From positions 6,990,322 through 7,054,321 of the forward strand of contig NZ_CP036273.1 of assembly GCF_007747215.1 (NCBI RefSeq): a stretch of 64,000 nt of DNA, written 5' to 3'. The translations under genes were made by a program, and so were the position numbers. The notes below the pieces were generated by a model. That model worked only from the letters and a program-made list of their open reading frames with translations, was not told the origin of the DNA and did no database searches. The DNA comes from Urbifossiella limnaea. GTDB lineage: Bacteria > Planctomycetota > Planctomycetia > Gemmatales > Gemmataceae. Positions 1 through 64,000 of this stretch are shown in pieces (position 1 is the first letter of the stretch; each line of letters opens with the position of its first letter).

Positions 1-744
1 AGGCTGCTACTGCCGCTGGTCGATGACGAGTACGTCGGCCCGGATGTCACCGCGCACATTCTGCTGCCGCAGAATCCGCAGAATGACCGCTACACCGAGC
101 TGCGCCCCGAACTCCTGAAGAGGGTCCTCGCGTCGCCCCGCCTGCTCCCGGCCGCGCTCGGGGCGGCGTGCGAGCGGCTGCGGAGCGACGGGCGAAACTA
201 CCTTGGGCGCGATGAAGTCCACGCCGCGCTTATGCTCGCCGGGTTGCGGCACACGGACCCCGAGATTCGCGCCCGCACGCTCGCCGCGTTCCCCGACGAA
301 GAGCTGTCCGACTACGCCCCCGACCTCTACGCCGTCGTCGCGCAAGCCCTGTCCGATCCGGACGAATCCGTCCGCGCTGCGGCGGCCGCGGTTCTGGACC
401 GGAACATGGCGGCGGTCGAGCGCGAGCTGGCCACGAAGCACTACCGCCGCGCCGTCGATCACCTCGGCCGGATGAACTCCCCGCGGGCCGAGGCGCTGCT
501 CGGCGCGCACGAAAAACTGCGGCAGCGCGTGGCCGATGAGGTCTGTGTCAAGGGCAGCCCAGACGACCGCGAGATCGCCAGACGCCTGTCGTCGCTGTCG
601 TCGCCGGTAGAGTGCGGCATTGTTGGCGAATGGCTGTGGAAGAATGGGGGGCATGAGCGGATGGTCCGAGTCTGCAACAGCTATGGCGGGAATGTCCGCA
701 TCCTTGAGGAATACTGGGACGGGATCGGCACGTTCCAGGGGTGA
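1..744 (+). CDS. HEAT-like repeat protein, 5' truncated by the window edge
   Basis: The frame is open from base 1 to the TGA at 742-744, so the gene starts upstream. The visible 247 residues are helical and repeat-like; stretches such as LSDPDESVRAAAAAVL resemble HEAT repeats, which build protein-binding scaffolds. No catalytic motif, signal peptide or membrane segment is visible. The last residues contain YWDGIG, which recurs (FWDGIG) at the very C-terminus of the small membrane protein at 2101-2508. The internal ATG at 232 is not needed as a start because the reading frame continues upstream. The molecular role is unknown; a scaffold linked to the nearby kinase operon is only a guess from position. 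Confidence 0.6.
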   Translation, partial: RLLLPLVDDEYVGPDVTAHILLPQNPQNDRYTELRPELLKRVLASPRLLPAALGAACERLRSDGRNYLGRDEVHAALMLAGLRHTDPEIRARTLAAFPDEELSDYAPDLYAVVAQALSDPDESVRAAAAAVLDRNMAAVERELATKHYRRAVDHLGRMNSPRAEALLGAHEKLRQRVADEVCVKGSPDDREIARRLSSLSSPVECGIVGEWLWKNGGHERMVRVCNSYGGNVRILEEYWDGIGTFQG

Positions 745-1015
745 AGTGCGGCTGCCGTCCGTGCAAGTGTCCGTGTCGAGCGTCAAGTTGTCAGGGTCCT
801 TGGGCTTAGAGGCATGTATGGTGAAGCAAAATCAGCCGCAGACAGCGGTGGGCACGACGGCGTTCCGCTACCTGGAGGATCGGTAGCCCACCGCCGCTGC
901 CGAGGTCTTATCCCCGAGTGCGTCGGCCAACTCCGGTGCTGCACATTTGACTGAAGTAATGGTCAATACCGCTTAAACACTGGGGTAATGACGGTGAGCG
1001 ACTTCGGGGGGAGCC
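745..1015. other. Intergenic spacer before the WD40 gene
   Basis: There are 271 bases without a convincing gene. The 3' part is less GC-rich than the genes around it. A TTGACT hexamer near 950 could be a -35 element, but no convincing -10 follows at the right spacing, so no promoter is claimed. A purine-rich ggggggag lies just before the ATG at 1016. Confidence 0.4.
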
Positions 1016-1978
1016 ATGATCGAAGCGATCCGCGAATTCACGATCGAGTCAGAGATACACCGCGCGGCCTTCTCGCCGGACGGCAGGTGGCTTGCCCTGG
1101 CCACCAAGAGCGGAACCACGGAACTCTGGGAGATCCCAACCGCGACTCCCGGGCCGATACTTCATGGGCATTCCGACGATGTCTGGACGGTCTCCTTTGC
1201 TCCCGACGGCCGCACCATCGCCACGGGGGGTGGGGACGGAACTGTCCGAATCTGGAACTCGATCGATGGCAGAGAGCGAGCCCTCTTTCGGGGGCATAGT
1301 CGCGCCGTCACCGCGGCAGCGTTCATCCCGGACGGACGGCGGTTGGTCACCTCCGGCTGGGATCACCGGCTCATCGTCTGGGACGTGGCCGCCGGTTCAC
1401 CCCTGGCGAACCACGACGGCGGCGCCACTCTCGAAATCGGTGGTTTTTCGGCGGACGGGATAAGGCTCTTGATCGGCAGCGACCGCAACCAAGCCGAGTT
1501 GTGGCACTCGGACGCGGGGCGGGTGAGGGTACTGACGGGTAAGAACAGCGACAGTACGATGTCTACCGCCGTCAGCAGGCGCGCGCCGCTGGCCTTCACC
1601 GCCGAGAAGGGTGTGCGCGTGCCGCCGGGTCAGCCGGCCAACTGGTTCACCCGCGTCGGTGTGTGGGACGCCTCGGCTTGGCGGGAGTTGAGAGACTTCG
1701 AGGTCGGCGCCCGCCCGCACCGCGGCGTGTGGCACTTGGCCGCGTCCGGCGACGGACGGTTCATCCTGCTCGGCCATTCCGACGGGATCGTCAAGGTGGT
1801 GCGATCGGCCACGGGGGAGGTGGGGTTCGAGCGGTCGGTGTGCTTCGAACCCGAAGCCATGAGCTTGTCGGCCGATGATACCGTACTTGTAAGTACGGTC
1901 GGTCGGCGGGTGCAGTTATGGAAAGTGCAGGTCCCCCATTGGGAAGCGCCTCGCAAACCGTGGTGGCGGTTCTGGTAG
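1016..1978 (+). CDS. WD40 repeat protein
   Basis: The 320-residue protein is built of WD40 units. Typical blade signatures are GHSDDVWTVSFAPDGR, followed by DGTVRIWN, and then GHSRAVTAAAFIPDGR. About six or seven blades are plausible, enough for one propeller, although the middle blades are degenerate. There is no signal peptide, kinase or enzymatic domain, so a cytoplasmic protein-interaction platform is likely. The ATG at 1016 is chosen because gggggag lies 5-6 bases upstream. It converges on the minus-strand kinase operon, whose TPR/WD40 kinase carries similar repeats. The 3' end of the gene holds an 8-base inverted repeat (1880-1899). The partner is unknown. Confidence 0.8.
   Translation: MIEAIREFTIESEIHRAAFSPDGRWLALATKSGTTELWEIPTATPGPILHGHSDDVWTVSFAPDGRTIATGGGDGTVRIWNSIDGRERALFRGHSRAVTAAAFIPDGRRLVTSGWDHRLIVWDVAAGSPLANHDGGATLEIGGFSADGIRLLIGSDRNQAELWHSDAGRVRVLTGKNSDSTMSTAVSRRAPLAFTAEKGVRVPPGQPANWFTRVGVWDASAWRELRDFEVGARPHRGVWHLAASGDGRFILLGHSDGIVKVVRSATGEVGFERSVCFEPEAMSLSADDTVLVSTVGRRVQLWKVQVPHWEAPRKPWWRFW
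1880..1899. repeat. 8-base inverted repeat in the 3' part of the WD40 gene
   Basis: accgtact and agtacggt flank tgta. It is an AT-richer palindrome inside coding sequence near the gene end; it may be chance. Confidence 0.35.
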
Positions 1979-2100
1979 ACGACGCAGGCTGAACCGGACC
2001 GCCGCGTCTTCCGCACCAAGTTTCTCGTTGGAAGGCACCGGTCGGGTCCGGTCGCTCCGGCGGGCACCGAGCCGCGGCGCCCGCGAGCCGTGCGGCCCGG

Positions 2101-2508
2101 TTACTTCCGCCAATTTCCGATCCCGTCCCAAAAGTCCTGGAAGAAGTAGCCGCCGCACGCGCGAACGGCGACGTAGTAAGCCTGCATGAAGTCGAAGCCC
2201 CCCTCCCGGTCGATCTCGGCCCCGATGTCGCGGATCCGAGCCGGAAACGTGAAGCCGCCGTCCGCACCGACCAGGTAAGTCAGTTCGGCCATCCGCCGGG
2301 CGTTCAGGGCCGAACGGCCAGAGGCCGCCGGGCGGGGCGACCGGCGCCAGTCCCGCCACGCCGTCCTCGTCATCCAGACGCCGAAAACCGCCAGCGGCGG
2401 TCCGGTGAAGAGGCACCACCACATCCCGTCGTCCGGCCGCGGACTGCCGAGGAACAGCCCCCAGGTGACCGCCACGCTCATCACCACGCGCAAGACACCC
2501 AGCGCCAC
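2101..2508 (-). CDS. Small membrane protein ending in an FWDGIG motif
   Basis: This small protein of about 135 residues has two hydrophobic segments near its N-terminus (around residues 3-22 and 31-47) and a soluble C-terminal part. The GTG at 2508 is preferred because it completes the first membrane helix and follows a GGGGAGGG tract; an ATG at 2481 is the alternative (126 residues). It is the last gene of the minus-strand kinase operon, 68 bases after the TPR/zinc-ribbon gene. The C-terminus FWDGIGNWRK echoes YWDGIG at the end of the truncated gene at 1-744. No family was recognised and no function is proposed. Confidence 0.55.
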   Translation of the reverse strand: MALGVLRVVMSVAVTWGLFLGSPRPDDGMWWCLFTGPPLAVFGVWMTRTAWRDWRRSPRPAASGRSALNARRMAELTYLVGADGGFTFPARIRDIGAEIDREGGFDFMQAYYVAVRACGGYFFQDFWDGIGNWRK

Positions 2509-2576
2509 GTCCTTGATCGCGCCCTCCCCGATCCGCGAGACGTCACACGAGTGAACCACCGCCTGTCGGCCGAGCC

Positions 2577-4094
2577 TCACCCACCCGGGACCCGCGTGGG
2601 AGTCCCGCACTTCACGCACCGGGTCGGCTTCCCCCCCCAGGCGCGCGGGGCCTTCAGCCGCTTTCCACAGCGGGCGCAATTGAAGCGGACCAGGTCCTCC
2701 TCGGCGGGGGGTGCCGGCGGGGCGGGCGGGGCGGCGGCGCGGGCCTCGGCCTTCCGGTTCAGCTCGCCCAGCACGTCGCTCAGGGCCACGGCGGCGAGGA
2801 TCGGGCTGATCGGTGGCGCGGCCGGAGGGGGCGGGGGCGCGGCCGGCGGGGACGCCGCGGTCGGGAGCGGGATGCCCAGCGCCTCCCGGCGGGTGTCGAG
2901 TCGCGTCCACAGGTCGGCCGGTTCCACGCGGTCGGTCGCGGCGGCGGGGTCGCGGTCTGCCCCGCCGTGGCCGTCGAAGTTCCGCTGCCACTTGCCGACG
3001 ATCCCTAGCAGAGCGGCGAGGGAGGCCACCTCCTTCGGGTCGTCCCCGACCCGGGACCGGCAGGCGGCCAGCGCCTCTGCGGGCGAGCCGTGAGCGAACA
3101 TGCCCACGAACGCCTTCCCCACCTTCGCCCCCTTCGGGAACAGCCCGACCCACAGCATCGCCTCCGACACCGGGCAGGCGTACTCCTCGACGTGGACGTC
3201 GAGGAGGTCGGCGTACCGCTCCACCACGTCGCACAGTTCCTCGGGGGTGACGGGCGACTTGACCCGCGTCTCGAACACGCCGCCGGAGTACGAGAGGAGT
3301 TTGTCCGCGGAGTCGAAGGCGGGGAGGTCTTTCGTCCGCGGGGAGGCCGGCCTGGCGCGGTCGCGGCGGGCGGGGGCCGCGACCGGCGGCGCGGCCGCGC
3401 GGCGGGCGACCCGGACCTTGCCGAGCCCCTGCCGGGCCAGGACCGCGTCGGCGCCGATCAACTCCCCCTGCGCGTCGATCTTCCCGGCGGACTGGAGGCC
3501 GGCCAGCGCCGCCTCCCCGCGGGCGAACGGGGGGGTCGCGGCGGCCGCGGTGAACCGCGCGTTCCGCCCCAGCGCCTCGGCGACTATGTCGTACAGGTGC
3601 GGGTCGAGCCGCTGGACGGCGACGCAGAACACGTTCTCGTGACCACGTAACGACGCCATCGAGTCGCCGTCGTGGAGCACGGCCGTCTTCAACTCGGCCG
3701 GCTCGAACTCCTCCCAGAAGATCTCCCAGCACTTCGCCCCGTAGGCGGCGCTCTCGATCTTGTCCACGTCGAACCGGACCGCGACCGTCTCCACCCCGCG
3801 CATCAGGTTGTCGAACAGCCCCCCGCCCGCCGGGGCCGCCGGCGGTGGCGGGGGCGGTGGCGGGGACGGGCCGCCCCCGAAGGTGTTCAACTCGATCGCC
3901 TTCCGCAGGCACCGCAGCGCCTCGGCGGGGTCGCCTAGGTCGCGGTAGATGACGCCGAGGTTGTTCCACGGGATGCCCCACGTCGGGTCCTCCCGGATCG
4001 CCTCCAGGAGCTTCTCCTTCCCGGCCCGCGGGTTTCCGCCCCCGGCCAGCCGGATCCCCTCGTCGTTCAGCATCTTCGCGCGGTCGCGGCTCAT
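2577..4094 (-). CDS. TPR protein with C-terminal zinc ribbon
   Basis: This is a 505-residue protein. Residues 1-70 hold TPR-like helices (WGIPWNNLGVIYRDLG is a typical TPR A-helix), followed by a proline-run linker. A central region of about 300 residues is unrecognised. The C-terminal 40 residues form a zinc ribbon with two CxxC pairs (CARCGKRLKAP then CVKCGTPT), a module seen repeatedly in planctomycete regulatory proteins. The ATG at 4094 overlaps the TGA of the upstream kinase gene in ATGA, so translation is probably coupled. Membership in the operon suggests it assembles with, or is phosphorylated by, the kinases, but no catalytic site is visible here. Confidence 0.8.
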   Translation of the reverse strand: MSRDRAKMLNDEGIRLAGGGNPRAGKEKLLEAIREDPTWGIPWNNLGVIYRDLGDPAEALRCLRKAIELNTFGGGPSPPPPPPPPAAPAGGGLFDNLMRGVETVAVRFDVDKIESAAYGAKCWEIFWEEFEPAELKTAVLHDGDSMASLRGHENVFCVAVQRLDPHLYDIVAEALGRNARFTAAAATPPFARGEAALAGLQSAGKIDAQGELIGADAVLARQGLGKVRVARRAAAPPVAAPARRDRARPASPRTKDLPAFDSADKLLSYSGGVFETRVKSPVTPEELCDVVERYADLLDVHVEEYACPVSEAMLWVGLFPKGAKVGKAFVGMFAHGSPAEALAACRSRVGDDPKEVASLAALLGIVGKWQRNFDGHGGADRDPAAATDRVEPADLWTRLDTRREALGIPLPTAASPPAAPPPPPAAPPISPILAAVALSDVLGELNRKAEARAAAPPAPPAPPAEEDLVRFNCARCGKRLKAPRAWGGKPTRCVKCGTPTRVPGG

Positions 4095-7000
4095 CGAGAG
4101 GTCTCCGTCGGCAAGGGGTCGGGGGCCGTGGGAATCGGCAGGTCCCAGTCGAGGAACCAGCGGCGGAGGGTGCCGTCCTCCCCGCCGGAAAGCGCGAACC
4201 GGGCGTGCCGGTCGAGGGCGACGGCCCGGACCGGCCCGGCGTGCCCTTCGAGGGTCGCCAGGCATCGCCCGCCGGCCGCTTCCCAGACGCGGACCGCGTG
4301 GTCGTGATCGCCCGACACGACCACGCGGCCGTCCTGGCTCGCCGCGACGGCGAGGACCAGCGACGGCCCGTCGAGCGACGCCACGCGGCGGCCGCTCTCC
4401 GCGTCCCACCACTTGAGGGACTTGTCGAGGCCCCCCGACACGAGCCCGTCGGCGGTGAAGGCGAAGTCCTCGACGACCTCGGTATGCCGCCGGAGGACGT
4501 GGACCGCCGCCCCGGTCGCCGCGTCCCACACCCGGATGGTGGCGTCGAAGCCGCAGGTTGCCGCCCGGGTCCCGTCCGGCGCCGCGGCCAGGTGATGGAC
4601 GATCGGGTTCGGCCCGGGGTGAGACTGGCACTCCCAGACGCACTGGTCGGCGTCGGCGGCCCAGCGGCGGAGGGTGCCGTCGGCGTGCCCCGTGAGGACG
4701 GCGCCGCCCGGGAGCAGCGCCACCGCGCGGCACGACCGGCCCGTCGGGAGCGCTCGCACCGGTCGCCCAGTGGTCACGTCCCACACCCGCACCACGTCGT
4801 CTTCCGCCGCCCACGCGGCCAACCGGTCGTCGGGGTCGAGGGCCAGTGCCCCGACCCACCCGGCCGGATTGGTGAGGTCGCGGACGAACTCGCCGGCCGC
4901 GGCGTCCCACACCCGGACGCGGCCGTCTTCCCCAGCCGTCACGCAGACGTCCGTCACCCGCCCCAGCCGCAGCCCGGTGATCGGCCCGGCGTGGGCCGGG
5001 AACGCGCCGTCGGCCCACGCCCCGCGGAACGCCCCGCGCGGGAGTTGGGCGTACAGCCCGGCCCACGCCGCCGTCGCCTCCGGCCGCCGGCCGCACCCGG
5101 GCCGGTCGCGGGCCGACCGCACGTGTGCCGCGGCGACGGACGGCGGCGCGGCGCGGGCGGCGGCCAGGTCGCGCCGGAACTCCGCCTCGGCCGCGGACAC
5201 GACCTCGCTGGTCGTCGCCCGGCACAGCGCCGGCGGGGCCGGCCGGAGGCCGGGGGCGTCGAGCCGCCAGGCGGTCACGGCGCGGCCGTCGGCGTGGAAG
5301 CCGGTGTCGCCCGCCGGGGCGATCGCGACCGACCCCTGTCGCCAGCCCCACCGGACTTCCTGCGACCACAGGCACCGCCCCGCCGGCACGTCCCACAGCC
5401 GCAGGTAATCGTCCTCCCCGACGGACAACGCCCGCCGGACGTCGGCCGTCAACGCAAGCGCCCGGACGGCGCGAACGTGGCCGGCCAGCTCCCGGACGCA
5501 CTGCCCGGTCGGCACGTCCCACACCCGCATCAGCCCGTCCTGCCCGGCGGTGACCGCCGTTCGGGCGGCAGCGTCGAGCCAGACCGCATTCACCCCGCCG
5601 GGGTGCTCGCCCAGGGTGGCGGTGCAGCAGCCGGCCCGCAGATCCCACAGCCGGGCCGTGCCGTCCATGCTCCCGGAAAGGGCGACACGCCCCCCAGCCC
5701 CGAGGGCGATCGCGTGGACGGTTCCGGCGTGCCCGCGGAGCAACCGCACGCAGCGGCCGGTGGTCAGGTCGAACACCCGGACGGCGTCCTCCCCCTGCTC
5801 GCCCTTCGGGCGGATGTCGCCGCCGCTGCCGGACACCGCGTACCGGCCATTCGTCGTCACCGCCACGGCCCGCACCCAGTCGGTGTGCCCGGTCAGCGTC
5901 CGAACGCACGCCCCGGTCGCCAGGTCCCACACCTTCAGCGTCCGGTCGTCGCCGGCGGACACGGCGTAGCGGCCGTCCGCGGTCGGCGCGACGGCGTTCG
6001 CGGACCCGAGGACCGGCGGGCTCCGCTCCCGGTCGCCGACGTGCCCCGCGAACGCCCGGACGTGCCGGCCGGTGGCGGCGTCCCACAGGTCGATCGCCGA
6101 CACGCCGCCGGACACTACGGACCGGCCGTCGGGGCTCACACCCAGCACGTCGGGGCCGAGCGAGAACCCGTCCCGCCCCGTGAACTCCCGCGGGTCGCCG
6201 CGACCGGTGCCGACCGCCTTCCGGGCGGCGGCGAGGGCGACCTGCACCTCCGCCTCGGCCGGGGCGATGTGGGCGGCCCGCTCAAACTCCGTCGCCGCTG
6301 CGGTCGGGTCGCCGCGCTCGAGGTGGACCAATCCGGCGAGGTACGACCCGACCCACTCCCGCCCCGGCCCGCCGGCGACGCCGCGGATGTCGCGGAGGGC
6401 GTCGGTGTCGGTCGCGGCCCCGGCCCGCCAGCGGCGGAGGACGGCGTTGTACGTCGCCTCCGGGTGCTGCGGGGCGGCGCGGAGGGCGGCGGCGAACGCG
6501 GCGTCGGCGTCGGCCCCGCGCCCGAGGTCGAGGAGCGACACGCCCAGGTTGTTGAGCCCGTCGGCCGGGTTCGCCCCCGGGTTCGGCCGCGATCGCGGGT
6601 AGGCGGTGCCGGTCGCCGTCTCGTACTCGGTCCGGCAGGCGTCGGCCGCCTCGTCCAGCCCGGCGGGGCGGTCGGCCGGGTCGAGGCAGAAGCACCTGCG
6701 GAGAAGTTCCGCCACCCCCGCCGGCATCGGCGGGACCGTCCCGCCCGGCCCGCCGGCCGCCAGGAACTCGGCCAGCACCTCGCCGGCCAGCTGCCCGCCA
6801 TACCGGCACGACACCCCGCCGGCGAACAGGTCGAGGACGCTCACCGCCCACGACCACAGATCGGATTGCGCGGTGAGCCGGGTGCGGCCCCCGGCGCCGG
6901 CCTTCGCCTCAGCGCGGGCCTGGGCCTGCTCGGCCGAGTAGTACGCCGGGGTGCCGCCGCCGTACCCACCGCCGGCCGCCCGCGCCAGCCCGAAGTCAGT

Positions 7001-7528
7001 GACCTTGGCGCCGCCGCCCGGGGTCATCATGACGTTCCCGGGCTTCACGTCCTGGTGGATCAGCCCCGTCCCGTGGGCGAACCCGAGACCCCAGGCGAAC
7101 TGGATCGCAACGTCGAGCACGCGGGCCAGCACCTCGCCCGGACCGCCCACGTAGAGCCGTCCGTCTGCCACCCAGTCGTGAAGGGTGCCGCCGGCGACGT
7201 ACTCTGCGAACACGCGCGGGACGCCGCCCAGGGTGCGGACGTAGAAGCAGGTGACGACATGCGGGTTGGGGCCGAGCCGGACCCACGTCTCGGCCTCGTC
7301 GCGGAACCGGTCTGCCCCTCCGGCCCGGGCCAGTACCTCCGGCCGCGGGGACTTTACCGCCAGGTCCATCCCCCAGCCGAGGTGGTGGACCCGGTAGACG
7401 AGCCCCATCGCGCCGCCCTCGTGGACGGCGTCGACGCGGTACTGCCCGAGGACGACCGACCCCGGCTCCCACACGGCCGGGACGGCGGCGGTCGCGTCGG
7501 TGGTGGTTGGGGGTGGTTCCGTCGGCAT
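4091..7528 (-). CDS. Ser/Thr protein kinase with TPR and WD40 repeats
   Basis: This 1145-residue protein has an N-terminal eukaryote-like kinase domain (about 28-300). Visible elements are Lys59 in AVK, the catalytic loop HQDVKPGN at 158-165 and DFG at 178-180. The HRD arginine is replaced by Gln, so it is not an RD kinase, but the catalytic Asp160, Lys162 and Asn165 remain. TPR-like repeats follow at about 325-440, then at least a dozen WD40 units to the C-terminus, probably two propellers. There is no membrane segment. It overlaps the next gene by 4 bases and starts 4 bases after the FHA-kinase stop. A scaffold-tethered signalling kinase is the likely role; substrates are unknown. Confidence 0.9.
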   Translation of the reverse strand: MPTEPPPTTTDATAAVPAVWEPGSVVLGQYRVDAVHEGGAMGLVYRVHHLGWGMDLAVKSPRPEVLARAGGADRFRDEAETWVRLGPNPHVVTCFYVRTLGGVPRVFAEYVAGGTLHDWVADGRLYVGGPGEVLARVLDVAIQFAWGLGFAHGTGLIHQDVKPGNVMMTPGGGAKVTDFGLARAAGGGYGGGTPAYYSAEQAQARAEAKAGAGGRTRLTAQSDLWSWAVSVLDLFAGGVSCRYGGQLAGEVLAEFLAAGGPGGTVPPMPAGVAELLRRCFCLDPADRPAGLDEAADACRTEYETATGTAYPRSRPNPGANPADGLNNLGVSLLDLGRGADADAAFAAALRAAPQHPEATYNAVLRRWRAGAATDTDALRDIRGVAGGPGREWVGSYLAGLVHLERGDPTAAATEFERAAHIAPAEAEVQVALAAARKAVGTGRGDPREFTGRDGFSLGPDVLGVSPDGRSVVSGGVSAIDLWDAATGRHVRAFAGHVGDRERSPPVLGSANAVAPTADGRYAVSAGDDRTLKVWDLATGACVRTLTGHTDWVRAVAVTTNGRYAVSGSGGDIRPKGEQGEDAVRVFDLTTGRCVRLLRGHAGTVHAIALGAGGRVALSGSMDGTARLWDLRAGCCTATLGEHPGGVNAVWLDAAARTAVTAGQDGLMRVWDVPTGQCVRELAGHVRAVRALALTADVRRALSVGEDDYLRLWDVPAGRCLWSQEVRWGWRQGSVAIAPAGDTGFHADGRAVTAWRLDAPGLRPAPPALCRATTSEVVSAAEAEFRRDLAAARAAPPSVAAAHVRSARDRPGCGRRPEATAAWAGLYAQLPRGAFRGAWADGAFPAHAGPITGLRLGRVTDVCVTAGEDGRVRVWDAAAGEFVRDLTNPAGWVGALALDPDDRLAAWAAEDDVVRVWDVTTGRPVRALPTGRSCRAVALLPGGAVLTGHADGTLRRWAADADQCVWECQSHPGPNPIVHHLAAAPDGTRAATCGFDATIRVWDAATGAAVHVLRRHTEVVEDFAFTADGLVSGGLDKSLKWWDAESGRRVASLDGPSLVLAVAASQDGRVVVSGDHDHAVRVWEAAGGRCLATLEGHAGPVRAVALDRHARFALSGGEDGTLRRWFLDWDLPIPTAPDPLPTETSR

Positions 7529-7532
7529 GTCG

Positions 7533-9347
7533 CTACACCACGGCCGCGAGCGCCTGACGAAGTGCCGCGGCCGTTCGGAACGGCATCTCCGGCTCCTGCA
7601 GCGCCTCGTCCACGACCTCCGCGAGCCGGGCGGGCACGGCCGGGTTGCGGCGGCGGACCGGAACGGGGTCGTCCTCCAGGACGCAGAGCCACGGGTCCAT
7701 CCCGGACGGGAAGTCGCGCGGGGCGTGGCCCGTGAGCATGGCGTACAGCGTGGCGGCCAGCGACCACACGTCGACCTCCGGGCCGGCCGTCTTGTACCCG
7801 ATCACCTGCTTGCGGCACATGTACTTCGGGGTGCCGGCGTAGTCCCCGGTGCGGGTTCCGCCGGTCAGCCCGCAGTCGTCGAACGCCTTGGCCAGCCCGT
7901 AGTCGCCGACCCGCACCGTCCCGCCGGCCCCGGCCAGGAACAGGTTCGCCGGCTTGATGTCACGGTGGACCAGCCCCGCGCCCGTCCCTTCGGACCCGTC
8001 CGACCGGCGGACGAACGGGATCGGGGCGTGGTGGGCGTACTCCAGCCCCTCGAGCGCCTGCAGCGCAATCCCGACCGCATCGTCGGGCGGGAGCGTGCCG
8101 CCGCGGTTCGCCATCCGCCGGTCCACGCTCCCGCCGTCGCAGTACTCCAGGACCAGGAAGAACGCCCCCCGACTGAACCCGTGGCCGAGGCAGCGGACGA
8201 CGTTCGGGTGGTCCAGCGCCGCGGTGTTGCGGATCTCCCGGCGGAAGTGGGCGACGGCCCTCTCCCCGGCGGCCACCTTCGGCAGCATCACCTTGACTGC
8301 GGCGGGGGCGCCGGTGGTGACGTGCCGGGCCAGGTACACCGCCCCCATCCCGCCGTGCCCGAGTTCCTTCCCCAACTCGTAATCCTGCAAGACGAGCAAT
8401 TCCGGGTCGCCGGCGCGGGCCGCGGCGGCCGCGTCGCTGACGACCGTGCCCGCCTCCCGGCGGCAGTCGGCGCACACGAACGCCCCGGGCCGCCCGGCCC
8501 CGGCCTCGGCGACCTCCCGACTGCACTGGGCGCAGGACCACGTCCCGGTCCGGGCCGGGGCGGACACGCGGACGGTGAACGCCACCTCCCCGCGGTCCGA
8601 CAGCCGGACCTCGGCGCCGTCCGCAAGGGCGTGGTCCGGGGACTCGAACCCCGGGGCCGGGTCGGCGCCCTTCGGCCGCTTCCCGAGCAGGTGCCCGTCC
8701 ACGAACGTCCCGTGCTTGCTCCCGAGGTCGCGGACGCGCACGTCCGGCGGGTTGGCCTCCAGGATGCAGTGTCGGCGCGACACCCGGCCGCACCCGTCCT
8801 GCGGGAGCCGCGGGTCGCAGTCGGCGGCCCGGCCGAACAGGAGGATCGCCGGCTCGGTGAACACGTCCTCGCGGCCGGCGGCCGGGCCGGCCGTGTACCG
8901 GATGACCACCTGCGCCGCGTCGTCGGGTTCGTCCTCGGTCGCCGGCGGCGCGGCGGACACGGGCGGGAGGAAGGCGGCGAGGTCGGCCGGCGTGTCGAGG
9001 CGGAGGCCCGGGGGGAGGCTGGTGCCGGTCAGGTCGTCGGGGCGGCGGAGTCGCCCGCGGGCGTGGTCGGGAAACCGCGAGAGGAACGCCGTGACGGCGG
9101 CGACGACCGCGGCCGGGCGGCCGGCCGCGGCCTCCCGGACGACCACCTCGACCTCGCCCCGGAACTCGTCGGCCGCTATCCGGACGAGGCGTTCGAGCTC
9201 GGCGCGTCGCCCGGCGGCGTCGGCTTGCTGCTCCCACTCGCGCATGACCTCCGCCGCCAACCCGGCGGCCCCGCCGAGGCCGACGGCGCCCCCGACGGCT
9301 TGGACAGCGACGCGGGCGAGGCATCGGAGCAGGGCGACGGGGCGCAT
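7533..9347 (-). CDS. FHA-domain Ser/Thr protein kinase
   Basis: This 604-residue protein begins with a helical, weakly hydrophobic N-terminus. An FHA domain follows at about 160-262 (FGR near 171, SRRH at 190-193, HGTFVDG), a phosphothreonine reader. A zinc knuckle has CxxC pairs at 272/275 and 292/295. The kinase domain spans about 323-604 with GHGGMGAVYLA, Lys352, HRDIKPAN from 461 and DYG at 482-484 in place of DFG. FHA plus kinase suggests it binds phosphorylated partners or its own autophosphorylated form. The ATG at 9347 has GGAG five bases upstream. The stop lies 4 bases before the WD40-kinase gene, so the two are almost certainly co-transcribed. Confidence 0.9.
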   Translation of the reverse strand: MRPVALLRCLARVAVQAVGGAVGLGGAAGLAAEVMREWEQQADAAGRRAELERLVRIAADEFRGEVEVVVREAAAGRPAAVVAAVTAFLSRFPDHARGRLRRPDDLTGTSLPPGLRLDTPADLAAFLPPVSAAPPATEDEPDDAAQVVIRYTAGPAAGREDVFTEPAILLFGRAADCDPRLPQDGCGRVSRRHCILEANPPDVRVRDLGSKHGTFVDGHLLGKRPKGADPAPGFESPDHALADGAEVRLSDRGEVAFTVRVSAPARTGTWSCAQCSREVAEAGAGRPGAFVCADCRREAGTVVSDAAAAARAGDPELLVLQDYELGKELGHGGMGAVYLARHVTTGAPAAVKVMLPKVAAGERAVAHFRREIRNTAALDHPNVVRCLGHGFSRGAFFLVLEYCDGGSVDRRMANRGGTLPPDDAVGIALQALEGLEYAHHAPIPFVRRSDGSEGTGAGLVHRDIKPANLFLAGAGGTVRVGDYGLAKAFDDCGLTGGTRTGDYAGTPKYMCRKQVIGYKTAGPEVDVWSLAATLYAMLTGHAPRDFPSGMDPWLCVLEDDPVPVRRRNPAVPARLAEVVDEALQEPEMPFRTAAALRQALAAVV

Positions 9348-9409
9348 CGGGGCTCCGATAAGGGAGAGGAACGCATTCTGACGCGCCGCCGGGCTCCGGT
9401 CCAGGCGTC

Positions 9410-10408
9410 TCAGTTCGGCGGGGCCGAAGGGGGCGCGGCGGCCCGGAAGATCGGGTAGCGCTCGCCGCACTTCTTGCACTGCGCCGTCTTCCCCTCGGCC
9501 GCGCCCGGCGCCGTCGCCCGCTTGCCGCAGCGGGGACACGCGATCGCAATCGGGGTGGGGTCCTGACGACCCCGGGGCCGTTCGCCCGCGGGGTCGGGCC
9601 CGGGCGCGACGCCGAGCGAGACGCCGACGCTGTCGAACGCGTCCCACACTCCGGGGCGGGAGAGCGCGAACACGACCCACGCGGCGAGCGGGATCCCGAC
9701 CTGCGTCAAGACGAGGATGGCGCACGCCCCGAGGACCGCGATGCGGACGGAGAGGGTTCGCAGGCAAAACCCGGCGAACAGGAAGAACAGGCCGGCGAGG
9801 GCCGGGAACACGCCGAAGCAGATCGGCTCGAACAGGTTCCCGCCTCGCAGCCAGACGGCGACCGGGAGGGCGACCACCGCCGCCCAGGTGAGGCCGGCCG
9901 CGGCGTACAGGCCGTAGGCCGGCCAGCGGACGGCCCGGAGCATCCGGGCCTGGTCCGCGGTCGGGGTCGGGTCGCACGGCGCGGTGCGCGTCTGCCACCA
10001 GTGCCGGGCGTCGGCCGCCGAACGCTCGAGGTCGAGGCGGCGGCGGGCCGCCGCACGCTCGCACAGGAGGAGCGGGGCGAGGTGCCCGCGGTCGATGCCG
10101 CCCGCGTGCCGGCCGAGGTCGGGGACCGCGTCGGCCGGCACGCCCGCCATGAGGAGCCCGATCTCCCGGTATGCGGCCCCCGTCTCGTCGGCCCGGGCGG
10201 CCGCCACCTGGGCGACGGTCCGCAGTTGGGAGCGGCACGCCGCCACCTCGGTCGGCACCCACAAGTACCCTCCCCCGTCGGGGATCTGGACGCCCCCGCA
10301 CCTGCACCTGGGCGCCTCGCAACGGCCCTCGCCCGGGGCGGGTGGGTCGGACTCGAAGAACGCGGCGGGGGGAGCGGCGGGTGGGCGGGCGGTCACACGA
10401 TCGCTCAC
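9410..10408 (-). CDS. Zinc-ribbon multi-pass membrane protein
   Basis: From the GTG at 10408 this is a 332-residue protein. A short N-terminal cluster (Cys30, Cys35, Cys37, then Gly-Gly) may bind metal. A helical, charged segment (about 60-150) follows, then three or four hydrophobic membrane spans (about 165-265), and a C-terminal zinc ribbon with CPRCGKRA and CKKCGERYP. It is the first gene of the minus-strand operon, 62 bases upstream of the FHA-kinase, and could be its membrane anchor, sensor or substrate. The frame is open further upstream to 10555, but that stretch does not look coding. The start is uncertain: no strong ribosome binding site is visible. Confidence 0.65.
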   Translation of the reverse strand: MSDRVTARPPAAPPAAFFESDPPAPGEGRCEAPRCRCGGVQIPDGGGYLWVPTEVAACRSQLRTVAQVAAARADETGAAYREIGLLMAGVPADAVPDLGRHAGGIDRGHLAPLLLCERAAARRRLDLERSAADARHWWQTRTAPCDPTPTADQARMLRAVRWPAYGLYAAAGLTWAAVVALPVAVWLRGGNLFEPICFGVFPALAGLFFLFAGFCLRTLSVRIAVLGACAILVLTQVGIPLAAWVVFALSRPGVWDAFDSVGVSLGVAPGPDPAGERPRGRQDPTPIAIACPRCGKRATAPGAAEGKTAQCKKCGERYPIFRAAAPPSAPPN

Positions 10409-11165
10409 AGGAGACAAAGGGTAACAAGACCCGACGGTGGCCGGCGCCCACGGGAAGGGGCTACGGGCTGGATTAGTCACCCGCCGGTCGCCGGCTAGGT
10501 CTGACGCAGGCTGTGCAGACCAGTCGAACTGCGACACGGGCGCCCGCCGCCGCACCCAGCGGTCGTGCCGGACCGTGCCCCGGGTCGGCCGCCGGCACCG
10601 CCCGGATCGCCGGCTCCGGCTCCGTTGGCCCGCGAGGCCTTCACCAGCACCCGCGTCGGCGCAGCCCGCGAGGTTATAGCCGCCGTGGCCAGCACCTACA
10701 GCCCCCCGGCCAGGTCGCCAAGCGATCGCCCGCGCTGGGCCACTCCACCGCCCCCGGATTTCAGCGCAAGGAGCCGTCTCAACGCCTGGAGTCGGCGTCT
10801 CCGTCGCGGAGAAAGCCGGCCAACGACGACTCGCCGGTACCGCCTGCCCTTCCGCCGCGACACGTCGTGCGATTTTTCATGTCCGGTTTTCCGGGCGAAT
10901 CTCGATTGACTCCTCGCAGCTCCTGGGAGGCACCCGCTGAGGACAGGCGAGACGGAGAACGACTGATAGCGGCTTGGCCACTCCGCCGCCCGTTCCGTCA
11001 CAATCCGGACATTCCGCACAACCGGTCATTGACAACCATTTCTTGCCAGGTGAGAATCCATCCCCAATCACGGTATGCCTTCGGCACGTACACACACCGA
11101 ATCTGGCGTGCGCGCGTGTCAGTTTGTCATCCGGACACGACTCTTCTGAGCCAGGGATCGCCCCC
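10409..11165. other. Divergent intergenic region between kinase operon and toxin gene
   Basis: These 757 bases separate two divergent transcription units. The toxin reading frame is open upstream to 10974, but the N-terminal LEDR motif lies at the expected distance from the ATG at 11166, so the upstream part is treated as non-coding. A possible sigma-70-like promoter is listed separately. No RNA gene or other repeat was recognised. Confidence 0.5.
11029..11057 (+). promoter_or_regulatory. Possible sigma-70-like promoter for the toxin gene
   Basis: TTGACA at 11029-11034 is a perfect -35 hexamer. After a 17-base spacer, GAGAAT at 11052-11057 matches four of six bases of TATAAT. It sits about 110 bases upstream of the chosen toxin start, in a locally AT-richer stretch. 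Confidence 0.35.
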
Positions 11166-14100
11166 ATGCCTCTCCCCACTCGCTACACCCGGTTCGCGCG
11201 TCTCCTCGCCCTCCGCGAGTGGGTCGCCACCCGTCTCACCCGCCGTTCCCAGCCCGCCCCCCGCCCCCGCCTCGGAGTCGAGGGGCTGGAGGACCGCGTC
11301 GTGCCCACCGGGCGGCCCCTGCCGTACCCCGTCCTCTACGCCGGGACCGGTGAAGGCCCGCCACCAATCGTCCGGGCCTTCGACGCGATCACTGGGGCGC
11401 TGACGTTCGAGCGGTTGGTCGCCGACCCGGGGTTCGCCGGCGGGGTCCGGGTGGCCACCGCCGACTTCACGGCCGACGGCTTTCCGGACGTGGTGACCGC
11501 CCTCGGACCGGGTGGGGCGCCGCGGGTGCAAGTGCTAGATGGGAAGACCGGCGACCCCATCCCCGGGCCGCTCGGCGACCTGACTGCCTACGTCCCGTGG
11601 TTCCATGGCGGCGTGTCGGTTGCCGCCGCCGACGTGGACGCCGACGGCGTGCCCGACCTGATCACTGCCGCCGGGGCCGGGGGCGGCCCCCACGTCCGCG
11701 TCTTCAGAGGGGCCGACGGCCGCCAACTCGCCTCCTTCTTCGCCTTCGAGCCGGACTTCGCCGGCGGGGTGTCGATCGCCGCCGCCGACCTCACCGGGGA
11801 CGGGCGGGCCGACCTGGTCGTCGGGGCCGGCCCGGGCGGCGGCCCGCGGGTCCGGGTCCTCGACCTGGCCACGGGCCGACCGGCCCCCGGCCCGCTCGGC
11901 GACTTCTTCGCCTTCGACGCGGCCGGGCGGGCGGGGGTGGCGGTCGGGGCCGACTGGAAGGCCGGGGATGTGGACGCCGACGGCACGCCGGACCTGGTCG
12001 TCGGGTCCGGGCCGGGAATCGCCGGCGAGGTGAAGGTGTTCAGCGGGCGGACCGGGGCCTCACTCGGTGCGTTCTCCCCGTTCGGCCCGGGGATGACGGC
12101 CGGGGTCCGGGTGGCGTTGTGCTACGCCGACGACGACGAGTTCGCCGACGTGGTGGCGGCGACCGGGCCGGGGCGGACGCCGGCCGAGGTGCGGGTGTTC
12201 CACGGGGCCACCGGCGTGGCGGCCGCCCTCCCGACGGCGGCCTTCCTGCCGTTCGGGCCGGGGGCGGCCGGGGGCGTGAACCTGGCCGCCAGTAACGACC
12301 CGGTCGTGCCGAGCATGTCACAGCCGACGATCTCCCCCGGTGCCCCCGCGGCCGGGGCGCCGGTCACGATCACCGTCACCCTGTCCCCGGCGAGCGGCCA
12401 GCCGGCCCCGACCGGCGCGGTCACGTTTACCGCCGTCCCGGCCCTGGGGGGCGCCCCGGTCGTCCTCGGGTCGGGGGTCCCCCTCACCCCGTACGGCGAC
12501 GGCTCCCTGGCCACCCTGACCGCGACCGCCCCGGCTGCCGGGGCGTACTCGGTGACCGCGGCGTACGGCGGCGACGTCGTGTACTCAAACCTGACCACGG
12601 CCGGGTGGCTGATGGTGTCCGGGGGGACCTCTCCACCCCCGCCGCCCCCGCCCCCGCCGGGCGGCACCTCCCCGCCGCCGGCCGCGGCCGGCATCCACGT
12701 CGAGGCGGACGCCGACCCGGTGGTGAAGGGCGAGCCGGTGTGGTTCACCCTCACGTCGGACGACACGGTTCCCGACTACACGGCGGTCGAGTGGGACTTC
12801 GACTACCAGTACGGCACTTTTACGGTCGACGCGACCGGGCCCGACCCCGAGGCGGAGACTGCTTTCACCACCGCCGGGGCGCGGACGGTGGCCGCCCGCC
12901 TGGTCCTGGTCGCGGGCGCCCCGCAGGTGTACAGCCTGGCCGTTAACGTCCGATACCCGGCCCCGGTCGTGACCGTCCCCGAAGAGCCGGTGACCACAAC
13001 CGCCATGCTGCCCACCCCGATGGCCGTGGAGGTGGACGCCGAGCGGCCGATCGATCACCTGGACTGGTACGTCAGCTTCGAGGGCGAGGAAGAGTGGCTC
13101 GACCCGAGCGTCCACGAGGCGCCGGAGCACTACGTGTTCCCGTGGTACGGCGACTGGTCCGTCCGGGTGGTGGCCACGGACGTGGACGGGAACGTCGGGG
13201 AGAACTGGTTCGCGGTCACGGCCGACGACTTCACCCCGGTCGAGGAGGTGTCCCCGGTGCCGACCGTGGCCGAGGGCACGCCGTCGGTGTTCACGATCCG
13301 CGAGGTGGACCCGGACACGTGGGACACGCTGACGGTGTACGCCGACTGGGGCGAGGGGAAGGGCTTCGAGCAGGTGGACCCGGACACGTTCACCGTGGAC
13401 ACCGCCACCGATACGATCAGCTTTCCCCACACCTACGCCAAGGACGGGACGTTCACGGCCGTCCTCCGGGTGGAGAACGACAGCGGCACCCACACCGACG
13501 TGTCGGCGGCGGCGACGGTGACGAACGTGTGGCCGTCGTGGGCGATCAACGCGGGCACCCAGATCGCCCACAAGGCGACCTCGAACCAGGACGTGTGGGC
13601 CATCCGGCCGGGCCAAACGCTGCTGTTCGACGACGTGCGGGCGGCCGGGCGGCGGGTGTGGAACCGGCAGCCCGTCGGGGTGCCGTCCACGGCCACCCCG
13701 TGGACGGCCAACCCGCCCACCCCGGGCGTGGACTACACGCCCGCGCCGCCCGAGTCGGCCATGACCGACGCGCTGGACGTCAAATACCACTGGAGAATCA
13801 GCCTCGACTCGTCGTCCCACGTGACCGGCGAACTGCCGCAGGGCTCCCAACTGGACGAGGAGATTGTCACGCAGACGCCCTACCTTTCGCTCCCGTACTA
13901 CCGGGCCGGGGTGATTTACCACGTGCAGGCGTGGGCGACGGACAGCGGCGCCCGCCCGGCCGCGGCCGACGCCGAACCCGGCCTGGCGCCGGTCCTCCCG
14001 CCGGGCACGCCCCCGCCGCCCGCGCCCGATCGGGGGTCAGCCCCCCAGCGGCGGGAATTCCTAAAGGTGATCGTGGACGACCCGGCCGGGTACGCCAACC

Positions 14101-17100
14101 CGGGCCGGGGTGGGATGCACACCACCCACGGCACGTCCGGCGGAACCTGGATCACGGACCAGGTGTACGGCACGCTGTCGGTCCTCAACACCGACGGCAG
14201 CCTGATGAACGACCCGGACGTGTACGCGCGGTACTCGATGTACCTCAACCACCGGACGGCCGCGGACTACGTGCCGTGGCAAACCCTTGATGTCCGGTAC
14301 GAACTGGACGCGGCGACCAGGGAGTGGCTCGGGAACGGGGTGACGGTGCAGTACCGGGTGACCGTGGCGGTCTACGAAATCAACGGGAGCAGCATCCAGC
14401 TCAAGGCGGACGAGTGCCAGTTCCTGAGCTACACCCCGTCCAACGGGTCGGGGGAAGTGACCTTCCATCTGCCCGGCCTGCCCCCCGGGCGGCAGGCTCT
14501 GGTCCAGGTGTCGGCCGACCTACTCCGGGACGGTCAGCTGTGGAAGACCACCTCGCGGTTCGACTTCGTGCGGGACTTCCAGGGGGACTTCACGCGGGCT
14601 CAAACCCTGTACCAACCCCAGGTCGTCTACATCACCGGGGCGCCCCCGCCGGACACCGGCGGGGGGGTGCTGGACACCCTGGCCATCCTTCGCGAGCTGG
14701 CCGGCCGGTTCGGCCCGAAGGTGAACGCGCTGGTCGCCGCCTTCACGTCCCCGTCCGGGATCACGACCGCTCTCGATAACCTGAAGGACGGGTTCGTCGG
14801 GGCGATGACCGAGCTCAAGGACAAGTTGGCCAGCCCGCAGGGGCTGCTCCGGAAGTTGATGACCGCGGTCCTCGGCCCGACGGCCGTGCAGAGCCTGCAA
14901 AACATCACGGAGTGGAACTGGGACAACCTCTTGCCGGCCCTCCTCGAGTACGCCGGTCTGACCTGGGACCACGTGTACGACGTGGCCCGGCGACAGCTCG
15001 GCGCGGGTAACCTCGCCGCCCTGGAGCGGGTAGCCGGGTGGTTCGAGGGGATCGACCCGGCCGCCGGCCCGGCCGGCCTCCGGACCCTGTTCGACCGGAT
15101 CAAGAATGACCCGGTGATGGCGGGCCTGGACCTCGGCGTGTTGAACGCGGACGTCCTGCTCGACCAGGTCAAGGGGGCGATTCAGTCCAAGGTCCAGGAG
15201 GCGATGCTGCGCGCGGCCGCCCAGGCGGTGGCGAAGTTCGTGCCGGGGGCGGGGGCGTTCATCTCTCTGTACAACGCCCTGGGGTGGCTGAACGCGAACA
15301 AGGACGGCGTCCTCGCGGCCGTCGACGCCCTCCTCGACGCCCTGGCCGCGGCGGCCGTGCCGGGCAACTCCGCGGCGGTGAAGACGAAGCTGGTGGAGAT
15401 GTTCGACCTGGCGATGGACAAGGCGCTGAGCTTCGCCGGGAGCCAGCTCGGCGTCGGGAACATGGGGGAGCGGATCAAGAGCGGGCTGGCGTTCGTCCCA
15501 TCCCGGGTGGACGCCGCCCTGATCGCGGCCTTCGCCCGGGTGGCGGCGGCCGTGCCGCCGGGGACGCCGGCCCCGGGCACGGCCGCCGCCCCCGGCGGCA
15601 CGGCCGGCGGGATGTACGACGGGCGGATGGCGGCGGCGGTGACGGTGAGCGTGGACGGCAAGACCTACCACCTGTGGGTGGCCCAGGAGACGGGCCGGAC
15701 GGCCGGGGCGCGGGCGATCAAGGTGAAGCTCGTCCAGGTGTCGCCGGGCGGGAACGGGCTGGTGCTCGTTCTTGACCCGAAGATGTTCCTCGGCAAGCGC
15801 GCCCCGGCCGCGCTGAACGCGCTGGTGGCGGCCGCGGTGAAGCTCCAGAAGGACACGCTGCCGGCCCCCGGGGCGCCGCCGGCGGCGGTGCCGATGGCGA
15901 CGCTGCGCGCCCTCCAGCAGCAGGTGACGGCGGCCCTGGGGCGGGTGAAGGACGCCATCCAGGCCCACGCCTGCGTGGCCCTGGGGACGGGCTGCTTCGC
16001 CGCCGGGACGAAGCTGCTGACCCGCGCCGGGTGGCGGGCCGTTGAGGACATCCGGGCCGGGGATGAGGTGCTGGCGCAGGGCGAGTACGACCCGGCGGGC
16101 GTGGCCGAGTGGAAGGCGGTGGAGGAGACGTTCCGGCGGACGGACGTGGTGCTGCACGTCCACGCCGGCGGGCGGGTGATCCGGACGACGCCGGAGCACC
16201 CGTTCTACGTGGCCGGGGAGGGGTGGACAGCAGCGGGGGCGCTGCGCGGGGGCGACCGGCTGGCGACGCTGGGTGGGGCGTGGGTGGGTGTGGAGGAGGT
16301 GTTCGAGACTGGCGTGTACGAGGCGGTGTACAACCTGCGGGTGGCCGACCACCACACGTACTTCGTGGGGGACGACCACTGGGGCTTCGCCGTCTGGGCC
16401 CACAACACCTACACCATTGATTTCCTGAGCGGGTACAAGGTCGTCGAGCAGGTGAAGAGTCAGCCCGGCATCACCGGGCAACTGACTCAAGCTCAGGAGG
16501 TTACGATCATCCAGACGATACGCGGGGAGGGGAAGTACGGAGCGATGGGCCAAGTGGAGAACAGTCGGGCGGCGGTGGTCGATCTCGTTCAGTTCGAGAT
16601 GTGGTTCGACCGCGTCAGCGCCCCAGCTAACTACACACCCGATCTCGCGGGTGTGCTCAAGGGCCACTTCAAACTGCCGTGCGTCAAGACGGCGCATGAC
16701 ATCGAAGAGAAGAACATCAAGGACTTCTCGGGTCCGCGGCCGATGGTGCCAGCCGCCCCTTCATACCCGGCGGTCGAAATCACCAAGTGGAAGGGACTGA
16801 TCTACTCCTCGACGTGGACCTCGCCGTGGTCGACGGCGGTCAACATCCCGGTCCGACACGGTCTCTCGGACGCCGACGCTCTGAACAGGGGATATGTCGC
16901 CGCCCGTGCCACCTTCAATGGCGATGTCCATGGGCATCACATCGTGTTCAAGGAAGGGGCAGACGCGGGGCCAACGACAGAACGGCAGGCATCGAAGCCA
17001 GTCGCTGCGGAGGCCCGGGACATACTGCTCTACTACGGCATCAACCCGTACTGGGATAAGGAGAACCTCGCGTACGCGCCCGCCCACAGGCACTGGTTGG

Positions 17101-17243
17101 CGTCGATCGAGGACATCCGTGACCGACTCAAGGCAGCGTACCTACAGCACGGTTCGAGGGGGGACATCGTCACCATCCTCCAAGACGTGGCACAACGGTA
17201 CATCAACGAGAGCCTCCGCGGCATGAGGAACTACGTCCCATGA
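11166..17243 (+). CDS. Giant secreted polymorphic toxin: LEDR N-terminus, FG-GAP repeats, HINT domain, HHI nuclease-like tip
   Basis: This is a 2025-residue protein. The N-terminus has the GVEGLEDRVVPT motif found on large planctomycete exported proteins. FG-GAP/VCBS-like repeats fill about 90-378 (for example DVDADGVPDLI). An Ig-like region (about 385-480), a proline-run linker (about 491-505), PKD-like segments (to about 790) and a long helical region follow. A HINT domain runs from Cys1610 (TGCFAAGTKLL) to His1746-Asn1747, the pretoxin processing module of polymorphic toxins. The 278-residue tip contains HGHHIVFKEG (His1924-His1925) and later ENLAYAPAHRHW, resembling the AHH/HNH-type nuclease toxins. 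The stop overlaps the start of the ankyrin-SUFU gene. Processing after Asn1747 would release the tip. Nuclease activity is inferred, not shown. Confidence 0.85.
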   Translation: MPLPTRYTRFARLLALREWVATRLTRRSQPAPRPRLGVEGLEDRVVPTGRPLPYPVLYAGTGEGPPPIVRAFDAITGALTFERLVADPGFAGGVRVATADFTADGFPDVVTALGPGGAPRVQVLDGKTGDPIPGPLGDLTAYVPWFHGGVSVAAADVDADGVPDLITAAGAGGGPHVRVFRGADGRQLASFFAFEPDFAGGVSIAAADLTGDGRADLVVGAGPGGGPRVRVLDLATGRPAPGPLGDFFAFDAAGRAGVAVGADWKAGDVDADGTPDLVVGSGPGIAGEVKVFSGRTGASLGAFSPFGPGMTAGVRVALCYADDDEFADVVAATGPGRTPAEVRVFHGATGVAAALPTAAFLPFGPGAAGGVNLAASNDPVVPSMSQPTISPGAPAAGAPVTITVTLSPASGQPAPTGAVTFTAVPALGGAPVVLGSGVPLTPYGDGSLATLTATAPAAGAYSVTAAYGGDVVYSNLTTAGWLMVSGGTSPPPPPPPPPGGTSPPPAAAGIHVEADADPVVKGEPVWFTLTSDDTVPDYTAVEWDFDYQYGTFTVDATGPDPEAETAFTTAGARTVAARLVLVAGAPQVYSLAVNVRYPAPVVTVPEEPVTTTAMLPTPMAVEVDAERPIDHLDWYVSFEGEEEWLDPSVHEAPEHYVFPWYGDWSVRVVATDVDGNVGENWFAVTADDFTPVEEVSPVPTVAEGTPSVFTIREVDPDTWDTLTVYADWGEGKGFEQVDPDTFTVDTATDTISFPHTYAKDGTFTAVLRVENDSGTHTDVSAAATVTNVWPSWAINAGTQIAHKATSNQDVWAIRPGQTLLFDDVRAAGRRVWNRQPVGVPSTATPWTANPPTPGVDYTPAPPESAMTDALDVKYHWRISLDSSSHVTGELPQGSQLDEEIVTQTPYLSLPYYRAGVIYHVQAWATDSGARPAAADAEPGLAPVLPPGTPPPPAPDRGSAPQRREFLKVIVDDPAGYANPGRGGMHTTHGTSGGTWITDQVYGTLSVLNTDGSLMNDPDVYARYSMYLNHRTAADYVPWQTLDVRYELDAATREWLGNGVTVQYRVTVAVYEINGSSIQLKADECQFLSYTPSNGSGEVTFHLPGLPPGRQALVQVSADLLRDGQLWKTTSRFDFVRDFQGDFTRAQTLYQPQVVYITGAPPPDTGGGVLDTLAILRELAGRFGPKVNALVAAFTSPSGITTALDNLKDGFVGAMTELKDKLASPQGLLRKLMTAVLGPTAVQSLQNITEWNWDNLLPALLEYAGLTWDHVYDVARRQLGAGNLAALERVAGWFEGIDPAAGPAGLRTLFDRIKNDPVMAGLDLGVLNADVLLDQVKGAIQSKVQEAMLRAAAQAVAKFVPGAGAFISLYNALGWLNANKDGVLAAVDALLDALAAAAVPGNSAAVKTKLVEMFDLAMDKALSFAGSQLGVGNMGERIKSGLAFVPSRVDAALIAAFARVAAAVPPGTPAPGTAAAPGGTAGGMYDGRMAAAVTVSVDGKTYHLWVAQETGRTAGARAIKVKLVQVSPGGNGLVLVLDPKMFLGKRAPAALNALVAAAVKLQKDTLPAPGAPPAAVPMATLRALQQQVTAALGRVKDAIQAHACVALGTGCFAAGTKLLTRAGWRAVEDIRAGDEVLAQGEYDPAGVAEWKAVEETFRRTDVVLHVHAGGRVIRTTPEHPFYVAGEGWTAAGALRGGDRLATLGGAWVGVEEVFETGVYEAVYNLRVADHHTYFVGDDHWGFAVWAHNTYTIDFLSGYKVVEQVKSQPGITGQLTQAQEVTIIQTIRGEGKYGAMGQVENSRAAVVDLVQFEMWFDRVSAPANYTPDLAGVLKGHFKLPCVKTAHDIEEKNIKDFSGPRPMVPAAPSYPAVEITKWKGLIYSSTWTSPWSTAVNIPVRHGLSDADALNRGYVAARATFNGDVHGHHIVFKEGADAGPTTERQASKPVAAEARDILLYYGINPYWDKENLAYAPAHRHWLASIEDIRDRLKAAYLQHGSRGDIVTILQDVAQRYINESLRGMRNYVP

Positions 17244-18370
17244 CGACCGAGCAAGATCTGTTGATCTGGTTCGGCGGGTTCCGCCGGACGAACGACCTGG
17301 AGGGTATTGCCCGTCTACTCGACGACCACCCCGAGATGGTGACATCGCCCCAGTGCGCCTCCACGATGATTCACTCCGCCGCACGGGATGGCAACACGGC
17401 ACTCGTCGCATTGCTGGTCGGGCGGGGCGTGGATGTCAACATGCCTGACGACCCGCAGACGCCTGACCGGCCGATCGGAACGGCTAGTCGGTGCAACCGC
17501 CTCGACACCGTCCGTTGGCTCCTTGAGCACGGATCGGATGTCAACTACGGGTGGGACGGAGATTTCGACACGTGTGTTCCGCTGTCGGCGGCCATCTATT
17601 TGGGGAACTTCGAGATGGTGCGCCTTTTGGTTGAGGCCGGGGCGTACCTGAACGTTCTCGACCGGACCAACCGGACCCCCTTGGGGTGGGCCGGCGGCCA
17701 GCCGGAGATCGCCGCCTACCTACGGTCGAAGGGTGCGCTGGAGCCACACGAGGTGCCGGGGTACGTCCCCCGGCCACTACCCGACCCGATACCAGAGCAT
17801 ATCGACCGGGCCGTCGGCCCGGTCCGGCCGAACTCCTGGCTCCCGATCGTCCCCGATGACGCCAACCCGGTCCCGGTCCGCGCGGCCGACGGGGACGGCG
17901 TGGTCTGCCTGTTCACCGCCGGCATGTCGGCCCGCCCCCAGCCCCCCGGCCCCGGCGACGGGTACGACCGCGCCGAACTCGCGTGCTTCCTCGCCGGCTG
18001 GCCCGACGACCCGGCCGACTGGACCGACGCGCACCTGTGGCCCGTCCACTGGCTCCGCCGGCTGGCCGCCTACCCGTGGCAGACCGGCGTCGGGTACGGC
18101 GGCCCGGTCGCCGTCGTCGCCAACGGCGACCCGCCCGCCCCCCTCGGCCCCGGCACGGCGCTGACGTGCTGGCTGCTCCTGGCCGACAAGGCACCGCTGG
18201 AGCGGGCGTACCTGGCCGACGGCACCGAGGTCGTGTTCTACACCGCCGTCCCGATCCACACGGCCGAGCGCAACTACGAGCGGGCCCACGGGACCGAGGC
18301 GCTGCTGGAGCGCTTCGCCGATGCGGGCGTGCCGGACCACATCGACCCCGCCCGGCCGAGCGTCGTCTGA
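17240..18370 (+). CDS. Ankyrin-SUFU protein, likely immunity protein for the upstream toxin
   Basis: This is a 376-residue protein. Residues about 10-175 form ankyrin-type repeats (MIHSAARDGNTALVALLVGR, then TVRWLLEHGSDVNYG, then MVRLLVEAGAYLNV). Residues about 195-376 match the SUFU fold: DRAELACFLAGWP, WLRRLAAYPW, and EVVFYTAVPIHTAERNY with GTEALLERF. Ankyrin and SUFU families are both established immunity-protein types in polymorphic toxin loci (Aravind and colleagues). The ATG overlaps the toxin TGA by 4 bases (ATGA), giving coupled expression as expected of an immunity gene. It has no signal peptide, consistent with cytoplasmic protection. Having both folds in one protein is less usual. 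Base composition changes between the ankyrin and SUFU halves. Confidence 0.82.
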   Translation: MTTEQDLLIWFGGFRRTNDLEGIARLLDDHPEMVTSPQCASTMIHSAARDGNTALVALLVGRGVDVNMPDDPQTPDRPIGTASRCNRLDTVRWLLEHGSDVNYGWDGDFDTCVPLSAAIYLGNFEMVRLLVEAGAYLNVLDRTNRTPLGWAGGQPEIAAYLRSKGALEPHEVPGYVPRPLPDPIPEHIDRAVGPVRPNSWLPIVPDDANPVPVRAADGDGVVCLFTAGMSARPQPPGPGDGYDRAELACFLAGWPDDPADWTDAHLWPVHWLRRLAAYPWQTGVGYGGPVAVVANGDPPAPLGPGTALTCWLLLADKAPLERAYLADGTEVVFYTAVPIHTAERNYERAHGTEALLERFADAGVPDHIDPARPSVV

Positions 18371-18756
18371 CCGCGGGTGGACCGGGCGGACGGTGGTGGA
18401 GGACACGACCCCGCGGACGGACGCCGTGTGCAATCCGGCTCTCGCGGAAAAACGCGGAGTTCGCAACCTGTTCGCCCCACACCCCTCACCGATACCAACG
18501 AACTCCTATTCTCTCGCCCCCGCACGACCACGAGAGAATTCGCAACCCCTTCCGCCGCAACCACACCCGCCGAAATCTCGCGCCGATCTCGCGCGCGAGC
18601 CCCCTCGGAGCGCCGGTTGTAACCTGTTCTTCCAGAGGAGCTCTCTCACTCGCTACGGCCACACCGCTTAGGTGTCCGCCTCACGTGAGGCGTGCGGCCG
18701 GAACAGCTCGGGTTTACGGAACGTCGTTCCGTAAACCCCCGTTCCGGGGGTCCCGC
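18371..18756. other. Gene-free spacer downstream of the immunity gene
   Basis: These 386 bases hold no convincing gene. The stretch has lower GC content than the flanking genes and ends in a palindrome (18710-18738) followed at once by a ccccc-gttc-ggggg hairpin. It borders the integrase remnant and could be an old insertion junction; no direct repeat marking an attachment site was found by eye. Confidence 0.4.
18710..18738. repeat. 13-base perfect inverted repeat, 3-base loop
   Basis: The arms 18710-18722 (gggtttacggaac) and 18726-18738 are exact reverse complements around gtc. It lies 19 bases upstream of the ATG of the integrase remnant, so it may be an operator, recombination site or terminator. 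No T-run follows, which weakens a terminator reading. Confidence 0.6.
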
Positions 18757-19033
18757 ATGCCGCGTCCCAAGTGTCAGTTTCCTAGTTACTGCAAGCACCC
18801 GCAACAGAACTCCGCCCGCTGTTGGCTGAACAGACGGTGGGTCACCCTGGGCCGCTACGACTCGCCCGAGTCGCGTGCCGAGTTCGCCCGCATCTGCGCC
18901 GAAATCTCGGCTACGTCCGACCAGGCCTCGGTGGCCCGCGCGGCCCCGTAGGGGGCGACGGTGGCCGAGCTGATCGCCGCGTTCAAGGCTCACGTCGAGC
19001 AGCACCACCGCCGGCCGGACGGCACGCCGAACC
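18757..19033 (+). pseudogene. Remnant of a tyrosine-recombinase (integrase) N-terminus
   Basis: The frame from ATG 18757 reads PSYCKHPQQNSARCWLNRRW, then TLGRYDSPESRAEFARICAE, the start typical of planctomycete phage-type integrases. It meets an in-frame TAG at 18949-18951. The same frame then continues with TVAELIAAFKAHVEQHHRRP, the expected next segment (SAM-like core-binding region). At about 19033 the similarity stops and an IS3-type sequence begins in another frame. The catalytic domain is absent. This is an inactivated, truncated gene. Confidence 0.7.
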
Positions 19034-19366
19034 TGGAAGCAGGCGTTCGAGGAGTGCGGCGGCGACGCCTTCCCGGGGCACGGCCACCCGACGCCCGCCG
19101 ACGACGAGCTGCGCCGGCTCCGGGCCGAGCGGGACCTGTTAAAAAGCCGCCGCGTACTCCGCCAGCCCGCCGAGTTGACCTTCCGGTTCATCGCCGACCA
19201 CGCCGCCGAGTGGCCGGTCACCTGGAGGTGCGAGGCGCTGGAGGTGCCGGCCAGCGGGTACTACGCCTGGGCCGCCCGGCCCGACAGCCCGGCCGAGCGG
19301 CGGCGGCGGGAGTTGGTCGGGGCCATCGAGGAGGTTCACGCCGAGGTGAGGCGGCGGTACGGGTGA
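19034..19366 (+). pseudogene. IS3-family transposase fragment (end of OrfA fused to start of OrfB)
   Basis: The frame reads QAFEECGGDAFPGHGHPTP, then DELRRLRAERDLLK, matching the C-terminus of IS3-type OrfA. It continues as FRFIADHAAEWPV, then PASGYYAWAARP and EEVHAEVRRRYG, matching the start of OrfB including its helix-turn-helix. The DDE catalytic part is missing because a stop follows at 19364-19366. Around the run ttaaaaagcc the usual OrfA end (KAAAY) lies in another frame, so the A-run region has probably lost bases and fused the two frames. It is flanked by an integrase remnant and an IS5-type fragment. Confidence 0.75.
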
Positions 19367-19407
19367 GGTTCCCCAAGTTTCGTGGACACGAAGTTAGCGG
19401 TGTAGAC

Positions 19408-19752
19408 TCAGTCCAAGGAGTCCACCTCGACCTGAGCCTTGAGCGTGTGCCGCTTCTTCTTCCCCGAGTAGTCGGCCCGCTGTCGTCGCCGCGGCCGGTG
19501 AGTCGGCTGCTCGAACGTGTCCACGAGCACCGCCAACCCCGGGGTGTGCCTCGGGACGGCCGGGAGGTCGCGGCGGTGGTGCCGGCCCGGGTCGGGCATC
19601 CGCATGGTGTCCTTCCCGGCGGCGGCGAGGACCGGGATGGACCACCCGGCGAGCTGGCGGGCGGCCGACTCGGACACCCCGAACAGGTACCCGATGACAG
19701 CGTAGGTCGGGTACACCCGGAGCCGGACGACGGTGGACAGGATGCGGTCGGT
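19408..19752 (-). pseudogene. IS5-type transposase fragment (DDE superfamily)
   Basis: Read on the minus strand, the segment contains TYAVIGYLFGVSESAARQ (helix-turn-helix), LAVLVDTFEQP (first catalytic Asp region) and GKKKRHTLKAQVEVD, characteristic of IS5-like DDE transposases. It ends abruptly at 19408 before the second catalytic Asp. At its other end the homology stops near 19752, where a sigma-factor fragment on the opposite strand begins. Both ends are truncated and it cannot be active. The open frame continues to 19845, but that part is antisense to the sigma fragment. Confidence 0.7.
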
Positions 19753-20070
19753 GGGCGGATCTATGCTCGGTGCCGCGCCGTCCTGGGTGACGATCACCTG
19801 GCCGAGGAAGCTTTTCAGGACCCGGTGCTCGCCCTGATCCGTCACCGCGGCCGACTACCGACCGACGGGGCCGCCGTCGCCTGGCTGTACCAGACGGCGA
19901 CCAATACTGCTCGACAGGTCATCGCCATCAAACTCCCATCTCTGTCCGCGGCGGGGCGGGAGGTCGTCCGCGGGCGGGAGGAGTACGCGGCCGCGGAGCG
20001 ACTGTTCGACCGACTCCCGAAGGACGACCGGGCCGAGGCCGAGCAACTGCGACAGCTGTTCGGCCCGCCG
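19753..20070 (+). pseudogene. ECF sigma factor fragment (region 2)
   Basis: The plus-strand frame reads RIYARCRAVLGDDHLAEEAF, then QDPVLALIRHRGRL and VAWLYQTATNTARQ. This is the region-2 signature of planctomycete ECF sigma factors (compare the intact copy at 43297-44610). The start is missing, being replaced by the IS5-type fragment, and no recognisable region 4 follows. The downstream helical segment (EYAAAERLFDRLPKDDRAEA) fades out near 20070. It was probably destroyed by insertion and deletion. Confidence 0.6.
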
Positions 20071-20286
20071 GGTGGCGATCCGCCGAGCGCGTACTCTGAA
20101 CCAGGCGTCTCACCCATCGTCGTCCCGGAAGACGCGCATCTTCTGGTGCGGTGGGCTAGAATCGACCGACGACAATCCCCCGCATCCCGGCCTGACCATG
20201 CACAGTTCCGACCCCGGCGATCCGTCGGACGACACCCGCCGCGGCAGGTGTTGTCTGGCGACCCACCCCGCCCTCTGGGGCCCGCG

Positions 20287-20790
20287 ATGACAGCACGAGA
20301 CGCGATCCTGTTGGCCGTCCCCGTGTTCGAGGCGCACCAGCGAGCCGGGTTGGCCGACCTCCGGGCCGGGCTGGAGGGGGTCGGCATCCCCCGGCCGCTG
20401 GCGGCCGAGGTCGTGGACTTCCTCCCGCTCGCCCTGGCCCGGTCCATGCTCGACGGGATGGGCGTCCGGTTCGCCGACCACTACGTCCGGCGGACCGCCG
20501 ACGGGCGGGTGATCGGGACCCGGCCGCTGGCCGACGAGCCCGTGTTCCGGGAGGGGCTGGCGATCGCCTGCGAGGTCAGCTGCCTCGGCGATGCGGGCTT
20601 CCGGGCGGTGGTGGAGCGGAGCGAGGAGTACCGGGCGGTCGGGCGGGCGCTGGACGCCGGGAGCCGGGCGGAGGACCTCGAGTGCCACCCGCCGGTCGTG
20701 TCCGCCGGGCACGACGACCGGCGGCCGTTCGACGACACCTCCGGGGGCCGGCAGCCCCGGGGGCGGACGTGGTGGCGGCCCTGGGGGTGA
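20287..20790 (+). CDS. Hypothetical protein
   Basis: This 167-residue protein has no recognised family. It looks genuine: it opens at an ATG with helical, evenly composed sequence (FLPLALARSMLDGMGVRFAD) and typical high-GC codon use. It has no signal peptide, membrane span or cysteine cluster, and the C-terminal 25 residues are low-complexity and charged. The upstream reading frame is continuous with the sigma-factor remnant, but the coding character changes at the ATG. The ribosome binding site is weak (gggg about 6 bases upstream). It faces the helicase gene tail to tail. Confidence 0.55.
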   Translation: MTARDAILLAVPVFEAHQRAGLADLRAGLEGVGIPRPLAAEVVDFLPLALARSMLDGMGVRFADHYVRRTADGRVIGTRPLADEPVFREGLAIACEVSCLGDAGFRAVVERSEEYRAVGRALDAGSRAEDLECHPPVVSAGHDDRRPFDDTSGGRQPRGRTWWRPWG

Positions 20791-20931
20791 CGGCCAGTTC
20801 CGCGATGATCACCAGTCCGGCCGGAGCACGTCGTAGTGCCGCCCGGCCGAGCCGGGCCAGCCGCAAGCGCGTCATCTCTCACCCCGTCGTGTCCGCACGT
20901 CGCCGCCCGGAGCCCCGGACGAGCCGAGCGG

Positions 20932-22290
20932 TCACTTCCGACGGCGGGGCTTGGGCGGGCCGGACGGCTTCATCGGCCCCGCCCGCCCGCCCGTCGGCGC
21001 CCGCCCGCCCGTCGGCGGCCGCCCGCCGCCCGTGCCGTCCGAGGACGGCTTCCCACCCCGCGACCGCTTCGGGCCGCCCCCCGGCCCCGCCGGCGGCCGC
21101 GCCCGCCCAGGGCCGCCCCGACCCCGCGGCCGGTCGCCGTCCGAGGCCGCCCCCGGCGCCGCGGCCTGGCGGTAGTCGAAGTCCGGGAGGGTGACCCGCG
21201 GCAGCCGCTGCCCCAGCTGCCGCTCGATCCGCCCCAGCGCCGCCTCCTCGTCCGGCGACACCAGCACGAACGCGTCCCCCGTCGCCCCCGCCCGGCCCGT
21301 TCGCCCGACCCGGTGGACGTAGTCCTCCGGCACGTCCGGGACGTCGGTGCTGACGACGTGCGTGACGTGGTCCACGTCCAGCCCGCGGGCGGCGATGTTG
21401 GTCGCCACCAGCACCTGGAACGCGCCCCGCCGGAAGCCGTTCATCGCCGTCGTCCGCTGGCCCGGGGAGCGGTTGCTGTGCAGCTCGCCGACCGTGAACC
21501 CGTCCGCCTCGATCACCCGGGCGAGCTTCTTCGCCCCGTGCTTGGTCCGGGTGAACACCAGCACCGACGGCATCTCGGTCCCCCGCAACAGGTGCCGGAG
21601 GAGGGCCGTCTTGAGGTGCCCGGGGACCGGGTACGCCGCCTGCGTGATCCCGACCGCCGCCGCCGTCCGCCGCCCGACCTGCACGGCCGCCGGGTTCCGC
21701 AGGAGTTCCGCGGCCAGTCCGGCGATGACCGGCGGGAGGGTGGCGGAGAACAAGAGCGTCTGCTCCCGGGCCGGGAGGCGGGCGACGATCCGCTTGACGT
21801 CCGGGAGGAACCCCATGTCGAGCATCCGGTCGGCCTCGTCGAGGACGAGGGCGGCGACCCGGTCGAGGCGGGCGGCCCCCTGGCGGATGAGGTCGAGGAG
21901 CCGGCCGGGGGTGGCGACGACGATGTCGGGGCCGGCCCGCAGCGCCTTCTCCTGGGGGCCGATCGGGCGGCCGCCGACGATCAGCGCCGGGCGCAGGTCG
22001 GTGTACCGGCCGAGGTCGCGGGCGACGGCCTCGATCTGCTCGGCCAGCTCGCGGGTCGGGGACAGGATGAGGGCGCGGGGGCCGCCCCGCGGCCCGGCGA
22101 GGAGGCGGTGCAGGAGCGGGAGCATGAAGGCGGCGGTCTTGCCGGTCCCGGTCGGGGCGGTGGCGAGGACGTCGCGGCCGGCGAGGGCGGGGGGGACGGC
22201 CCCGGCCTGGACGGGGCTCGGCTCGGCGTACCCGAGGGCCCGGACGGCGCGGACGAGGGACGGGTGGAGGCCCAGGGTGGTGAACAGCAT
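20932..22290 (-). CDS. DEAD-box ATP-dependent RNA helicase (RhlE-like)
   Basis: This 452-residue RNA helicase carries the full motif set in order: the Q-motif region FTTLGLHPSLVRAV, ATAPTGTGKT (motif I), PTREL (Ia), ATPGR (Ib), LDEADRML (II), SATLP (III), LVFTRTKHGAK (IV), ATNIAARGLDV (V) and HRVGRTGRAG (VI). The two RecA domains end near residue 365; the rest is a Gly/Pro/Arg/Lys-rich tail ending in KPRRRK, typical for nonspecific RNA binding. The role is remodelling of RNA structures such as ribosome assembly intermediates or mRNA. The ATG at 22290 has GGAG five bases upstream. It stands alone. Confidence 0.93.
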   Translation of the reverse strand: MLFTTLGLHPSLVRAVRALGYAEPSPVQAGAVPPALAGRDVLATAPTGTGKTAAFMLPLLHRLLAGPRGGPRALILSPTRELAEQIEAVARDLGRYTDLRPALIVGGRPIGPQEKALRAGPDIVVATPGRLLDLIRQGAARLDRVAALVLDEADRMLDMGFLPDVKRIVARLPAREQTLLFSATLPPVIAGLAAELLRNPAAVQVGRRTAAAVGITQAAYPVPGHLKTALLRHLLRGTEMPSVLVFTRTKHGAKKLARVIEADGFTVGELHSNRSPGQRTTAMNGFRRGAFQVLVATNIAARGLDVDHVTHVVSTDVPDVPEDYVHRVGRTGRAGATGDAFVLVSPDEEAALGRIERQLGQRLPRVTLPDFDYRQAAAPGAASDGDRPRGRGGPGRARPPAGPGGGPKRSRGGKPSSDGTGGGRPPTGGRAPTGGRAGPMKPSGPPKPRRRK

Positions 22291-22350
22291 CGCAGCTCCG
22301 GCGGATCGGGTAGGCATTGTACCGGTGGTCAGGGCGCCCCCGCCCCGAAC

Positions 22351-22566
22351 CCGGCCGTGTGCGTGGTCTTCCCGATGGTCCCGACCCTCACCGCCACCCT
22401 CGGGGTGAAGGGCCACCGCCTGGTCGTCGGCACCTGGGACTGCAAGCACCTGCTGTACGTGTTCGCCGTCGTCAACCTGGTCACGGCGGCGATCCACGCG
22501 AACACCCTGGAGAGCCCGACGGACGCCAAGAAGCAGACCGGGAAGAGCAAGACGCGGCGGATGCAG
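22351..22566 (+). pseudogene. IS630-family transposase fragment
   Basis: The plus frame reads TLTATLGVKGHRLVVGTWDC, then KHLLYVFAVVNLVTAAIHAN, then KTGKSKTRRMQ, the central part of an IS630-type DDE transposase. Both the N-terminal helix-turn-helix and the C-terminal catalytic residues are missing, and the frame runs into unrelated sequence after RMQ. It is adjacent to the helicase start and to an AT-richer segment, consistent with an old insertion. Confidence 0.65.
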
Positions 22567-23087
22567 ACTGATTGGTCGGTTGGTGGGACGAGGAGTTGTG
22601 GTGTGGGCGGTCTGGGGGTCGGAAAGTCTCTCCGTCTCTTGAGACACGAGAGGCGTCAGTTAACAGCTTTAAGGTTCCAGTTATCAGCCCGAGAGGGGCG
22701 ATACAGCGAAACGCCTAGGATTTCAGGTGACTCGCGCCTGTTAACTGGCGGGTTGGCCGTCGATATCAAGATCGTCCCAATAACTCCCTCCGAGCAGGCC
22801 GACGTCTCTCTGGCGCTTAACAGAATCGAGACGTGGCTTGCAAGCGGTCCACCGGCAATCATGGCACTCACTCGTTCGACACGTCGCGCCCGCCCGGGCA
22901 ATTCGCTCGCGGTCGGCCCGGTAAGGATTTGATCTGCCCGAACTCGCTCCGACCGTCACGCACCTCTCCGACTTCGCCGCCTTCCCCACAACGCGGACGT
23001 GCGTGACTGATGCTGGAGCCCGGACGACAAGCGGATTCCGTTCTTGTCGCGCGAGCGCCCGGATGGTGGTTACGTCTTGTACACGGC
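22567..23087. other. Gene-free, AT-richer stretch next to the IS630 fragment
   Basis: These 521 bases have no convincing gene. By eye count, line 22621-22680 is 50 percent GC, against roughly 70 percent or more in nearby genes, so it is probably foreign or decayed sequence. Reading frames here lack any recognisable motif. Confidence 0.45.
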
Positions 23088-24929
23088 TCAGCCGCTGCCG
23101 GAGAAGCGGCCGACGGTGACGGTCATCTGCCCGCCGGGCTCCTGCCAACTCCGGACCTGTCGGACGTACACCGCGAGCCCGGACACGCCTTCGACGCCGG
23201 GGAATTCGACGTACATCCGCCCGGTGCGGACGGCGTCCGGGGTGCGGAACCGGATGCCGCTGGCCGACAGGTCCACCGACTTGCCGGTGATCGGCGCCCC
23301 GACCACCCCGTCCTGGTACAGCGGGTATACCCGGACCGGCCGCTCGACCCGGGTCCGCGGGTGGGCGCGGCGCTCCTCGAGGTTCTGCAACACACCCTTC
23401 ACGTCGGTCAAGATCGCCGGCAGGTCGGACATGGACAGGAGGGTGAACACGGAGTTCGGCACCCCGCACACCGCGCCGGAGGCGATGTACTCGGCCGACG
23501 GCGGGACCGGGCGGCGGACGGTCACCTCGAAACCCGTCCGCGGACGGGGCGGCGCCTTCGGGTCCGGCTTGCCCCCCTTCGGCGGGTCGGGCGGGGCTTC
23601 CCGCCACAACACCACCCGGACCGGGTCCTGCTGCTTGACCTCCATCCCCCACCGCTCGGCCACCATTCCGAGCTTGAGCGGCACCATCCCGGCGGGGAGT
23701 GTCGACAGGAAGTTGCAGGTGGTGTCCGGGTCGTCGTGCGCGGCCAGGGTGTCCGGGTCGTCGGCCGCGGCCCGGAGAACGGCTTCGACGAACTCGGGGG
23801 TGGTGCCAGCCGGTTCGTGCTGCCGTTCGCCGGGGACACCGTGGAACTCGGCCACCGGCAGGACAGCCCGGAGCCCGGCGAACGGGTCGGCCGGCTTCGG
23901 CGGCTCGGGCTCGCGGCGGCGGGACAGCCGGCCGGACCCGGGCCGGCCCGGGGTGCCGGACGGCGACCGGCTGTTGGACGGCGCCGGCTCGGGCAGGGGT
24001 GGCGTAACCGCCAGTACGGGCGGGCCGTTCGGGATCGTCGCCTCGTCCGTCTCGGCCGGCGAGGCGGCGGCGGGGGGCAGGGTGATCGCCTCGGGCGGCA
24101 GGCCGGTGGTCTCGGCCAGGGCGGCGACGAACGCCGAGCACGACGGGAACCGCTCGCCGGGGTTCTTCGCCAGCGCCCGCCCGACCGCCGCCCGGTCGGC
24201 GTACGGGACCGCGGCAAGGTCCGGCGGGGTGGTCGCGTGTTGCAGCATGAGCTGCTCGGCGGTGCGGCCGGGGTACGGGAACACGCCGGTCGCCAGTTCG
24301 ACGTAAACGAGGGCGAGGCTGTACTGGTCCGACCGCGGGTCGACGGCCCCGCGGAGGACCTCGGGGGAGGTGTACCGCGGGGTGAACCCGCGGCGGTCGT
24401 CGGCCCCGTCCCCGGCCCGGTGGACGCGGCGGACGAGCCCGTAGTCGCCGACCTTCAGGTGCCCGGCAACGAGGAACAGGTTCTCCGGCTTCACGTCGAG
24501 GTGTTGGAGGCCGTAGCGGCTGCCGATCATGTCCAGCGCCTCGGCCGCGTCGCCGAGGTAGTTCAGGAGCTCGTCCCGCGGGATGCCCGGGTGGCCGTCG
24601 GCCCGGCACGCCTTGAACCGGTCGGCCAGCTGACAGTCGGCCAACTCCATCACGATGACGAGTTCGGCGCCGACGAGTTCAACCCGCTCGAGGGAGAGGA
24701 GGAACGGGTGACGGATGGTTTTGATCTGCTCGACGGCGCCCCGCTCCTGGCGGAACTGGTCGCCGGCGGTGGACACGAACTTGATCGCCTTCGGGAGCCC
24801 GCCGGGCGCCTCACACTTCCAGACCTCGCCGAACCCACCCCGGCCGAGCGGCTGGAGCAGGCGGTAGCCCGGCAACGGCTCGGCGCCGGGGTACTTCTCG
24901 CAAATCCCCGGGTGGTACGTGGTGGTCAT
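23088..24929 (-). CDS. Ser/Thr protein kinase with C-terminal PilZ domain
   Basis: From the ATG at 24929 this is 613 residues. The kinase domain spans about 22-290: GRGGFGEVWKC loop, Lys50, catalytic HLDVKPEN (143-150, HRD Arg replaced by Leu), DYG at 162-164 instead of DFG, and SPEVLRG. A proline-rich linker and an unrecognised region lead to a C-terminal PilZ-like domain (about 519-613) with the RRAHPRTR arginine motif and DLSASG, the two c-di-GMP-contact motifs of PilZ domains. There is no membrane span. The fusion suggests phosphorylation modulated by c-di-GMP, or the reverse. An in-frame GTG at 24968 would add 13 residues. It has no operon partner. Confidence 0.88.
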   Translation of the reverse strand: MTTTYHPGICEKYPGAEPLPGYRLLQPLGRGGFGEVWKCEAPGGLPKAIKFVSTAGDQFRQERGAVEQIKTIRHPFLLSLERVELVGAELVIVMELADCQLADRFKACRADGHPGIPRDELLNYLGDAAEALDMIGSRYGLQHLDVKPENLFLVAGHLKVGDYGLVRRVHRAGDGADDRRGFTPRYTSPEVLRGAVDPRSDQYSLALVYVELATGVFPYPGRTAEQLMLQHATTPPDLAAVPYADRAAVGRALAKNPGERFPSCSAFVAALAETTGLPPEAITLPPAAASPAETDEATIPNGPPVLAVTPPLPEPAPSNSRSPSGTPGRPGSGRLSRRREPEPPKPADPFAGLRAVLPVAEFHGVPGERQHEPAGTTPEFVEAVLRAAADDPDTLAAHDDPDTTCNFLSTLPAGMVPLKLGMVAERWGMEVKQQDPVRVVLWREAPPDPPKGGKPDPKAPPRPRTGFEVTVRRPVPPSAEYIASGAVCGVPNSVFTLLSMSDLPAILTDVKGVLQNLEERRAHPRTRVERPVRVYPLYQDGVVGAPITGKSVDLSASGIRFRTPDAVRTGRMYVEFPGVEGVSGLAVYVRQVRSWQEPGGQMTVTVGRFSGSG

Positions 24930-25321
24930 CACGTCGCGGAGGTTGCCGGGCGGGACGGCGGAACTCACTGTTCGGCCGTGGTCGGTGGGCTATCGCCCAG
25001 TACCTGGGCATGCTCTCAGGAACACTAGCACGGGGTTTGCGGCAGGGCCAACGCTTCTTGAACTGCTGCCGTGGTACTGGTTTTGCCCGTACACCGGCGG
25101 GAACCCGGTGACGGCCTCGCTGCTGGAGCAGGACACGGCGAAAGGGAGCATCAACGCCAGGCGGCCAAGTGCCGCCCTGGACACGAAGTCCCTGGAGCGC
25201 GTCCTACAGGGCTTCAAGGCGAATTAACACTCCCAGAGATCCCCTGCCCACGGGGGGAGACCGGTCGACAGCGACGCACCCCGGTCGACCTGCGGCTGCC
25301 ACCCAGAATCCCGCCACCGCA
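24930..25321. other. Gene-free spacer between kinase-PilZ and BNR genes
   Basis: These 392 bases include the presumed promoter of the minus-strand kinase. A plus-strand open stretch ending at 25227 (FCPYTGGNPVTASLLEQD) resembles nothing recognised and has no proper start; it may be decayed coding sequence. No RNA gene or hairpin terminator was seen. Confidence 0.4.
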
Positions 25322-26314
25322 TCATTCGCCGCGGCGCCGCGCGTACAGCTCCGAGCCCATCTTCATCAGGTACAGCGTGTCCGAGGTCGGGTCGTAGTCC
25401 AGCCACGTCAGCGCCGACACGCCCTTCAGCGCCGCCGGCACCGCCACCGGCGCCGCCCACGTCTTCCCGCCGTCGCCGCTCTCCACGACGCCGGTGCCGG
25501 TCAGCACGAACAGCTGCGCCGCGCCCTTGCCGAACACCGGGCCGTACCGGCCGTCCTTCACCGGCCCCACCTTCGCCCACGTCTTGCCGGCGTCAGTCGT
25601 CTTGTGGAGTCCGCCGTCGGCGAGCCAGTACACGCCGTCCGGCCCCACCCGCGGCAGCGCCGTCGGGGTGAAGTCGGCGACCGGGGCGAAGGTGGCGCCG
25701 CCGTCCGTCGTGCGGACGACGCCGCCCGTCGGGTTGTCCTTCGTCTTCACGCGGGTCACCACGGCCGTGTTCGCGTCGAAGACCCACGCCGGGCCGTGCC
25801 CCTTGCCCAGGTCGTCGAACGTCTTGCCGCCGTCGCGGGAGCGGAGGAGCAGGCCGTTCGCCTCGTGCTTGAGCGCCAGCAGGAACTTGAGGTCCGGGTC
25901 GCTCCAGTCGGCGGCGCACCAGTCCACGTGCGCCGAGGCCTTGTCGAGGACGCGCCACGGGCCGCTGCCGGTGGTGCCGACGGCGATCGGGCTGCCGTAC
26001 ACGAGCGGCATGAGGAGGCGCGGCGTCTTGCCGGTGGGGTCGAGCTGGAGGCACCCGGGCGTCTCGGTGCGGCCCTTCGGGGGGCTGTTCTCGACGCGGG
26101 TCCAGGTGGCGCCGCGGTCGGCGGACGTGAACAGGCCGCGGTCGCTGAGGTCCACAAAGAGCCGGCCGGTGGACCGCTCGACGACGACGCCGCAGAGGCC
26201 GCCGAACCCGGTCTTTTCGCGGGCGAGCAGTTCGGTGGTGAGGGGCCGCCACTCGGCGGGAGCGTCGGCCGGAGCCGCGAGCACGACGCCGACCGCGATC
26301 AGAATGGCACGCAT
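25322..26314 (-). CDS. Exported BNR/Asp-box repeat protein
   Basis: This 330-residue protein has a short signal peptide (MRAILIAVGVVLAAPADAPA). Asp-box/BNR repeats of the S-x-D-x-G-x-x-W type follow: SADRGATWTRV, SRDGGKTFDDL, TTDGGATFAPV, TTDAGKTWAKV and SGDGGKTWAAP. About five repeats over this length fit a sialidase-like or VPS10-like beta-propeller. No glycosidase catalytic residues could be assigned, so an enzymatic role is not claimed; photosystem-assembly-like or sortilin-like repeat proteins are alternatives. The start has GGAAGG about 6 bases upstream. It is divergent from the lolC-like gene. Confidence 0.8.
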   Translation of the reverse strand: MRAILIAVGVVLAAPADAPAEWRPLTTELLAREKTGFGGLCGVVVERSTGRLFVDLSDRGLFTSADRGATWTRVENSPPKGRTETPGCLQLDPTGKTPRLLMPLVYGSPIAVGTTGSGPWRVLDKASAHVDWCAADWSDPDLKFLLALKHEANGLLLRSRDGGKTFDDLGKGHGPAWVFDANTAVVTRVKTKDNPTGGVVRTTDGGATFAPVADFTPTALPRVGPDGVYWLADGGLHKTTDAGKTWAKVGPVKDGRYGPVFGKGAAQLFVLTGTGVVESGDGGKTWAAPVAVPAALKGVSALTWLDYDPTSDTLYLMKMGSELYARRRGE

Positions 26315-26446
26315 GTTCGACCTTCCCGGGGGAGAAGTGGACCGGTGAGGAGAAGGTAGCGAGCCGAAGCCGAGTCGGCGCCGGGCGTTACGGCGGGAAC
26401 TGGCACGGCGTCGCTCCAATACTAATTTGTGGCATAGACTCAATGC

Positions 26447-26478
26447 GTGCCGCGACCCCCCGGGGGGGTCGGCGGCAC
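26447..26478. repeat. GC-only hairpin in the divergent promoter region
   Basis: A gtgccgc-gacccccc arm pairs with its complement with one bulged base and almost no loop. It lies about 125 bases upstream of the lolC-like start and about 130 bases upstream of the BNR gene start on the other strand. It could be a regulatory palindrome; there is no T-run for termination. Confidence 0.45.
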
Positions 26479-26601
26479 ACAATGGACTCGGCCCGAGGTT
26501 TGAGCCTCCGCCTTGCCCCGCTTCTCACTTCGGCTTGAGCGGCGCCCGACGGCGTGATAGAAGCCGGGTGCCGGCACCCCGCCCGTTCCGGGAAGGAACC
26601 C

Positions 26602-28059
26602 GTGTACAAGCTGCTCCTCTGCGTCCGCTACCTCCAGACCCGCTACCTGGCGTTCGTCTGCATCGTCAGCGTGATGCTGGGCGTGGCCACGCTCATCGTC
26701 GTGAACTCGGTGATGAGCGGGTTCAGCACCAAGCTCCGCGACCGGCTGCACGGCAGCATCTCGGACGTGGTCGTGGACACGGAGCGCGCCGACGGCTTCC
26801 CCGCGAGCCCCGACCAGCTGCGGCAGATGATTTTGCACAGCGAGATCGGCGACAAGGTGGAGGCGATCAGCCCGACGGTCGAGGTGTTCGCCATCCTGCA
26901 GTTCAGCTACCCGAACGGCGCCCCGGTGATGAAGCCGGTCCGCCTGATCGGCGTGGACCCGGCCAGCCGGACCGCCGTCGGCGGGTTCGCCGAGTACCTG
27001 GTGCGGCAGAAGGACAGCCCGACCCCGACGTTCGAGCTGACCGCGGAGGCGGAGGAGCGGCTGGCGAAGAACCGCGAGCACGCCGAGCGCCTGGAGCGGA
27101 TGCAGCAGGAGCGCGAGAAGGCGCTCGACGTGCCGGCCCCGAAGCTGGTGCCGGACCAGCTGGCGCTGCCGGCGGCCAAGCTGTTCGGCGACGAGCCGCC
27201 GCCGGCCCCGAAGGTGTTCGGCACCATCCTCGGGTACAGCATCGCCCACGTCCGCTACACGCACAACGGGAGCACGGAGGAGGACGCGGTCCTCCGCCCC
27301 GGCGACGCTGTGACGGTGACCACGACCGGCGGCGCCGAGATGAAGCCGGTGTGGGGCAGCTTCGTCGTCGCCGACTACGTGAAGACGGAGATGAGCGAGT
27401 ACGACTCGAGCTTCGTGTTCGTGCCGCTCGACCAGCTGCAGCGGATCCGCGGCATGGGCGACCGGTGCACGGCGCTGCAGATCAAGCTGAAGAACTACGA
27501 CCGCGACAAGGCGGCGGTGGCGGCCAAGCTGGAGGAGCTGTTCCCGCCGCGCGACGGCCACCGGGTGGCGACGTGGGAGCAGAACCAGGGGCCGCTGCTG
27601 GCCGCGATCGACGTGGAGCGGACGATCCTGAACATCCTGCTGTTCCTGATCGTCGGCGTGTCCGGGTTCAGCATCCTGGCCATCTTCACGATGATCGTGG
27701 CCGAGAAGTACCGCGACATCGGCGTGATGAAGTCGCTGGGCGCGACGAGCGGCGGCGTGCTGTCGATCTTCCTCGGCTACGGCCTGCTGCTGGGCAGCGT
27801 CGGGGCCGGGCTGGGGACGGTGCTGGGGCTGTGGTTCACGCGGAACATCAACGAGATCGAGGTGGTGCTGTCGCGGCTGACGGGCGTCACGGCCTTCCCG
27901 CGGGACATCTACTACTTCAAGGAAATCCCGACGCACGTGGACCCGGCGGTGGTGCTGACGATCAACGCCGGGGCGGTGGCGACGGCGGTGGTGTTCAGCC
28001 TGCTGCCGGCGTGGCGGGCGGCCCGGCTCCACCCGGTCCGGGCGCTGCGGTTCGAGTAA
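26602..28059 (+). CDS. ABC transporter permease, LolC/LolE (FtsX/MacB) type
   Basis: This 485-residue membrane protein has an N-terminal span (LAFVCIVSVMLGVATLIVV, about 13-35), a large periplasmic region with a coiled-coil-like stretch (AEERLAKNREHAERLERMQQ), and a C-terminal FtsX domain with three spans, the typical IVAEKYRDIGVMKSLGAT loop and the ending ALRFE. This layout is that of LolCE/MacB permeases, which use mechanical force to extract lipoproteins or other substrates from the inner membrane. The start is GTG at 26602, with GGAAGGAA six bases upstream. The ATPase follows after 45 bases. Lipoprotein release is the likely role; antibiotic or peptide export is an alternative. Confidence 0.88.
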   Translation: MYKLLLCVRYLQTRYLAFVCIVSVMLGVATLIVVNSVMSGFSTKLRDRLHGSISDVVVDTERADGFPASPDQLRQMILHSEIGDKVEAISPTVEVFAILQFSYPNGAPVMKPVRLIGVDPASRTAVGGFAEYLVRQKDSPTPTFELTAEAEERLAKNREHAERLERMQQEREKALDVPAPKLVPDQLALPAAKLFGDEPPPAPKVFGTILGYSIAHVRYTHNGSTEEDAVLRPGDAVTVTTTGGAEMKPVWGSFVVADYVKTEMSEYDSSFVFVPLDQLQRIRGMGDRCTALQIKLKNYDRDKAAVAAKLEELFPPRDGHRVATWEQNQGPLLAAIDVERTILNILLFLIVGVSGFSILAIFTMIVAEKYRDIGVMKSLGATSGGVLSIFLGYGLLLGSVGAGLGTVLGLWFTRNINEIEVVLSRLTGVTAFPRDIYYFKEIPTHVDPAVVLTINAGAVATAVVFSLLPAWRAARLHPVRALRFE

Positions 28060-28104
28060 CCCGGCCCGGTGCTCCGTACATCTGCTTCTCGCAATGGTGC
28101 CGAC

Positions 28105-28839
28105 ATGCTGCGGGCCGAGAACCTGTCGAAGACGTACCACCGGCACGCCGTCGCCGTGAAGGTGCTGACCGGCCTCGACCTGGAGGTGCGCACCGGCGAG
28201 TTCCTCAGCATCGTCGGCGCGTCCGGCTCGGGCAAGAGCACACTCCTCCACCTGCTGGGCACGCTCGACGCCCCCGACAGCGGGGCCGTGTACCTGGACG
28301 ACAAGCGGATCGACAACCTGCCGGCCCGCGGCCGCGACGCCCTGCGGAACCACACGTTCGGCTACATCTTCCAGTTCTACCACCTGCTGCCGGAACTCAA
28401 CACGCTCGACAACGTGCTGATGCCGGCGTACATCCAGCACTCCGCGTGGGGCTGGTGGTCGGCCCGCAAGGAGTGGCGCAAGCGCGCCCACGAGCTGCTG
28501 GACCGCGTGGGCCTGAGTCACCGCCTGAAGCACCGGCCGCGGGAACTGTCGGGCGGCGAGATGCAGCGTGCCGCGGTGGCGCGGGCGCTGCTGACCCGGC
28601 CGCGGGTGCTGCTGGCCGACGAGCCGACGGGCAACCTCGACGCCGAGACGGGCGGCGAGATCGTGAAGCTGCTGCGCGGCCTGAACCGCGACGAGGGCGT
28701 GACCATCGTGATGGTGACGCACAACCTGGAGATCGTGACGGCGACGGACCGCGTGGTGCGGATGGCCGCCGGCCGCCTGACGGACGACACCCACTCCTTT
28801 CGCCACGCGCCGCCCCGGCCCCACCTCGTCGCCGTCTGA
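28105..28839 (+). CDS. ABC transporter ATP-binding protein, LolD/MacB type
   Basis: This 244-residue ATPase has Walker A GASGSGKST, a Q-loop in FGYIFQFYHLLPEL, signature LSGGE, Walker B VLLADEP followed by TGNLD, and the switch histidine in MVTHN. These are the hallmarks of the LolD/MacB subfamily that pairs with FtsX-type permeases. It lies 45 bases downstream of the permease on the same strand and almost certainly forms one transporter with it. The segment around AYIQHSAWGWWSARKEW is longer than in Escherichia coli LolD. The short basic C-terminal tail is unremarkable. Confidence 0.92.
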   Translation: MLRAENLSKTYHRHAVAVKVLTGLDLEVRTGEFLSIVGASGSGKSTLLHLLGTLDAPDSGAVYLDDKRIDNLPARGRDALRNHTFGYIFQFYHLLPELNTLDNVLMPAYIQHSAWGWWSARKEWRKRAHELLDRVGLSHRLKHRPRELSGGEMQRAAVARALLTRPRVLLADEPTGNLDAETGGEIVKLLRGLNRDEGVTIVMVTHNLEIVTATDRVVRMAAGRLTDDTHSFRHAPPRPHLVAV

Positions 28840-28858
28840 CCCGCCGGGGCCGTGACCG

Positions 28859-29800
28859 TCACCCGCCCGCCCGCCGCCGCGCGCACAACTCCGCGGCGGC
28901 CCCGGGCCACGTCGGGAAGTCGAACGCGAAGCCTGACGCGAGCAGCCGCCCCGGCACGACGCGGCGGCTCTTCAGGATCAGTTCCGTCTCCGTGCGCATC
29001 AGCCACGCCCCGATCGTGAGCATCCACCGCGACGCCGGCAGCCCGACGCGCGTACCCCACGCCGCCCGCAGCGCCGCCATGAATTCGCGGTTCGGCAGCG
29101 GCTCCGGCGCCGCCAGGTTCACCGGCCCGGCCAGCTCGTCGCGCGCGACGAGCCACAGCACGGCGCGGACGAAGTCGCGCTCGTGAATCCACGACATGTA
29201 CTGGCGTCCGTCGCCGGCCGTGCCGCCGAGCCCGCGGCGGACCAGGCCGAGGAGCGTGTCGAACACGCCGCCGCGGTCCGGGCTCATCACCATCGCCGTG
29301 CGGAGCAGTACGAGCCGCGTGTGCGGCGGCGCGACCGCGGCTCGTTCCCACGCCGCCGCCACGTCGGTGCTGAACCGCCAGGTGTCGGGCGCGCCCTCGG
29401 CGCCGCCGAGAACGCCGGTTGCCTCGTCGTTCGCGGCGTCGAACCGGTGGGCGTAGATGGTGGCGGTGCTCATCTGGAGCCACACCCGCGGCGGCCGGGC
29501 CGCGCGGGTGATCGCGTCGCCGACGGCCCTCGTGGAGCGCACCCGGCTGTCGAGGATCGCCCGCCGGTTGGCGGCGCCGTAGCGGCAGTTCACGCTGCGG
29601 CCGGCGAGGTTCACCACGACGTCGGCGCAGTCCAGCTCCGCGGCCCAGGGGCCGACCGTCTCCGCGTCCCACGCCACGACGCGCCACGGCGCCGGCCGCG
29701 GCGCCCGGCTGAGCACCACGACTTCGTGCCCGCCGGCGACGAGCGTGCGGGCGAGCAGGGTGCCGACCTGGCCGCTGCCACCGGGGATGACGACCTTCAC
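28859..29800 (-). CDS. NAD(P)-binding epimerase, TIGR01777 (YfcH/SulA) type
   Basis: This 313-residue Rossmann protein starts KVVIPGGSGQVG (dinucleotide-binding glycine motif). The segment ADVVVNLAGRSVNCRYGAAN with RVRSTRAVGDAI is diagnostic of the TIGR01777 extended-SDR family. A family-typical QYMSWIHERDFVRAV and a C-terminal DUF1731-like end (ASGFAFDFPTW) are also present. Substrates of the family are poorly defined. The GTG at 29800 is used because the Rossmann strand begins immediately; an ATG at 29833 would add 11 residues. It is divergent from the Clp-like operon by 101 bases. Confidence 0.88.
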   Translation of the reverse strand: MKVVIPGGSGQVGTLLARTLVAGGHEVVVLSRAPRPAPWRVVAWDAETVGPWAAELDCADVVVNLAGRSVNCRYGAANRRAILDSRVRSTRAVGDAITRAARPPRVWLQMSTATIYAHRFDAANDEATGVLGGAEGAPDTWRFSTDVAAAWERAAVAPPHTRLVLLRTAMVMSPDRGGVFDTLLGLVRRGLGGTAGDGRQYMSWIHERDFVRAVLWLVARDELAGPVNLAAPEPLPNREFMAALRAAWGTRVGLPASRWMLTIGAWLMRTETELILKSRRVVPGRLLASGFAFDFPTWPGAAAELCARRRAGG

Positions 29801-29901
29801 GCGCGAACCCTCGCCGGGGTCGGAACATCCCATGAACCGTGCCCGCGCCGCGGGCACAACCGCGCCGCGTCATACACCAACCCCACCCCCGAGGAGCACC
29901 G

Positions 29902-32900
29902 ATGGCGTCGGACACGCGCTTCGCCGTCGGCGTCGTCCACCGCCGGGTCGGGCCGCGGGCCGTCCTCGCCGAGCCGCTGTTCTTCCCGGAAGTCGCTCGC
30001 CTCGCCGCCGACCCCGACGCGGCCGCCGCGATGATCCGCCACGACTTCGCCGTCCGCCTGCCGAAGCTCGACACCCGCGAGCTGTTCCGCCGCCGCCGCG
30101 CCACCACCGCCCGGCTCGTCGCCTTCACCGTGGACGTGGCCCCGCCGCGCAAGACGGACCTGTGGCGCACGCCCGTGGCGCTGAAGCTCCAGGCCGTCGC
30201 GTGGGAGCAGGCCGGGTTCGTCGTCGCCCGCATCCCGGCGCTCGGCGTCGAGGTCATCGCCGCGCCGAAGGACGACCTGCCGGCGCTGCTAGCGCGCGAG
30301 GCGCTGGCCGCGCTGCGGCGCGCCGAGCTGACGAAGACCCTGAAGGCCCTCGCCGGCGTCGCCACCGGCGGCCTGCGGCTCGACTGGCTCGACGTGTCCG
30401 CGAGGCTGCCGTCGCTCAAGGAGCGGGCCGCCCGCGGCGACGCCGAGCGGCCGAAAAAGACGGTGCTTCAGACCGTGGCGTCGGTCGTGCGTCCGGAGGC
30501 TGAAGACGCCGCGTTCGAGGCCGAGGAGGTGGTGGCGCAGCTGGCCGAGGCGCTGGCCGCGAAGCCGCCGCAGAGCGTCCTGCTCGTCGGCCCCAGCGGC
30601 GTCGGCAAGAGCGCGGCGTTCGGCGAACTCGTGCGTCGCGCCGCGGCCTACCGCCTCGGCGCGACGCCGTTCTACCGCACCACCGGCAGCCGGCTCGTCG
30701 CCGGGCAGACGGGCTTCGGCATGTGGGAGGAGCGGTGCCAGGAGTTGATCAAGGAGGCGGCCAAGCTCCGGGCCGTTCTCCACGTCGGCAGCCTGACCGA
30801 ACTGATGGACGTGGGCAAGAGCAATTGCAACCCCACCGGGATCGCCACGTTCCTGCGCCCCGCCATCGCCCGCGGCGAGCTCCTGTGCGTGGCCGAGGCG
30901 ACGCCCGAGCAACTACCGCTGATCGAGAAGGAAGACCCGCAGCTGACCGACGCGTTCCGCCAAATCACGGTCGAGGAGCCCGGCCCGGACCGCGGCCGGC
31001 GTATCCTCCGGCAGTTCGCCGACGCCGACCGCCGCCGCGAGCCGACGCCGGAGGCGCTGGCGGCAATCGACCGGCTGCACCGCCGCTACGCCACGTACTC
31101 GGCGTACCCCGGCCGGCCGCTCCGCTTCCTCGACCGGCTGCGGCGCGACGGCCCGCCGCGCACGCCGATCGGCGAGGGCGAAGTCTTCACCGGGTTCGGC
31201 CGCGAGACCGGGCTGCCCGCCGCGCTGCTCGACCCCGCCGTGCCGCTCGACCCGGCCGCCACGCGCGACTGGTTCGCCGACCGTGTCGTCGGCCAGCCGG
31301 AAGCCGTGAGCCTCGTCGCCGACCTGCTCGCCACGGTGAAGGCCGGCCTGGCGCGGCCGAACCGGCCGGTCGCGTCGCTGCTGTTCGTCGGCCCCACGGG
31401 CGTCGGCAAGACGGAGATGGCGAAGGCGCTGGCCGAGTTCCTGTTCGGCTCGGCCGACCGGCTGACGCGGTTCGACATGAGCGAGTACGCCGACCCGGTG
31501 GCCGTGCGGCGGCTCGTCGGCTCGGCGTTCAACACCGAAGGGCTGCTGACCGCGGCCGTGCGCGAGCAGCCGTTCTGCGTGCTGCTGCTCGACGAAGTCG
31601 AGAAGGCCGACGCCTCCGCGTTCGACCTGCTGTTGCAGGCACTCGGCGAGGCCCGACTCACCGACGCCGGCGGGCGGCTCGCCGACTTCCGCAACGCCGT
31701 CGTCATCCTCACGTCGAACCTGGGCGCCGAGTCGTTCCGGGCCGGGTCGGCGGGCTTCGGCGCCGACCGCCCCACGGCCGCGGGCGCGGCGGCGCACTTC
31801 ACCCGTGCCGTGGAGCAGGCGCTGCGGCCGGAGATGGTGAACCGGCTCGACCGCGTCGTGCCGTTCGCCCCGCTCGGGCCGGACGTGGTGCGGCGCATCG
31901 CCGACCGCGAGTGGGCGAAGGTGCTGGCCCGCGACGGCCTCCGCTTCCGCAACGTCCGCGTGACCACCGGGGAGGGGTTGCTCGACCGCATCGCCGCGGT
32001 CGGGTTCGACCCGCGGTACGGCGCCCGGCCGCTGAAGCGGGCGATGGAGCGCGACCTCCTCGCCCCGCTGGCCCGGCAGATGAACCGCCACCCCGGCGAC
32101 GCGCCGCTGTCCGTCGCGGTGGGCGTGGCGGCCGGCGACATCGCCGTGACCGTCCGACCGGTGCCGGGGGCGAAGGGGGGCGGCGAGCCCGCGAGCCCCG
32201 TCGGTCGGCAGGCGGCGCAGGCCCAGGAGCGGCGCCGCTGGCACCAGCTGCTCGCGGAATCGACGGCGGTGCGCGACGTGGAGAACGAGGTGGTTCAGCT
32301 CGCCCAGGTGGAGCAGCGGGTGCGGTCGCGGCAGGCCCGGGGGAAGCCGCAGCGGCCGGGCGACGCCGCGGCGCTGGCCCGCCTCGGCCGGCTGCGCGAG
32401 CTGGCCGTCGAGGTGCGGCGGCAGCGGGTCGCCGCGGAGGAGGTGGAGGACGCGGCGGTGGTCGCCTTCCACGCCGACGCCGCCGACCCGGCGCTGGCGC
32501 CGCGCCTGGCCGCCGGCGCCGCCGACTGGGACGCGCTGCTGTTCCGCCTGTACGCGGCGAGCCGGCCGGGGGCGGACCGCGTCACGCTGGTGCTGTACTC
32601 GGAGCACCGCGGTCACCTCGCGGCGCTGGCCGACGCCTACCGTTCCGAGGCCGAGCGCCACCGCATCCGCGCCGAGGGGCGGGTGTTCGCCGCGGTGACG
32701 GCCGAGGAGGCGCGGCTGGTCGAGGCGAGGGAGAAGCCGCCCAAGTTCCCCAAAACCGAGGGCGACGAGCCGGTGACGGCGTGGGGCGAGAGGTGGCTGT
32801 GGGAGAAGGCCGGGTCGGCGGTGCGGGTGGTGATGCGCGCCGAGCCGCGGACCGACGAGCTTCCCGACGGCGCGATCGGCGTGGCGTTGGAGCTGACCGG

Positions 32901-33222
32901 CCCCGCGGCGGACCTGCGGTTCGCGGCCGAGGCCGGGCTGCACGAGTTCGTCGGCACGCCCGCGGAGGAGGGGAACCCCGACGTGCTGGTGCGGGCGACG
33001 GGCGAGAAGCTGATGGAGTACCGGCCGCCGGTGGCGATGGTCCGCCGCGGGGCGGTGAAGGCGGACGAGACGCGCCGGGTGTACGACCGCGGCAAGGGCC
33101 GCGTGGACGACGCTGTGACCGGCGAGGCGTTCGAGGGGCTGTGGGGCGAGCTGGCGGCGCTGCTGCCGCCGGTGCTGGCGGCGAACGCGCGGCATCGGTT
33201 GCGAGTGGTGGTGCTGGAATAA
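29902..33222 (+). CDS. Clp-like double AAA+ ATPase, paralog 1
   Basis: This is a 1106-residue protein. The N-terminal region (about 1-200) is not the Clp N-domain. D1 has Walker A GPSGVGKS at 230-237 and a pore-loop-like QTGFGMWEER, but the Walker B site reads LHVGSLTEL without the acidic pair, and the arginine fingers are replaced (LTDAFRQ). D2 has Walker A GPTGVGKTE from 497, LLLDEVEKAD (Asp564), NRLDR and sensor-2 YGARPLKR, but lacks the GYVG pore loop (VGSAFNTEGL). The C-terminal 330 residues are coiled-coil followed by a region weakly like a release-factor PCRF domain. It is the first gene of a three-gene set. It is probably a protein unfoldase or remodeller; there is no ClpP-binding evidence. 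Confidence 0.85.
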   Translation: MASDTRFAVGVVHRRVGPRAVLAEPLFFPEVARLAADPDAAAAMIRHDFAVRLPKLDTRELFRRRRATTARLVAFTVDVAPPRKTDLWRTPVALKLQAVAWEQAGFVVARIPALGVEVIAAPKDDLPALLAREALAALRRAELTKTLKALAGVATGGLRLDWLDVSARLPSLKERAARGDAERPKKTVLQTVASVVRPEAEDAAFEAEEVVAQLAEALAAKPPQSVLLVGPSGVGKSAAFGELVRRAAAYRLGATPFYRTTGSRLVAGQTGFGMWEERCQELIKEAAKLRAVLHVGSLTELMDVGKSNCNPTGIATFLRPAIARGELLCVAEATPEQLPLIEKEDPQLTDAFRQITVEEPGPDRGRRILRQFADADRRREPTPEALAAIDRLHRRYATYSAYPGRPLRFLDRLRRDGPPRTPIGEGEVFTGFGRETGLPAALLDPAVPLDPAATRDWFADRVVGQPEAVSLVADLLATVKAGLARPNRPVASLLFVGPTGVGKTEMAKALAEFLFGSADRLTRFDMSEYADPVAVRRLVGSAFNTEGLLTAAVREQPFCVLLLDEVEKADASAFDLLLQALGEARLTDAGGRLADFRNAVVILTSNLGAESFRAGSAGFGADRPTAAGAAAHFTRAVEQALRPEMVNRLDRVVPFAPLGPDVVRRIADREWAKVLARDGLRFRNVRVTTGEGLLDRIAAVGFDPRYGARPLKRAMERDLLAPLARQMNRHPGDAPLSVAVGVAAGDIAVTVRPVPGAKGGGEPASPVGRQAAQAQERRRWHQLLAESTAVRDVENEVVQLAQVEQRVRSRQARGKPQRPGDAAALARLGRLRELAVEVRRQRVAAEEVEDAAVVAFHADAADPALAPRLAAGAADWDALLFRLYAASRPGADRVTLVLYSEHRGHLAALADAYRSEAERHRIRAEGRVFAAVTAEEARLVEAREKPPKFPKTEGDEPVTAWGERWLWEKAGSAVRVVMRAEPRTDELPDGAIGVALELTGPAADLRFAAEAGLHEFVGTPAEEGNPDVLVRATGEKLMEYRPPVAMVRRGAVKADETRRVYDRGKGRVDDAVTGEAFEGLWGELAALLPPVLAANARHRLRVVVLE

Positions 33223-33224
33223 CC

Positions 33225-33263
33225 GGCTCGAGGCGTTCGCCGCGAGCGGCGGAGCCTCGAGCC
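33225..33263. repeat. Inverted repeat between Clp-like paralogs 1 and 2
   Basis: Outer arms ggctcgaggc (33225-33234) and gcctcgagcc (33254-33263) are perfectly complementary, with an inner cgccgc/gcggcg pair. It begins 2 bases after the stop codon, with no T-run. It could stabilise mRNA ends or adjust expression within the operon. Confidence 0.6.
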
Positions 33264-33281
33264 CCGGACGGGGTTCCTCCC

Positions 33282-36200
33282 ATGCGGTTCCGCGTTCCCA
33301 TCTACGTCGCCGAATCGAAGACCGGGTTCGCCGCCCGGCCGCTGTTCGTCCCGCGCCCGGCCCGCACCGACACCAACCTCAACCGCCTCCTCACCCGGCT
33401 CGCCGGCGACGTCGTCCGGGCGATCGAGCTCGACGCCCGCGCCGACCGGCAGGACGTGGCCGCCCGCTGGGCGTTCGCGCCGCCGGTCGCGCAGCACCGC
33501 CTCGCCCTGGAAGTCGAGCTGCGCCGCCGCAAGTTCCGCGGCAAGTTCCTGTTCGTCACCTTCGAGCACCTCGGCCGGCGGCTCGCGCTCACCCCGGCGG
33601 TGCCGGACGTGTGGTTCGAGGTCGCCCGCGGCGAGGCGCTCGCCGACCGCGCCAAGGCCGCGCTCGACGAACACTGGCGCGCCGCCGAGCGCGACGCCGA
33701 CGAGCCGGACGACGTGAACCCCGTCGCCGACGCGCTGACCGGCAAGGCGTGGGTGCAGGTGATGGACGTGTCGGCGCGCGTCCCGGCGGTGGTGAAGGCG
33801 GCCGACCCGCTGGCGTTTCTGATGCTCGGCGGCGCGGGCGAGCCCGACGGGGCGAGCGAGCTGCGCCGCGTCGGCCGGTGCCTCGACTGGCTCTACCCCG
33901 ACGAGCTCGACCGCGCCGCCTTCCGCGCCGCGGAGGTCGCCGAGCTGTCGCGCCTGCTGGCGGCACCGGACCGCCGGCCGGTGCTACTCGTCGGCCCCCG
34001 GCAGGTCGGCAAGACGGCGGTCGTTCACGAGTGCGCCTTCAACCGCGTCGCGGAGCGGAAGCACGTCCACGTGCAGCGCGGCAACGTGTGGCTCGTGTCG
34101 CCGCAGCGGCTGATTTCCGGCATGAGCTACGTCGGCCAGTGGGAGGCCCGGCTGCTGGCGATCCTGCGGCACGCCCGCAAGCGCGACCACGTCCTCCTGT
34201 TCGACGACCTGATCGGCCTGTTCCAGGCCGGCGTGACGAGCCAGGGCACCCTGAGCGCCGCGAACCTGCTCAAGCCGTACCTCGAGGACCGCGCCGTGCG
34301 CGTCCTCGGCGAGATCACGCCGGACGGGCTGCGCGTCCTGCGCGAGCGCGACCGCGGGTTCGCCGACCTGTTCCACGTCCTGCCCGTCCGCGAGCCGACC
34401 GACGCCGACACGCTCCGCACCCTGGTCGGCGTCCAGCGCCGCCTCGAAGGGAAGCACGACTGCCTGTTCGGCCTCGACGTGCTCCCCGCGGTGATCGACG
34501 CCCAGCGCCGCTACGACCGCACCGCCGCCTTCCCCGGGAAAGGTGCGTCCGTGCTCACCCGCCTCGCGGCCCGCGCCGCGAAGCCGAAGCCCGAGCAGTG
34601 CGTGCCGGACGCGAAGGACCGGCCGCGCATCACCCGCGACGACGTGCTCGCGGACGTCGTCGCCCGCAGCGGCCTGGCGCTGGCGTTCCTCGACCCCAAG
34701 GCCCGGCTCGACCGCGACGACGTGCGCGACCAGCTCGCCAGGCAGGTGGTCGGGCAGCCGGAGGCCGCTGAGGCGCTGGCCGACGTGGTGAGCATCGCCA
34801 AGGCCCGGCTGAACGACCCCGGCCGGCCGCTGGCCGCGTTCCTCCTCGTCGGCCCGACCGGCGTCGGCAAGACGGAAACGGCGAAGGCCGCGGCGCGCGT
34901 CCTGTTCGGCACCGCCGACCGGCTCGTGCGGTTCGACCTGAACGAGTTCAACCACCCCGGCGCGGCCGCGCGGTTGGTCGGCACCTTTGCCCGTCCGGAA
35001 GGGCTCCTCACCGCCGCGATCCGCCGCCAGCCGTTCGCCGTGGTGCTGCTCGACGAGGTGGAGAAGGCCGACCCCGAGGTGTTCGACCTGCTGCTGCAAC
35101 TGCTCGGCGAGGGGCGGCTGACCGACGCCCTCGGCCGCACCGCCGACTTCACCAACGCCGTCGTCATCCTCACGTCGAACATCGGCGTCCGCGAGGCGGA
35201 GGGGAAGCTGGGGTTCGGCGCCGCCGACGACCCGCGGGCGTTCGTGCGGGCGGCCGAACGGTTCTTCCGGCCCGAGTTCTTCAACCGCCTCGACCGCGTG
35301 GTGCCGTTCGGGAAGCTGAGCCGCGCCGACCTGGGGGCGGTGGCGCGGCGGCTGGTGGACGGCGTGCTGGGGCGGGCCGGGTTCGCGCAGCGCGGCTGCG
35401 CCCTGGACGTGACGCCCGCCGCCGTCGAGCGGGTGATCGACGCCGGGTACGATCCGGCGCTCGGGGCGCGGGCCATGAAGCGCGCCGTGGAGCGCGAACT
35501 GACGCGCCCCGCGGCTGCGGCGCTGGCGAAGCTGGCGCCCGGCGAGCTGACCGTGGTGAGCGTCCGCGCCGAGGCGGGCGCGCTGGCGGTGGACGTGACC
35601 GCCCCGGGCTGGGCAGAACGGCTTCCCGCGGCGGAACCGCTGCCCGCCGCCGACCGCGCCAGGGCGGCGAGGCTGGCGCTGGAGCGGATCGAGGGGCGCG
35701 TCGCGGCGCTGCGGCCGGGGGCGGGGGTGGTGGCGGGGCGCGTCACGGCCGAGCAGGAGCGCTACTTCGCGCTGAAAGACCAGGCCCGGACGGTCGCGGC
35801 CGACCTGGAGCGGGTCGAGGCGCGCGGCGAGCGCGCCTTCAACGTCGTGGCGCGGCAGCCGGAGGCGGTCGGCCGCAAGAACCGCTACCGGTCGCTCAAG
35901 CGGACGCGGCTCGGCGTCAACCACGAGGCCCAGCAGCCGTACCGTTCGTTCCTGTCGGCGGTGTCGATGGAGGAGGCGGTCCACGAGCTGATGCTGGACG
36001 CCGAGCCGGCCGACGCCGACGGCGAGCTGTTCGAACTGGAGAACCGGCTGGCGCTGCTGGCGCTCACGGCCTCCGCCGCGCCCGACGACCGGCCGACGTT
36101 CCTGTGGCTGCGCGGCTTCGGCGGCGGCGACGGCGCCTCGGCCCCGGTCGCGCGGTTCTTCATGAGTGCGTGGGCGGCGGGGCTGGGCGTCGAGGTGGTG

Positions 36201-36509
36201 AGTAGCCGGCCGGCGGGGCTCCCGGTTACGGACGTGGTCTTCCAGGTGAAGGGTGTCGCGGCCCGGGAACTGGCGCAGACAGAAGTCGGCACGCACCTGG
36301 TGCTGCCGACGCACGGCGGTCCGTGGCCGGTCCGCGTGGACGTGCTCGACGCCTGGCCGGCCGCGGCGCCGGCGGGGTTCGGCCCGGTCGTGCGGGTGTA
36401 CCCCGAGGGGCAGCCGGTGTTCGACGTGCGCACCGGGCTGGTCGTGCCGCCGCCGTACGCGGCGGACCAGCTGCGGGCGTTCACCCTGACGGCATTGCCG
36501 CGCGCGTGA
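33282..36509 (+). CDS. Clp-like double AAA+ ATPase, paralog 2, with PCRF-like C-terminus
   Basis: This is a 1075-residue protein. D1 has Walker A GPRQVGKT from 238, pore loop GMSYVGQWEAR and Walker B LLFDDLIGL (Asp where Clp proteins have Glu); the arginine fingers are absent (FADLFHV). D2 has Walker A GPTGVGKTE from 524, LLLDEVEKAD and FRPEFFNRLD, with the GYVG loop replaced (VGTFARPEGL). After a helical segment, residues about 905-1010 (FELENRLALLALTA, then FLWLRGFGGGDGASAPVARF) resemble the PCRF domain of peptide-chain release factors; the GGQ domain is absent. The start is 59 bases after paralog 1. A ribosome or nascent-chain link is possible but speculative. Confidence 0.85.
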   Translation: MRFRVPIYVAESKTGFAARPLFVPRPARTDTNLNRLLTRLAGDVVRAIELDARADRQDVAARWAFAPPVAQHRLALEVELRRRKFRGKFLFVTFEHLGRRLALTPAVPDVWFEVARGEALADRAKAALDEHWRAAERDADEPDDVNPVADALTGKAWVQVMDVSARVPAVVKAADPLAFLMLGGAGEPDGASELRRVGRCLDWLYPDELDRAAFRAAEVAELSRLLAAPDRRPVLLVGPRQVGKTAVVHECAFNRVAERKHVHVQRGNVWLVSPQRLISGMSYVGQWEARLLAILRHARKRDHVLLFDDLIGLFQAGVTSQGTLSAANLLKPYLEDRAVRVLGEITPDGLRVLRERDRGFADLFHVLPVREPTDADTLRTLVGVQRRLEGKHDCLFGLDVLPAVIDAQRRYDRTAAFPGKGASVLTRLAARAAKPKPEQCVPDAKDRPRITRDDVLADVVARSGLALAFLDPKARLDRDDVRDQLARQVVGQPEAAEALADVVSIAKARLNDPGRPLAAFLLVGPTGVGKTETAKAAARVLFGTADRLVRFDLNEFNHPGAAARLVGTFARPEGLLTAAIRRQPFAVVLLDEVEKADPEVFDLLLQLLGEGRLTDALGRTADFTNAVVILTSNIGVREAEGKLGFGAADDPRAFVRAAERFFRPEFFNRLDRVVPFGKLSRADLGAVARRLVDGVLGRAGFAQRGCALDVTPAAVERVIDAGYDPALGARAMKRAVERELTRPAAAALAKLAPGELTVVSVRAEAGALAVDVTAPGWAERLPAAEPLPAADRARAARLALERIEGRVAALRPGAGVVAGRVTAEQERYFALKDQARTVAADLERVEARGERAFNVVARQPEAVGRKNRYRSLKRTRLGVNHEAQQPYRSFLSAVSMEEAVHELMLDAEPADADGELFELENRLALLALTASAAPDDRPTFLWLRGFGGGDGASAPVARFFMSAWAAGLGVEVVSSRPAGLPVTDVVFQVKGVAARELAQTEVGTHLVLPTHGGPWPVRVDVLDAWPAAAPAGFGPVVRVYPEGQPVFDVRTGLVVPPPYAADQLRAFTLTALPRA

Positions 36510-36545
36510 GGCTTGCACCTCCGCGAGCGGCGGGAGAGGGAAGTC

Positions 36546-38795
36546 GTGCCCACCGTCCGCTACCCCGTCGTCGTCTACCGCGACCCCGCCGGGGGGTGCC
36601 ACGCCGCCGCGCTCGACCACGGCGCCGTCGGGTTCGGGTCGTCCGCCGCCGACGCGAAGGCCGACCTGCGCGACTTCCTGACGTGGGAGCACCGCCACCG
36701 GCCGTGGGTCGCGCCGCCCGACTTCCTCGACCCCGAGCTGCGCTGGGTCCGCGTCGCCGTCCGCCCCGAGTACCGCACCGGCGACCGCCTCCACCCGAGC
36801 GCCGAGGCCGTGGACCTGCGCGTCCTCGTCGTCACCGCGGTGCGTGCGAGCGGGCAGCCGGCCGCCGACCTGCCGCAGCTCGGCTACCGCTTCGACTACC
36901 CCGACGCGAAGGAGCTGCCGGACCTCGTCCGCCGGTACACCCTGCAGAAGCTCGAAGGGCTGACGCCCGCGCAGGTCGCCGGCTTCTTCCCGCCCGCGGA
37001 GGCCGACCTGGACACGCTCCCCGTCCGCGTCCGCGAGGCCGGCGCCGCCGTGAAGGAAGCGCCCGAGACGCTGGCCCGCGTCGCCGAGCCGCTCGGCGAC
37101 CGCGCCGCCCGCAAGGGCTTCGCCCGGGCCTGGGGTCGCGAGCCGGAAGTCGCCGCACTGGCGAAGACCCTGCACGACGAGACGGCGAGCGTGCTGCTGG
37201 TCGGCGACGCGGGCGTCGGCAAGTCCACGCTGCTGGCCGACGCGGTGAAGGACGCCGAGCGGCGCGGCGGGAAGCGGCGGTTCTGGCTCACGTCGGCCGG
37301 CCGGCTGGTGGCCGGGATGAAGTACCTCGGCCAGTGGGAGGAGCGCGTCGAGCAGGTCGTCGCCGACCTCGGCGAGATCGGCGGCGTGCTGTGCGTCGAT
37401 CGGTTGCTGGACCTGGTGCGCCGCGGCGGCACCGGCCCCGGCGACAGCATCGCTGCGTTCCTGGCGCCGTACCTGGCGCGCGGGGAAGTGCGCGTCGCGG
37501 CCGAGGCCACGCCCGCGGAGTTGGACGCCTGCCGCCGGCTGCTGCCGGGGTTCGCCGACCTGTTCCAGGTGGTGCCGGTCCGAGCGTTCGAGCCGGCCGC
37601 GGCGCTGGCCGTCATCGACAAGCAGCTCGCCACCGCCGCGTCCGGGCCGGGGTTGAACGTCGGCCGCGGGACGGGCGAGAGCATCGTCCGGCTGTTCCGC
37701 CGCTTCCAGCCGTACGCGCCGTTCCCCGGCCCGGCGGCCGGCTTCGCCCGCGAGCTGGTCGATGCCACCGCACGGAAGGGGGTGAAGGAGGTGACGGCCG
37801 ACGCCGCCGTGACCCGCTTCCGCGCCCGCACCGGCCTGCCGGACCTGCTGCTGCGCGACGAACGCACCCTCGATCGCGTCGACGTGCTGGGGTGGTTCAC
37901 CGGCCGCGTCATCGACCAGCCGGCGGCGTGCGCCGCGGCCGCGGACGTGGTGACGGCGATCAAGGCGGGCGTGACCGACCCCGGCCGGCCGCCGGCGGTG
38001 CTGCTGTTCTGCGGGCCGACGGGCGTGGGGAAGACCGAGCTGGCGAAGGCGCTCGCCGAGTACCTGTACGGCCACGGCGAGGACGCGGCGAAGCGGCCCG
38101 GCGAGGCGCCGCGGCTGGTGCGCCTCGACATGAGTGAGTACGGCGGGTTCGACGCCGCGGCGCGCCTCCTCGGCCCGCCGCACGGCGAGCCCGGCGAGCT
38201 GGTGAAGCGGGTGCGCCGCGAGCCGTTCTGCGTGCTGCTGCTGGACGAGGTGGAGAAGGCCAGTGCCGAGGTGTTCGACGCGCTGATGGGCGTCTTCGAC
38301 GAGGGCCGGCTGACGGACCAGTACGGCCGCGTCACCGACTTCCGCAGCGCCGTGATCGTGATGACCTCGAACCTCGGCGCCGGCCGCGGCGGGGCGGTGG
38401 GGTTCGGCCCGTCGGGCGGCGTGAACTACACCGGGGCGGCGATGGCGTTCTTCCGCCCCGAGTTTTTCAACCGCCTCGACGCGGTGGTGACGTTCGACCC
38501 GCTCGGCCCGGCCGCCGTGGAGCGGATCGCGTGCCGGGAACTGGCCGCGGTGGCGCGGCGCGACGGCCTCGCCGGCGTGACCGTGACGTGGACGGACCGG
38601 CTGGTGGCGCACCTCGCGGCTGTCGGGTTCGACGCCCGCTACGGGGCGCGGCCGTTGCAGCGGACGGTGGAGCGCGAGGTGGTGGCGCCGCTGGCCCGGT
38701 GGCTGCTGGCGAACCCCGCCGCCGCGGGCCGCGCGGTCGTCGCCGACCACACCGCGGGCGGCGTGACGTTCGCGGCCGGTCCGTACAATCGGTGA
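36546..38795 (+). CDS. Clp-like double AAA+ ATPase, paralog 3
   Basis: This 749-residue protein, from the GTG at 36546, follows gggagagggaag. The N-terminus (YPVVVYRDPAGGCHAAAL, then SSAADAKADLRDFL) resembles a HicB-like fold. D1 has Walker A GDAGVGKS from 220, pore loop GMKYLGQWEER very close to the ClpB/ClpA form, and Walker B LCVDRLLDL with Arg in place of Glu. D2 has Walker A GPTGVGKTE from 490, LLLDEVEKAS, FFRPEFFNRLD and sensor-2 YGARPLQR; the GYVG loop is missing (LGPPHGEPGEL). It lacks the C-terminal extension of the other two. Close spacing (36 bases) implies one operon and perhaps one mixed ring. Confidence 0.87.
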   Translation: MPTVRYPVVVYRDPAGGCHAAALDHGAVGFGSSAADAKADLRDFLTWEHRHRPWVAPPDFLDPELRWVRVAVRPEYRTGDRLHPSAEAVDLRVLVVTAVRASGQPAADLPQLGYRFDYPDAKELPDLVRRYTLQKLEGLTPAQVAGFFPPAEADLDTLPVRVREAGAAVKEAPETLARVAEPLGDRAARKGFARAWGREPEVAALAKTLHDETASVLLVGDAGVGKSTLLADAVKDAERRGGKRRFWLTSAGRLVAGMKYLGQWEERVEQVVADLGEIGGVLCVDRLLDLVRRGGTGPGDSIAAFLAPYLARGEVRVAAEATPAELDACRRLLPGFADLFQVVPVRAFEPAAALAVIDKQLATAASGPGLNVGRGTGESIVRLFRRFQPYAPFPGPAAGFARELVDATARKGVKEVTADAAVTRFRARTGLPDLLLRDERTLDRVDVLGWFTGRVIDQPAACAAAADVVTAIKAGVTDPGRPPAVLLFCGPTGVGKTELAKALAEYLYGHGEDAAKRPGEAPRLVRLDMSEYGGFDAAARLLGPPHGEPGELVKRVRREPFCVLLLDEVEKASAEVFDALMGVFDEGRLTDQYGRVTDFRSAVIVMTSNLGAGRGGAVGFGPSGGVNYTGAAMAFFRPEFFNRLDAVVTFDPLGPAAVERIACRELAAVARRDGLAGVTVTWTDRLVAHLAAVGFDARYGARPLQRTVEREVVAPLARWLLANPAAAGRAVVADHTAGGVTFAAGPYNR

Positions 38796-38818
38796 ACCGC
38801 CCGCCGCAAGGGAGTGTG

Positions 38819-39700
38819 ATGGGGACCGACCCGCCGCCGGCCCGCCTCAAGCTGCTGCTCGCGTTCGCCGCCATCTACTTCCTGTGGGGCTCGACGTACC
38901 TCGCCATCCGGCTGGCGATCGACTCCGTGCCGCCGTTCCTGATGGCCGGCACCCGCTTCCTCATTGCTGGGCCGGTGCTGTACGCGGTCGGCATGGGGCG
39001 AGGCGACCCGCGGCCGACGGCGCGGCACTGGCGCGCCGCGGCCGCCGGGGCGGTGCTGCTGTTCGTGTGCGGCAACGGCGGCGTGTCGTGGGCGCAGCTG
39101 ACGGTGCCGACCGGGGCCGCGGCGCTGGTCGTGGCCACGCTGCCGGCGTGGCTGCTGGTGCTGGACTGGGGCTACGGCGGGCGCGGCCGGCCGCGGGCGC
39201 GGGAGACACTCGGCATCGGCCTCGGGCTCGGCGGCGTGGCAATTCTGTCGGCGCCGGGCGGCATTCACCCCGTCGGGACGGCGGTGCTCCTCGGCGCGAC
39301 CGCGGCGTGGGCCGTCGGGTCGCTGGTGAACCGGTACGCCGAGCTGCCCGCGTCGCCGGTGCGGACCGCGGGCATGGAGATGCTCGCCGCCGGCGTGCTG
39401 ATGGTGCCGCTCGGCCTGGCGATCGGCGAAGGCAGCCGCTTCGACCCCGGCGCCGTGACCGTTACATCGGTGGTCGCGCTCGGCTACCTGATCGCGGTCG
39501 CGCTGGTGGCGCTGCCGGCGTACAACTGGCTGCTGACGGTCGCGTCGCCGGCCGCGGTCGGCACCTACGCCTTCGTGAACCCGGTGGTGGCGGTGCTGCT
39601 CGGCGCCGCCGTGCTCGGCGAGGAGCTGTCCGCGCGGACGGGCGGCGCCGCGGTGCTGGTGGTGCTCGGGGTGGCGCTGCTGGTGTGGCGACGGCGCTAG
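38819..39700 (+). CDS. EamA-family (DMT superfamily) transporter
   Basis: This 293-residue protein has ten predicted hydrophobic segments arranged as two EamA repeats. The first begins LLAFAAIYFLWGSTYLAIR, the classical opening of YedA/RhaT-like drug/metabolite exporters. The second repeat starts near GTAVLLGATAAWAVGSLVNR, and the end contains AYNWLL, YAFVNPVVAVLLGA and LGEEL. Substrates cannot be inferred; metabolite or amino-acid efflux is usual. The ATG at 38819 has GGGAG close upstream, and the gene lies 23 bases after Clp-like paralog 3, so it may be co-transcribed. Its stop overlaps the stop of the small minus-strand gene. Confidence 0.9.
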   Translation: MGTDPPPARLKLLLAFAAIYFLWGSTYLAIRLAIDSVPPFLMAGTRFLIAGPVLYAVGMGRGDPRPTARHWRAAAAGAVLLFVCGNGGVSWAQLTVPTGAAALVVATLPAWLLVLDWGYGGRGRPRARETLGIGLGLGGVAILSAPGGIHPVGTAVLLGATAAWAVGSLVNRYAELPASPVRTAGMEMLAAGVLMVPLGLAIGEGSRFDPGAVTVTSVVALGYLIAVALVALPAYNWLLTVASPAAVGTYAFVNPVVAVLLGAAVLGEELSARTGGAAVLVVLGVALLVWRRR

Positions 39701-39858
39701 GCGTGGGCCTCGGGCCGGTCGTGCCAGTCGCGGCGGGGCTGCGGGTCGGGCGGGGGCCGCCGGCGCGGCGTCGCGGCCGCCTCGCGGCGGGCCTCGTCGG
39801 CGGTCAGGCACGGGTCGAGAAGTAACGCGATGAGCGTGGTCGGGTCGGCGGCGTCCAT
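39697..39858 (-). CDS. Small hypothetical protein (53 residues)
   Basis: This short gene encodes 53 residues (MDAADPTTLIALLLDPCLTA at the start, then a basic, proline-rich tail). The ATG at 39858 has a strong ribosome binding site (GGAGGG about 6 bases upstream), the main reason to accept it. It converges with the EamA gene and the two stop codons overlap in ctag. No family was recognised. The tail could be disordered. Confidence 0.5.
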   Translation of the reverse strand: MDAADPTTLIALLLDPCLTADEARREAAATPRRRPPPDPQPRRDWHDRPEAHA

Positions 39859-40250
39859 GCGGGTCCCTCCGGGGTGAAGGAAGTACACGGGTTGCAACTC
39901 TTACCCGCCGCGGCGGGCGAAAACCGCTTCCGCGGCGGGGGCGGAGGCGGTTCACGCAGCGGGGGTGCCGGCGGGCGAGTTGCCGGCCGCGCGGAACTGG
40001 GTTGCGCACGTCACCACCGGAAGGAGCCGAACACACCCCGTAATTGGCGCGGGCACAAAAGAAGAAGCCGGCGGCTTTCGCCACCGGCCTTCTGGAACGT
40101 GTCGGGGGACGTGCGGGGGAATGTGGCGGCGGGCCTCGGGGATTCCCGGCCCGACAGGTTGTGTGACGCCGATCTGTTATGCACGGGGTGTGCCAAACCC
40201 GCCGCGTCGGGTATCGTGGTGTCGTTCTCCCGACCGCCGAGGGGACGCGG
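39859..40250. other. Gene-free spacer upstream of the cytochrome/PSD1 gene
   Basis: These 392 bases contain no convincing gene. An imperfect hairpin near 40070-40100 (agaagccgg against ccggccttct) sits beside an A-rich tract, giving a terminator-like structure on the minus strand, but no minus-strand gene obviously ends here. The promoter of the next gene probably lies in the 3' part. Confidence 0.4.
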
Positions 40251-43190
40251 ATGCGCGCCAGGGTGGGGCTTCTGATCGCGGGGTTCGCGGCCCTGCCGCT
40301 GTGGCCAGTTTCGGCCCAGCCGCCGGCGCCGGACTTCGCGCGCGACGTGCGGCCGATCTTTGAGGCGCGGTGCCAGAAGTGCCACGGCCCCGCCCGGCAG
40401 CGCGGCGGCCTCCGCCTCGACACCGCCGCCGGCATCACCACCGTCGTCGGGACTTCCGCCGACAGCGCACTCCTGCGCCACGTCACCGGCAGCGAGGGCG
40501 CCAAGCGGATGCCGCCCGAGGGCGACCCGCTCACCGCCGCGCAGATCGACACCCTCCGCCGCTGGGTCGCCGCGAAGGCGCCGCTCCCGGCCGACGCCGG
40601 CCCCGTTGCCAAGGCGCCCGCCGCGGGCTGGGCGTTCAAGCCGGTCGTGCGCCCGCCCGTTCCCGCGCCGCCGGTCGAGCACGCGACGTGGGTTCGCACC
40701 CCGATCGACGCCTTCGTTCTGGCGAAGCTGCTGAGCAACGGCCTGCGGCCGTCGCCGGAGGCCGACCGGCGCACGCTCGCCCGCCGCGCGTCGATCACGC
40801 TGACCGGTTTGCCGCCGACGCCGGAAGAACTTCGCACCGTCCTCGCCGACCCGGCCGCGGACGCCTACGAGCGCTACGTCGATCGGCTGCTCGCCTCCCC
40901 GCGCTACGGCGAGCGCTGGGCGCGGCACTGGCTCGACGTGGCCCACTACGCCGACTCGCACGGCCACGACCAGGACCGGTTTCGCCCGAACGCCTGGCCG
41001 TACCGCGACTACCTCATCCGCTCGTTCAACGCCGACACGCCGTACGCCCGGTTCGTGCGCGAGCAGGTCGCCGGCGACGTGCTGTACCCCGGGAACCCGC
41101 AAGCGCTGGTCGCCACCGGGTTCCTCGCCGCCGGCCCGTGGGACGAGAGCGGCCTGCGCGACATCAACGAGAACAGCCTCGACCGGATTGCGGCCCGGAA
41201 CCTGGAACGCGACGACGTGGTGACCAGCACGATGACCACGTTCGCCGGCCTCACGGTGGGGTGCGCCCGCTGCCACGACCACAAGTTCGACCCTGTCTCG
41301 CAGCAGGACTACTACGCGCTGCAGGCCGTGTTCGCCGGCGTGGACAAGGCCGAACGCCAGTACGACGCCGACCCCGCCGTCGGGGCGCGGCGCGCGGCGC
41401 TGACCGCCGAGCTGGCGCTGGTGCGCGAGCTGAAGGGCGCCGACCCCGCGCTGCTGACGGCCGAGCGGCGCGCGGCGGTGGCGGCGCTGCGCGACCCCGA
41501 CGCCGGCTGGCAAGTGGTCGCGCCCGTGGCGGTCAGCTCGAAGCAGGGTTCGCAGCTGAAGCCGCAGCCGGATCGGTCCGTGCTCGCCACGGGGCCGACG
41601 CCGGAGAAGGACACGTACACCGCGACGCTGACGGTGCCGCGTGGCGGGCTGACGGCGTTGCGCGTCGAGGTGCTGTGCGACGACTCGCTGCCGCACAAGG
41701 GGCCGGGCCGGTGCCACAACGGCAACCTCCACCTGTCCGAGGTGCGCGTGAAGGTGCACCCGCCCGGCGAGCCCGCGAAGGCCGTGGCGGTGAAGCTGAC
41801 GGCCGCGGCCGCAGACTTCGACCAGGACGGCTGGGCGGTGCCCCGCGCCATCGACGGCAACGCTGCGACCGCCTGGGGCATTTATCCCGCCGTCGGCCAG
41901 CCGCACCGGGCCGTGTTCGCGTTCGAGAAGGCGGTCGGGTTCGACGCCGGCACCGCGCTGACCGTCGAGCTCGACCAGCTGCACGGCGGCGGCCACCTGA
42001 TCGGCCGCTTCCGCCTGTCCGTCACCACGACGCCCGGCGCGGAGGCGACGAAGCCGCTGCCGGCGCCCGTGGCTGCGGCGCTGGCGGCGAACCCGCGCAC
42101 CGACGCGCAGACGGCGGAGCTTTCGCGCTGGACCTGGGAACGCCGGTTGAGCGCCGAACTGGCGGCGCTGCCGGCGCCGGCGAAGGTCTACTGCGGCACC
42201 AACCGCTTCACGGCGGACGGCAGCTTCCGCCCGGCGCCGACACCGCGCCCCGTCCACGTCCTGAAGCGCGGCGAGCCGACGCGCCCCGGCGAACTCGCGC
42301 ACCCGGGCACGGTCGAGGCGATCACCGCGCTGCCGGCGCGCTTCCAACTCGCCGACCCGACCAGCGAGGGCGAGCGCCGCGCCGCGCTAGCCGACTGGCT
42401 CGCCGACCCGCGCAACCCGCTGACGTGGCGCGTGGTCGCCAACCGCGTGTGGCACTACCACGTCGGCCGCGGCCTCGTGGACACGCCGAACGACCTCGGC
42501 GCGATGGGCGGCGTCCCGTCGCACCCGGAACTCCTCGACTGGCTCGCCGCCGAGTTCCGCGACCGCGGCGGCTCACTCAAGGCGCTGCACCGCCTGATCC
42601 TGACGAGCAGCACCTACCGCCAGGCGGTGCGGCACGACCCCGCCGCCGCGGCGAAGGACGCCGACAACCGCCTGCTGTGGCGGATGAACCGTTCCCGCCT
42701 CGACGCCGAGACGGTGCGCGACGCGGTGCTGCTGGTCAGCGGCCGGCTCGACTTCACGATGTACGGCCCGCCGGTGGCGCACTTCACGAGCAAGCCGGGC
42801 ATCCACGTCACGCCCGAGGCCGACTACGACGCCTTCGACGTGGACGCCCCCGCGGCGCGGCGGCGGAGCGTGTACCGGTTCATCTTCCGCACGCGGCCGG
42901 ACCCGCTGCTGGAGGCGCTGGACTGCCCGGACGCGTCGCAGTCGGCGCCGGCGCGGGGCGCGTCGGTGGGGGCGCCGCAGGCGCTGGTGCTGTGGAACAA
43001 CAAGTTCATGCTCCGCCACGCCGAGCACCTGGCCGCCGCGGGCGACGTGCGGGCGATCGCGGAGCGCGTGCTGTGCCGAGCGCCCACGCCCGCGGAGGAA
43101 GCCGCGTGGGGCGAGTACGCCCGGCGTCACGGGCTGGCGAACCTGTGCCGCGTGCTGCTGAACAGCAGCGAGTTCCTGTTCGCGGACTGA
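40251..43190 (+). CDS. Planctomycete PSCyt1-PSCyt2-PSD1 protein (cytochrome c, DUF1549, DUF1553)
   Basis: This 979-residue exported protein has a signal peptide (about 1-22). A planctomycete cytochrome c module with CQKCH (Cys41, Cys44, His45) and the distal RMPPEGDPL methionine segment follows. Next comes DUF1549 (IDAFVLAKLLSNGLRPSPEA, then WARHWLDVAHYADSHG and CARCHDHKFDPV, a second CxxCH), a middle beta-rich domain resembling an F5/8-type carbohydrate-binding fold (DGWAVPRAIDGNAATAWG), and DUF1553 (RVVANRVWHYHVGRGLVDTP onward). The family is expanded in planctomycetes and linked to polysaccharide use, but its chemistry is unknown. The usual DUF1501 partner is not in this window. Confidence 0.92.
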   Translation: MRARVGLLIAGFAALPLWPVSAQPPAPDFARDVRPIFEARCQKCHGPARQRGGLRLDTAAGITTVVGTSADSALLRHVTGSEGAKRMPPEGDPLTAAQIDTLRRWVAAKAPLPADAGPVAKAPAAGWAFKPVVRPPVPAPPVEHATWVRTPIDAFVLAKLLSNGLRPSPEADRRTLARRASITLTGLPPTPEELRTVLADPAADAYERYVDRLLASPRYGERWARHWLDVAHYADSHGHDQDRFRPNAWPYRDYLIRSFNADTPYARFVREQVAGDVLYPGNPQALVATGFLAAGPWDESGLRDINENSLDRIAARNLERDDVVTSTMTTFAGLTVGCARCHDHKFDPVSQQDYYALQAVFAGVDKAERQYDADPAVGARRAALTAELALVRELKGADPALLTAERRAAVAALRDPDAGWQVVAPVAVSSKQGSQLKPQPDRSVLATGPTPEKDTYTATLTVPRGGLTALRVEVLCDDSLPHKGPGRCHNGNLHLSEVRVKVHPPGEPAKAVAVKLTAAAADFDQDGWAVPRAIDGNAATAWGIYPAVGQPHRAVFAFEKAVGFDAGTALTVELDQLHGGGHLIGRFRLSVTTTPGAEATKPLPAPVAAALAANPRTDAQTAELSRWTWERRLSAELAALPAPAKVYCGTNRFTADGSFRPAPTPRPVHVLKRGEPTRPGELAHPGTVEAITALPARFQLADPTSEGERRAALADWLADPRNPLTWRVVANRVWHYHVGRGLVDTPNDLGAMGGVPSHPELLDWLAAEFRDRGGSLKALHRLILTSSTYRQAVRHDPAAAAKDADNRLLWRMNRSRLDAETVRDAVLLVSGRLDFTMYGPPVAHFTSKPGIHVTPEADYDAFDVDAPAARRRSVYRFIFRTRPDPLLEALDCPDASQSAPARGASVGAPQALVLWNNKFMLRHAEHLAAAGDVRAIAERVLCRAPTPAEEAAWGEYARRHGLANLCRVLLNSSEFLFAD

Positions 43191-43296
43191 ATCGGCTGTG
43201 GATGTGGCGCTGGTCTACCCCGGGACAACCTGGGGGGCAGTCGTAGCCGCGAGTTCCGCCTGCGGCTACCAACCCCGTAGCGCCGCGCGCCCACGC

Positions 43297-44610
43297 TCAC
43301 AACGTCCGCAGCATCTGCGCGTAGTCAGCGAGCAGCTTCTTCGTCTCGACGAGCTCGCCGCGGTAGCGCTTGTACCCTTCCGCCTCGCCGTTCGGCCCGA
43401 CCTTCAACATCGGGATGAAGCCGCCGCCGCTCGGCAGGTAGCCCGTCAGGCGGATGGTGTCGAACCCGGCGTCGCGGCAGACCTTGAACCCCTCCAGCGT
43501 GAACCCGCCGACCTGGGCGTCGTTCTCGATCACCACCCGCAGGTCGCGGGGGGCGGTGGCGTCCTTCCGCACCCGCGTCAGGTACGCCCGCGCGCCGCCG
43601 ATGATCGCCTCCTGGTCGAGCTCGATCAGCTTCACTGTCGTGCTCCACTTCTCGGCCTGGTCGCGGCCCGGTATCACGCTCCACAGGCACTTCCCCCTCT
43701 CGTCAAACTCGGTAATCGTGAACGGCTCCAGCACGCCCCGGGACGCCCCGGCCTGCGGCAGCCCGCGGATGGTGAGCACGATGTACGGCGCCTTGGGGCC
43801 ACCCAGTGCGTCTCCCTTGGCCACGGCGGCCTTCTCCTTGTCCTGACCGGCGGCCGGCGCCTCGCGCACCGCCATCCCGGCGCCGAACCCGGCGGCGAGA
43901 ACCACGAGCGTGGCGAAGCCGGCGGCGGTCGCCTTGCGGACCCAGAACATGCGCAATACCTCCCGGGCGAGTGACGAAGCGGACGCGGACGCGAGTTGAT
44001 CCGCCGTCGCCGATCGAACTGCGGCGTCGGCCAACCCCGCGGGCACGGCGACGCCGAGCGCGACCTCGACGCCGAGCCGCGCCCGCAGCCGGGACAGCCC
44101 GCGCGACACGAGCGACGACACCGTCCCTTCGGCGCAGCCGAGGCGGTCGGCGGCCTCGCGGTGGGTGAGGCCTTCGAGGTGCGTCAGCAGCACCGCCGCC
44201 CGGCAGCGCTCGGGCAACCCCAGCAGCACGTCGTCGACGTCCGCCGGCACCGGCCGCGGGTCGGGCAGGTCGGGCAGCGGCGCGGCGCGGGCGAGGCGGC
44301 GCGCGTTCTTGCGGCGGGCGTTGCGGGCGGTGAGCGCCGCCACCTTCAGCAGCCACGGGCCGACGGTGCCGGCGGCGGTGAGCGCGCGGGCGCGCCGCAC
44401 CAGCACGAGGAACGTGGCCTGGAAGGCGTCCTCGGCGTCGGCCGGGTCGGGGAGCGCCCGGCGGCAGGCGCCCCACACGAGCGGCCCGTGCCGGCGGACG
44501 AGTTCCGCGAACGCGGGCTCGTCGCGGTGGTGGACGAAGGCGGCGAGCAGCGGCCCGTCGGCGCGGGGGTCGGCGGCTGACCGGCGGAACAGGGCGGCGA
44601 GCGGGGTCAT
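43297..44610 (-). CDS. ECF sigma factor with membrane-anchored C-terminal extension
   Basis: This is a 437-residue protein. Sigma region 2 (about 33-100: DPADAEDAFQATFLVLVRRA) and region 4 (about 125-178: GLPERCRAAVLLTHLEGLTH, then GTVSSLVSRGLSRLR) are intact. A single membrane span follows (about 224-248), preceded by RKATAAG, and then a periplasmic domain of about 170 residues whose LRVVIENDAQVGGF and VCRDAGFDTIRLTG recall the ExbD-like periplasmic fold. Fusing sigma and membrane sensor in one chain is known among planctomycete ECF groups. Release by proteolysis or conformational signalling is inferred. An upstream in-frame ATG (to 44706) is rejected because that region holds the long inverted repeat. 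Confidence 0.85.
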   Translation of the reverse strand: MTPLAALFRRSAADPRADGPLLAAFVHHRDEPAFAELVRRHGPLVWGACRRALPDPADAEDAFQATFLVLVRRARALTAAGTVGPWLLKVAALTARNARRKNARRLARAAPLPDLPDPRPVPADVDDVLLGLPERCRAAVLLTHLEGLTHREAADRLGCAEGTVSSLVSRGLSRLRARLGVEVALGVAVPAGLADAAVRSATADQLASASASSLAREVLRMFWVRKATAAGFATLVVLAAGFGAGMAVREAPAAGQDKEKAAVAKGDALGGPKAPYIVLTIRGLPQAGASRGVLEPFTITEFDERGKCLWSVIPGRDQAEKWSTTVKLIELDQEAIIGGARAYLTRVRKDATAPRDLRVVIENDAQVGGFTLEGFKVCRDAGFDTIRLTGYLPSGGGFIPMLKVGPNGEAEGYKRYRGELVETKKLLADYAQMLRTL

Positions 44611-44677
44611 ACCCCTATCATGTCGCCGGGCGGGGGGAGACTTGCAGGGAAGGTGCAATTTGTAATTAGAAATTGGA

Positions 44678-44744
44678 AATTTGGCTGACGAGCGGATCAG
44701 CCCCAAGAAGCAGTCTTGGGGCTGATCCGCTCGTCAGCCAAATT
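44678..44744. repeat. 31-base perfect inverted repeat (5-base loop), terminator-like
   Basis: Arms 44678-44708 and 44714-44744 are perfectly complementary around agcag, and imperfect complementarity continues outward (gtaattagaaattgg against its partner) to about 44661-44766. It lies 20 bases beyond the stop of the minus-strand proline-rich gene, so it may end that transcript. The AT-rich flanks on both sides could make it bidirectional. Confidence 0.75.
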
Positions 44745-44763
44745 CCAACTGACTAATTTCAAA

Positions 44764-45927
44764 TTACGGCACGATGATCGCCGCCCCCGTGATGACCAGC
44801 GCCTCGGCGGCGGTGCCGGTGAGGGTCAGCTCCGGCGGGTACCACAAGTACGGCACCGGGCTGCCGGGCAGGCACTTGCCGGCGCTCGTGTCCCAGAACC
44901 CGGTGACGAGCCCGCTCGCCAGGCTGTTCGGCCACAGCAGCACGTCGCGGTAGAACGCCGCCGTCGACACCAGCGGGCTCAGCGGCCCCAGGTCCCACCC
45001 GTACCGCTCGCTGTTCTTCTCCTCGAAGTGGAGCCGGCGGTGGACGACGAACCCGGACTCGTACACCACCTGGAGCGGCGGCTGGGTGCCGGTGCGGCTG
45101 ACGTAGGTGGTGCCCGGCGGGGCCACCGGCGGCAGCGCCGGGAATTCGATCAGGCCCCCCACCTTGTTCTTCTTCGCCTGCTCGAGGATCACCCGCCGCA
45201 GCGTCTCGTCGTCGTACATCAGGAAGATCTTGTCCCGCCCGGGCAGGCGCGTCACCTCGGGCGGCAGCGGCACCGCCTCCTTCGGCGAGACTCGCGTCTT
45301 CGGCTGCACCGCGGGCTGCGGCTGCACCGCGGGCTGCGGCGCGGCCGGCTCCTGGAGTATCGGCTCGGACGTGAACACCGGCGACGACACCGGCAGCGGC
45401 GTGGGGAGTGGCCGCTCGGTCACGGCGGGAACGGCCGGCGGCAGCGCGGGTACGGCGACCGGCGCGTCCGTGGCGACCGGGGCCAGCACCGGGGGCGCCG
45501 ACACCTGCGCGACGGCGCCGGCGTCGGCCATGCCGTCCGCGGCGAGGGCGTTGGCCGGCTTGTGGAAGTACATCACCTGCCCGGCGGGGGCGCCCTTAGC
45601 CGCCGCCGGCACGGAGCCGCCGACGGGCCGGTAGCCCGGGGGCGGGCCGGCGTTCGGCCGGCCGGTGGTGCCGGTCGGCTGCGGCGCGGGCTGGGCCTGC
45701 GACTGGGGCGCGGCCTGCGGCGCGGCGGGGCGGGCGAAGACGTTCGGCTGGCCGGCGGTGGTCGGGTACGGCGAGCCGTACACGGCCGCGGGCCGGTAGC
45801 CGGGCGGCTGCTGGGCCGCGGCCGGCCCGGCGAGGAGGCCGGCGAGCACGGCGAGGCTAGACGCCGTCGCCGGCGCCCAGGTCCGCGGTGCTGTAGTTCG
45901 GGGCTTCCTGCGTGATCGCGATGTCAT
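44764..45927 (-). CDS. Exported proline/alanine-rich hypothetical protein
   Basis: This 387-residue protein has a basic n-region and hydrophobic core ([17 protein letters not shown]), a likely signal peptide ending near residue 39. Residues about 40-230 are proline/alanine/glutamine-rich and probably disordered, with a short [12 protein letters not shown] repeat. The C-terminal 150 residues are more structured ([20 protein letters not shown]) and end in a hydrophobic segment. No family was named with confidence; an envelope-associated role is likely. The ATG at 45927 follows AGGAG at about 10 bases and overlaps the 3' end of guaB by 71 bases. Confidence 0.7.
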
Positions 45928-47347
45928 GCGGGTGGCTCTCCTGCACACTCGCCGCGGTCACCTGGATGAACCGCGTCTGGGTCCGAAGCTCGTCCAGCGT
46001 CCGGCAGCCGCAGTAGCCCATCCCGGCCCGCAGCCCGCCGACCAACTGGTACACGTACGGGGCCAGGTGCCCCTTGTACGGTACCCGCCCTTCAACGCCC
46101 TCGGGCACGAGCTTGCCGTTGGCCGGCCGCCCGCCGCCGGTCGTGCCCTGTCCGTACCGGTCGGCGCTGCCGGCGACCATGGCGCCGAGCGAGCCCATGC
46201 CGCGGTACTGCTTGAACGTCCGCCCGCGGTACAGGATCGTCTGCCCCGGGCTCTCGGCGAGCCCCGCGAACAGCCCGCCGATCATCACCGCGTGGGCGCC
46301 GGCGGCCAGCGCCTTGGTGATGTCGCCGCTGTACCGGATGCCGCCGTCGGCGATCACCGGTACGCCTGTCCCCGCCAGCCCCTTCACCGCCTCGGCGATG
46401 GCCGACAGCTGCGGCACGCCCACGCCCGACACGATCCGCGTCGTGCAGATGCTGCCCGGCCCGATGCCGACCTTCACCCCGTCGGCCCCCGCGTCGGCGA
46501 GCGCCTGTGCCCCCGCGGCGGTGGCCACGTTCCCGGCGATCACGTCGATGGCGTGCTTCGCCTTGATCGCCCGCACCGTCTCGACGACGTTGCGGCTGTG
46601 GCCGTGGGCCGAGTCCACGACCAGCACGTCGACGCCGGCCGCGATCAGCGACGCCGCCCGCTCCAGGTCGTGGACGCCGACCGCGGCGCCGACCTTGAGC
46701 CGGCCGCGCTCGTCCTTGCACGCCGCCGGGTACTTGGCGGCGTTGTCCACGTCCTTGATCGTGATCAACCCCGTCAGCCGGTATAAATCGTCCACCAGGA
46801 GCAGTTTCTCCACCTTATTCTGCGTCAGGATGCGCTGGGCCTCGGCCAGGCTGGTGTTGCCGGGGGCCGTGACGAGGTTGTCCTTCGTCATCACCTCGGC
46901 GAGCTTCTGGCTGTTGTCCGTCAGGAATTTCAGGTCGCGGCGGGTGAGGATGCCCTTGAGGACGCCGTTCACGGTGATCGGCACGCCGCTGATCTTGTGC
47001 TCCTCCATGATCTGCCGGGCGTGGCCGACGGTGTCGTCGGGCGGGAGCGTGATGGGGTCGGTGATGATGCCGTTCTCGGACCGCTTGACCTTGTCCACCT
47101 CGCGGGTCTGGTCCCGGACCGACAGGTTCTTGTGGATGATGCCGATGCCGCCCTCCTGGGCGAGGGCAATGGCCAGCTCGCTCTCGGTGACGGTGTCCAT
47201 CGGGCTGGACAGGATCGGCACGTTGATCGTCACGTTGCGGCTGACGCGGGTGCGGACGCTGGTGTCCTTGGGGACGACGTCGGAGTAGCCGGGTTCGAGC
47301 AGGACGTCGTCGAAGGTAATGCCGCGGTAGGCGATGCGGTTGAGCAT
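45857..47347 (-). CDS. guaB: IMP dehydrogenase
   Basis: This 496-residue enzyme oxidises IMP to XMP with NAD, the committed step of GMP synthesis. Visible are the start [14 protein letters not shown], paired CBS domains inserted at about 90-205 ([20 protein letters not shown], then [20 protein letters not shown]), the catalytic loop [13 protein letters not shown] with Cys301, and [20 protein letters not shown]. The flap [11 protein letters not shown] appears here as [11 protein letters not shown]. Length and order are normal for bacterial enzymes. The C-terminus after ITQEAPNY is about 12 residues longer than usual, and that part overlaps the next gene. Confidence 0.97.
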
Positions 47348-47475
47348 GGCGTCGGCCCCCCGGGTGGTGGCGGTGGAGTGGATTCGGGATTATAGGGAAC
47401 CCGGGGGCCGCCGGGGCAGAGTGGCGAGGCGGGAGACGTGCGACCGGGTCGGGGGCCGGCGCGGGCGCGCCCGGC

Positions 47476-47832
47476 TCAGCGCGAGACGACCGCGTCCACC
47501 GCGTCGGCGCGCGTGGCGTAGATGCGGAGGACCGCGCCCATCTTGGTCATGTCGAACACCTCGCGGACCCCCCCGGTCAGCCCGCACGCGGCGACCGCCC
47601 CCTCGCCGCGCACCCGGTTGGCCAGCGCCACGAACGCCCGCAGCCCCAGGCTCCCGACGTACCGCAGCCCGCTGAGGTCGAGGACGAAGTGCCGGCACCC
47701 GGCGGCGACCCGGGCGTTCAGCTCCGGCTCCAACACCTCGCACGCCGGCGGGTCGAGCTTACCGGCCAGCGCGACCACGCACACCCGCCCCGTCGGGTCG
47801 TACCCCACGTCGACTTCGAACGGCCGGGTCAT
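47476..47832 (-). CDS. STAS-domain protein (anti-sigma factor antagonist-like)
   Basis: This 118-residue single STAS domain has VVALAGKLDPPACEVLEPEL, LDLSGLRYVGSLGLRAF and a C-terminal helix ending DAVVSR. In SpoIIAA/RsbV the phosphorylated serine lies in the pattern D-S-S-G-L; here the site reads VGSLGL, so the aspartate is Gly and the phosphoserine position is Leu. Classical kinase/phosphatase switching may therefore not apply. The role is probably protein-protein regulation of a sigma or envelope system. It stands alone upstream of guaB on the same strand, with a 128-base gap. Confidence 0.82.
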   Translation of the reverse strand: MTRPFEVDVGYDPTGRVCVVALAGKLDPPACEVLEPELNARVAAGCRHFVLDLSGLRYVGSLGLRAFVALANRVRGEGAVAACGLTGGVREVFDMTKMGAVLRIYATRADAVDAVVSR

Positions 47833-48004
47833 CGTGCCTTCCTTCGAGGGCGGTGCCGAATCTTAGGTTACTGCCGCGGCCCGTGTCGCCGCCCGGCGGC
47901 CGGGACGACGGACGCGGCCGTTGCCGTGGGGGGAACGCGGTGGGATAATGGGGTCACCTGTCCTCGCGTCCGTTCGCCTCCGTTCTCCGCGGCGGGACTG
48001 CCTC

Positions 48005-50008
48005 ATGGCGATCGAGTTCAACTGCCCGCACTGCGCCACCCCGTACAAGCTCAAAGACGAGCTCGCCGGCAAGAAGGCCACGTGCAAGAACCCCGACTGC
48101 CGGCAGGTCATCACCATCCCCGCGCCGAAGGCCACCGTCCCGCCGACCGCCGCGCCGTCGCCGGCCAGGCCGAAGCCGCCCGCCCGCAAGCCGCCGGCGC
48201 CGAAGCCCGAAGACATCGAGGCCGCCGCCCTCGCCGCCCTCGCCGACGCCCCCAAGGAGCAGCAGCCGGCCGACGCCCCCATCCCGATGACGTGCGCGTT
48301 CTGCGACCACAAGTGGTCCGAGTCGCGGGACAAGGCCGGCAAGAACGTCCTGTGCCCGAACCCGGAGTGCCGCGAGCGGAACAAGGTGCCCGTCCCTAAG
48401 GACGAGAAGCCGAAGGACTGGCGCGCCGAGGACACCGGCCCGAGCCTCCGCAAGGAGCTGTTCGAGAAGCCGACCGACGTGGTGAGCAGCGGCGGCGGCG
48501 GGTACGTCACCCGCAAGTCGATGGAGGAGGCCGGCGCCCTCGACCACGAGCTCGAACCCGTCCCGCTCAAGCGCCGGCTGTTCTACGCCCTGCTCGTGCT
48601 CACCCCGGCCGTCGCCCTCGTGTACGGCGTGGTGTGGCTCGTCGGCCGGACGAAGGACGGCCGCGAGGACCGGCTGGTCAACGACGCCATCACCCAGTTC
48701 GAGAAGGAAGGCCAGGCAGCCCTCCCACCCGGCGAGGGGCCGCTGTGCGGGGCGCTGCTCTACACCGTCGCCGGGCAGTACGCCCTGACCGAGACGGAGG
48801 GGAAGGAGCCGGAGAAGGCGCTGAAGGACGCGCTGGCCCACTTCACGAAGGCCCGCGGCGAGCTCGGCCAGGCCGGGCAGAAGGACGACGCCAAGAAGGG
48901 CGGCGGGGCCGTCCGCTACGCCGTCGGCGGCGAGCTCGCCCTGGCCCAGCTCGGCCTCGGCGGGACCGACGAGGAGGTGATCGCGGGTACCCGCTACCGG
49001 TGGGTGCCGCAGGCCGCGAGCAACCGCAAGCTCCGCGTCAACGAGAAGACCACGGACGTGCACACCGAGCTGCAGAAGACGCTGCAACTGGTGCTGCCGG
49101 CCGACTTCGACTCCCGCCTGGCGCTGGCCCGCCGGCTCACCCGCGAGCTGGTCAAGAAGGGGCAGGTGGACGTCGCCCGGGACCTGCCGACGGTGCTGTT
49201 CTCGACGCCCGAACAGGCCGAGGCGAAGGCGGTGGTGGCGCTCGAGGTGTGGCGCGCCGACAAGGCCAGCCCGTTCCCCGCGCAGGCCGCCGACGAGCTG
49301 AAGGCGGCGCTGGCGAAGGGGCAGCCGCCCGCCCCGTTCCCGGCGTCGGCGGTGGTGCTGTGGAAGGCCGTCGGCACCGAGAAGGCGCCGACCCTCGGCG
49401 TCGACGGCAAGCTCCCGGCGCCGACCGCGACGCTGACGGACAACGCGCGGGCGGTGGTCGTGGGGCTGGCGCTGCTGGACGGCAGGGGAGAAGACGCGGC
49501 GGAGGCGGCGCGGCGGACGGGGCCGTTACACGCCCGGATGCGGGCGGCGATTCAGATCGGCGAGTGGACCGGCGACCCGGGCGCGGCGCTGGACGCGGTG
49601 ATGAGCCAGGTGGTGGTCCCGGCCGGGAAGAAGCCGCCGGACCCGGCCCCGCCGCCGGCGCTGCTGCTGCGGCTGTCGCAGCTGGCGGCCGCGGCCGGGA
49701 AGGCGGACGCCGCGAAGCAACTGGCCGACGCCATCCCCGACGAGGGGCTGAAGGCGTGGGCGAAGGCCGACGCCCTGCGGCTGGCGGCGGCGCCGAGTTC
49801 GCCGCTGGACGAGTCGGCGTTCGAGGCGCCGGTCGACGCGGCGAAGCAGCGGGCCGGGCACGCGTGGGGCCGGTTCTGGGTGGCGCGGCACAACGCCCGG
49901 CTGTCCGGCGACCGGTCGAAGGAGGAGAAGGCGGTGAAGGGCTGGCCCGGCGGCGCGGTCGGCCCGCTCGGCCTCGCGGGGATCGCGCTCGGGCTGCGCG
50001 AGCGGTAG
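48005..50008 (+). CDS. Zinc-ribbon, single-span membrane protein with helical-repeat periplasmic part
   Basis: This is a 667-residue protein. The N-terminus carries a zinc ribbon (FNCPHCATPYKLKDELAGKK, then CKNPDC), a proline-rich linker and a second ribbon (CAFCDHKW, then CPNPECRERN). A transmembrane span follows near 199-218 (LFYALLVLTPAVALVYGVV), and then about 450 residues of alpha-helical, TPR-like sequence. Double zinc ribbons of this MJ0042-like type are frequent on planctomycete membrane proteins. The function is unknown; a cytoplasmic sensor head with an external scaffold is consistent with the layout. A 21-base hairpin follows the stop. Confidence 0.75.
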   Translation: MAIEFNCPHCATPYKLKDELAGKKATCKNPDCRQVITIPAPKATVPPTAAPSPARPKPPARKPPAPKPEDIEAAALAALADAPKEQQPADAPIPMTCAFCDHKWSESRDKAGKNVLCPNPECRERNKVPVPKDEKPKDWRAEDTGPSLRKELFEKPTDVVSSGGGGYVTRKSMEEAGALDHELEPVPLKRRLFYALLVLTPAVALVYGVVWLVGRTKDGREDRLVNDAITQFEKEGQAALPPGEGPLCGALLYTVAGQYALTETEGKEPEKALKDALAHFTKARGELGQAGQKDDAKKGGGAVRYAVGGELALAQLGLGGTDEEVIAGTRYRWVPQAASNRKLRVNEKTTDVHTELQKTLQLVLPADFDSRLALARRLTRELVKKGQVDVARDLPTVLFSTPEQAEAKAVVALEVWRADKASPFPAQAADELKAALAKGQPPAPFPASAVVLWKAVGTEKAPTLGVDGKLPAPTATLTDNARAVVVGLALLDGRGEDAAEAARRTGPLHARMRAAIQIGEWTGDPGAALDAVMSQVVVPAGKKPPDPAPPPALLLRLSQLAAAAGKADAAKQLADAIPDEGLKAWAKADALRLAAAPSSPLDESAFEAPVDAAKQRAGHAWGRFWVARHNARLSGDRSKEEKAVKGWPGGAVGPLGLAGIALGLRER

Positions 50009-50013
50009 CCGAC

Positions 50014-50066
50014 GTGGGGCCGGCTTCCAGCCGGTCGACCGCAGGCCGGCTGGAAGCCGGCCCCAC
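50014..50066. repeat. 21-base perfect inverted repeat after the zinc-ribbon gene
   Basis: Arms 50014-50034 and 50046-50066 (start gtggggccggcttccagccg) are exact complements around an 11-base loop, 5 bases after the upstream stop. It is probably a transcript end or stability element, without a T-run. Confidence 0.7.
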
Positions 50067-50084
50067 GAATACGAGACCTCTCCC

Positions 50085-51590
50085 ATGCCCCGTCGCCTCG
50101 CCGTCCTCGCCGCCCTCGTGCTCGGTTGCGGCACCAAAACGCCGCCGCCCGAGCCGCCCCCCGCGGCGCCGCTGCCGGCCGACGTGGAGGCGCAGGTCCA
50201 CAACTTCTGCGGCGGCGCGTGCCACGCCTACCCGCCGGCCGACAGCTTCCCGCGCCGCCACTGGCGCGCCGAGGTCGAGCGCGGCTTCCGCTTCTTCGAC
50301 CAGTCGGGCCTCGCCCTCAGCCCGCCGAAGCTCGGCCACGTCGTCCGCTACTACGAGGAGAAGGCCGCCGACGAGTACCCGGCCGCGAACACGACGCCGA
50401 CCACCCGGCCGCTGCCGGTCCGGTTCGAGCCCGTCAGCTACCCGCCGCCGCCGGGGCCGCGGCCGATGATCTCGCACGTCCAGGCGGTGCGGCTGCCGCG
50501 GCCCGGCGCCGACGCCCCACTCCTGCTCGTCGCCTGCGACATGAACGGCGGCCGCGTGCTCGCGCTGAACCCCGCCGACGCGGCGCCGGCGTGGCGCGTC
50601 CTCGGCAAGGTGCCGAACCCGGCCCGCGCCGAGGTCACCGACCTGGACGGCGACGGCGTCGCCGACCTGCTCGTCGCCGACCTCGGCAGCTTCGCCCCCA
50701 CCGACCGCCGCTGCGGCGGCGTGACGTGGCTGCGCGGCAAGGCCGACGGCTCGTTCGAGGCGGTCGAGCTGCTGAAGAACGTCGGCCGCGTCGCCGACGT
50801 GCGGGCCGCCGACTTCCGCGGCACCGGGAAGCGCGACCTGGTGGTCGGCGTCTTCGGGCTGCACTCGACCGGCGAACTCCTGCTGCTGGAGAACCACACC
50901 ACGGACTGGAAGGCGCCCGTGTTCGCGTCGAAGGTGCTCGACCCGCGGCACGGCACGATCCACGTCCCCGTCACCGACTTGGACGGCGACGGCCGGCCCG
51001 ACTTCGTCGCGCTCATCGCCCAGGAGCACGAGACCGTGGTGGCGTTCCTCAACCGCGGCGGCGGCGAGTTCCAGAAGCGCACGCTCTATTCCGCCCCGCA
51101 CCCCGGCTGGGGGAGCAGCGGCGTCGAGCTCCGCGACATCAACGGCGACGGCCGGCTCGACGTGCTCTACACGAACGGCGACATCCTGGACGAGCCGTAC
51201 CTGTGGAAGCCGTACCACGGCGTGCAGTGGCTGGAGAACATGGGCGACCTGAAGTTCGAGCCGCGCCGCGTCGCCGACATGTACGGCGTCCACAACGCCG
51301 TGGCGGGGACGATCGCCGGCGGCCCGCGGCCCGACCTGCTGGCGGTGAGCTTCCTGCCGGCGGACAAGTTCCCCGACCGCGCCGCCCGCAAGGCCGACGC
51401 CGTGGTGCTGTTCGAGCAGACGGCCCCCGGCAAGTTCGAGCGGCACGTGCTGGCGAGCGGCACCTGCGACGCGGTCGTGTGCTGCGCCGCCGACCTGTTC
51501 GGCACCGGCCGGCTCGACCTGGTCGTCGGCAACTTCAGCTCGCCGACGACGGACCACCCGGTGACGGTGTGGCGGAACCGGGGGAAGTGA
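50085..51590 (+). CDS. FG-GAP/VCBS repeat lipoprotein with CxxxCH motif
   Basis: This 501-residue protein has a lipoprotein signal (MPRRLAVLAALVLGCG, Cys15). A proline-rich segment follows, then FCGGACHAYPPAD (Cys42, Cys46, His47). This is a C-x-x-x-C-H spacing, one residue longer than a normal haem c site, in a context like planctomycete cytochromes. From about residue 130, VCBS-type repeats occur (DLDGDGVADLLVADLG, DLDGDGRPDFVALIA, DINGDGRLDVLYTNGD), calcium-binding blades of an integrin-like propeller. The protein probably faces the periplasm or cell surface. Haem binding is uncertain; the role is unknown. Confidence 0.85.
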   Translation: MPRRLAVLAALVLGCGTKTPPPEPPPAAPLPADVEAQVHNFCGGACHAYPPADSFPRRHWRAEVERGFRFFDQSGLALSPPKLGHVVRYYEEKAADEYPAANTTPTTRPLPVRFEPVSYPPPPGPRPMISHVQAVRLPRPGADAPLLLVACDMNGGRVLALNPADAAPAWRVLGKVPNPARAEVTDLDGDGVADLLVADLGSFAPTDRRCGGVTWLRGKADGSFEAVELLKNVGRVADVRAADFRGTGKRDLVVGVFGLHSTGELLLLENHTTDWKAPVFASKVLDPRHGTIHVPVTDLDGDGRPDFVALIAQEHETVVAFLNRGGGEFQKRTLYSAPHPGWGSSGVELRDINGDGRLDVLYTNGDILDEPYLWKPYHGVQWLENMGDLKFEPRRVADMYGVHNAVAGTIAGGPRPDLLAVSFLPADKFPDRAARKADAVVLFEQTAPGKFERHVLASGTCDAVVCCAADLFGTGRLDLVVGNFSSPTTDHPVTVWRNRGK

Positions 51591-51737
51591 GGGCCGCGGC
51601 CGCAGGCGGCGGGGGCTGGGCAACCCGCCGCGGCCGGTATCCGCGCTCAACTCCGCAGTTCGTCCTCAACTCCCCCACCCGGACCGGCCGATACCTCCGC
51701 TACTCAAGGACGAATCGGTCCGCACGGAGGGGGGAGC

Positions 51738-52304
51738 ATGTCCTGGCTTCGTCGTCATCTGTTGCTGCTCGCCGCCGCCGTGGTGCTCGGCGGGTCGGTC
51801 GGCTGCTACCCGCTCGGGATGGGGTTCCTCACGCCGGTCCCGGTGCCGCCGTGGGTCACCGAGCGGATGGAAGAGAAGTACGCCCACCGGAATGACGGCA
51901 AGGCGCCGATCATGCCGCCGCTGCGTAACGGCTACCCCGACCCGATCTGCGAGGACCCGCCGACCGACGGCGAGGTGCTCCGGGCCATGCCCCGCGTGCC
52001 GCGTGGCAGCCCGTACCTGTACGAGACGTTCCGCGACGACATCGTGATCGTCAAGAACCGCCTCGTGGACAAGATCGACCCGCCGCGGTTCTTCCCGCTC
52101 GTGGGCATGGCGCAGCTGCACCACTGCCACTGGGAATGCGTGATCTATTACACCGAGACGGTGCAGTCGGACTACCCGTTCCCGATGAAGGTGAAGAAGC
52201 CGCGCACGCAGGTCATCTACATCGACAAGGACCACCTGCACCTGTACGTCGGCCCGAACCCCGAGTCGCAGCGGCAGACGACGCTGGACCTGACCAAGTA
52301 CTAA
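51738..52304 (+). CDS. Hypothetical lipoprotein
   Basis: This 188-residue protein has a basic start and hydrophobic stretch ending in the lipobox GGSVGC (Cys23). The mature part is neither repeat-rich nor similar to a recognised family; segments include CHWECVIYYTETVQ and VIYIDKDHLHLYVGP, suggesting a compact beta-rich fold. The start has a very strong ribosome binding site (ggaggggggagc before the ATG). A strong intrinsic terminator follows its stop. It is probably a membrane-attached envelope protein. Confidence 0.75.
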   Translation: MSWLRRHLLLLAAAVVLGGSVGCYPLGMGFLTPVPVPPWVTERMEEKYAHRNDGKAPIMPPLRNGYPDPICEDPPTDGEVLRAMPRVPRGSPYLYETFRDDIVIVKNRLVDKIDPPRFFPLVGMAQLHHCHWECVIYYTETVQSDYPFPMKVKKPRTQVIYIDKDHLHLYVGPNPESQRQTTLDLTKY

Positions 52305-52334
52305 CGATACCCTCCGTCGCAGTGATGGCGACCA

Positions 52335-52372
52335 CCCCGCCCCGGTCCGCAAGACCGGGGCGGGGGCGTTTT
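52335..52372 (+). terminator. Intrinsic terminator
   Basis: A 13-base perfect GC stem (52335-52347 with 52353-52365, loop cgcaa) is followed by gcgtttt. It sits 31 bases downstream of the lipoprotein stop and isolates it from the sulfate cluster. Confidence 0.85.
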
Positions 52373-52503
52373 CGGGCCCCCGTTCGGCGTCAATAAATAC
52401 TGCCAGCCAAAGGGCTTGTGTCACACCCTGACCGCGACCACTTCTTTTCCGCGACTCCAATCCTTACGATGCCGATAAGGGTTCTGTGGAATCGGAGTCG
52501 TGG

Positions 52504-53235
52504 ATGGACCCTCTCCTGATGTCGGCCGACGAGATTTCTGCGGCGAACGAGCGCCTCCAGGGTGCGTCCGCCGAGGAGGTGCTGCGCTGGGCCGTGGACC
52601 GCTTCCACCCCCGGCTGCTGATGGCGACGGCGTTCGGGGCCGAGGGCTGCTGCCTCATCCACATGCTCGCCGGCATCGAGCCCACGGTCCGGACCATCAA
52701 CATCGACACCGGCTACCAGTTCGCCGAGACGCTGGAGCTGCGCGAGCGCATCCTCTACCGCTACGGCGTGGCCGTGGAGTACGTCCGCCCGGAACTGACG
52801 GTCGCCGAGTACGAGGCGGAGCACGGCGGCCCGCTGTACGAGCTGCGGCCCGACGACTGCTGCCGCGACCGCAAGATTCTGCCGCTCCAGGACGCCGTGA
52901 AGGCGATCGCTCCGCTGGCGTGGGTCAGCGCCATCCGCAAGGACCAGACGGCCGACCGCGGCAAGGCCGACGTGGTGGCGTGGGACGCGAAGTTCAACCT
53001 GGTGAAGGTGAACCCGCTGCTGGCGTGGTCGAAGAAGGACGTGTGGGCGTTCGTGATGAAGCACGACGTGCCGTACAACCCGCTGCACGACCGGGGCTAC
53101 CCGAGCATCGGCTGCTACCCCTGCACCCGCGCGGTGAAGGCGGGCGAGGACGACCGCGCCGGCCGGTGGGCCGGCAAGTCGAAGAAGGAGTGCGGCCTGC
53201 ACGTGATCGAGGTGCAGGACGGGGCGGGCATCTGA
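52504..53235 (+). CDS. cysH: Assimilatory adenylylsulfate (APS) reductase
   Basis: This 243-residue enzyme has a PP-loop fold (MATAFGAEGCC near 40-50, TINIDTGYQFAETL). The cysteine set Cys119-Cys120, Cys204 and Cys207 (CCRDRK, GCYPCTRAV) coordinates a 4Fe-4S cluster and marks the thioredoxin-dependent APS reductase class rather than the PAPS type. The catalytic cysteine is Cys230 in ECGLH. It reduces APS to sulfite in sulfur assimilation. The ATG at 52504 has GGAG six bases upstream; a GTG at 52486 is an alternative. It is the first gene of a cluster with an Rrf2 regulator, cysD and cysNC. Confidence 0.93.
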   Translation: MDPLLMSADEISAANERLQGASAEEVLRWAVDRFHPRLLMATAFGAEGCCLIHMLAGIEPTVRTINIDTGYQFAETLELRERILYRYGVAVEYVRPELTVAEYEAEHGGPLYELRPDDCCRDRKILPLQDAVKAIAPLAWVSAIRKDQTADRGKADVVAWDAKFNLVKVNPLLAWSKKDVWAFVMKHDVPYNPLHDRGYPSIGCYPCTRAVKAGEDDRAGRWAGKSKKECGLHVIEVQDGAGI

Positions 53236-53356
53236 GGATTGATGGTTGGTGATTTCGGGATTGATGATTGGGAAGAACAGCCGACCCCTCTCCGGGGGTT
53301 CGACGAGGTGCCGCGACCGTGCGTTTCATTCATCAATCCTAATTCATCAATCACCA
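53236..53356. repeat. Imperfect long inverted repeat between cysH and the Rrf2 gene
   Basis: aggattgatg (53236-53245) pairs with catcaatcct (53331-53340), and ggtgat...attgatgatt pairs imperfectly with aattcatcaatcacc just after, giving a large cruciform-like structure that fills the gap up to 8 bases before the regulator ATG. The AT-rich arms contrast with the GC-rich genes. Confidence 0.55.
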
Positions 53357-53363
53357 ATACCCC

Positions 53364-53786
53364 ATGCTCTTCTCCGCCAAAGCCGAGTACGCCTGCGTGG
53401 CCATGCTGGAGCTGGCGGCGCGGTCGTCCGACCCGCGGCCGGTGCGGCTCGCCGACGTGGCCGACAAGCACGGCATCCCGTCGCGCTTCCTCGTGCAAAT
53501 CCTGCTCGACCTGAAGCGCGCCGGGCTCGTGGCCAGCACCCGCGGGGCGGCCGGCGGGTACACCCTCGGCCGGTCGGCCGACGAGATCACGCTGTTCGAC
53601 GTGATCCACGTCATGGACCCGCCCGAGTCGCCGGTGCGGTCCGACGACAAGCTCCAGCCGACGGCGTACGTCCACACCGTGCGGACCGTGTGGGAGAAGA
53701 TGGTCGAGGCGCAGGAGGGCATCCTGCGGCAGACGACACTCGCCGACCTGGCCGCCCGCAGTGAAGCCGACCAGTACGTGATTTAA
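53364..53786 (+). CDS. Rrf2-family transcriptional regulator
   Basis: This 140-residue regulator has the Rrf2 winged helix: [17 protein letters not shown], then [20 protein letters not shown], then [19 protein letters not shown] (wing and recognition region). The three-cysteine Fe-S cluster of IscR/NsrR is absent; only one Cys (in YACVAM) is seen, which is closer to CymR, the cysteine-metabolism repressor. Its place between cysH and cysD makes control of this sulfate cluster likely. The dimerisation helix is present and the length is typical. The proposed target palindromes could be in the repeats flanking it, unproven. Confidence 0.88.
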
Positions 53787-53804
53787 GCCGCTTGCGGCGT
53801 TGCG
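53787..53804. repeat. Single copy of the gccgcttgcggcgt intergenic motif
   Basis: gccgcttgcggcgttgcg lies between the Rrf2 stop and cysD start. The identical 18-mer occurs at 62452-62469 and a near copy at 54746-54763, each between genes. It contains a short self-complementary core (gccgc ttgc gcggc-like). Confidence 0.6.
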
Positions 53805-53812
53805 AGAGGATT

Positions 53813-54730
53813 ATGAGCGGCAGCTACAACCTGACGCACCTGAAGGTGCTGGAAGCCGAGAGCATCCACATCATCCGCGAGGTCGCGGCCGAGTTCGAGC
53901 GGCCGGTGATGCTGTACAGCATCGGCAAGGACTCGGCCGTGATGCTGCGGCTGGCCCAGAAGGCGTTCCACCCCGGCCGGCTGCCGTTCCCGCTGCTGCA
54001 CGTCGACACGACCTGGAAGTTCCGGGAGATGATCACGTTCCGCGACCGGTTCTGCCGCGAGCAGGGGCTCGACCTGAAGGTGTGGATCAACCAGGAGGGC
54101 GTGGCCCAGGGGATCAACCCGTTCGACAGCGGCTCGAAGACGCACACCGACGTGATGAAGACGGTCGCCCTGAAGCAGGCGCTGAACCACTACCAGTACG
54201 ACGCCGCGTTCGGCGGCGCCCGCCGCGACGAGGAGAAGAGCCGCGCCAAGGAGCGCGTCTACAGCTTCCGCGACAAGCTCCACCAGTGGGACCCCAAGAA
54301 CCAGCGGCCGGAGCTGTGGAACCTCTACAACGGCCGCGTGAACAAGGGCGAGAGCATCCGCGCCTTCCCGCTCTCGAACTGGACCGAGCTCGACGTGTGG
54401 CAGTACGTCCACCTCGAAAACATCCCCATCGTGCCGCTGTACTTCGCGGCCGAGCGGCCGGTGGTGGAGCGCGACGGCACCCTCATCATGGTGGACGACG
54501 AGCGGATGGAGAAGCGGCTGCGGCCCGGCGAGGTGCCGCAGTTGAAGCGGGTGCGGTTCCGCACGCTCGGCTGCTACCCGCTGACGGGCGCGATCGAGAG
54601 CGCCGCGACGACGCTGCCGGAGATCATCGAGGAGATGCTGCTGGCGAAGAACTCCGAGCGCCAGGGCCGCGTCATCGACCACGACGAGGCCGGGTCGATG
54701 GAGCAGAAAAAGCGCGAGGGGTACTTTTAG
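53813..54730 (+). CDS. cysD: Sulfate adenylyltransferase subunit 2
   Basis: This 305-residue protein has the PP-loop [20 protein letters not shown], the [11 protein letters not shown] segment, [20 protein letters not shown], and the C-terminal [14 protein letters not shown] with EGYF ending: a full-length CysD. With CysN it adenylates sulfate to APS at the expense of ATP, with GTP hydrolysis by CysN driving the reaction. The ATG at 53813 is preceded by gagagga. The partner gene cysNC follows after 112 bases, which contain a 33-base perfect hairpin. Confidence 0.97.
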
Positions 54731-54732
54731 CG

Positions 54733-54802
54733 GCTCGGGGCTTTCGCCGCTTGCGGCGTAGCGCTGGGCAGCGCTACGCCGCAAGCGGCGAAAGCCCCGA
54801 GC
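54733..54802. repeat. 33-base perfect hairpin between cysD and cysNC
   Basis: Arms 54733-54765 and 54770-54802 are exact complements around gggc; the left arm includes cgccgcttgcggcgtagcgc. It begins 3 bases after the cysD stop and ends 40 bases before the cysNC ATG. Such a stem could pause or attenuate transcription, or protect the cysD message. There is no T-run. Confidence 0.8.
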
Positions 54803-54842
54803 CCCCTTCCATGTGCCCGGTTCCACACGACCCACGACGATC

Positions 54843-56771
54843 ATGCAGACCGCCGACCTGACCCACGAAGACATCCACGCCTACCTGGCCCGCCACCAGC
54901 GGAAGGAGCTGCTGCGCCTGCTCACTTGCGGCAGCGTGGACGACGGCAAGAGCACCCTCATCGGCCGGCTCCTCCACGACACCAAGATGATCTACGAGGA
55001 CCAGCTCGCCGCCGTGAAGCGCGACAGCGAGAAGGTCGGCACCACCGGCGCCGGCGAGATCGACCTCGCGCTGCTCACCGACGGCCTCAAGGCCGAGCGC
55101 GAGCAGGGCATCACCATCGACGTGGCCTACCGCTACTTCTCGACCGACCGCCGCAAGTTCATCATCGCCGACACGCCCGGCCACGAGCAGTACACCCGCA
55201 ACATGGCCACCGGCGCCTCGACGTGCCAGCTGGCCGTGATCCTCATCGACGCCCGCCACGGGGTGCAGACCCAGACCCGCCGGCACTCGTACATCGTGTC
55301 GCTGCTCGGCATCCGCCATGTCGTCGTCGCCATCAACAAGATGGATTTGGTGGGTTACTCGCGGGAGGTGTTCGAGCGCATCAAGGACGACTACACCGGC
55401 TTCGTCGCCAAGCTCGGGCTGCCGGACATCACCTTCATCCCCATGTCGGCGCTGAAGGGCGACAACGTCGCGTCCAAGAGCGACACGATGCCGTGGTACC
55501 ACGGCCCGGCGCTGCTGGACCACCTAGAAACCGTCCACATCGCCAGCGACCGCAACCTCACGGACCTGCGCTTCCCGGTGCAGTACGTGATCCGCCCGAA
55601 CCTCGACTTCCGCGGCTTCGCCGGCACCGTCGCGTCCGGCATCCTGCGCGTCGGCGACGAGGTGACGGCGCTGCCGTCGGGGAAGCGGAGCCGCGTCAAG
55701 AGCATCGTCACCTACGACGGTGAGTTGCAGGAGGCGTTCGCGCCGCAGGCGGTGACGGTGACGCTGACCGACGAAGTGGACGTGAGCCGCGGCGACATGC
55801 TGGTCCACCCCGACAACCCGCCGCACGTCAGCAGCCAGGTCGAGGCGATGGTGGTGTGGATGGCCGAGCAGCCGCTCGTGCCCGGCCGCACCTACCTGCT
55901 GAAGCACACGACGCGGCAGGTGACGGCCGAGGTGTCGGCGTTCCGCCACGGCGTGGACGTGAACACGCTGGAGCACCGGGCCGTGTCGCGGCTCGGGCTG
56001 AACGAGGTCGGGCAGGTGCAGCTGAGCCTGACGCGGCCGCTGGCGTGCGACCCGTACCGCACCAACGCCGCGACCGGGGCGTTTATCCTCATCGACCGGG
56101 TGGCGAACACCACCGTCGGCGCCGGCATGATCCTGGAGGCCGGCGCCGTGCGCCACGCCGAGCCGGTGGCAACGGCGAAGGGCCGCGAGAGCCTGATCGC
56201 GCCGGCCGAGCGCGAGGCGCGGTTCGGGCAGAAGCCGGTGACGGTGCTGCTGGTCGGCCTCACCGGCAGCGGCAAGAGCCGCATCGCCTACGCGCTGGAG
56301 CGCCGCCTGTGGGACGAGGGCCGCGCGGTGACGGTGCTGTACGGCCAGAACATGCGGCAGGGGCTCAACCGCGACCTGGGTTTCACCGCCGACGACCGCT
56401 CCGAGAACCTGCGCCGCTCGGCCGAGGTGGCGAAGCTGATGAACGACGCCGGCGTCATCACGGTGGCGGCGTTCGTGGCCCCGCACGAGGCGGTGCGCGA
56501 GAAGGCGAAGGAGCTGATCGGCCGGGACCGCGTGCTGGAAGTGTACTGCACGGCGCCGATGGACGTGCTGCGGGCGCGCGACGCGAGCGGCGCCTACCGC
56601 CTGGCGGACGAGGGGAAGATCGCCCAGATGCCGGGCGTGACGGCGGCGTTCGAGGAGCCGGCGGCCCCGGACCTGGTGCTGGCGACGGACCAGATCGGCG
56701 TGGAGGACAGCGTCGGCCGCATCGTGGCGCTGTTGAAGGAGCGCGGCTACCTCGGCGAGCAGCCGGCGTAA
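54843..56771 (+). CDS. cysNC: Sulfate adenylyltransferase subunit 1 / adenylylsulfate kinase-like fusion (CysNC)
   Basis: This 642-residue fusion starts with the CysN GTPase: G1 GSVDDGKST (30-38), [16 protein letters not shown], then EF-Tu-like beta-barrels ([19 protein letters not shown]). From about 465 there is an APS-kinase-like domain with P-loop GLTGSGKS (472-479) and [13 protein letters not shown]. In Escherichia coli CysC the APS-binding site is DGDN and the phosphoserine lies in FISPH; here they read YGQN and FVAPH, so the kinase half may be altered or inactive. This fits the neighbouring APS-type reductase, which needs no PAPS. The sulfurylase half appears intact. Confidence 0.95.
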
Positions 56772-56848
56772 GCCGGCTGCTCCTGACCCACAGGTCGTCC
56801 GGATCGCGGTCCCCCCGCCGGGTCTTCCCCGACGGCGGTCCGCCCCCC

Positions 56849-58381
56849 TCACCCCGCGTGCTTCGCCGCCTCGTCGCGGAACCGCCCGGCGAGCATCGCC
56901 GCCTGTCGGTCGTATGCCGCCGCATCCGCCCACGCCCGGCGCGGCTGGAGTACCGCGTCCGGCACGCCCTCGCAGCGCACCGGCACCGACAGGCCGAACG
57001 CCGGGTCCGCCTCGAACGGCACGTCCGCCAGCGCTCCTGTGAGCGCCGCCTTTAGCAGCGCCCGCGTGTGCGCCAGCGACATCCGCGACCCGACCCCGTG
57101 CGGGCCGCCCGTCCAGCCGGTGTTCACCAGCCACACCGGCGCCGCGTGCGCCTCCAGCTTCGCCCGCAAGAGCTCCGCGTACCGCTTCGGCGGCAGCGGC
57201 AGGAACGGCTTCCCGAAGCACGTGCTGAACTCCGGCGTCGGCTCCTTCACGCCGGCTTCCGTGCCCGCCACCTTCGCCGTGTAGCCGCACAGGAAGTAGT
57301 CCATCGCCTGCGCCGGCGTCAGCCGCGATAGCGGCGGCAGCACGCCGAACGCGTCGCACGTCAGGAAGAACACGTTCCGCGGGTGGCCGCCGCGGCCCGA
57401 CAGCTCGCAGTTGGGAATGAAGTCCACCGGGTACGCCGCCCGCGTGTTCTCCGTCAGCGCCTGGCTGGCGTAGTCGGGCTGGTGCGTCGTCGGGTCCAGC
57501 GGCACGTTCTCCAGCACCGCGCCGAAGCGGATCGCGTCGTAAATCTGCGGCTCGCCGGCGCGGGTGAGGTTGATCGTCTTCGCGTAGCAGCCGCCCTCGA
57601 TGTTGAACACACCGTCGGCGGCCCAGCCGTGCTCGTCGTCGCCGATCAGGCGGCGGTCGGGGTCGGCGCTCAGCGTCGTCTTGCCGGTGCCGCTCAGGCC
57701 GAAGAACAGGGCCACGTCGCCGCCCGCGCCGACGTTCGCCGAGCAGTGCATGCTCAGCACGCCGGCCTCGGGCAGCACGAAGTTCATCACGGTGAAGATG
57801 GCCTTCTTGATCTCGCCGGCGTAGTGCGTGCCGGCCACCAGCACCAGCTTGCGGGTGAAATCGAGGGCCACGACCGCGTCCGAGTTGGTGCCGTCGGCGG
57901 CGGGGTCGAACGTCAGCCCGGCGGCGTGGAGGATCGTCCACTCGGGCGCGAAGCCGGTGAGATCGCCGGGGCCGGGGCGGAGGAACAGGCAGTTCGCGAA
58001 CAGGGCGTGCCACGCGCGCTCGGTGACGACGCGCAGCGGCAGCCGGTGCGCGGGGTGGGCGGCGGCGAACCCGTCGAAGACGAAGAGCTCGCGGTTCTGG
58101 AGGTAGGCGCGGGCGTGGTCCACGAGGCGCGCGAACCGCTCCGGCTCCATCGGCTTGTTCGCGGCCCAGTCCACGCGCGGGCCGGTGATCTCGTCGCGGA
58201 CGGTGAACTTGTCCTTGGGGCTGCGGCCGGTGCGGGCGCCGGTGCGGGCGGCGAACGCACCCGGGGCGGCGAGCTCCCCCTCGCCGCGGCGCACGGCGTG
58301 CTCGACGAGCGCCGCGGCCGGCAGGTTGGCCCACACCCGGCCGGGGTTGGCCAACGCGAATCCGGCGGACGAACCGACCAT
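56849..58381 (-). CDS. pckA: Phosphoenolpyruvate carboxykinase (ATP)
   Basis: This 510-residue gluconeogenic enzyme converts oxaloacetate and ATP to phosphoenolpyruvate. Motifs include RTGRSPKDKF, HYAGEIKKAIFTVMNF, the kinase-1a P-loop GLSGTGKTTLS (228-238), the metal/adenine loop IGDDEHGW (247-253), and GCYAKTINL. Length and order are typical of the ATP class (PckA). The ATG at 58381 follows CGGAG six bases upstream. The frame is open far upstream to 59554 but that part is antisense to the DUF1559 gene and is not coding. It is monocistronic as far as can be seen. Confidence 0.97.
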   Translation of the reverse strand: MVGSSAGFALANPGRVWANLPAAALVEHAVRRGEGELAAPGAFAARTGARTGRSPKDKFTVRDEITGPRVDWAANKPMEPERFARLVDHARAYLQNRELFVFDGFAAAHPAHRLPLRVVTERAWHALFANCLFLRPGPGDLTGFAPEWTILHAAGLTFDPAADGTNSDAVVALDFTRKLVLVAGTHYAGEIKKAIFTVMNFVLPEAGVLSMHCSANVGAGGDVALFFGLSGTGKTTLSADPDRRLIGDDEHGWAADGVFNIEGGCYAKTINLTRAGEPQIYDAIRFGAVLENVPLDPTTHQPDYASQALTENTRAAYPVDFIPNCELSGRGGHPRNVFFLTCDAFGVLPPLSRLTPAQAMDYFLCGYTAKVAGTEAGVKEPTPEFSTCFGKPFLPLPPKRYAELLRAKLEAHAAPVWLVNTGWTGGPHGVGSRMSLAHTRALLKAALTGALADVPFEADPAFGLSVPVRCEGVPDAVLQPRRAWADAAAYDRQAAMLAGRFRDEAAKHAG

Positions 58382-58576
58382 TCCACGCTCCGAGGGTTCA
58401 ATCGGGGAGGGCACGGTCACTATAGCGGCGACCGCGGCCGGGGGCGGGCCGGGCGAACATTCTCCGCGCCTACGCGCGTCGTTCACAGAATCCACACACC
58501 GGCCCACCAAACTATGTGTGACCGAATGTTGCAATCCACCGCCGGTTCGCCCCGGCACCCGCCAGAGGTCTCGTAG

Positions 58577-59677
58577 ATGAAGCAGGCTCTGTCCTACTTC
58601 CGTCGCACTCGTCGGTCCGCGTTCACGCTGATCGAGTTGCTGGTCGTCATCGCCATCATCGCCATCCTGATCGGGCTGCTGCTGCCGGCCGTGCAGAAGG
58701 TCCGCGAGGCGGCCGCCCGGAGCACCTGTTCGAACAACATCAAGCAGATGGCCCTCGGCATCCACAACTACGAGTCCACCTACGGGGTGATGCCCTCGGT
58801 CGGGCAGTGCGAGTCGGGCAACTCGACCACGTACACCGTCCACGGCTGGTCGGTGCTCATCCTGCCGTACATCGAGCAGAACGCCGTCTACAACCTGTTC
58901 GACGTGAACTACAACCACTTCGCCGACGCGAACTACCGGAACGCCACCCTGAACGCGAAGTCGCGGGGGCGGGCCTACGACGACCCCGCCCACCCGAACG
59001 GGTTCCTCGCGGCGCAGACGAAGATCAAGACCTACGTGTGCCCGAGCACGCCGATCTCCAACGAGAGCCGCGACCCGGTCGACCAGACCGGCGGGATCGA
59101 CTACATGGCCGCGGCGTTGAGCGACATCATCACGAACCCGGCGAGCGGGATCGTCGGCACCCGCGGGGGCGTCGCCGACCGGGTCGCCGGCGCGATGAAC
59201 TGCGAGGGCCGGACGATCAACGCGATTCAGGACGGGTCGTCGAACACGATCCTGCTGATCGAGGACGCCGGCCGGGCTTTCCCGACCATCCTCCCCTACG
59301 GCGCCGGGTCCACGCGGTTCTCGGCCATGAACACCCCGAGCCGGCCGGTCAACAACCCCACCACGAACAACCGCCGGGTGTTCGCCTGGGCCGACCCGGA
59401 CGCCGCCACGAACGGCGTGAGCGGCCCCAGCCTCCAGACCGGCGGGGCCGGGCAGGCCCGGATTAACAACAACGCCAACCCGATCGGCGGGGGCACGGTG
59501 TGCCCGTGGCAGACCAACAACTGCGGGCCGAACGACGAGCCGTTCTCGTTCCACACCGGCGGGTGCATGGCCGCCATGGGCGACGGCTCGGTCCGCTTCC
59601 TCCGCGACACGATCCCGGCCGTCACCCTGAAGTTCATCGTCGGGGCCGAGGACGGCCAGACGATCAGCCTCGACTGA
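58577..59677 (+). CDS. DUF1559 protein with type II/IV prepilin-like N-terminus
   Basis: This 366-residue protein begins with a basic leader and the prepilin motif AFTLIELLVVIAIIAILIG (methylation/cleavage signal, with Ala rather than Gly at -1), continuing into LLPAVQKVREAAAR. The rest is the DUF1559 (SBP_bac_10) domain, with typical HGWSVLILPYIEQ, LLIEDAGR and the C-terminal H-x-G-G-x-x-x-x-x-x-DGSVRFL. This family is hugely expanded in planctomycetes and assigned to pseudopilin-like envelope filaments, with function unproven. A lipoprotein gene follows after 80 bases, the recurrent partner arrangement. Confidence 0.93.
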   Translation: MKQALSYFRRTRRSAFTLIELLVVIAIIAILIGLLLPAVQKVREAAARSTCSNNIKQMALGIHNYESTYGVMPSVGQCESGNSTTYTVHGWSVLILPYIEQNAVYNLFDVNYNHFADANYRNATLNAKSRGRAYDDPAHPNGFLAAQTKIKTYVCPSTPISNESRDPVDQTGGIDYMAAALSDIITNPASGIVGTRGGVADRVAGAMNCEGRTINAIQDGSSNTILLIEDAGRAFPTILPYGAGSTRFSAMNTPSRPVNNPTTNNRRVFAWADPDAATNGVSGPSLQTGGAGQARINNNANPIGGGTVCPWQTNNCGPNDEPFSFHTGGCMAAMGDGSVRFLRDTIPAVTLKFIVGAEDGQTISLD

Positions 59678-59698
59678 CCGGGGCCGCCCCGATCACAC

Positions 59699-59726
59699 CC
59701 GCGGGCCGGCAGGTGCCGGCCCGCGG
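59699..59726. repeat. 12-base perfect hairpin between DUF1559 and lipoprotein genes
   Basis: ccgcgggccggc (59699-59710) pairs with 59715-59726 around aggt, followed by ccgtttccct. It could be a partial terminator or processing site that lowers or separates expression of the downstream lipoprotein. Confidence 0.6.
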
Positions 59727-59757
59727 CCGTTTCCCTCCACGCTCCGGATCCCCCACC

Positions 59758-60114
59758 ATGACTTCACGCCTTCTCGTCCCGTTCGCCCTGACCGTCGCCG
59801 TTCTTACCGGGTGCTCGTCGACCCCGGCCCAGCGGGCCGAGCCGTCGGAGGTAAAGGGCATCCTTCTGCTCCCGAACGGCCAGCCGGCCAAGGATGTCAC
59901 GCTCGTCTTCCTGGCCACCTCCACCGAGCAGATGGGTGGGGCGGCGGTCATTCAGGCCGACGGCAAGTTCACGGCCCGGCTCAACACCGGCAAGTACACC
60001 TACGTGATGGAAGGGAAGAACGCCCTGCCCAAGTACACGGCCAACAAGCCGGAGCACTCCGTGGAGATTCCCAGCGGCGGCACCCAGAACCTGACCATCA
60101 AGCTCGAAAACTGA
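59758..60114 (+). CDS. Small lipoprotein, partner of DUF1559 protein
   Basis: This 118-residue protein has a lipobox (VAVLTGCS, Cys19). The mature part has VKGILLLPNGQPAKDVTLVF and KFTARLNTGKYTYVMEGK, a carboxypeptidase-regulatory-like (transthyretin-type) beta-sandwich of the kind commonly encoded after DUF1559 genes in planctomycetes. It probably sits on the membrane or envelope and may assist the pseudopilin. The frame is open further upstream, but the signal peptide fixes the ATG at 59758. Confidence 0.82.
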   Translation: MTSRLLVPFALTVAVLTGCSSTPAQRAEPSEVKGILLLPNGQPAKDVTLVFLATSTEQMGGAAVIQADGKFTARLNTGKYTYVMEGKNALPKYTANKPEHSVEIPSGGTQNLTIKLEN

Positions 60115-60228
60115 CGCCGCTTGCCCCGTTTGCCCGACCGGAACCGCTCGCGCCGCCGCGGGCCGTTCCGGTCGCACCTTTCCGCCGGCCGCTTCCGGCC
60201 GGTTGACCCCGCGAGTACCATAGCCGGT

Positions 60229-61419
60229 ATGAGCGACTGGCACCTGGCCCGCGGGTTCCGCTACGCCGGCGTCGTGAGCGGCCTCCGCTCCGAACCGAAC
60301 CGCCGCGACATCGCCGTCATCGTGTCCGACGCCCCCGCCGCGGCCGCCGGCGTGTTCACCCAGAACCGCGTCTGCGCCGCCCCCGTCCACGTCAGCCGGG
60401 AGCGCCTCCCCCGGGCCGACGCCCGCGCCGTGGTGGTCTGCTCCGGCAACGCCAACGCCTGCACCGGCGAGCAGGGCATGGCCGACGCCCGCCGCATGAC
60501 CGAGCTCGTGGCCCGCGACCTGGGCTGCCAGCCCGAGCAGGTGCTCGTCGCCAGTACCGGCGTGATCGGCCGCCCGCTGCCGATGCCGATCCTGGAAGCC
60601 GGCATCCCGAAGGCCGTGGTCGCCGCCGCCCCCGGCCGCGACGCGCTGAACGACGCGGCGCACGCGATCCTCACCACCGACACCGGCATCAAGGTCGCCA
60701 CCCGCGTGCTGGAGTTGCCCGGCGGCGCGGTCACGATCACCGGCTTCGCCAAGGGTGCGGCGATGATCGGCCCGAACCTCGCCACCATGCTCGGGTTCGT
60801 CCTCACGGACGCCGCCGTGGCCCCCGCCGACCTGCACGCCATGCTCAAGGGCGCGTGCGAGACGACGTTCAACTGCGTCAGCGTGGAAGGGCACACGAGC
60901 ACGAACGACACCGTGTTCCTGCTGGCGAACGGCACCGGCGCGCCGCTCGCCGGGCACGACCTGGCGACGTTCCGCGACGCGGTCGGCGGCGTGTGCGCCG
61001 AGCTGGCCCGCAAGATCGCCATCGACGCGGAGGGGGCGAACCACCTCATCACGATCGACGTGGAGGGCTGCCGCACCGACGCCGAGGCGAAGCAGATCGC
61101 CAAGACGGTCGCGGAGAGCGCCCTGGTGAAGACGGCGGTGTTCGGCCACGACCCGAACTGGGGCCGCGTCGTGTCCGCGGCCGGCTACTCGGGCGTGACG
61201 TTCGACGAGAAGGACCTGTCGCTGTGGATGGGCGACATGCTGCTGTACCGCGCCGGCACGCCGCTGCCGTTCGACGCCGCGGCCGCGTCCGGGTACCTGA
61301 AGCACAACCGCGACGTGCACTTCAAGCTCCGCCTGACGCACGGCCCCGGCCGCTGCACGTTCCACACCTGCGACCTGACCTACGAGTACGTGAAGCTGAA
61401 CGCGGACTACACGACCTGA
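60229..61419 (+). CDS. argJ: Bifunctional glutamate N-acetyltransferase / N-acetylornithine acetyltransferase
   Basis: This 396-residue arginine biosynthesis enzyme transfers the acetyl group from N-acetylornithine to glutamate. Family signatures are FTQNRVCAAPV, VVCSGNANACTGEQG, the autocleavage site KGAAMIGPNLATMLGF with Thr186 as the new N-terminal nucleophile of the beta subunit, and HDPNWGRV near the C-terminus. The chain therefore matures into two subunits. No other arg gene lies in the window. The ATG at 60229 has only a weak ribosome binding site. The tandem repeat hairpin follows 1 base after its stop. Confidence 0.96.
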   Translation: MSDWHLARGFRYAGVVSGLRSEPNRRDIAVIVSDAPAAAAGVFTQNRVCAAPVHVSRERLPRADARAVVVCSGNANACTGEQGMADARRMTELVARDLGCQPEQVLVASTGVIGRPLPMPILEAGIPKAVVAAAPGRDALNDAAHAILTTDTGIKVATRVLELPGGAVTITGFAKGAAMIGPNLATMLGFVLTDAAVAPADLHAMLKGACETTFNCVSVEGHTSTNDTVFLLANGTGAPLAGHDLATFRDAVGGVCAELARKIAIDAEGANHLITIDVEGCRTDAEAKQIAKTVAESALVKTAVFGHDPNWGRVVSAAGYSGVTFDEKDLSLWMGDMLLYRAGTPLPFDAAAASGYLKHNRDVHFKLRLTHGPGRCTFHTCDLTYEYVKLNADYTT

Positions 61420-61420
61420 G

Positions 61421-61522
61421 GCGTCATTCGTCATTCGTCATTCGTCATTCGGGGGCTGATCGGCACGCCGGCCTTCCCGAATGACGAATGACGAATGACG
61501 AATGACGAATGACGAATGACGC
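61421..61522. repeat. Inverted array of 7-base repeats (gtcattc x4 / gaatgac x5) containing the ABC start codon
   Basis: Four tandem gtcattc units are followed, after a 25-base spacer, by five tandem gaatgac units, forming a long perfect stem. The ATG of the ABC ATPase (61516) lies within the last unit, so the start codon would be in the stem. Confidence 0.75.
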
Positions 61523-62448
61523 CGCTCCTGGAGCTTGAGGGGCTGACAAGAACCTTCGGCAGCTTCACCGCGCTGCACGGCATCACGCTGTCGCTGCCGC
61601 CGGGGCGCGTCGGGCTGCTCGGGCCGAACGGCGCCGGCAAGAGCACGCTCCTCAAGATTCTGATGGGGCTCATCCCCCCCACGTCCGGCCGCGGCCGCGT
61701 CTTCGACCAGGAGCTCGGCGGCGACCGCGACAGTGCCGGCAACTGGCGCCTCCGCCGCCTCATCGGCTTCATGCCGGAAGCCGACGCCCTCGTGCCCGGC
61801 CTCACCGGCGTCGAGTACGTGACGCTCGCGGGCGAGCTGTACGGCATGCCGCGCCGCGAGGCCCAGCGGCGGGCGCACGAGGTGCTGTCGTTCCTGGAAC
61901 TGGAAGAGGCGCGGTATCGGCGTGTGGAAGAGTACTCGGCCGGGATGAAGCAGCGGGTCAAACTCGCACAGGCGATCGTCCACGACCCGCCGGTGCTGTT
62001 GCTGGACGAGCCGACGAGCGGCCTCGACCCGGCCGGCCGCGACGCCATGCTGCGGCTGGTCCAGGCGCTCGGCGCCGACCACGGCAAGTCGGTGATCCTT
62101 TCGACGCACCTGCTGGCGGACGTGGAGGCGGTGTGCGAGCGGGTGGTGATCGTGGCCGGCGGCCGGGTGCGGCGCGTCGGCACCGTCGCCGAGCTGTGCG
62201 GCCGGCGCGACGACCACTACCGCGTCCGCGTGGACGGCGACCCGGCCGGGTTCCGCGACGACCTGTTGACGGAGGGCGTGCAGCTGCTCGGCGAGGTCGG
62301 CCCCGGCGAGTGGCGGGTGAGCGTGCCGCGCGGGTGGACGAACCTGGCGTTCTTCAAGCTCGCCGAGGTGAACGGCGTCACCGTCCGGTCGCTGACCCGC
62401 GACGACGAGACGCTGGAGGAGCTGTTCCTGCGGACGGTGAGTAGTTGA
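61516..62448 (+). CDS. ABC transporter ATP-binding protein (ABC-2 type exporter)
   Basis: This 310-residue ATPase has Walker A GPNGAGKST, Q-loop (FMPEADALVPGLTG), signature YSAGMKQRVKLAQ, Walker B LLLDEPTSGLDP and the STHLLADVE switch. A C-terminal extension of about 95 residues is typical of CcmA/drug-exporter ATPases. It is followed by a permease (62509) and a second ATPase (63453), a common two-ATPase ABC-2 arrangement. The ATG lies inside the gaatgac repeat array and no purine-rich ribosome binding site precedes it, so translation initiation is unusual. The substrate is unknown. Confidence 0.92.
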   Translation: MTPLLELEGLTRTFGSFTALHGITLSLPPGRVGLLGPNGAGKSTLLKILMGLIPPTSGRGRVFDQELGGDRDSAGNWRLRRLIGFMPEADALVPGLTGVEYVTLAGELYGMPRREAQRRAHEVLSFLELEEARYRRVEEYSAGMKQRVKLAQAIVHDPPVLLLDEPTSGLDPAGRDAMLRLVQALGADHGKSVILSTHLLADVEAVCERVVIVAGGRVRRVGTVAELCGRRDDHYRVRVDGDPAGFRDDLLTEGVQLLGEVGPGEWRVSVPRGWTNLAFFKLAEVNGVTVRSLTRDDETLEELFLRTVSS

Positions 62449-62451
62449 ATC

Positions 62452-62497
62452 GCCGCTTGCGGCGTTGCGGCGTAGACCCCGCTACGCCGCAAGCGGC
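62452..62497. repeat. Hairpin between ABC ATPase and permease, related to the cysD-cysNC hairpin
   Basis: gccgcttgcggcgttgcggcgtag on the left pairs with ctacgccgcaagcggc on the right, with an 8-base internal bulge. The arm matches the 33-base hairpin at 54733 and the motif at 53787. It ends 11 bases before the permease ATG. Confidence 0.65.
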
Positions 62498-62508
62498 ATG
62501 GGAACCCG

Positions 62509-63444
62509 ATGCCCGCGCAAACCGACACTCTGCTCCGCTACCGCCCCTGGCGCGGCACCCTGCGCGGCCCCGGCTGGGCGGCGCTGGCGATGGCCCGCTC
62601 GTCGCTGCTGCTGATGGCGCGCCGCCGGCTGTACTGGGGGCTGTTCGCGCTCGTGCTCCTGGTCTTCTTCTTCTTCTTCTACGGCCAGTACCTCGTCGCC
62701 TGGATCCCGGGCCAGGTCGGCGACAGCGTCCTCGTCGCCGGCGTGAAGGTGCCGGTGACCAACTTCACCAAGTTCCTCGAACGGCTGAACCTGAACGGCA
62801 CCGCCCACACGTTCGGCAACCTGTTCTGGTTCGAGGGGTACGTCGTCGTCATCCTGCTGGCCCTGGCCGGCTCCGTCCTGGTCGGTAACGACTTTCACCA
62901 CGGCAGCCTGCCGTTCTACCTCGCCAAGCCGATCGGCCGCTGGCACTACGTGCTGGGGAAGTGCCTCGGCATCGGCGCCGTCATCAACCTGGCGACCACC
63001 GCCCCCGCGGTCGTGCTCTGGCTGGAGGCCGGGCTGCTGAACGACTGGAAGACGTACTACCTGGACAACCTGAACCTGCTCGCCGGCGTCCTCGGCTACG
63101 GGCTGGTTCTCACGGTATGCTTGAGCCTGTTGGTGGTGGCCACGGCGGTGTGGGTGCGGCAGACGGTCCCGATGGTGATGGTGTGGATGGGCGTGTTCGT
63201 GCTCATGCGGATGCTGGCCGGGTGGGTCGTGGACGGCCTCCGCGCCGACCCGGAGTGGCGGCTCCTCGACCTGTGGAACAACCTGTACCTGGTCGGCATG
63301 TGGTGCCTCCAGGTGGACCCGGCGACGGTGCGGCCGCAGCCGCAGCCGGCGTACTGGCAGGCGGCGGCGGTGGTGGTCGGCGTGTGCGTCGGGTGCTGCC
63401 TCTACCTGCGGCGGCGGGTGCAGGCGGTCGAAGTCATCGGCTGA
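62509..63444 (+). CDS. ABC-2 type transporter permease
   Basis: This 311-residue membrane protein has about six hydrophobic spans: LYWGLFALVLLVFFFFFYGQ, VVVILLALAGSVLV, a segment near VINLATTAPAVVLWLEA, then LTVCLSLLVVATAVWV, VMVWMGVFVLMRMLAGWV and the last VVVGVCVGCCLYLRRR. A large external loop lies between the first two. This is the ABC-2 membrane-protein pattern of a multi-gene exporter with the flanking ATPases. The substrate is not predictable. The ATG at 62509 follows the palindrome closely. Confidence 0.85.
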   Translation: MPAQTDTLLRYRPWRGTLRGPGWAALAMARSSLLLMARRRLYWGLFALVLLVFFFFFYGQYLVAWIPGQVGDSVLVAGVKVPVTNFTKFLERLNLNGTAHTFGNLFWFEGYVVVILLALAGSVLVGNDFHHGSLPFYLAKPIGRWHYVLGKCLGIGAVINLATTAPAVVLWLEAGLLNDWKTYYLDNLNLLAGVLGYGLVLTVCLSLLVVATAVWVRQTVPMVMVWMGVFVLMRMLAGWVVDGLRADPEWRLLDLWNNLYLVGMWCLQVDPATVRPQPQPAYWQAAAVVVGVCVGCCLYLRRRVQAVEVIG

Positions 63445-63452
63445 GGTGCGGC

Positions 63453-64000
63453 ATGCGGAGCGCGGAATTGAAGACCCGGCGAGCGGCGGGCGTTAGCCCG
63501 CTGTTACCCGACGAGGCGGGAAAACCGGGGGCTGACGCCCCCGGCTCGCCGCTCTTGCTCTTTGAGCAGGCGTCGAAGTGGTACGGCTCCGTGCTGGCGC
63601 TGAACCAGGTGACGCTCGAACTCACCGGCGGCATCACCGGCCTGGTCGGCGCCAACGGCGCCGGCAAGAGCACCCTGCTCCGCCTCGCCACCGGCCAGTT
63701 GCGGCCGACGCTCGGGCGCGTCTCGATCCGCGGCACCGACGCCTGGGACTGGCGCGCCCGCCGGCTGGTCGGCTACTGCCCCGACGCCGACGCCTTCTAC
63801 GAGGACATGACCGGCCGCGGCTTCGTGCTGGTGATGGCCCGCCTGTGCGGGTACGACCGCCGGGAGGCGCGCCGCCGCACCGAAGCGGTGCTGACCCTCG
63901 TCGGCATGGCCGACCGCGCCGACCGCCGCATCGCCGGCTACTCGAAGGGCATGCGCCAGCGCATCAAGCTGGCGCAGGCGCTGCTCCACGACCCGGCGCT
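63453..64000 (+). CDS. ABC transporter ATP-binding protein, 3' truncated by the window edge
   Basis: This partial gene is open to the last base. Visible are FEQASKWYGSVLALNQVTLE, Walker A GANGAGKST, a Q-loop-like YCPDADAFYEDMTG, and the signature region YSKGMRQRIKLAQ; Walker B lies beyond the edge. It is a second ATPase for the permease upstream, 8 bases after its stop. The N-terminal 35 residues from the ATG at 63453 are encoded by palindromic repeat sequence and are atypical for the family, so a TTG at 63555 may be the true start. Confidence 0.85.
   Translation, partial: MRSAELKTRRAAGVSPLLPDEAGKPGADAPGSPLLLFEQASKWYGSVLALNQVTLELTGGITGLVGANGAGKSTLLRLATGQLRPTLGRVSIRGTDAWDWRARRLVGYCPDADAFYEDMTGRGFVLVMARLCGYDRREARRRTEAVLTLVGMADRADRRIAGYSKGMRQRIKLAQALLHDPA
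63478..63554. repeat. Twin palindromes of the ccgggggc/gcccccgg type at the ABC gene 5' end
   Basis: gcgggc-gtta-gcccgc (63486-63501) and ccgggggc-tgac-gcccccgg (63525-63544) are two small hairpins; ggcgagcgg before the first and ctcgccgctc after the second allow further pairing. The arrangement resembles repetitive extragenic palindromes of planctomycete genomes. It lies within the apparent reading frame of the second ABC ATPase. Confidence 0.6.

Follow-up and report, generated by a model that had tools for sequence, protein, structure and literature searches.

To our knowledge, all bacterial Hsp100 proteins described to date are homo-hexamers, and we know of none that carries a release-factor fold. 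In ClpX, ClpC and ClpA, the tripeptide that docks on ClpP is located between sensor 1 and the arginine-finger box. Here we analyzed a stretch of 64,000 nucleotides (hereafter the window) contained in the 7.8 Mb single-contig genome of Urbifossiella limnaea. A preliminary description of this DNA had reported three tandem Clp-like double-AAA+ genes. The open reading frames were confirmed in place, with all the motifs quoted for them, and are called A, B and C below (Table 1). Sequence comparison identifies their products as double-AAA+ relatives of the Hsp100/Clp proteins, as the Pfam families AAA_2 and ClpB_D2-small matched each of them. The GTG start of C agrees with the 'MPTxRY' beginning of its orthologues. 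Against the NCBIfam equivalog models for ClpA, ClpB, ClpV, ClpK and ClpG, the best scores were 279–321 bits, below cut-offs of about 885 bits or more. The host genome also encodes an ordinary ClpB, a second Clp, two ClpPs and normal RF1 and RF2, which rules out that the trio replaces the normal release factors or chaperones.

Table 1. Coordinates of the three genes and their domains in the window, with the evidence for each assignment where given
Feature	Position	Strand	Size and start	Description	Evidence
Gene A	29902..33222	+	1106 aa, ATG	N-domain, apparently inactive D1, predicted active D2, RF2-like C-terminal module	
A N-domain	29902..30486	+	residues 1-195	Two-lobed alpha/beta, HicB-like in part; no Clp N-domain	
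A D1	30487..31266	+		Walker A GPSGVGKS, pore loop GQTGFGMW, HVGSL in place of Walker B, arginine fingers lost	
A D2	31267..32106	+		ATPase motifs complete, GYVG pore loop deleted, GF-type loop at 31750-31761	
A C-terminal module	32107..33219	+		Remote RF2 homologue, GGQ domain missing	Profile vs PDB RF2; hhalign vs RF2 96%
Gene B	33282..36509	+	1075 aa, ATG	N-domain, apparently inactive D1, predicted active D2, RF2-like C-terminal module	
B N-domain	33282..33911	+		Homologous to A and C N-domains	hhalign 97% to A, 86% to C
B D1	33912..34721	+		Walker A GPRQVGKT, pore loop GMSYVGQW, Walker B FDDL (E to D), arginine fingers lost	
B D2	34722..35543	+		ATPase motifs complete, GYVG deleted, LGFG loop at 35208-35219	
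B C-terminal module	35544..36506	+		RF2-like fold without GGQ domain	Profile, AlphaFold2, Foldseek, structural alignment
Gene C	36546..38795	+	749 aa, GTG	N-domain, apparently inactive D1, predicted active D2, no C-terminal module	
C N-domain	36546..37145	+		Homologous to A N-domain	hhalign 97% to A
C D1	37146..37925	+		Walker A GDAGVGKS, pore loop GMKYLGQW, Walker B CVDRL, arginine fingers lost	
C D2	37926..38792	+		ATPase motifs complete, GYVG deleted, VGFG loop at 38397-38408	

Other genes of the window were recorded as well. The region 10974-18370 encodes a 2089-aa protein, in which FG-GAP, Ig-like, PKD and pretoxin-HINT domains are combined, and directly after it an ankyrin-SUFU protein; the pair resembles a polymorphic toxin and its immunity protein. 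A long WD40 beta-propeller array is fused to a Ser/Thr protein kinase at 4091-7528, and another Ser/Thr protein kinase, with a weak PilZ match at its C-terminus, lies at 23088-24968.

The first AAA+ domain (D1) had been described as keeping Walker A and an aromatic pore loop while losing the Walker B glutamate and the arginine fingers. Motif conservation was scored in orthologue alignments of 61 A, 76 B and 48 C rows. The Walker A G-K was conserved in 98–100% of rows, and the pore loop retained its aromatic residue together with a near-invariant G-x-W, which bears out the first part of the description. No double arginine finger was present in any of the three alignments. The loss at Walker B is real as well, yet it differs by subunit and calls for a refinement. 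The motif reads G-[N/S/P] in A, where Asp is replaced by Gly in 100% of the rows, D-D in B (97% and 99%) and [E/D]-[N/S/R] in C. Both acidic residues are lost in A only; B has Asp at both positions, and C mostly keeps the first acid. Conservation over this many rows indicates that the lesions are genuine rather than noise in the sequence. Recent decay or an assembly artefact is ruled out, as the D1 lesion of every subunit is fixed across phyla and the trio occurs in named isolates.

In the second AAA+ domain (D2), Walker A, the Walker B 'DE', the sensor-1 N, the R-P-E...N-R box and the GAR sensor 2 were conserved at 92–100% (48–76 orthologues per subunit), and D2 is predicted to be catalytically competent in A, B and C. 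The GYVG-type pore loop is deleted in all three and in a sister family, D, that is introduced below. When A is aligned with the host's own ClpB, the stretch reads 'RLVGSAFNTEGLLT' vs 'RLVGAPPGYVGYDEGGQLT', which confirms the earlier observation of a D2 that keeps its catalytic motifs without GYVG. Canonical Walker B or GYVG residues were not found elsewhere in the alignment. A D1 that has aromatic loops but is predicted not to hydrolyze ATP, next to a complete but loop-less D2, supports the earlier proposal that D1 may provide grip and D2 power.

Another conserved element of D2 is a [LIV]GF loop between sensor 1 and the arginine-finger box (G in 95–100% and F in 82–92% of the A, B and C alignments). 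It is present in all four families and in none of 16 ClpBs from the same bacterial family. The conserved loop suggests that unfolded protein may, optionally, be handed over to ClpP. Against this, the 35–40 kDa tail on the D2 side of A and B could be a hindrance to ClpP docking. The preliminary description had missed the loop, as well as the A and B tails and the HEAT–Clp–RF2 family to which we now turn.

A and B carry C-terminal extensions of ~320–370 residues, and C has no tail. Pfam searches with whole proteins overlooked the nature of these tails, which came to light only through profile methods and a fourth family, D. This is a single-gene family with D1, D2 and a tail, plus HEAT repeats in many members. 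Its C-terminal region matched the Pfam family PCRF at 3e-14, all 5 full proteins scoring above the cut-off, and phmmer aligned the D tail over almost the full length of RF2 (5.6e-24). Using family profiles, RF2 was the best PDB match for both the A tail (E=1.5e-7, in three collinear segments that skip most of the GGQ domain) and the B tail (E=2.7e-7). Profile–profile comparison with RF2 by hhalign gave 96% for the A tail and 94% for the B tail, against <1% for the A and B N-domains used as controls. The B tail also matched PCRF, below the cut-off (E=0.0018). Its AlphaFold2 model (pLDDT 86) retrieved RF1 or RF2 as all of the leading Foldseek matches and aligned with E. coli RF2 (1gqe) over 231 residues, with a Z of 13.7 and an rmsd of 5.2. 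We conclude from the profiles, and for B also from the predicted fold, that the A and B tails are remote homologues of the class I release factor RF2. The structural match of B and the phmmer match of D show that the helical domain and the codon-recognition superdomain of this fold are retained.

Neither A nor B retains the GGQ domain in its tail, and both tails are without GGQ and SPF, the elements that release factors use on the ribosome. GGQ and SPF are likewise missing from every D tail aligned with RF2. Having lost GGQ and the stop-codon motif, which in class I release factors is SPF or PxT, the tails are predicted to be unable to terminate translation. They are poorly conserved, with a mean column identity of 17–21%; within these fast-diverging sequences an E-x-G-x-H motif is nearly invariant, and its role is probably structural. 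Net charge of the tails did not discriminate, since the RF1 and RF2 chains are acidic too.

Retention of the tails points to a function in docking, for which the leading candidate is the ribosome or a termination partner. Alternatively, the RF2-derived tails may be a protein scaffold only, which sets the subunit order or binds an unrelated adaptor and whose link to translation has been lost. The loss of GGQ and SPF, the absent GGQ domain of A and B and the nearly invariant, probably structural motif all agree with such a scaffold. Moreover, the low tail conservation is unlike that of an rRNA-contacting surface. Such rapid change makes a conserved rRNA contact less likely, so that a pure scaffold is nearly as likely as docking, and we regard it as a serious possibility that falls somewhat short of an even chance. 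It accounts less well for the retention of the module across phyla and for the RF2-like shape, which is full in D, helical domain 1 included, and recognizable in B.

The statement that none of the proteins has a Clp N-domain stands: no Clp_N was among the Pfam matches listed for A, B and C, and the A N-domain was modeled by AlphaFold2 as an alpha/beta structure (pLDDT 91). The similarity of this model to HicB (6g1c; Z 7.4, 82 residues aligned) is near background, and the profile match to 2yzt has an E of 0.00097, so that the HicB-like likeness is suggestive only. The two-lobed alpha/beta N-domain is common to A, B and C (hhalign 86–97% among the three). Matches of the A N-domain to the GGQ domain of release factors are weak (Z 4–5), at background level, and were given no weight.

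The trio occurs in about one-sixth of the 61 Gemmataceae genomes searched. In a phylum-wide search with a D1 profile, family members scored at least 180 bits, vs less than ~170 bits for the ClpB/ClpC D1 background. Scanning of 84,980 species genomes yielded 80 loci with genes for B relatives, in Planctomycetota, Acidobacteriota, Verrucomicrobiota, Riflebacteria, Sericytochromatia and Lysobacterales, isolates included. Named isolates with the trio include Zavarzinella formosa DSM 19928, Neorhodopirellula pilleata, Sulfidibacter corallicola and Acanthopleuribacter pedis. The trio is present in planctomycetes, the group in which the preliminary description proposed to trace it, and its spread goes beyond them, which that description had missed. 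The order A-B-C is fixed, with a gap of at most 300 nt between A and B in 57 of 62 loci and between B and C in 49 of 51. Of 13 genomes without a neighboring C that were checked, 11 encode it at another site, as does G034, and two gave no C match. In three genomes (G036, G131 and G183), A, B and C lie on three separate contigs, all present. The recurrence of the three-gene set across phyla, unlinked cases included, establishes its conservation. The distance matrices of A, B and C correlate at 0.94–0.96 over 37 loci, a value that shared species history would also be expected to give.

Individual loci showed variations. A protein-kinase-like gene stands between A and B in G034 (locus L047, 8975-10831), and L153 has a similar gap. 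The trio of G021 looks damaged, with B apparently cut after about residue 659 and followed by a C fragment (L053, 6770-9176, and L147). In three genomes (L048, L049 and L054), A is near a gene of a fatty-acid cluster that resembles beta-hydroxyacyl-ACP dehydratase, identified by eye from sequence; this proximity probably reflects a shared ancestral neighborhood. Two A. pedis scaffolds (L167 and L168) have an identical trio layout, either as two copies or as an assembly duplicate.

Among the genes around these loci, only the trio itself recurs widely, and other recurring neighbors are confined to small groups of related loci. This bears on a different reading, in which the proteins are not unfoldases but an AAA+ switch or conflict (defence) system, with D2 hydrolysis powering conformational signaling. 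A patchy distribution over several phyla, the missing D2 pore loop and weak PADLOC matches to single-AAA+ candidates would fit this. However, the aromatic D1 pore loops are conserved, the PADLOC matches are restricted to the D2 ATPase core, and no conserved effector, mobile-element or defence neighbor recurs; we consider this reading improbable. Anti-phage defence in particular was rejected on the generic nature of that D2 core and the lack of a recurring defence or mobile neighbor.

In a tree of the D1–D2 core, A, B, C and D each form their own clade, A+B+C is sister to D (support 0.75), and the four families are set apart from ClpB and ClpC (0.985). The simplest history would be an ancestral Clp–RF2 fusion with a dead D1, which gave rise to the single-gene line D and, by triplication, to the trio, with C losing its tail. 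One genome (G274) that has a D gene also encodes an A-like protein outside the A clade, beside a B relative (L213), possibly a pre-triplication form.

The subunit-specific lesions and the co-occurrence of the three genes favor a mixed ring over three independent ones, and the operon structure points the same way. The mixed hexamer suggested in the preliminary description is thereby favored, while it continues to be an inference. The trio could instead form three separate homo-hexameric unfoldases, co-expressed and acting on different substrates, with no common ring. Each subunit could work alone, as every D2 keeps all catalytic motifs, arginine finger and sensor 2 included, and sister family D is a single-gene system. 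Such independence is hard to reconcile with a near-obligate co-occurrence that persists even when the genes are unlinked, with the operon and with a distinct fixed D1 lesion in each subunit, and we hold separate homo-hexamers to be somewhat unlikely.

The reading that we prefer, on which we stand evenly divided, is that one Hsp100-type AAA+ machine is built from A, B and C as its dedicated subunits, with a D2 motor, a D1 grip and RF2 tails that could serve for docking. It would most likely assemble as a hetero-hexamer, or as hexamers mixed in composition. The D2 ring would be the sole ATP-hydrolyzing ring, its strokes pulling the polypeptide, and the D1 ring would bind nucleotide without hydrolysis and hold the polypeptide with its aromatic pore loops. 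The N-domains would probably recruit substrate, the A and B tails may dock the machine on the ribosome or another translation-termination partner, and the [LIV]GF loop may allow an optional transfer of unfolded protein to ClpP. A more specific version, a hetero-hexameric unfoldase that acts on stalled or terminating ribosomes via its dead RF2-derived tails, remodels proteins and optionally feeds ClpP, appears rather unlikely to us in its entirety. If true, it would be a ribosome-coupled quality-control machine distinct from tmRNA, ArfA/B and RQC. The RF2 tails would tie protein unfolding to translation termination, unlike any described system. With one of its rings dead, a three-subunit Hsp100 would also offer a direct test of a gripping vs a pulling ring, since evolution has already separated the two roles, and the single-gene family with HEAT, D1, D2 and RF2 parts represents a simpler version for study.

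No Hsp100–release-factor fusion or three-subunit Hsp100 was found in family-model libraries or the open-access literature, and the literature result, covering open-access work, is not proof of absence. The relevant passages of release-factor reviews and papers on AAA+ conflict systems (PMC6514570, PMC7159879 and PMC8195603) make no mention of such a fusion. The earlier statement that no described Clp system matches held in all of these searches, and the families constitute an Hsp100 clade with a new subunit organization and a new appended domain.

The trio shares with ClpB/Hsp104, ClpA and ClpC the tandem AAA+ D1/D2 arrangement, the Clp-type D2 small domain, a catalytically complete D2 and the aromatic D1 pore loop. 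It differs from them in the lost D1 Walker B and arginine fingers, the deleted D2 GYVG, the lack of a Clp N-domain and a shorter D1–D2 core, about 540 residues vs 670 in ClpBs of the same family, as well as in its three dedicated subunits, the RF2-derived tails of A and B and its separate clade. With the ClpX/ClpC-type partners of ClpP it has in common a [LIV]GF loop where the ClpP-docking loop sits; here, ClpP binding is predicted from that loop, and an additional C-terminal domain lies on the docking-loop face. The tails of A, B and D are homologous to RF2 by sequence profile and fold, whereas in these families the module is fused to an Hsp100 core and has lost GGQ and SPF, with the GGQ domain missing in A and B.
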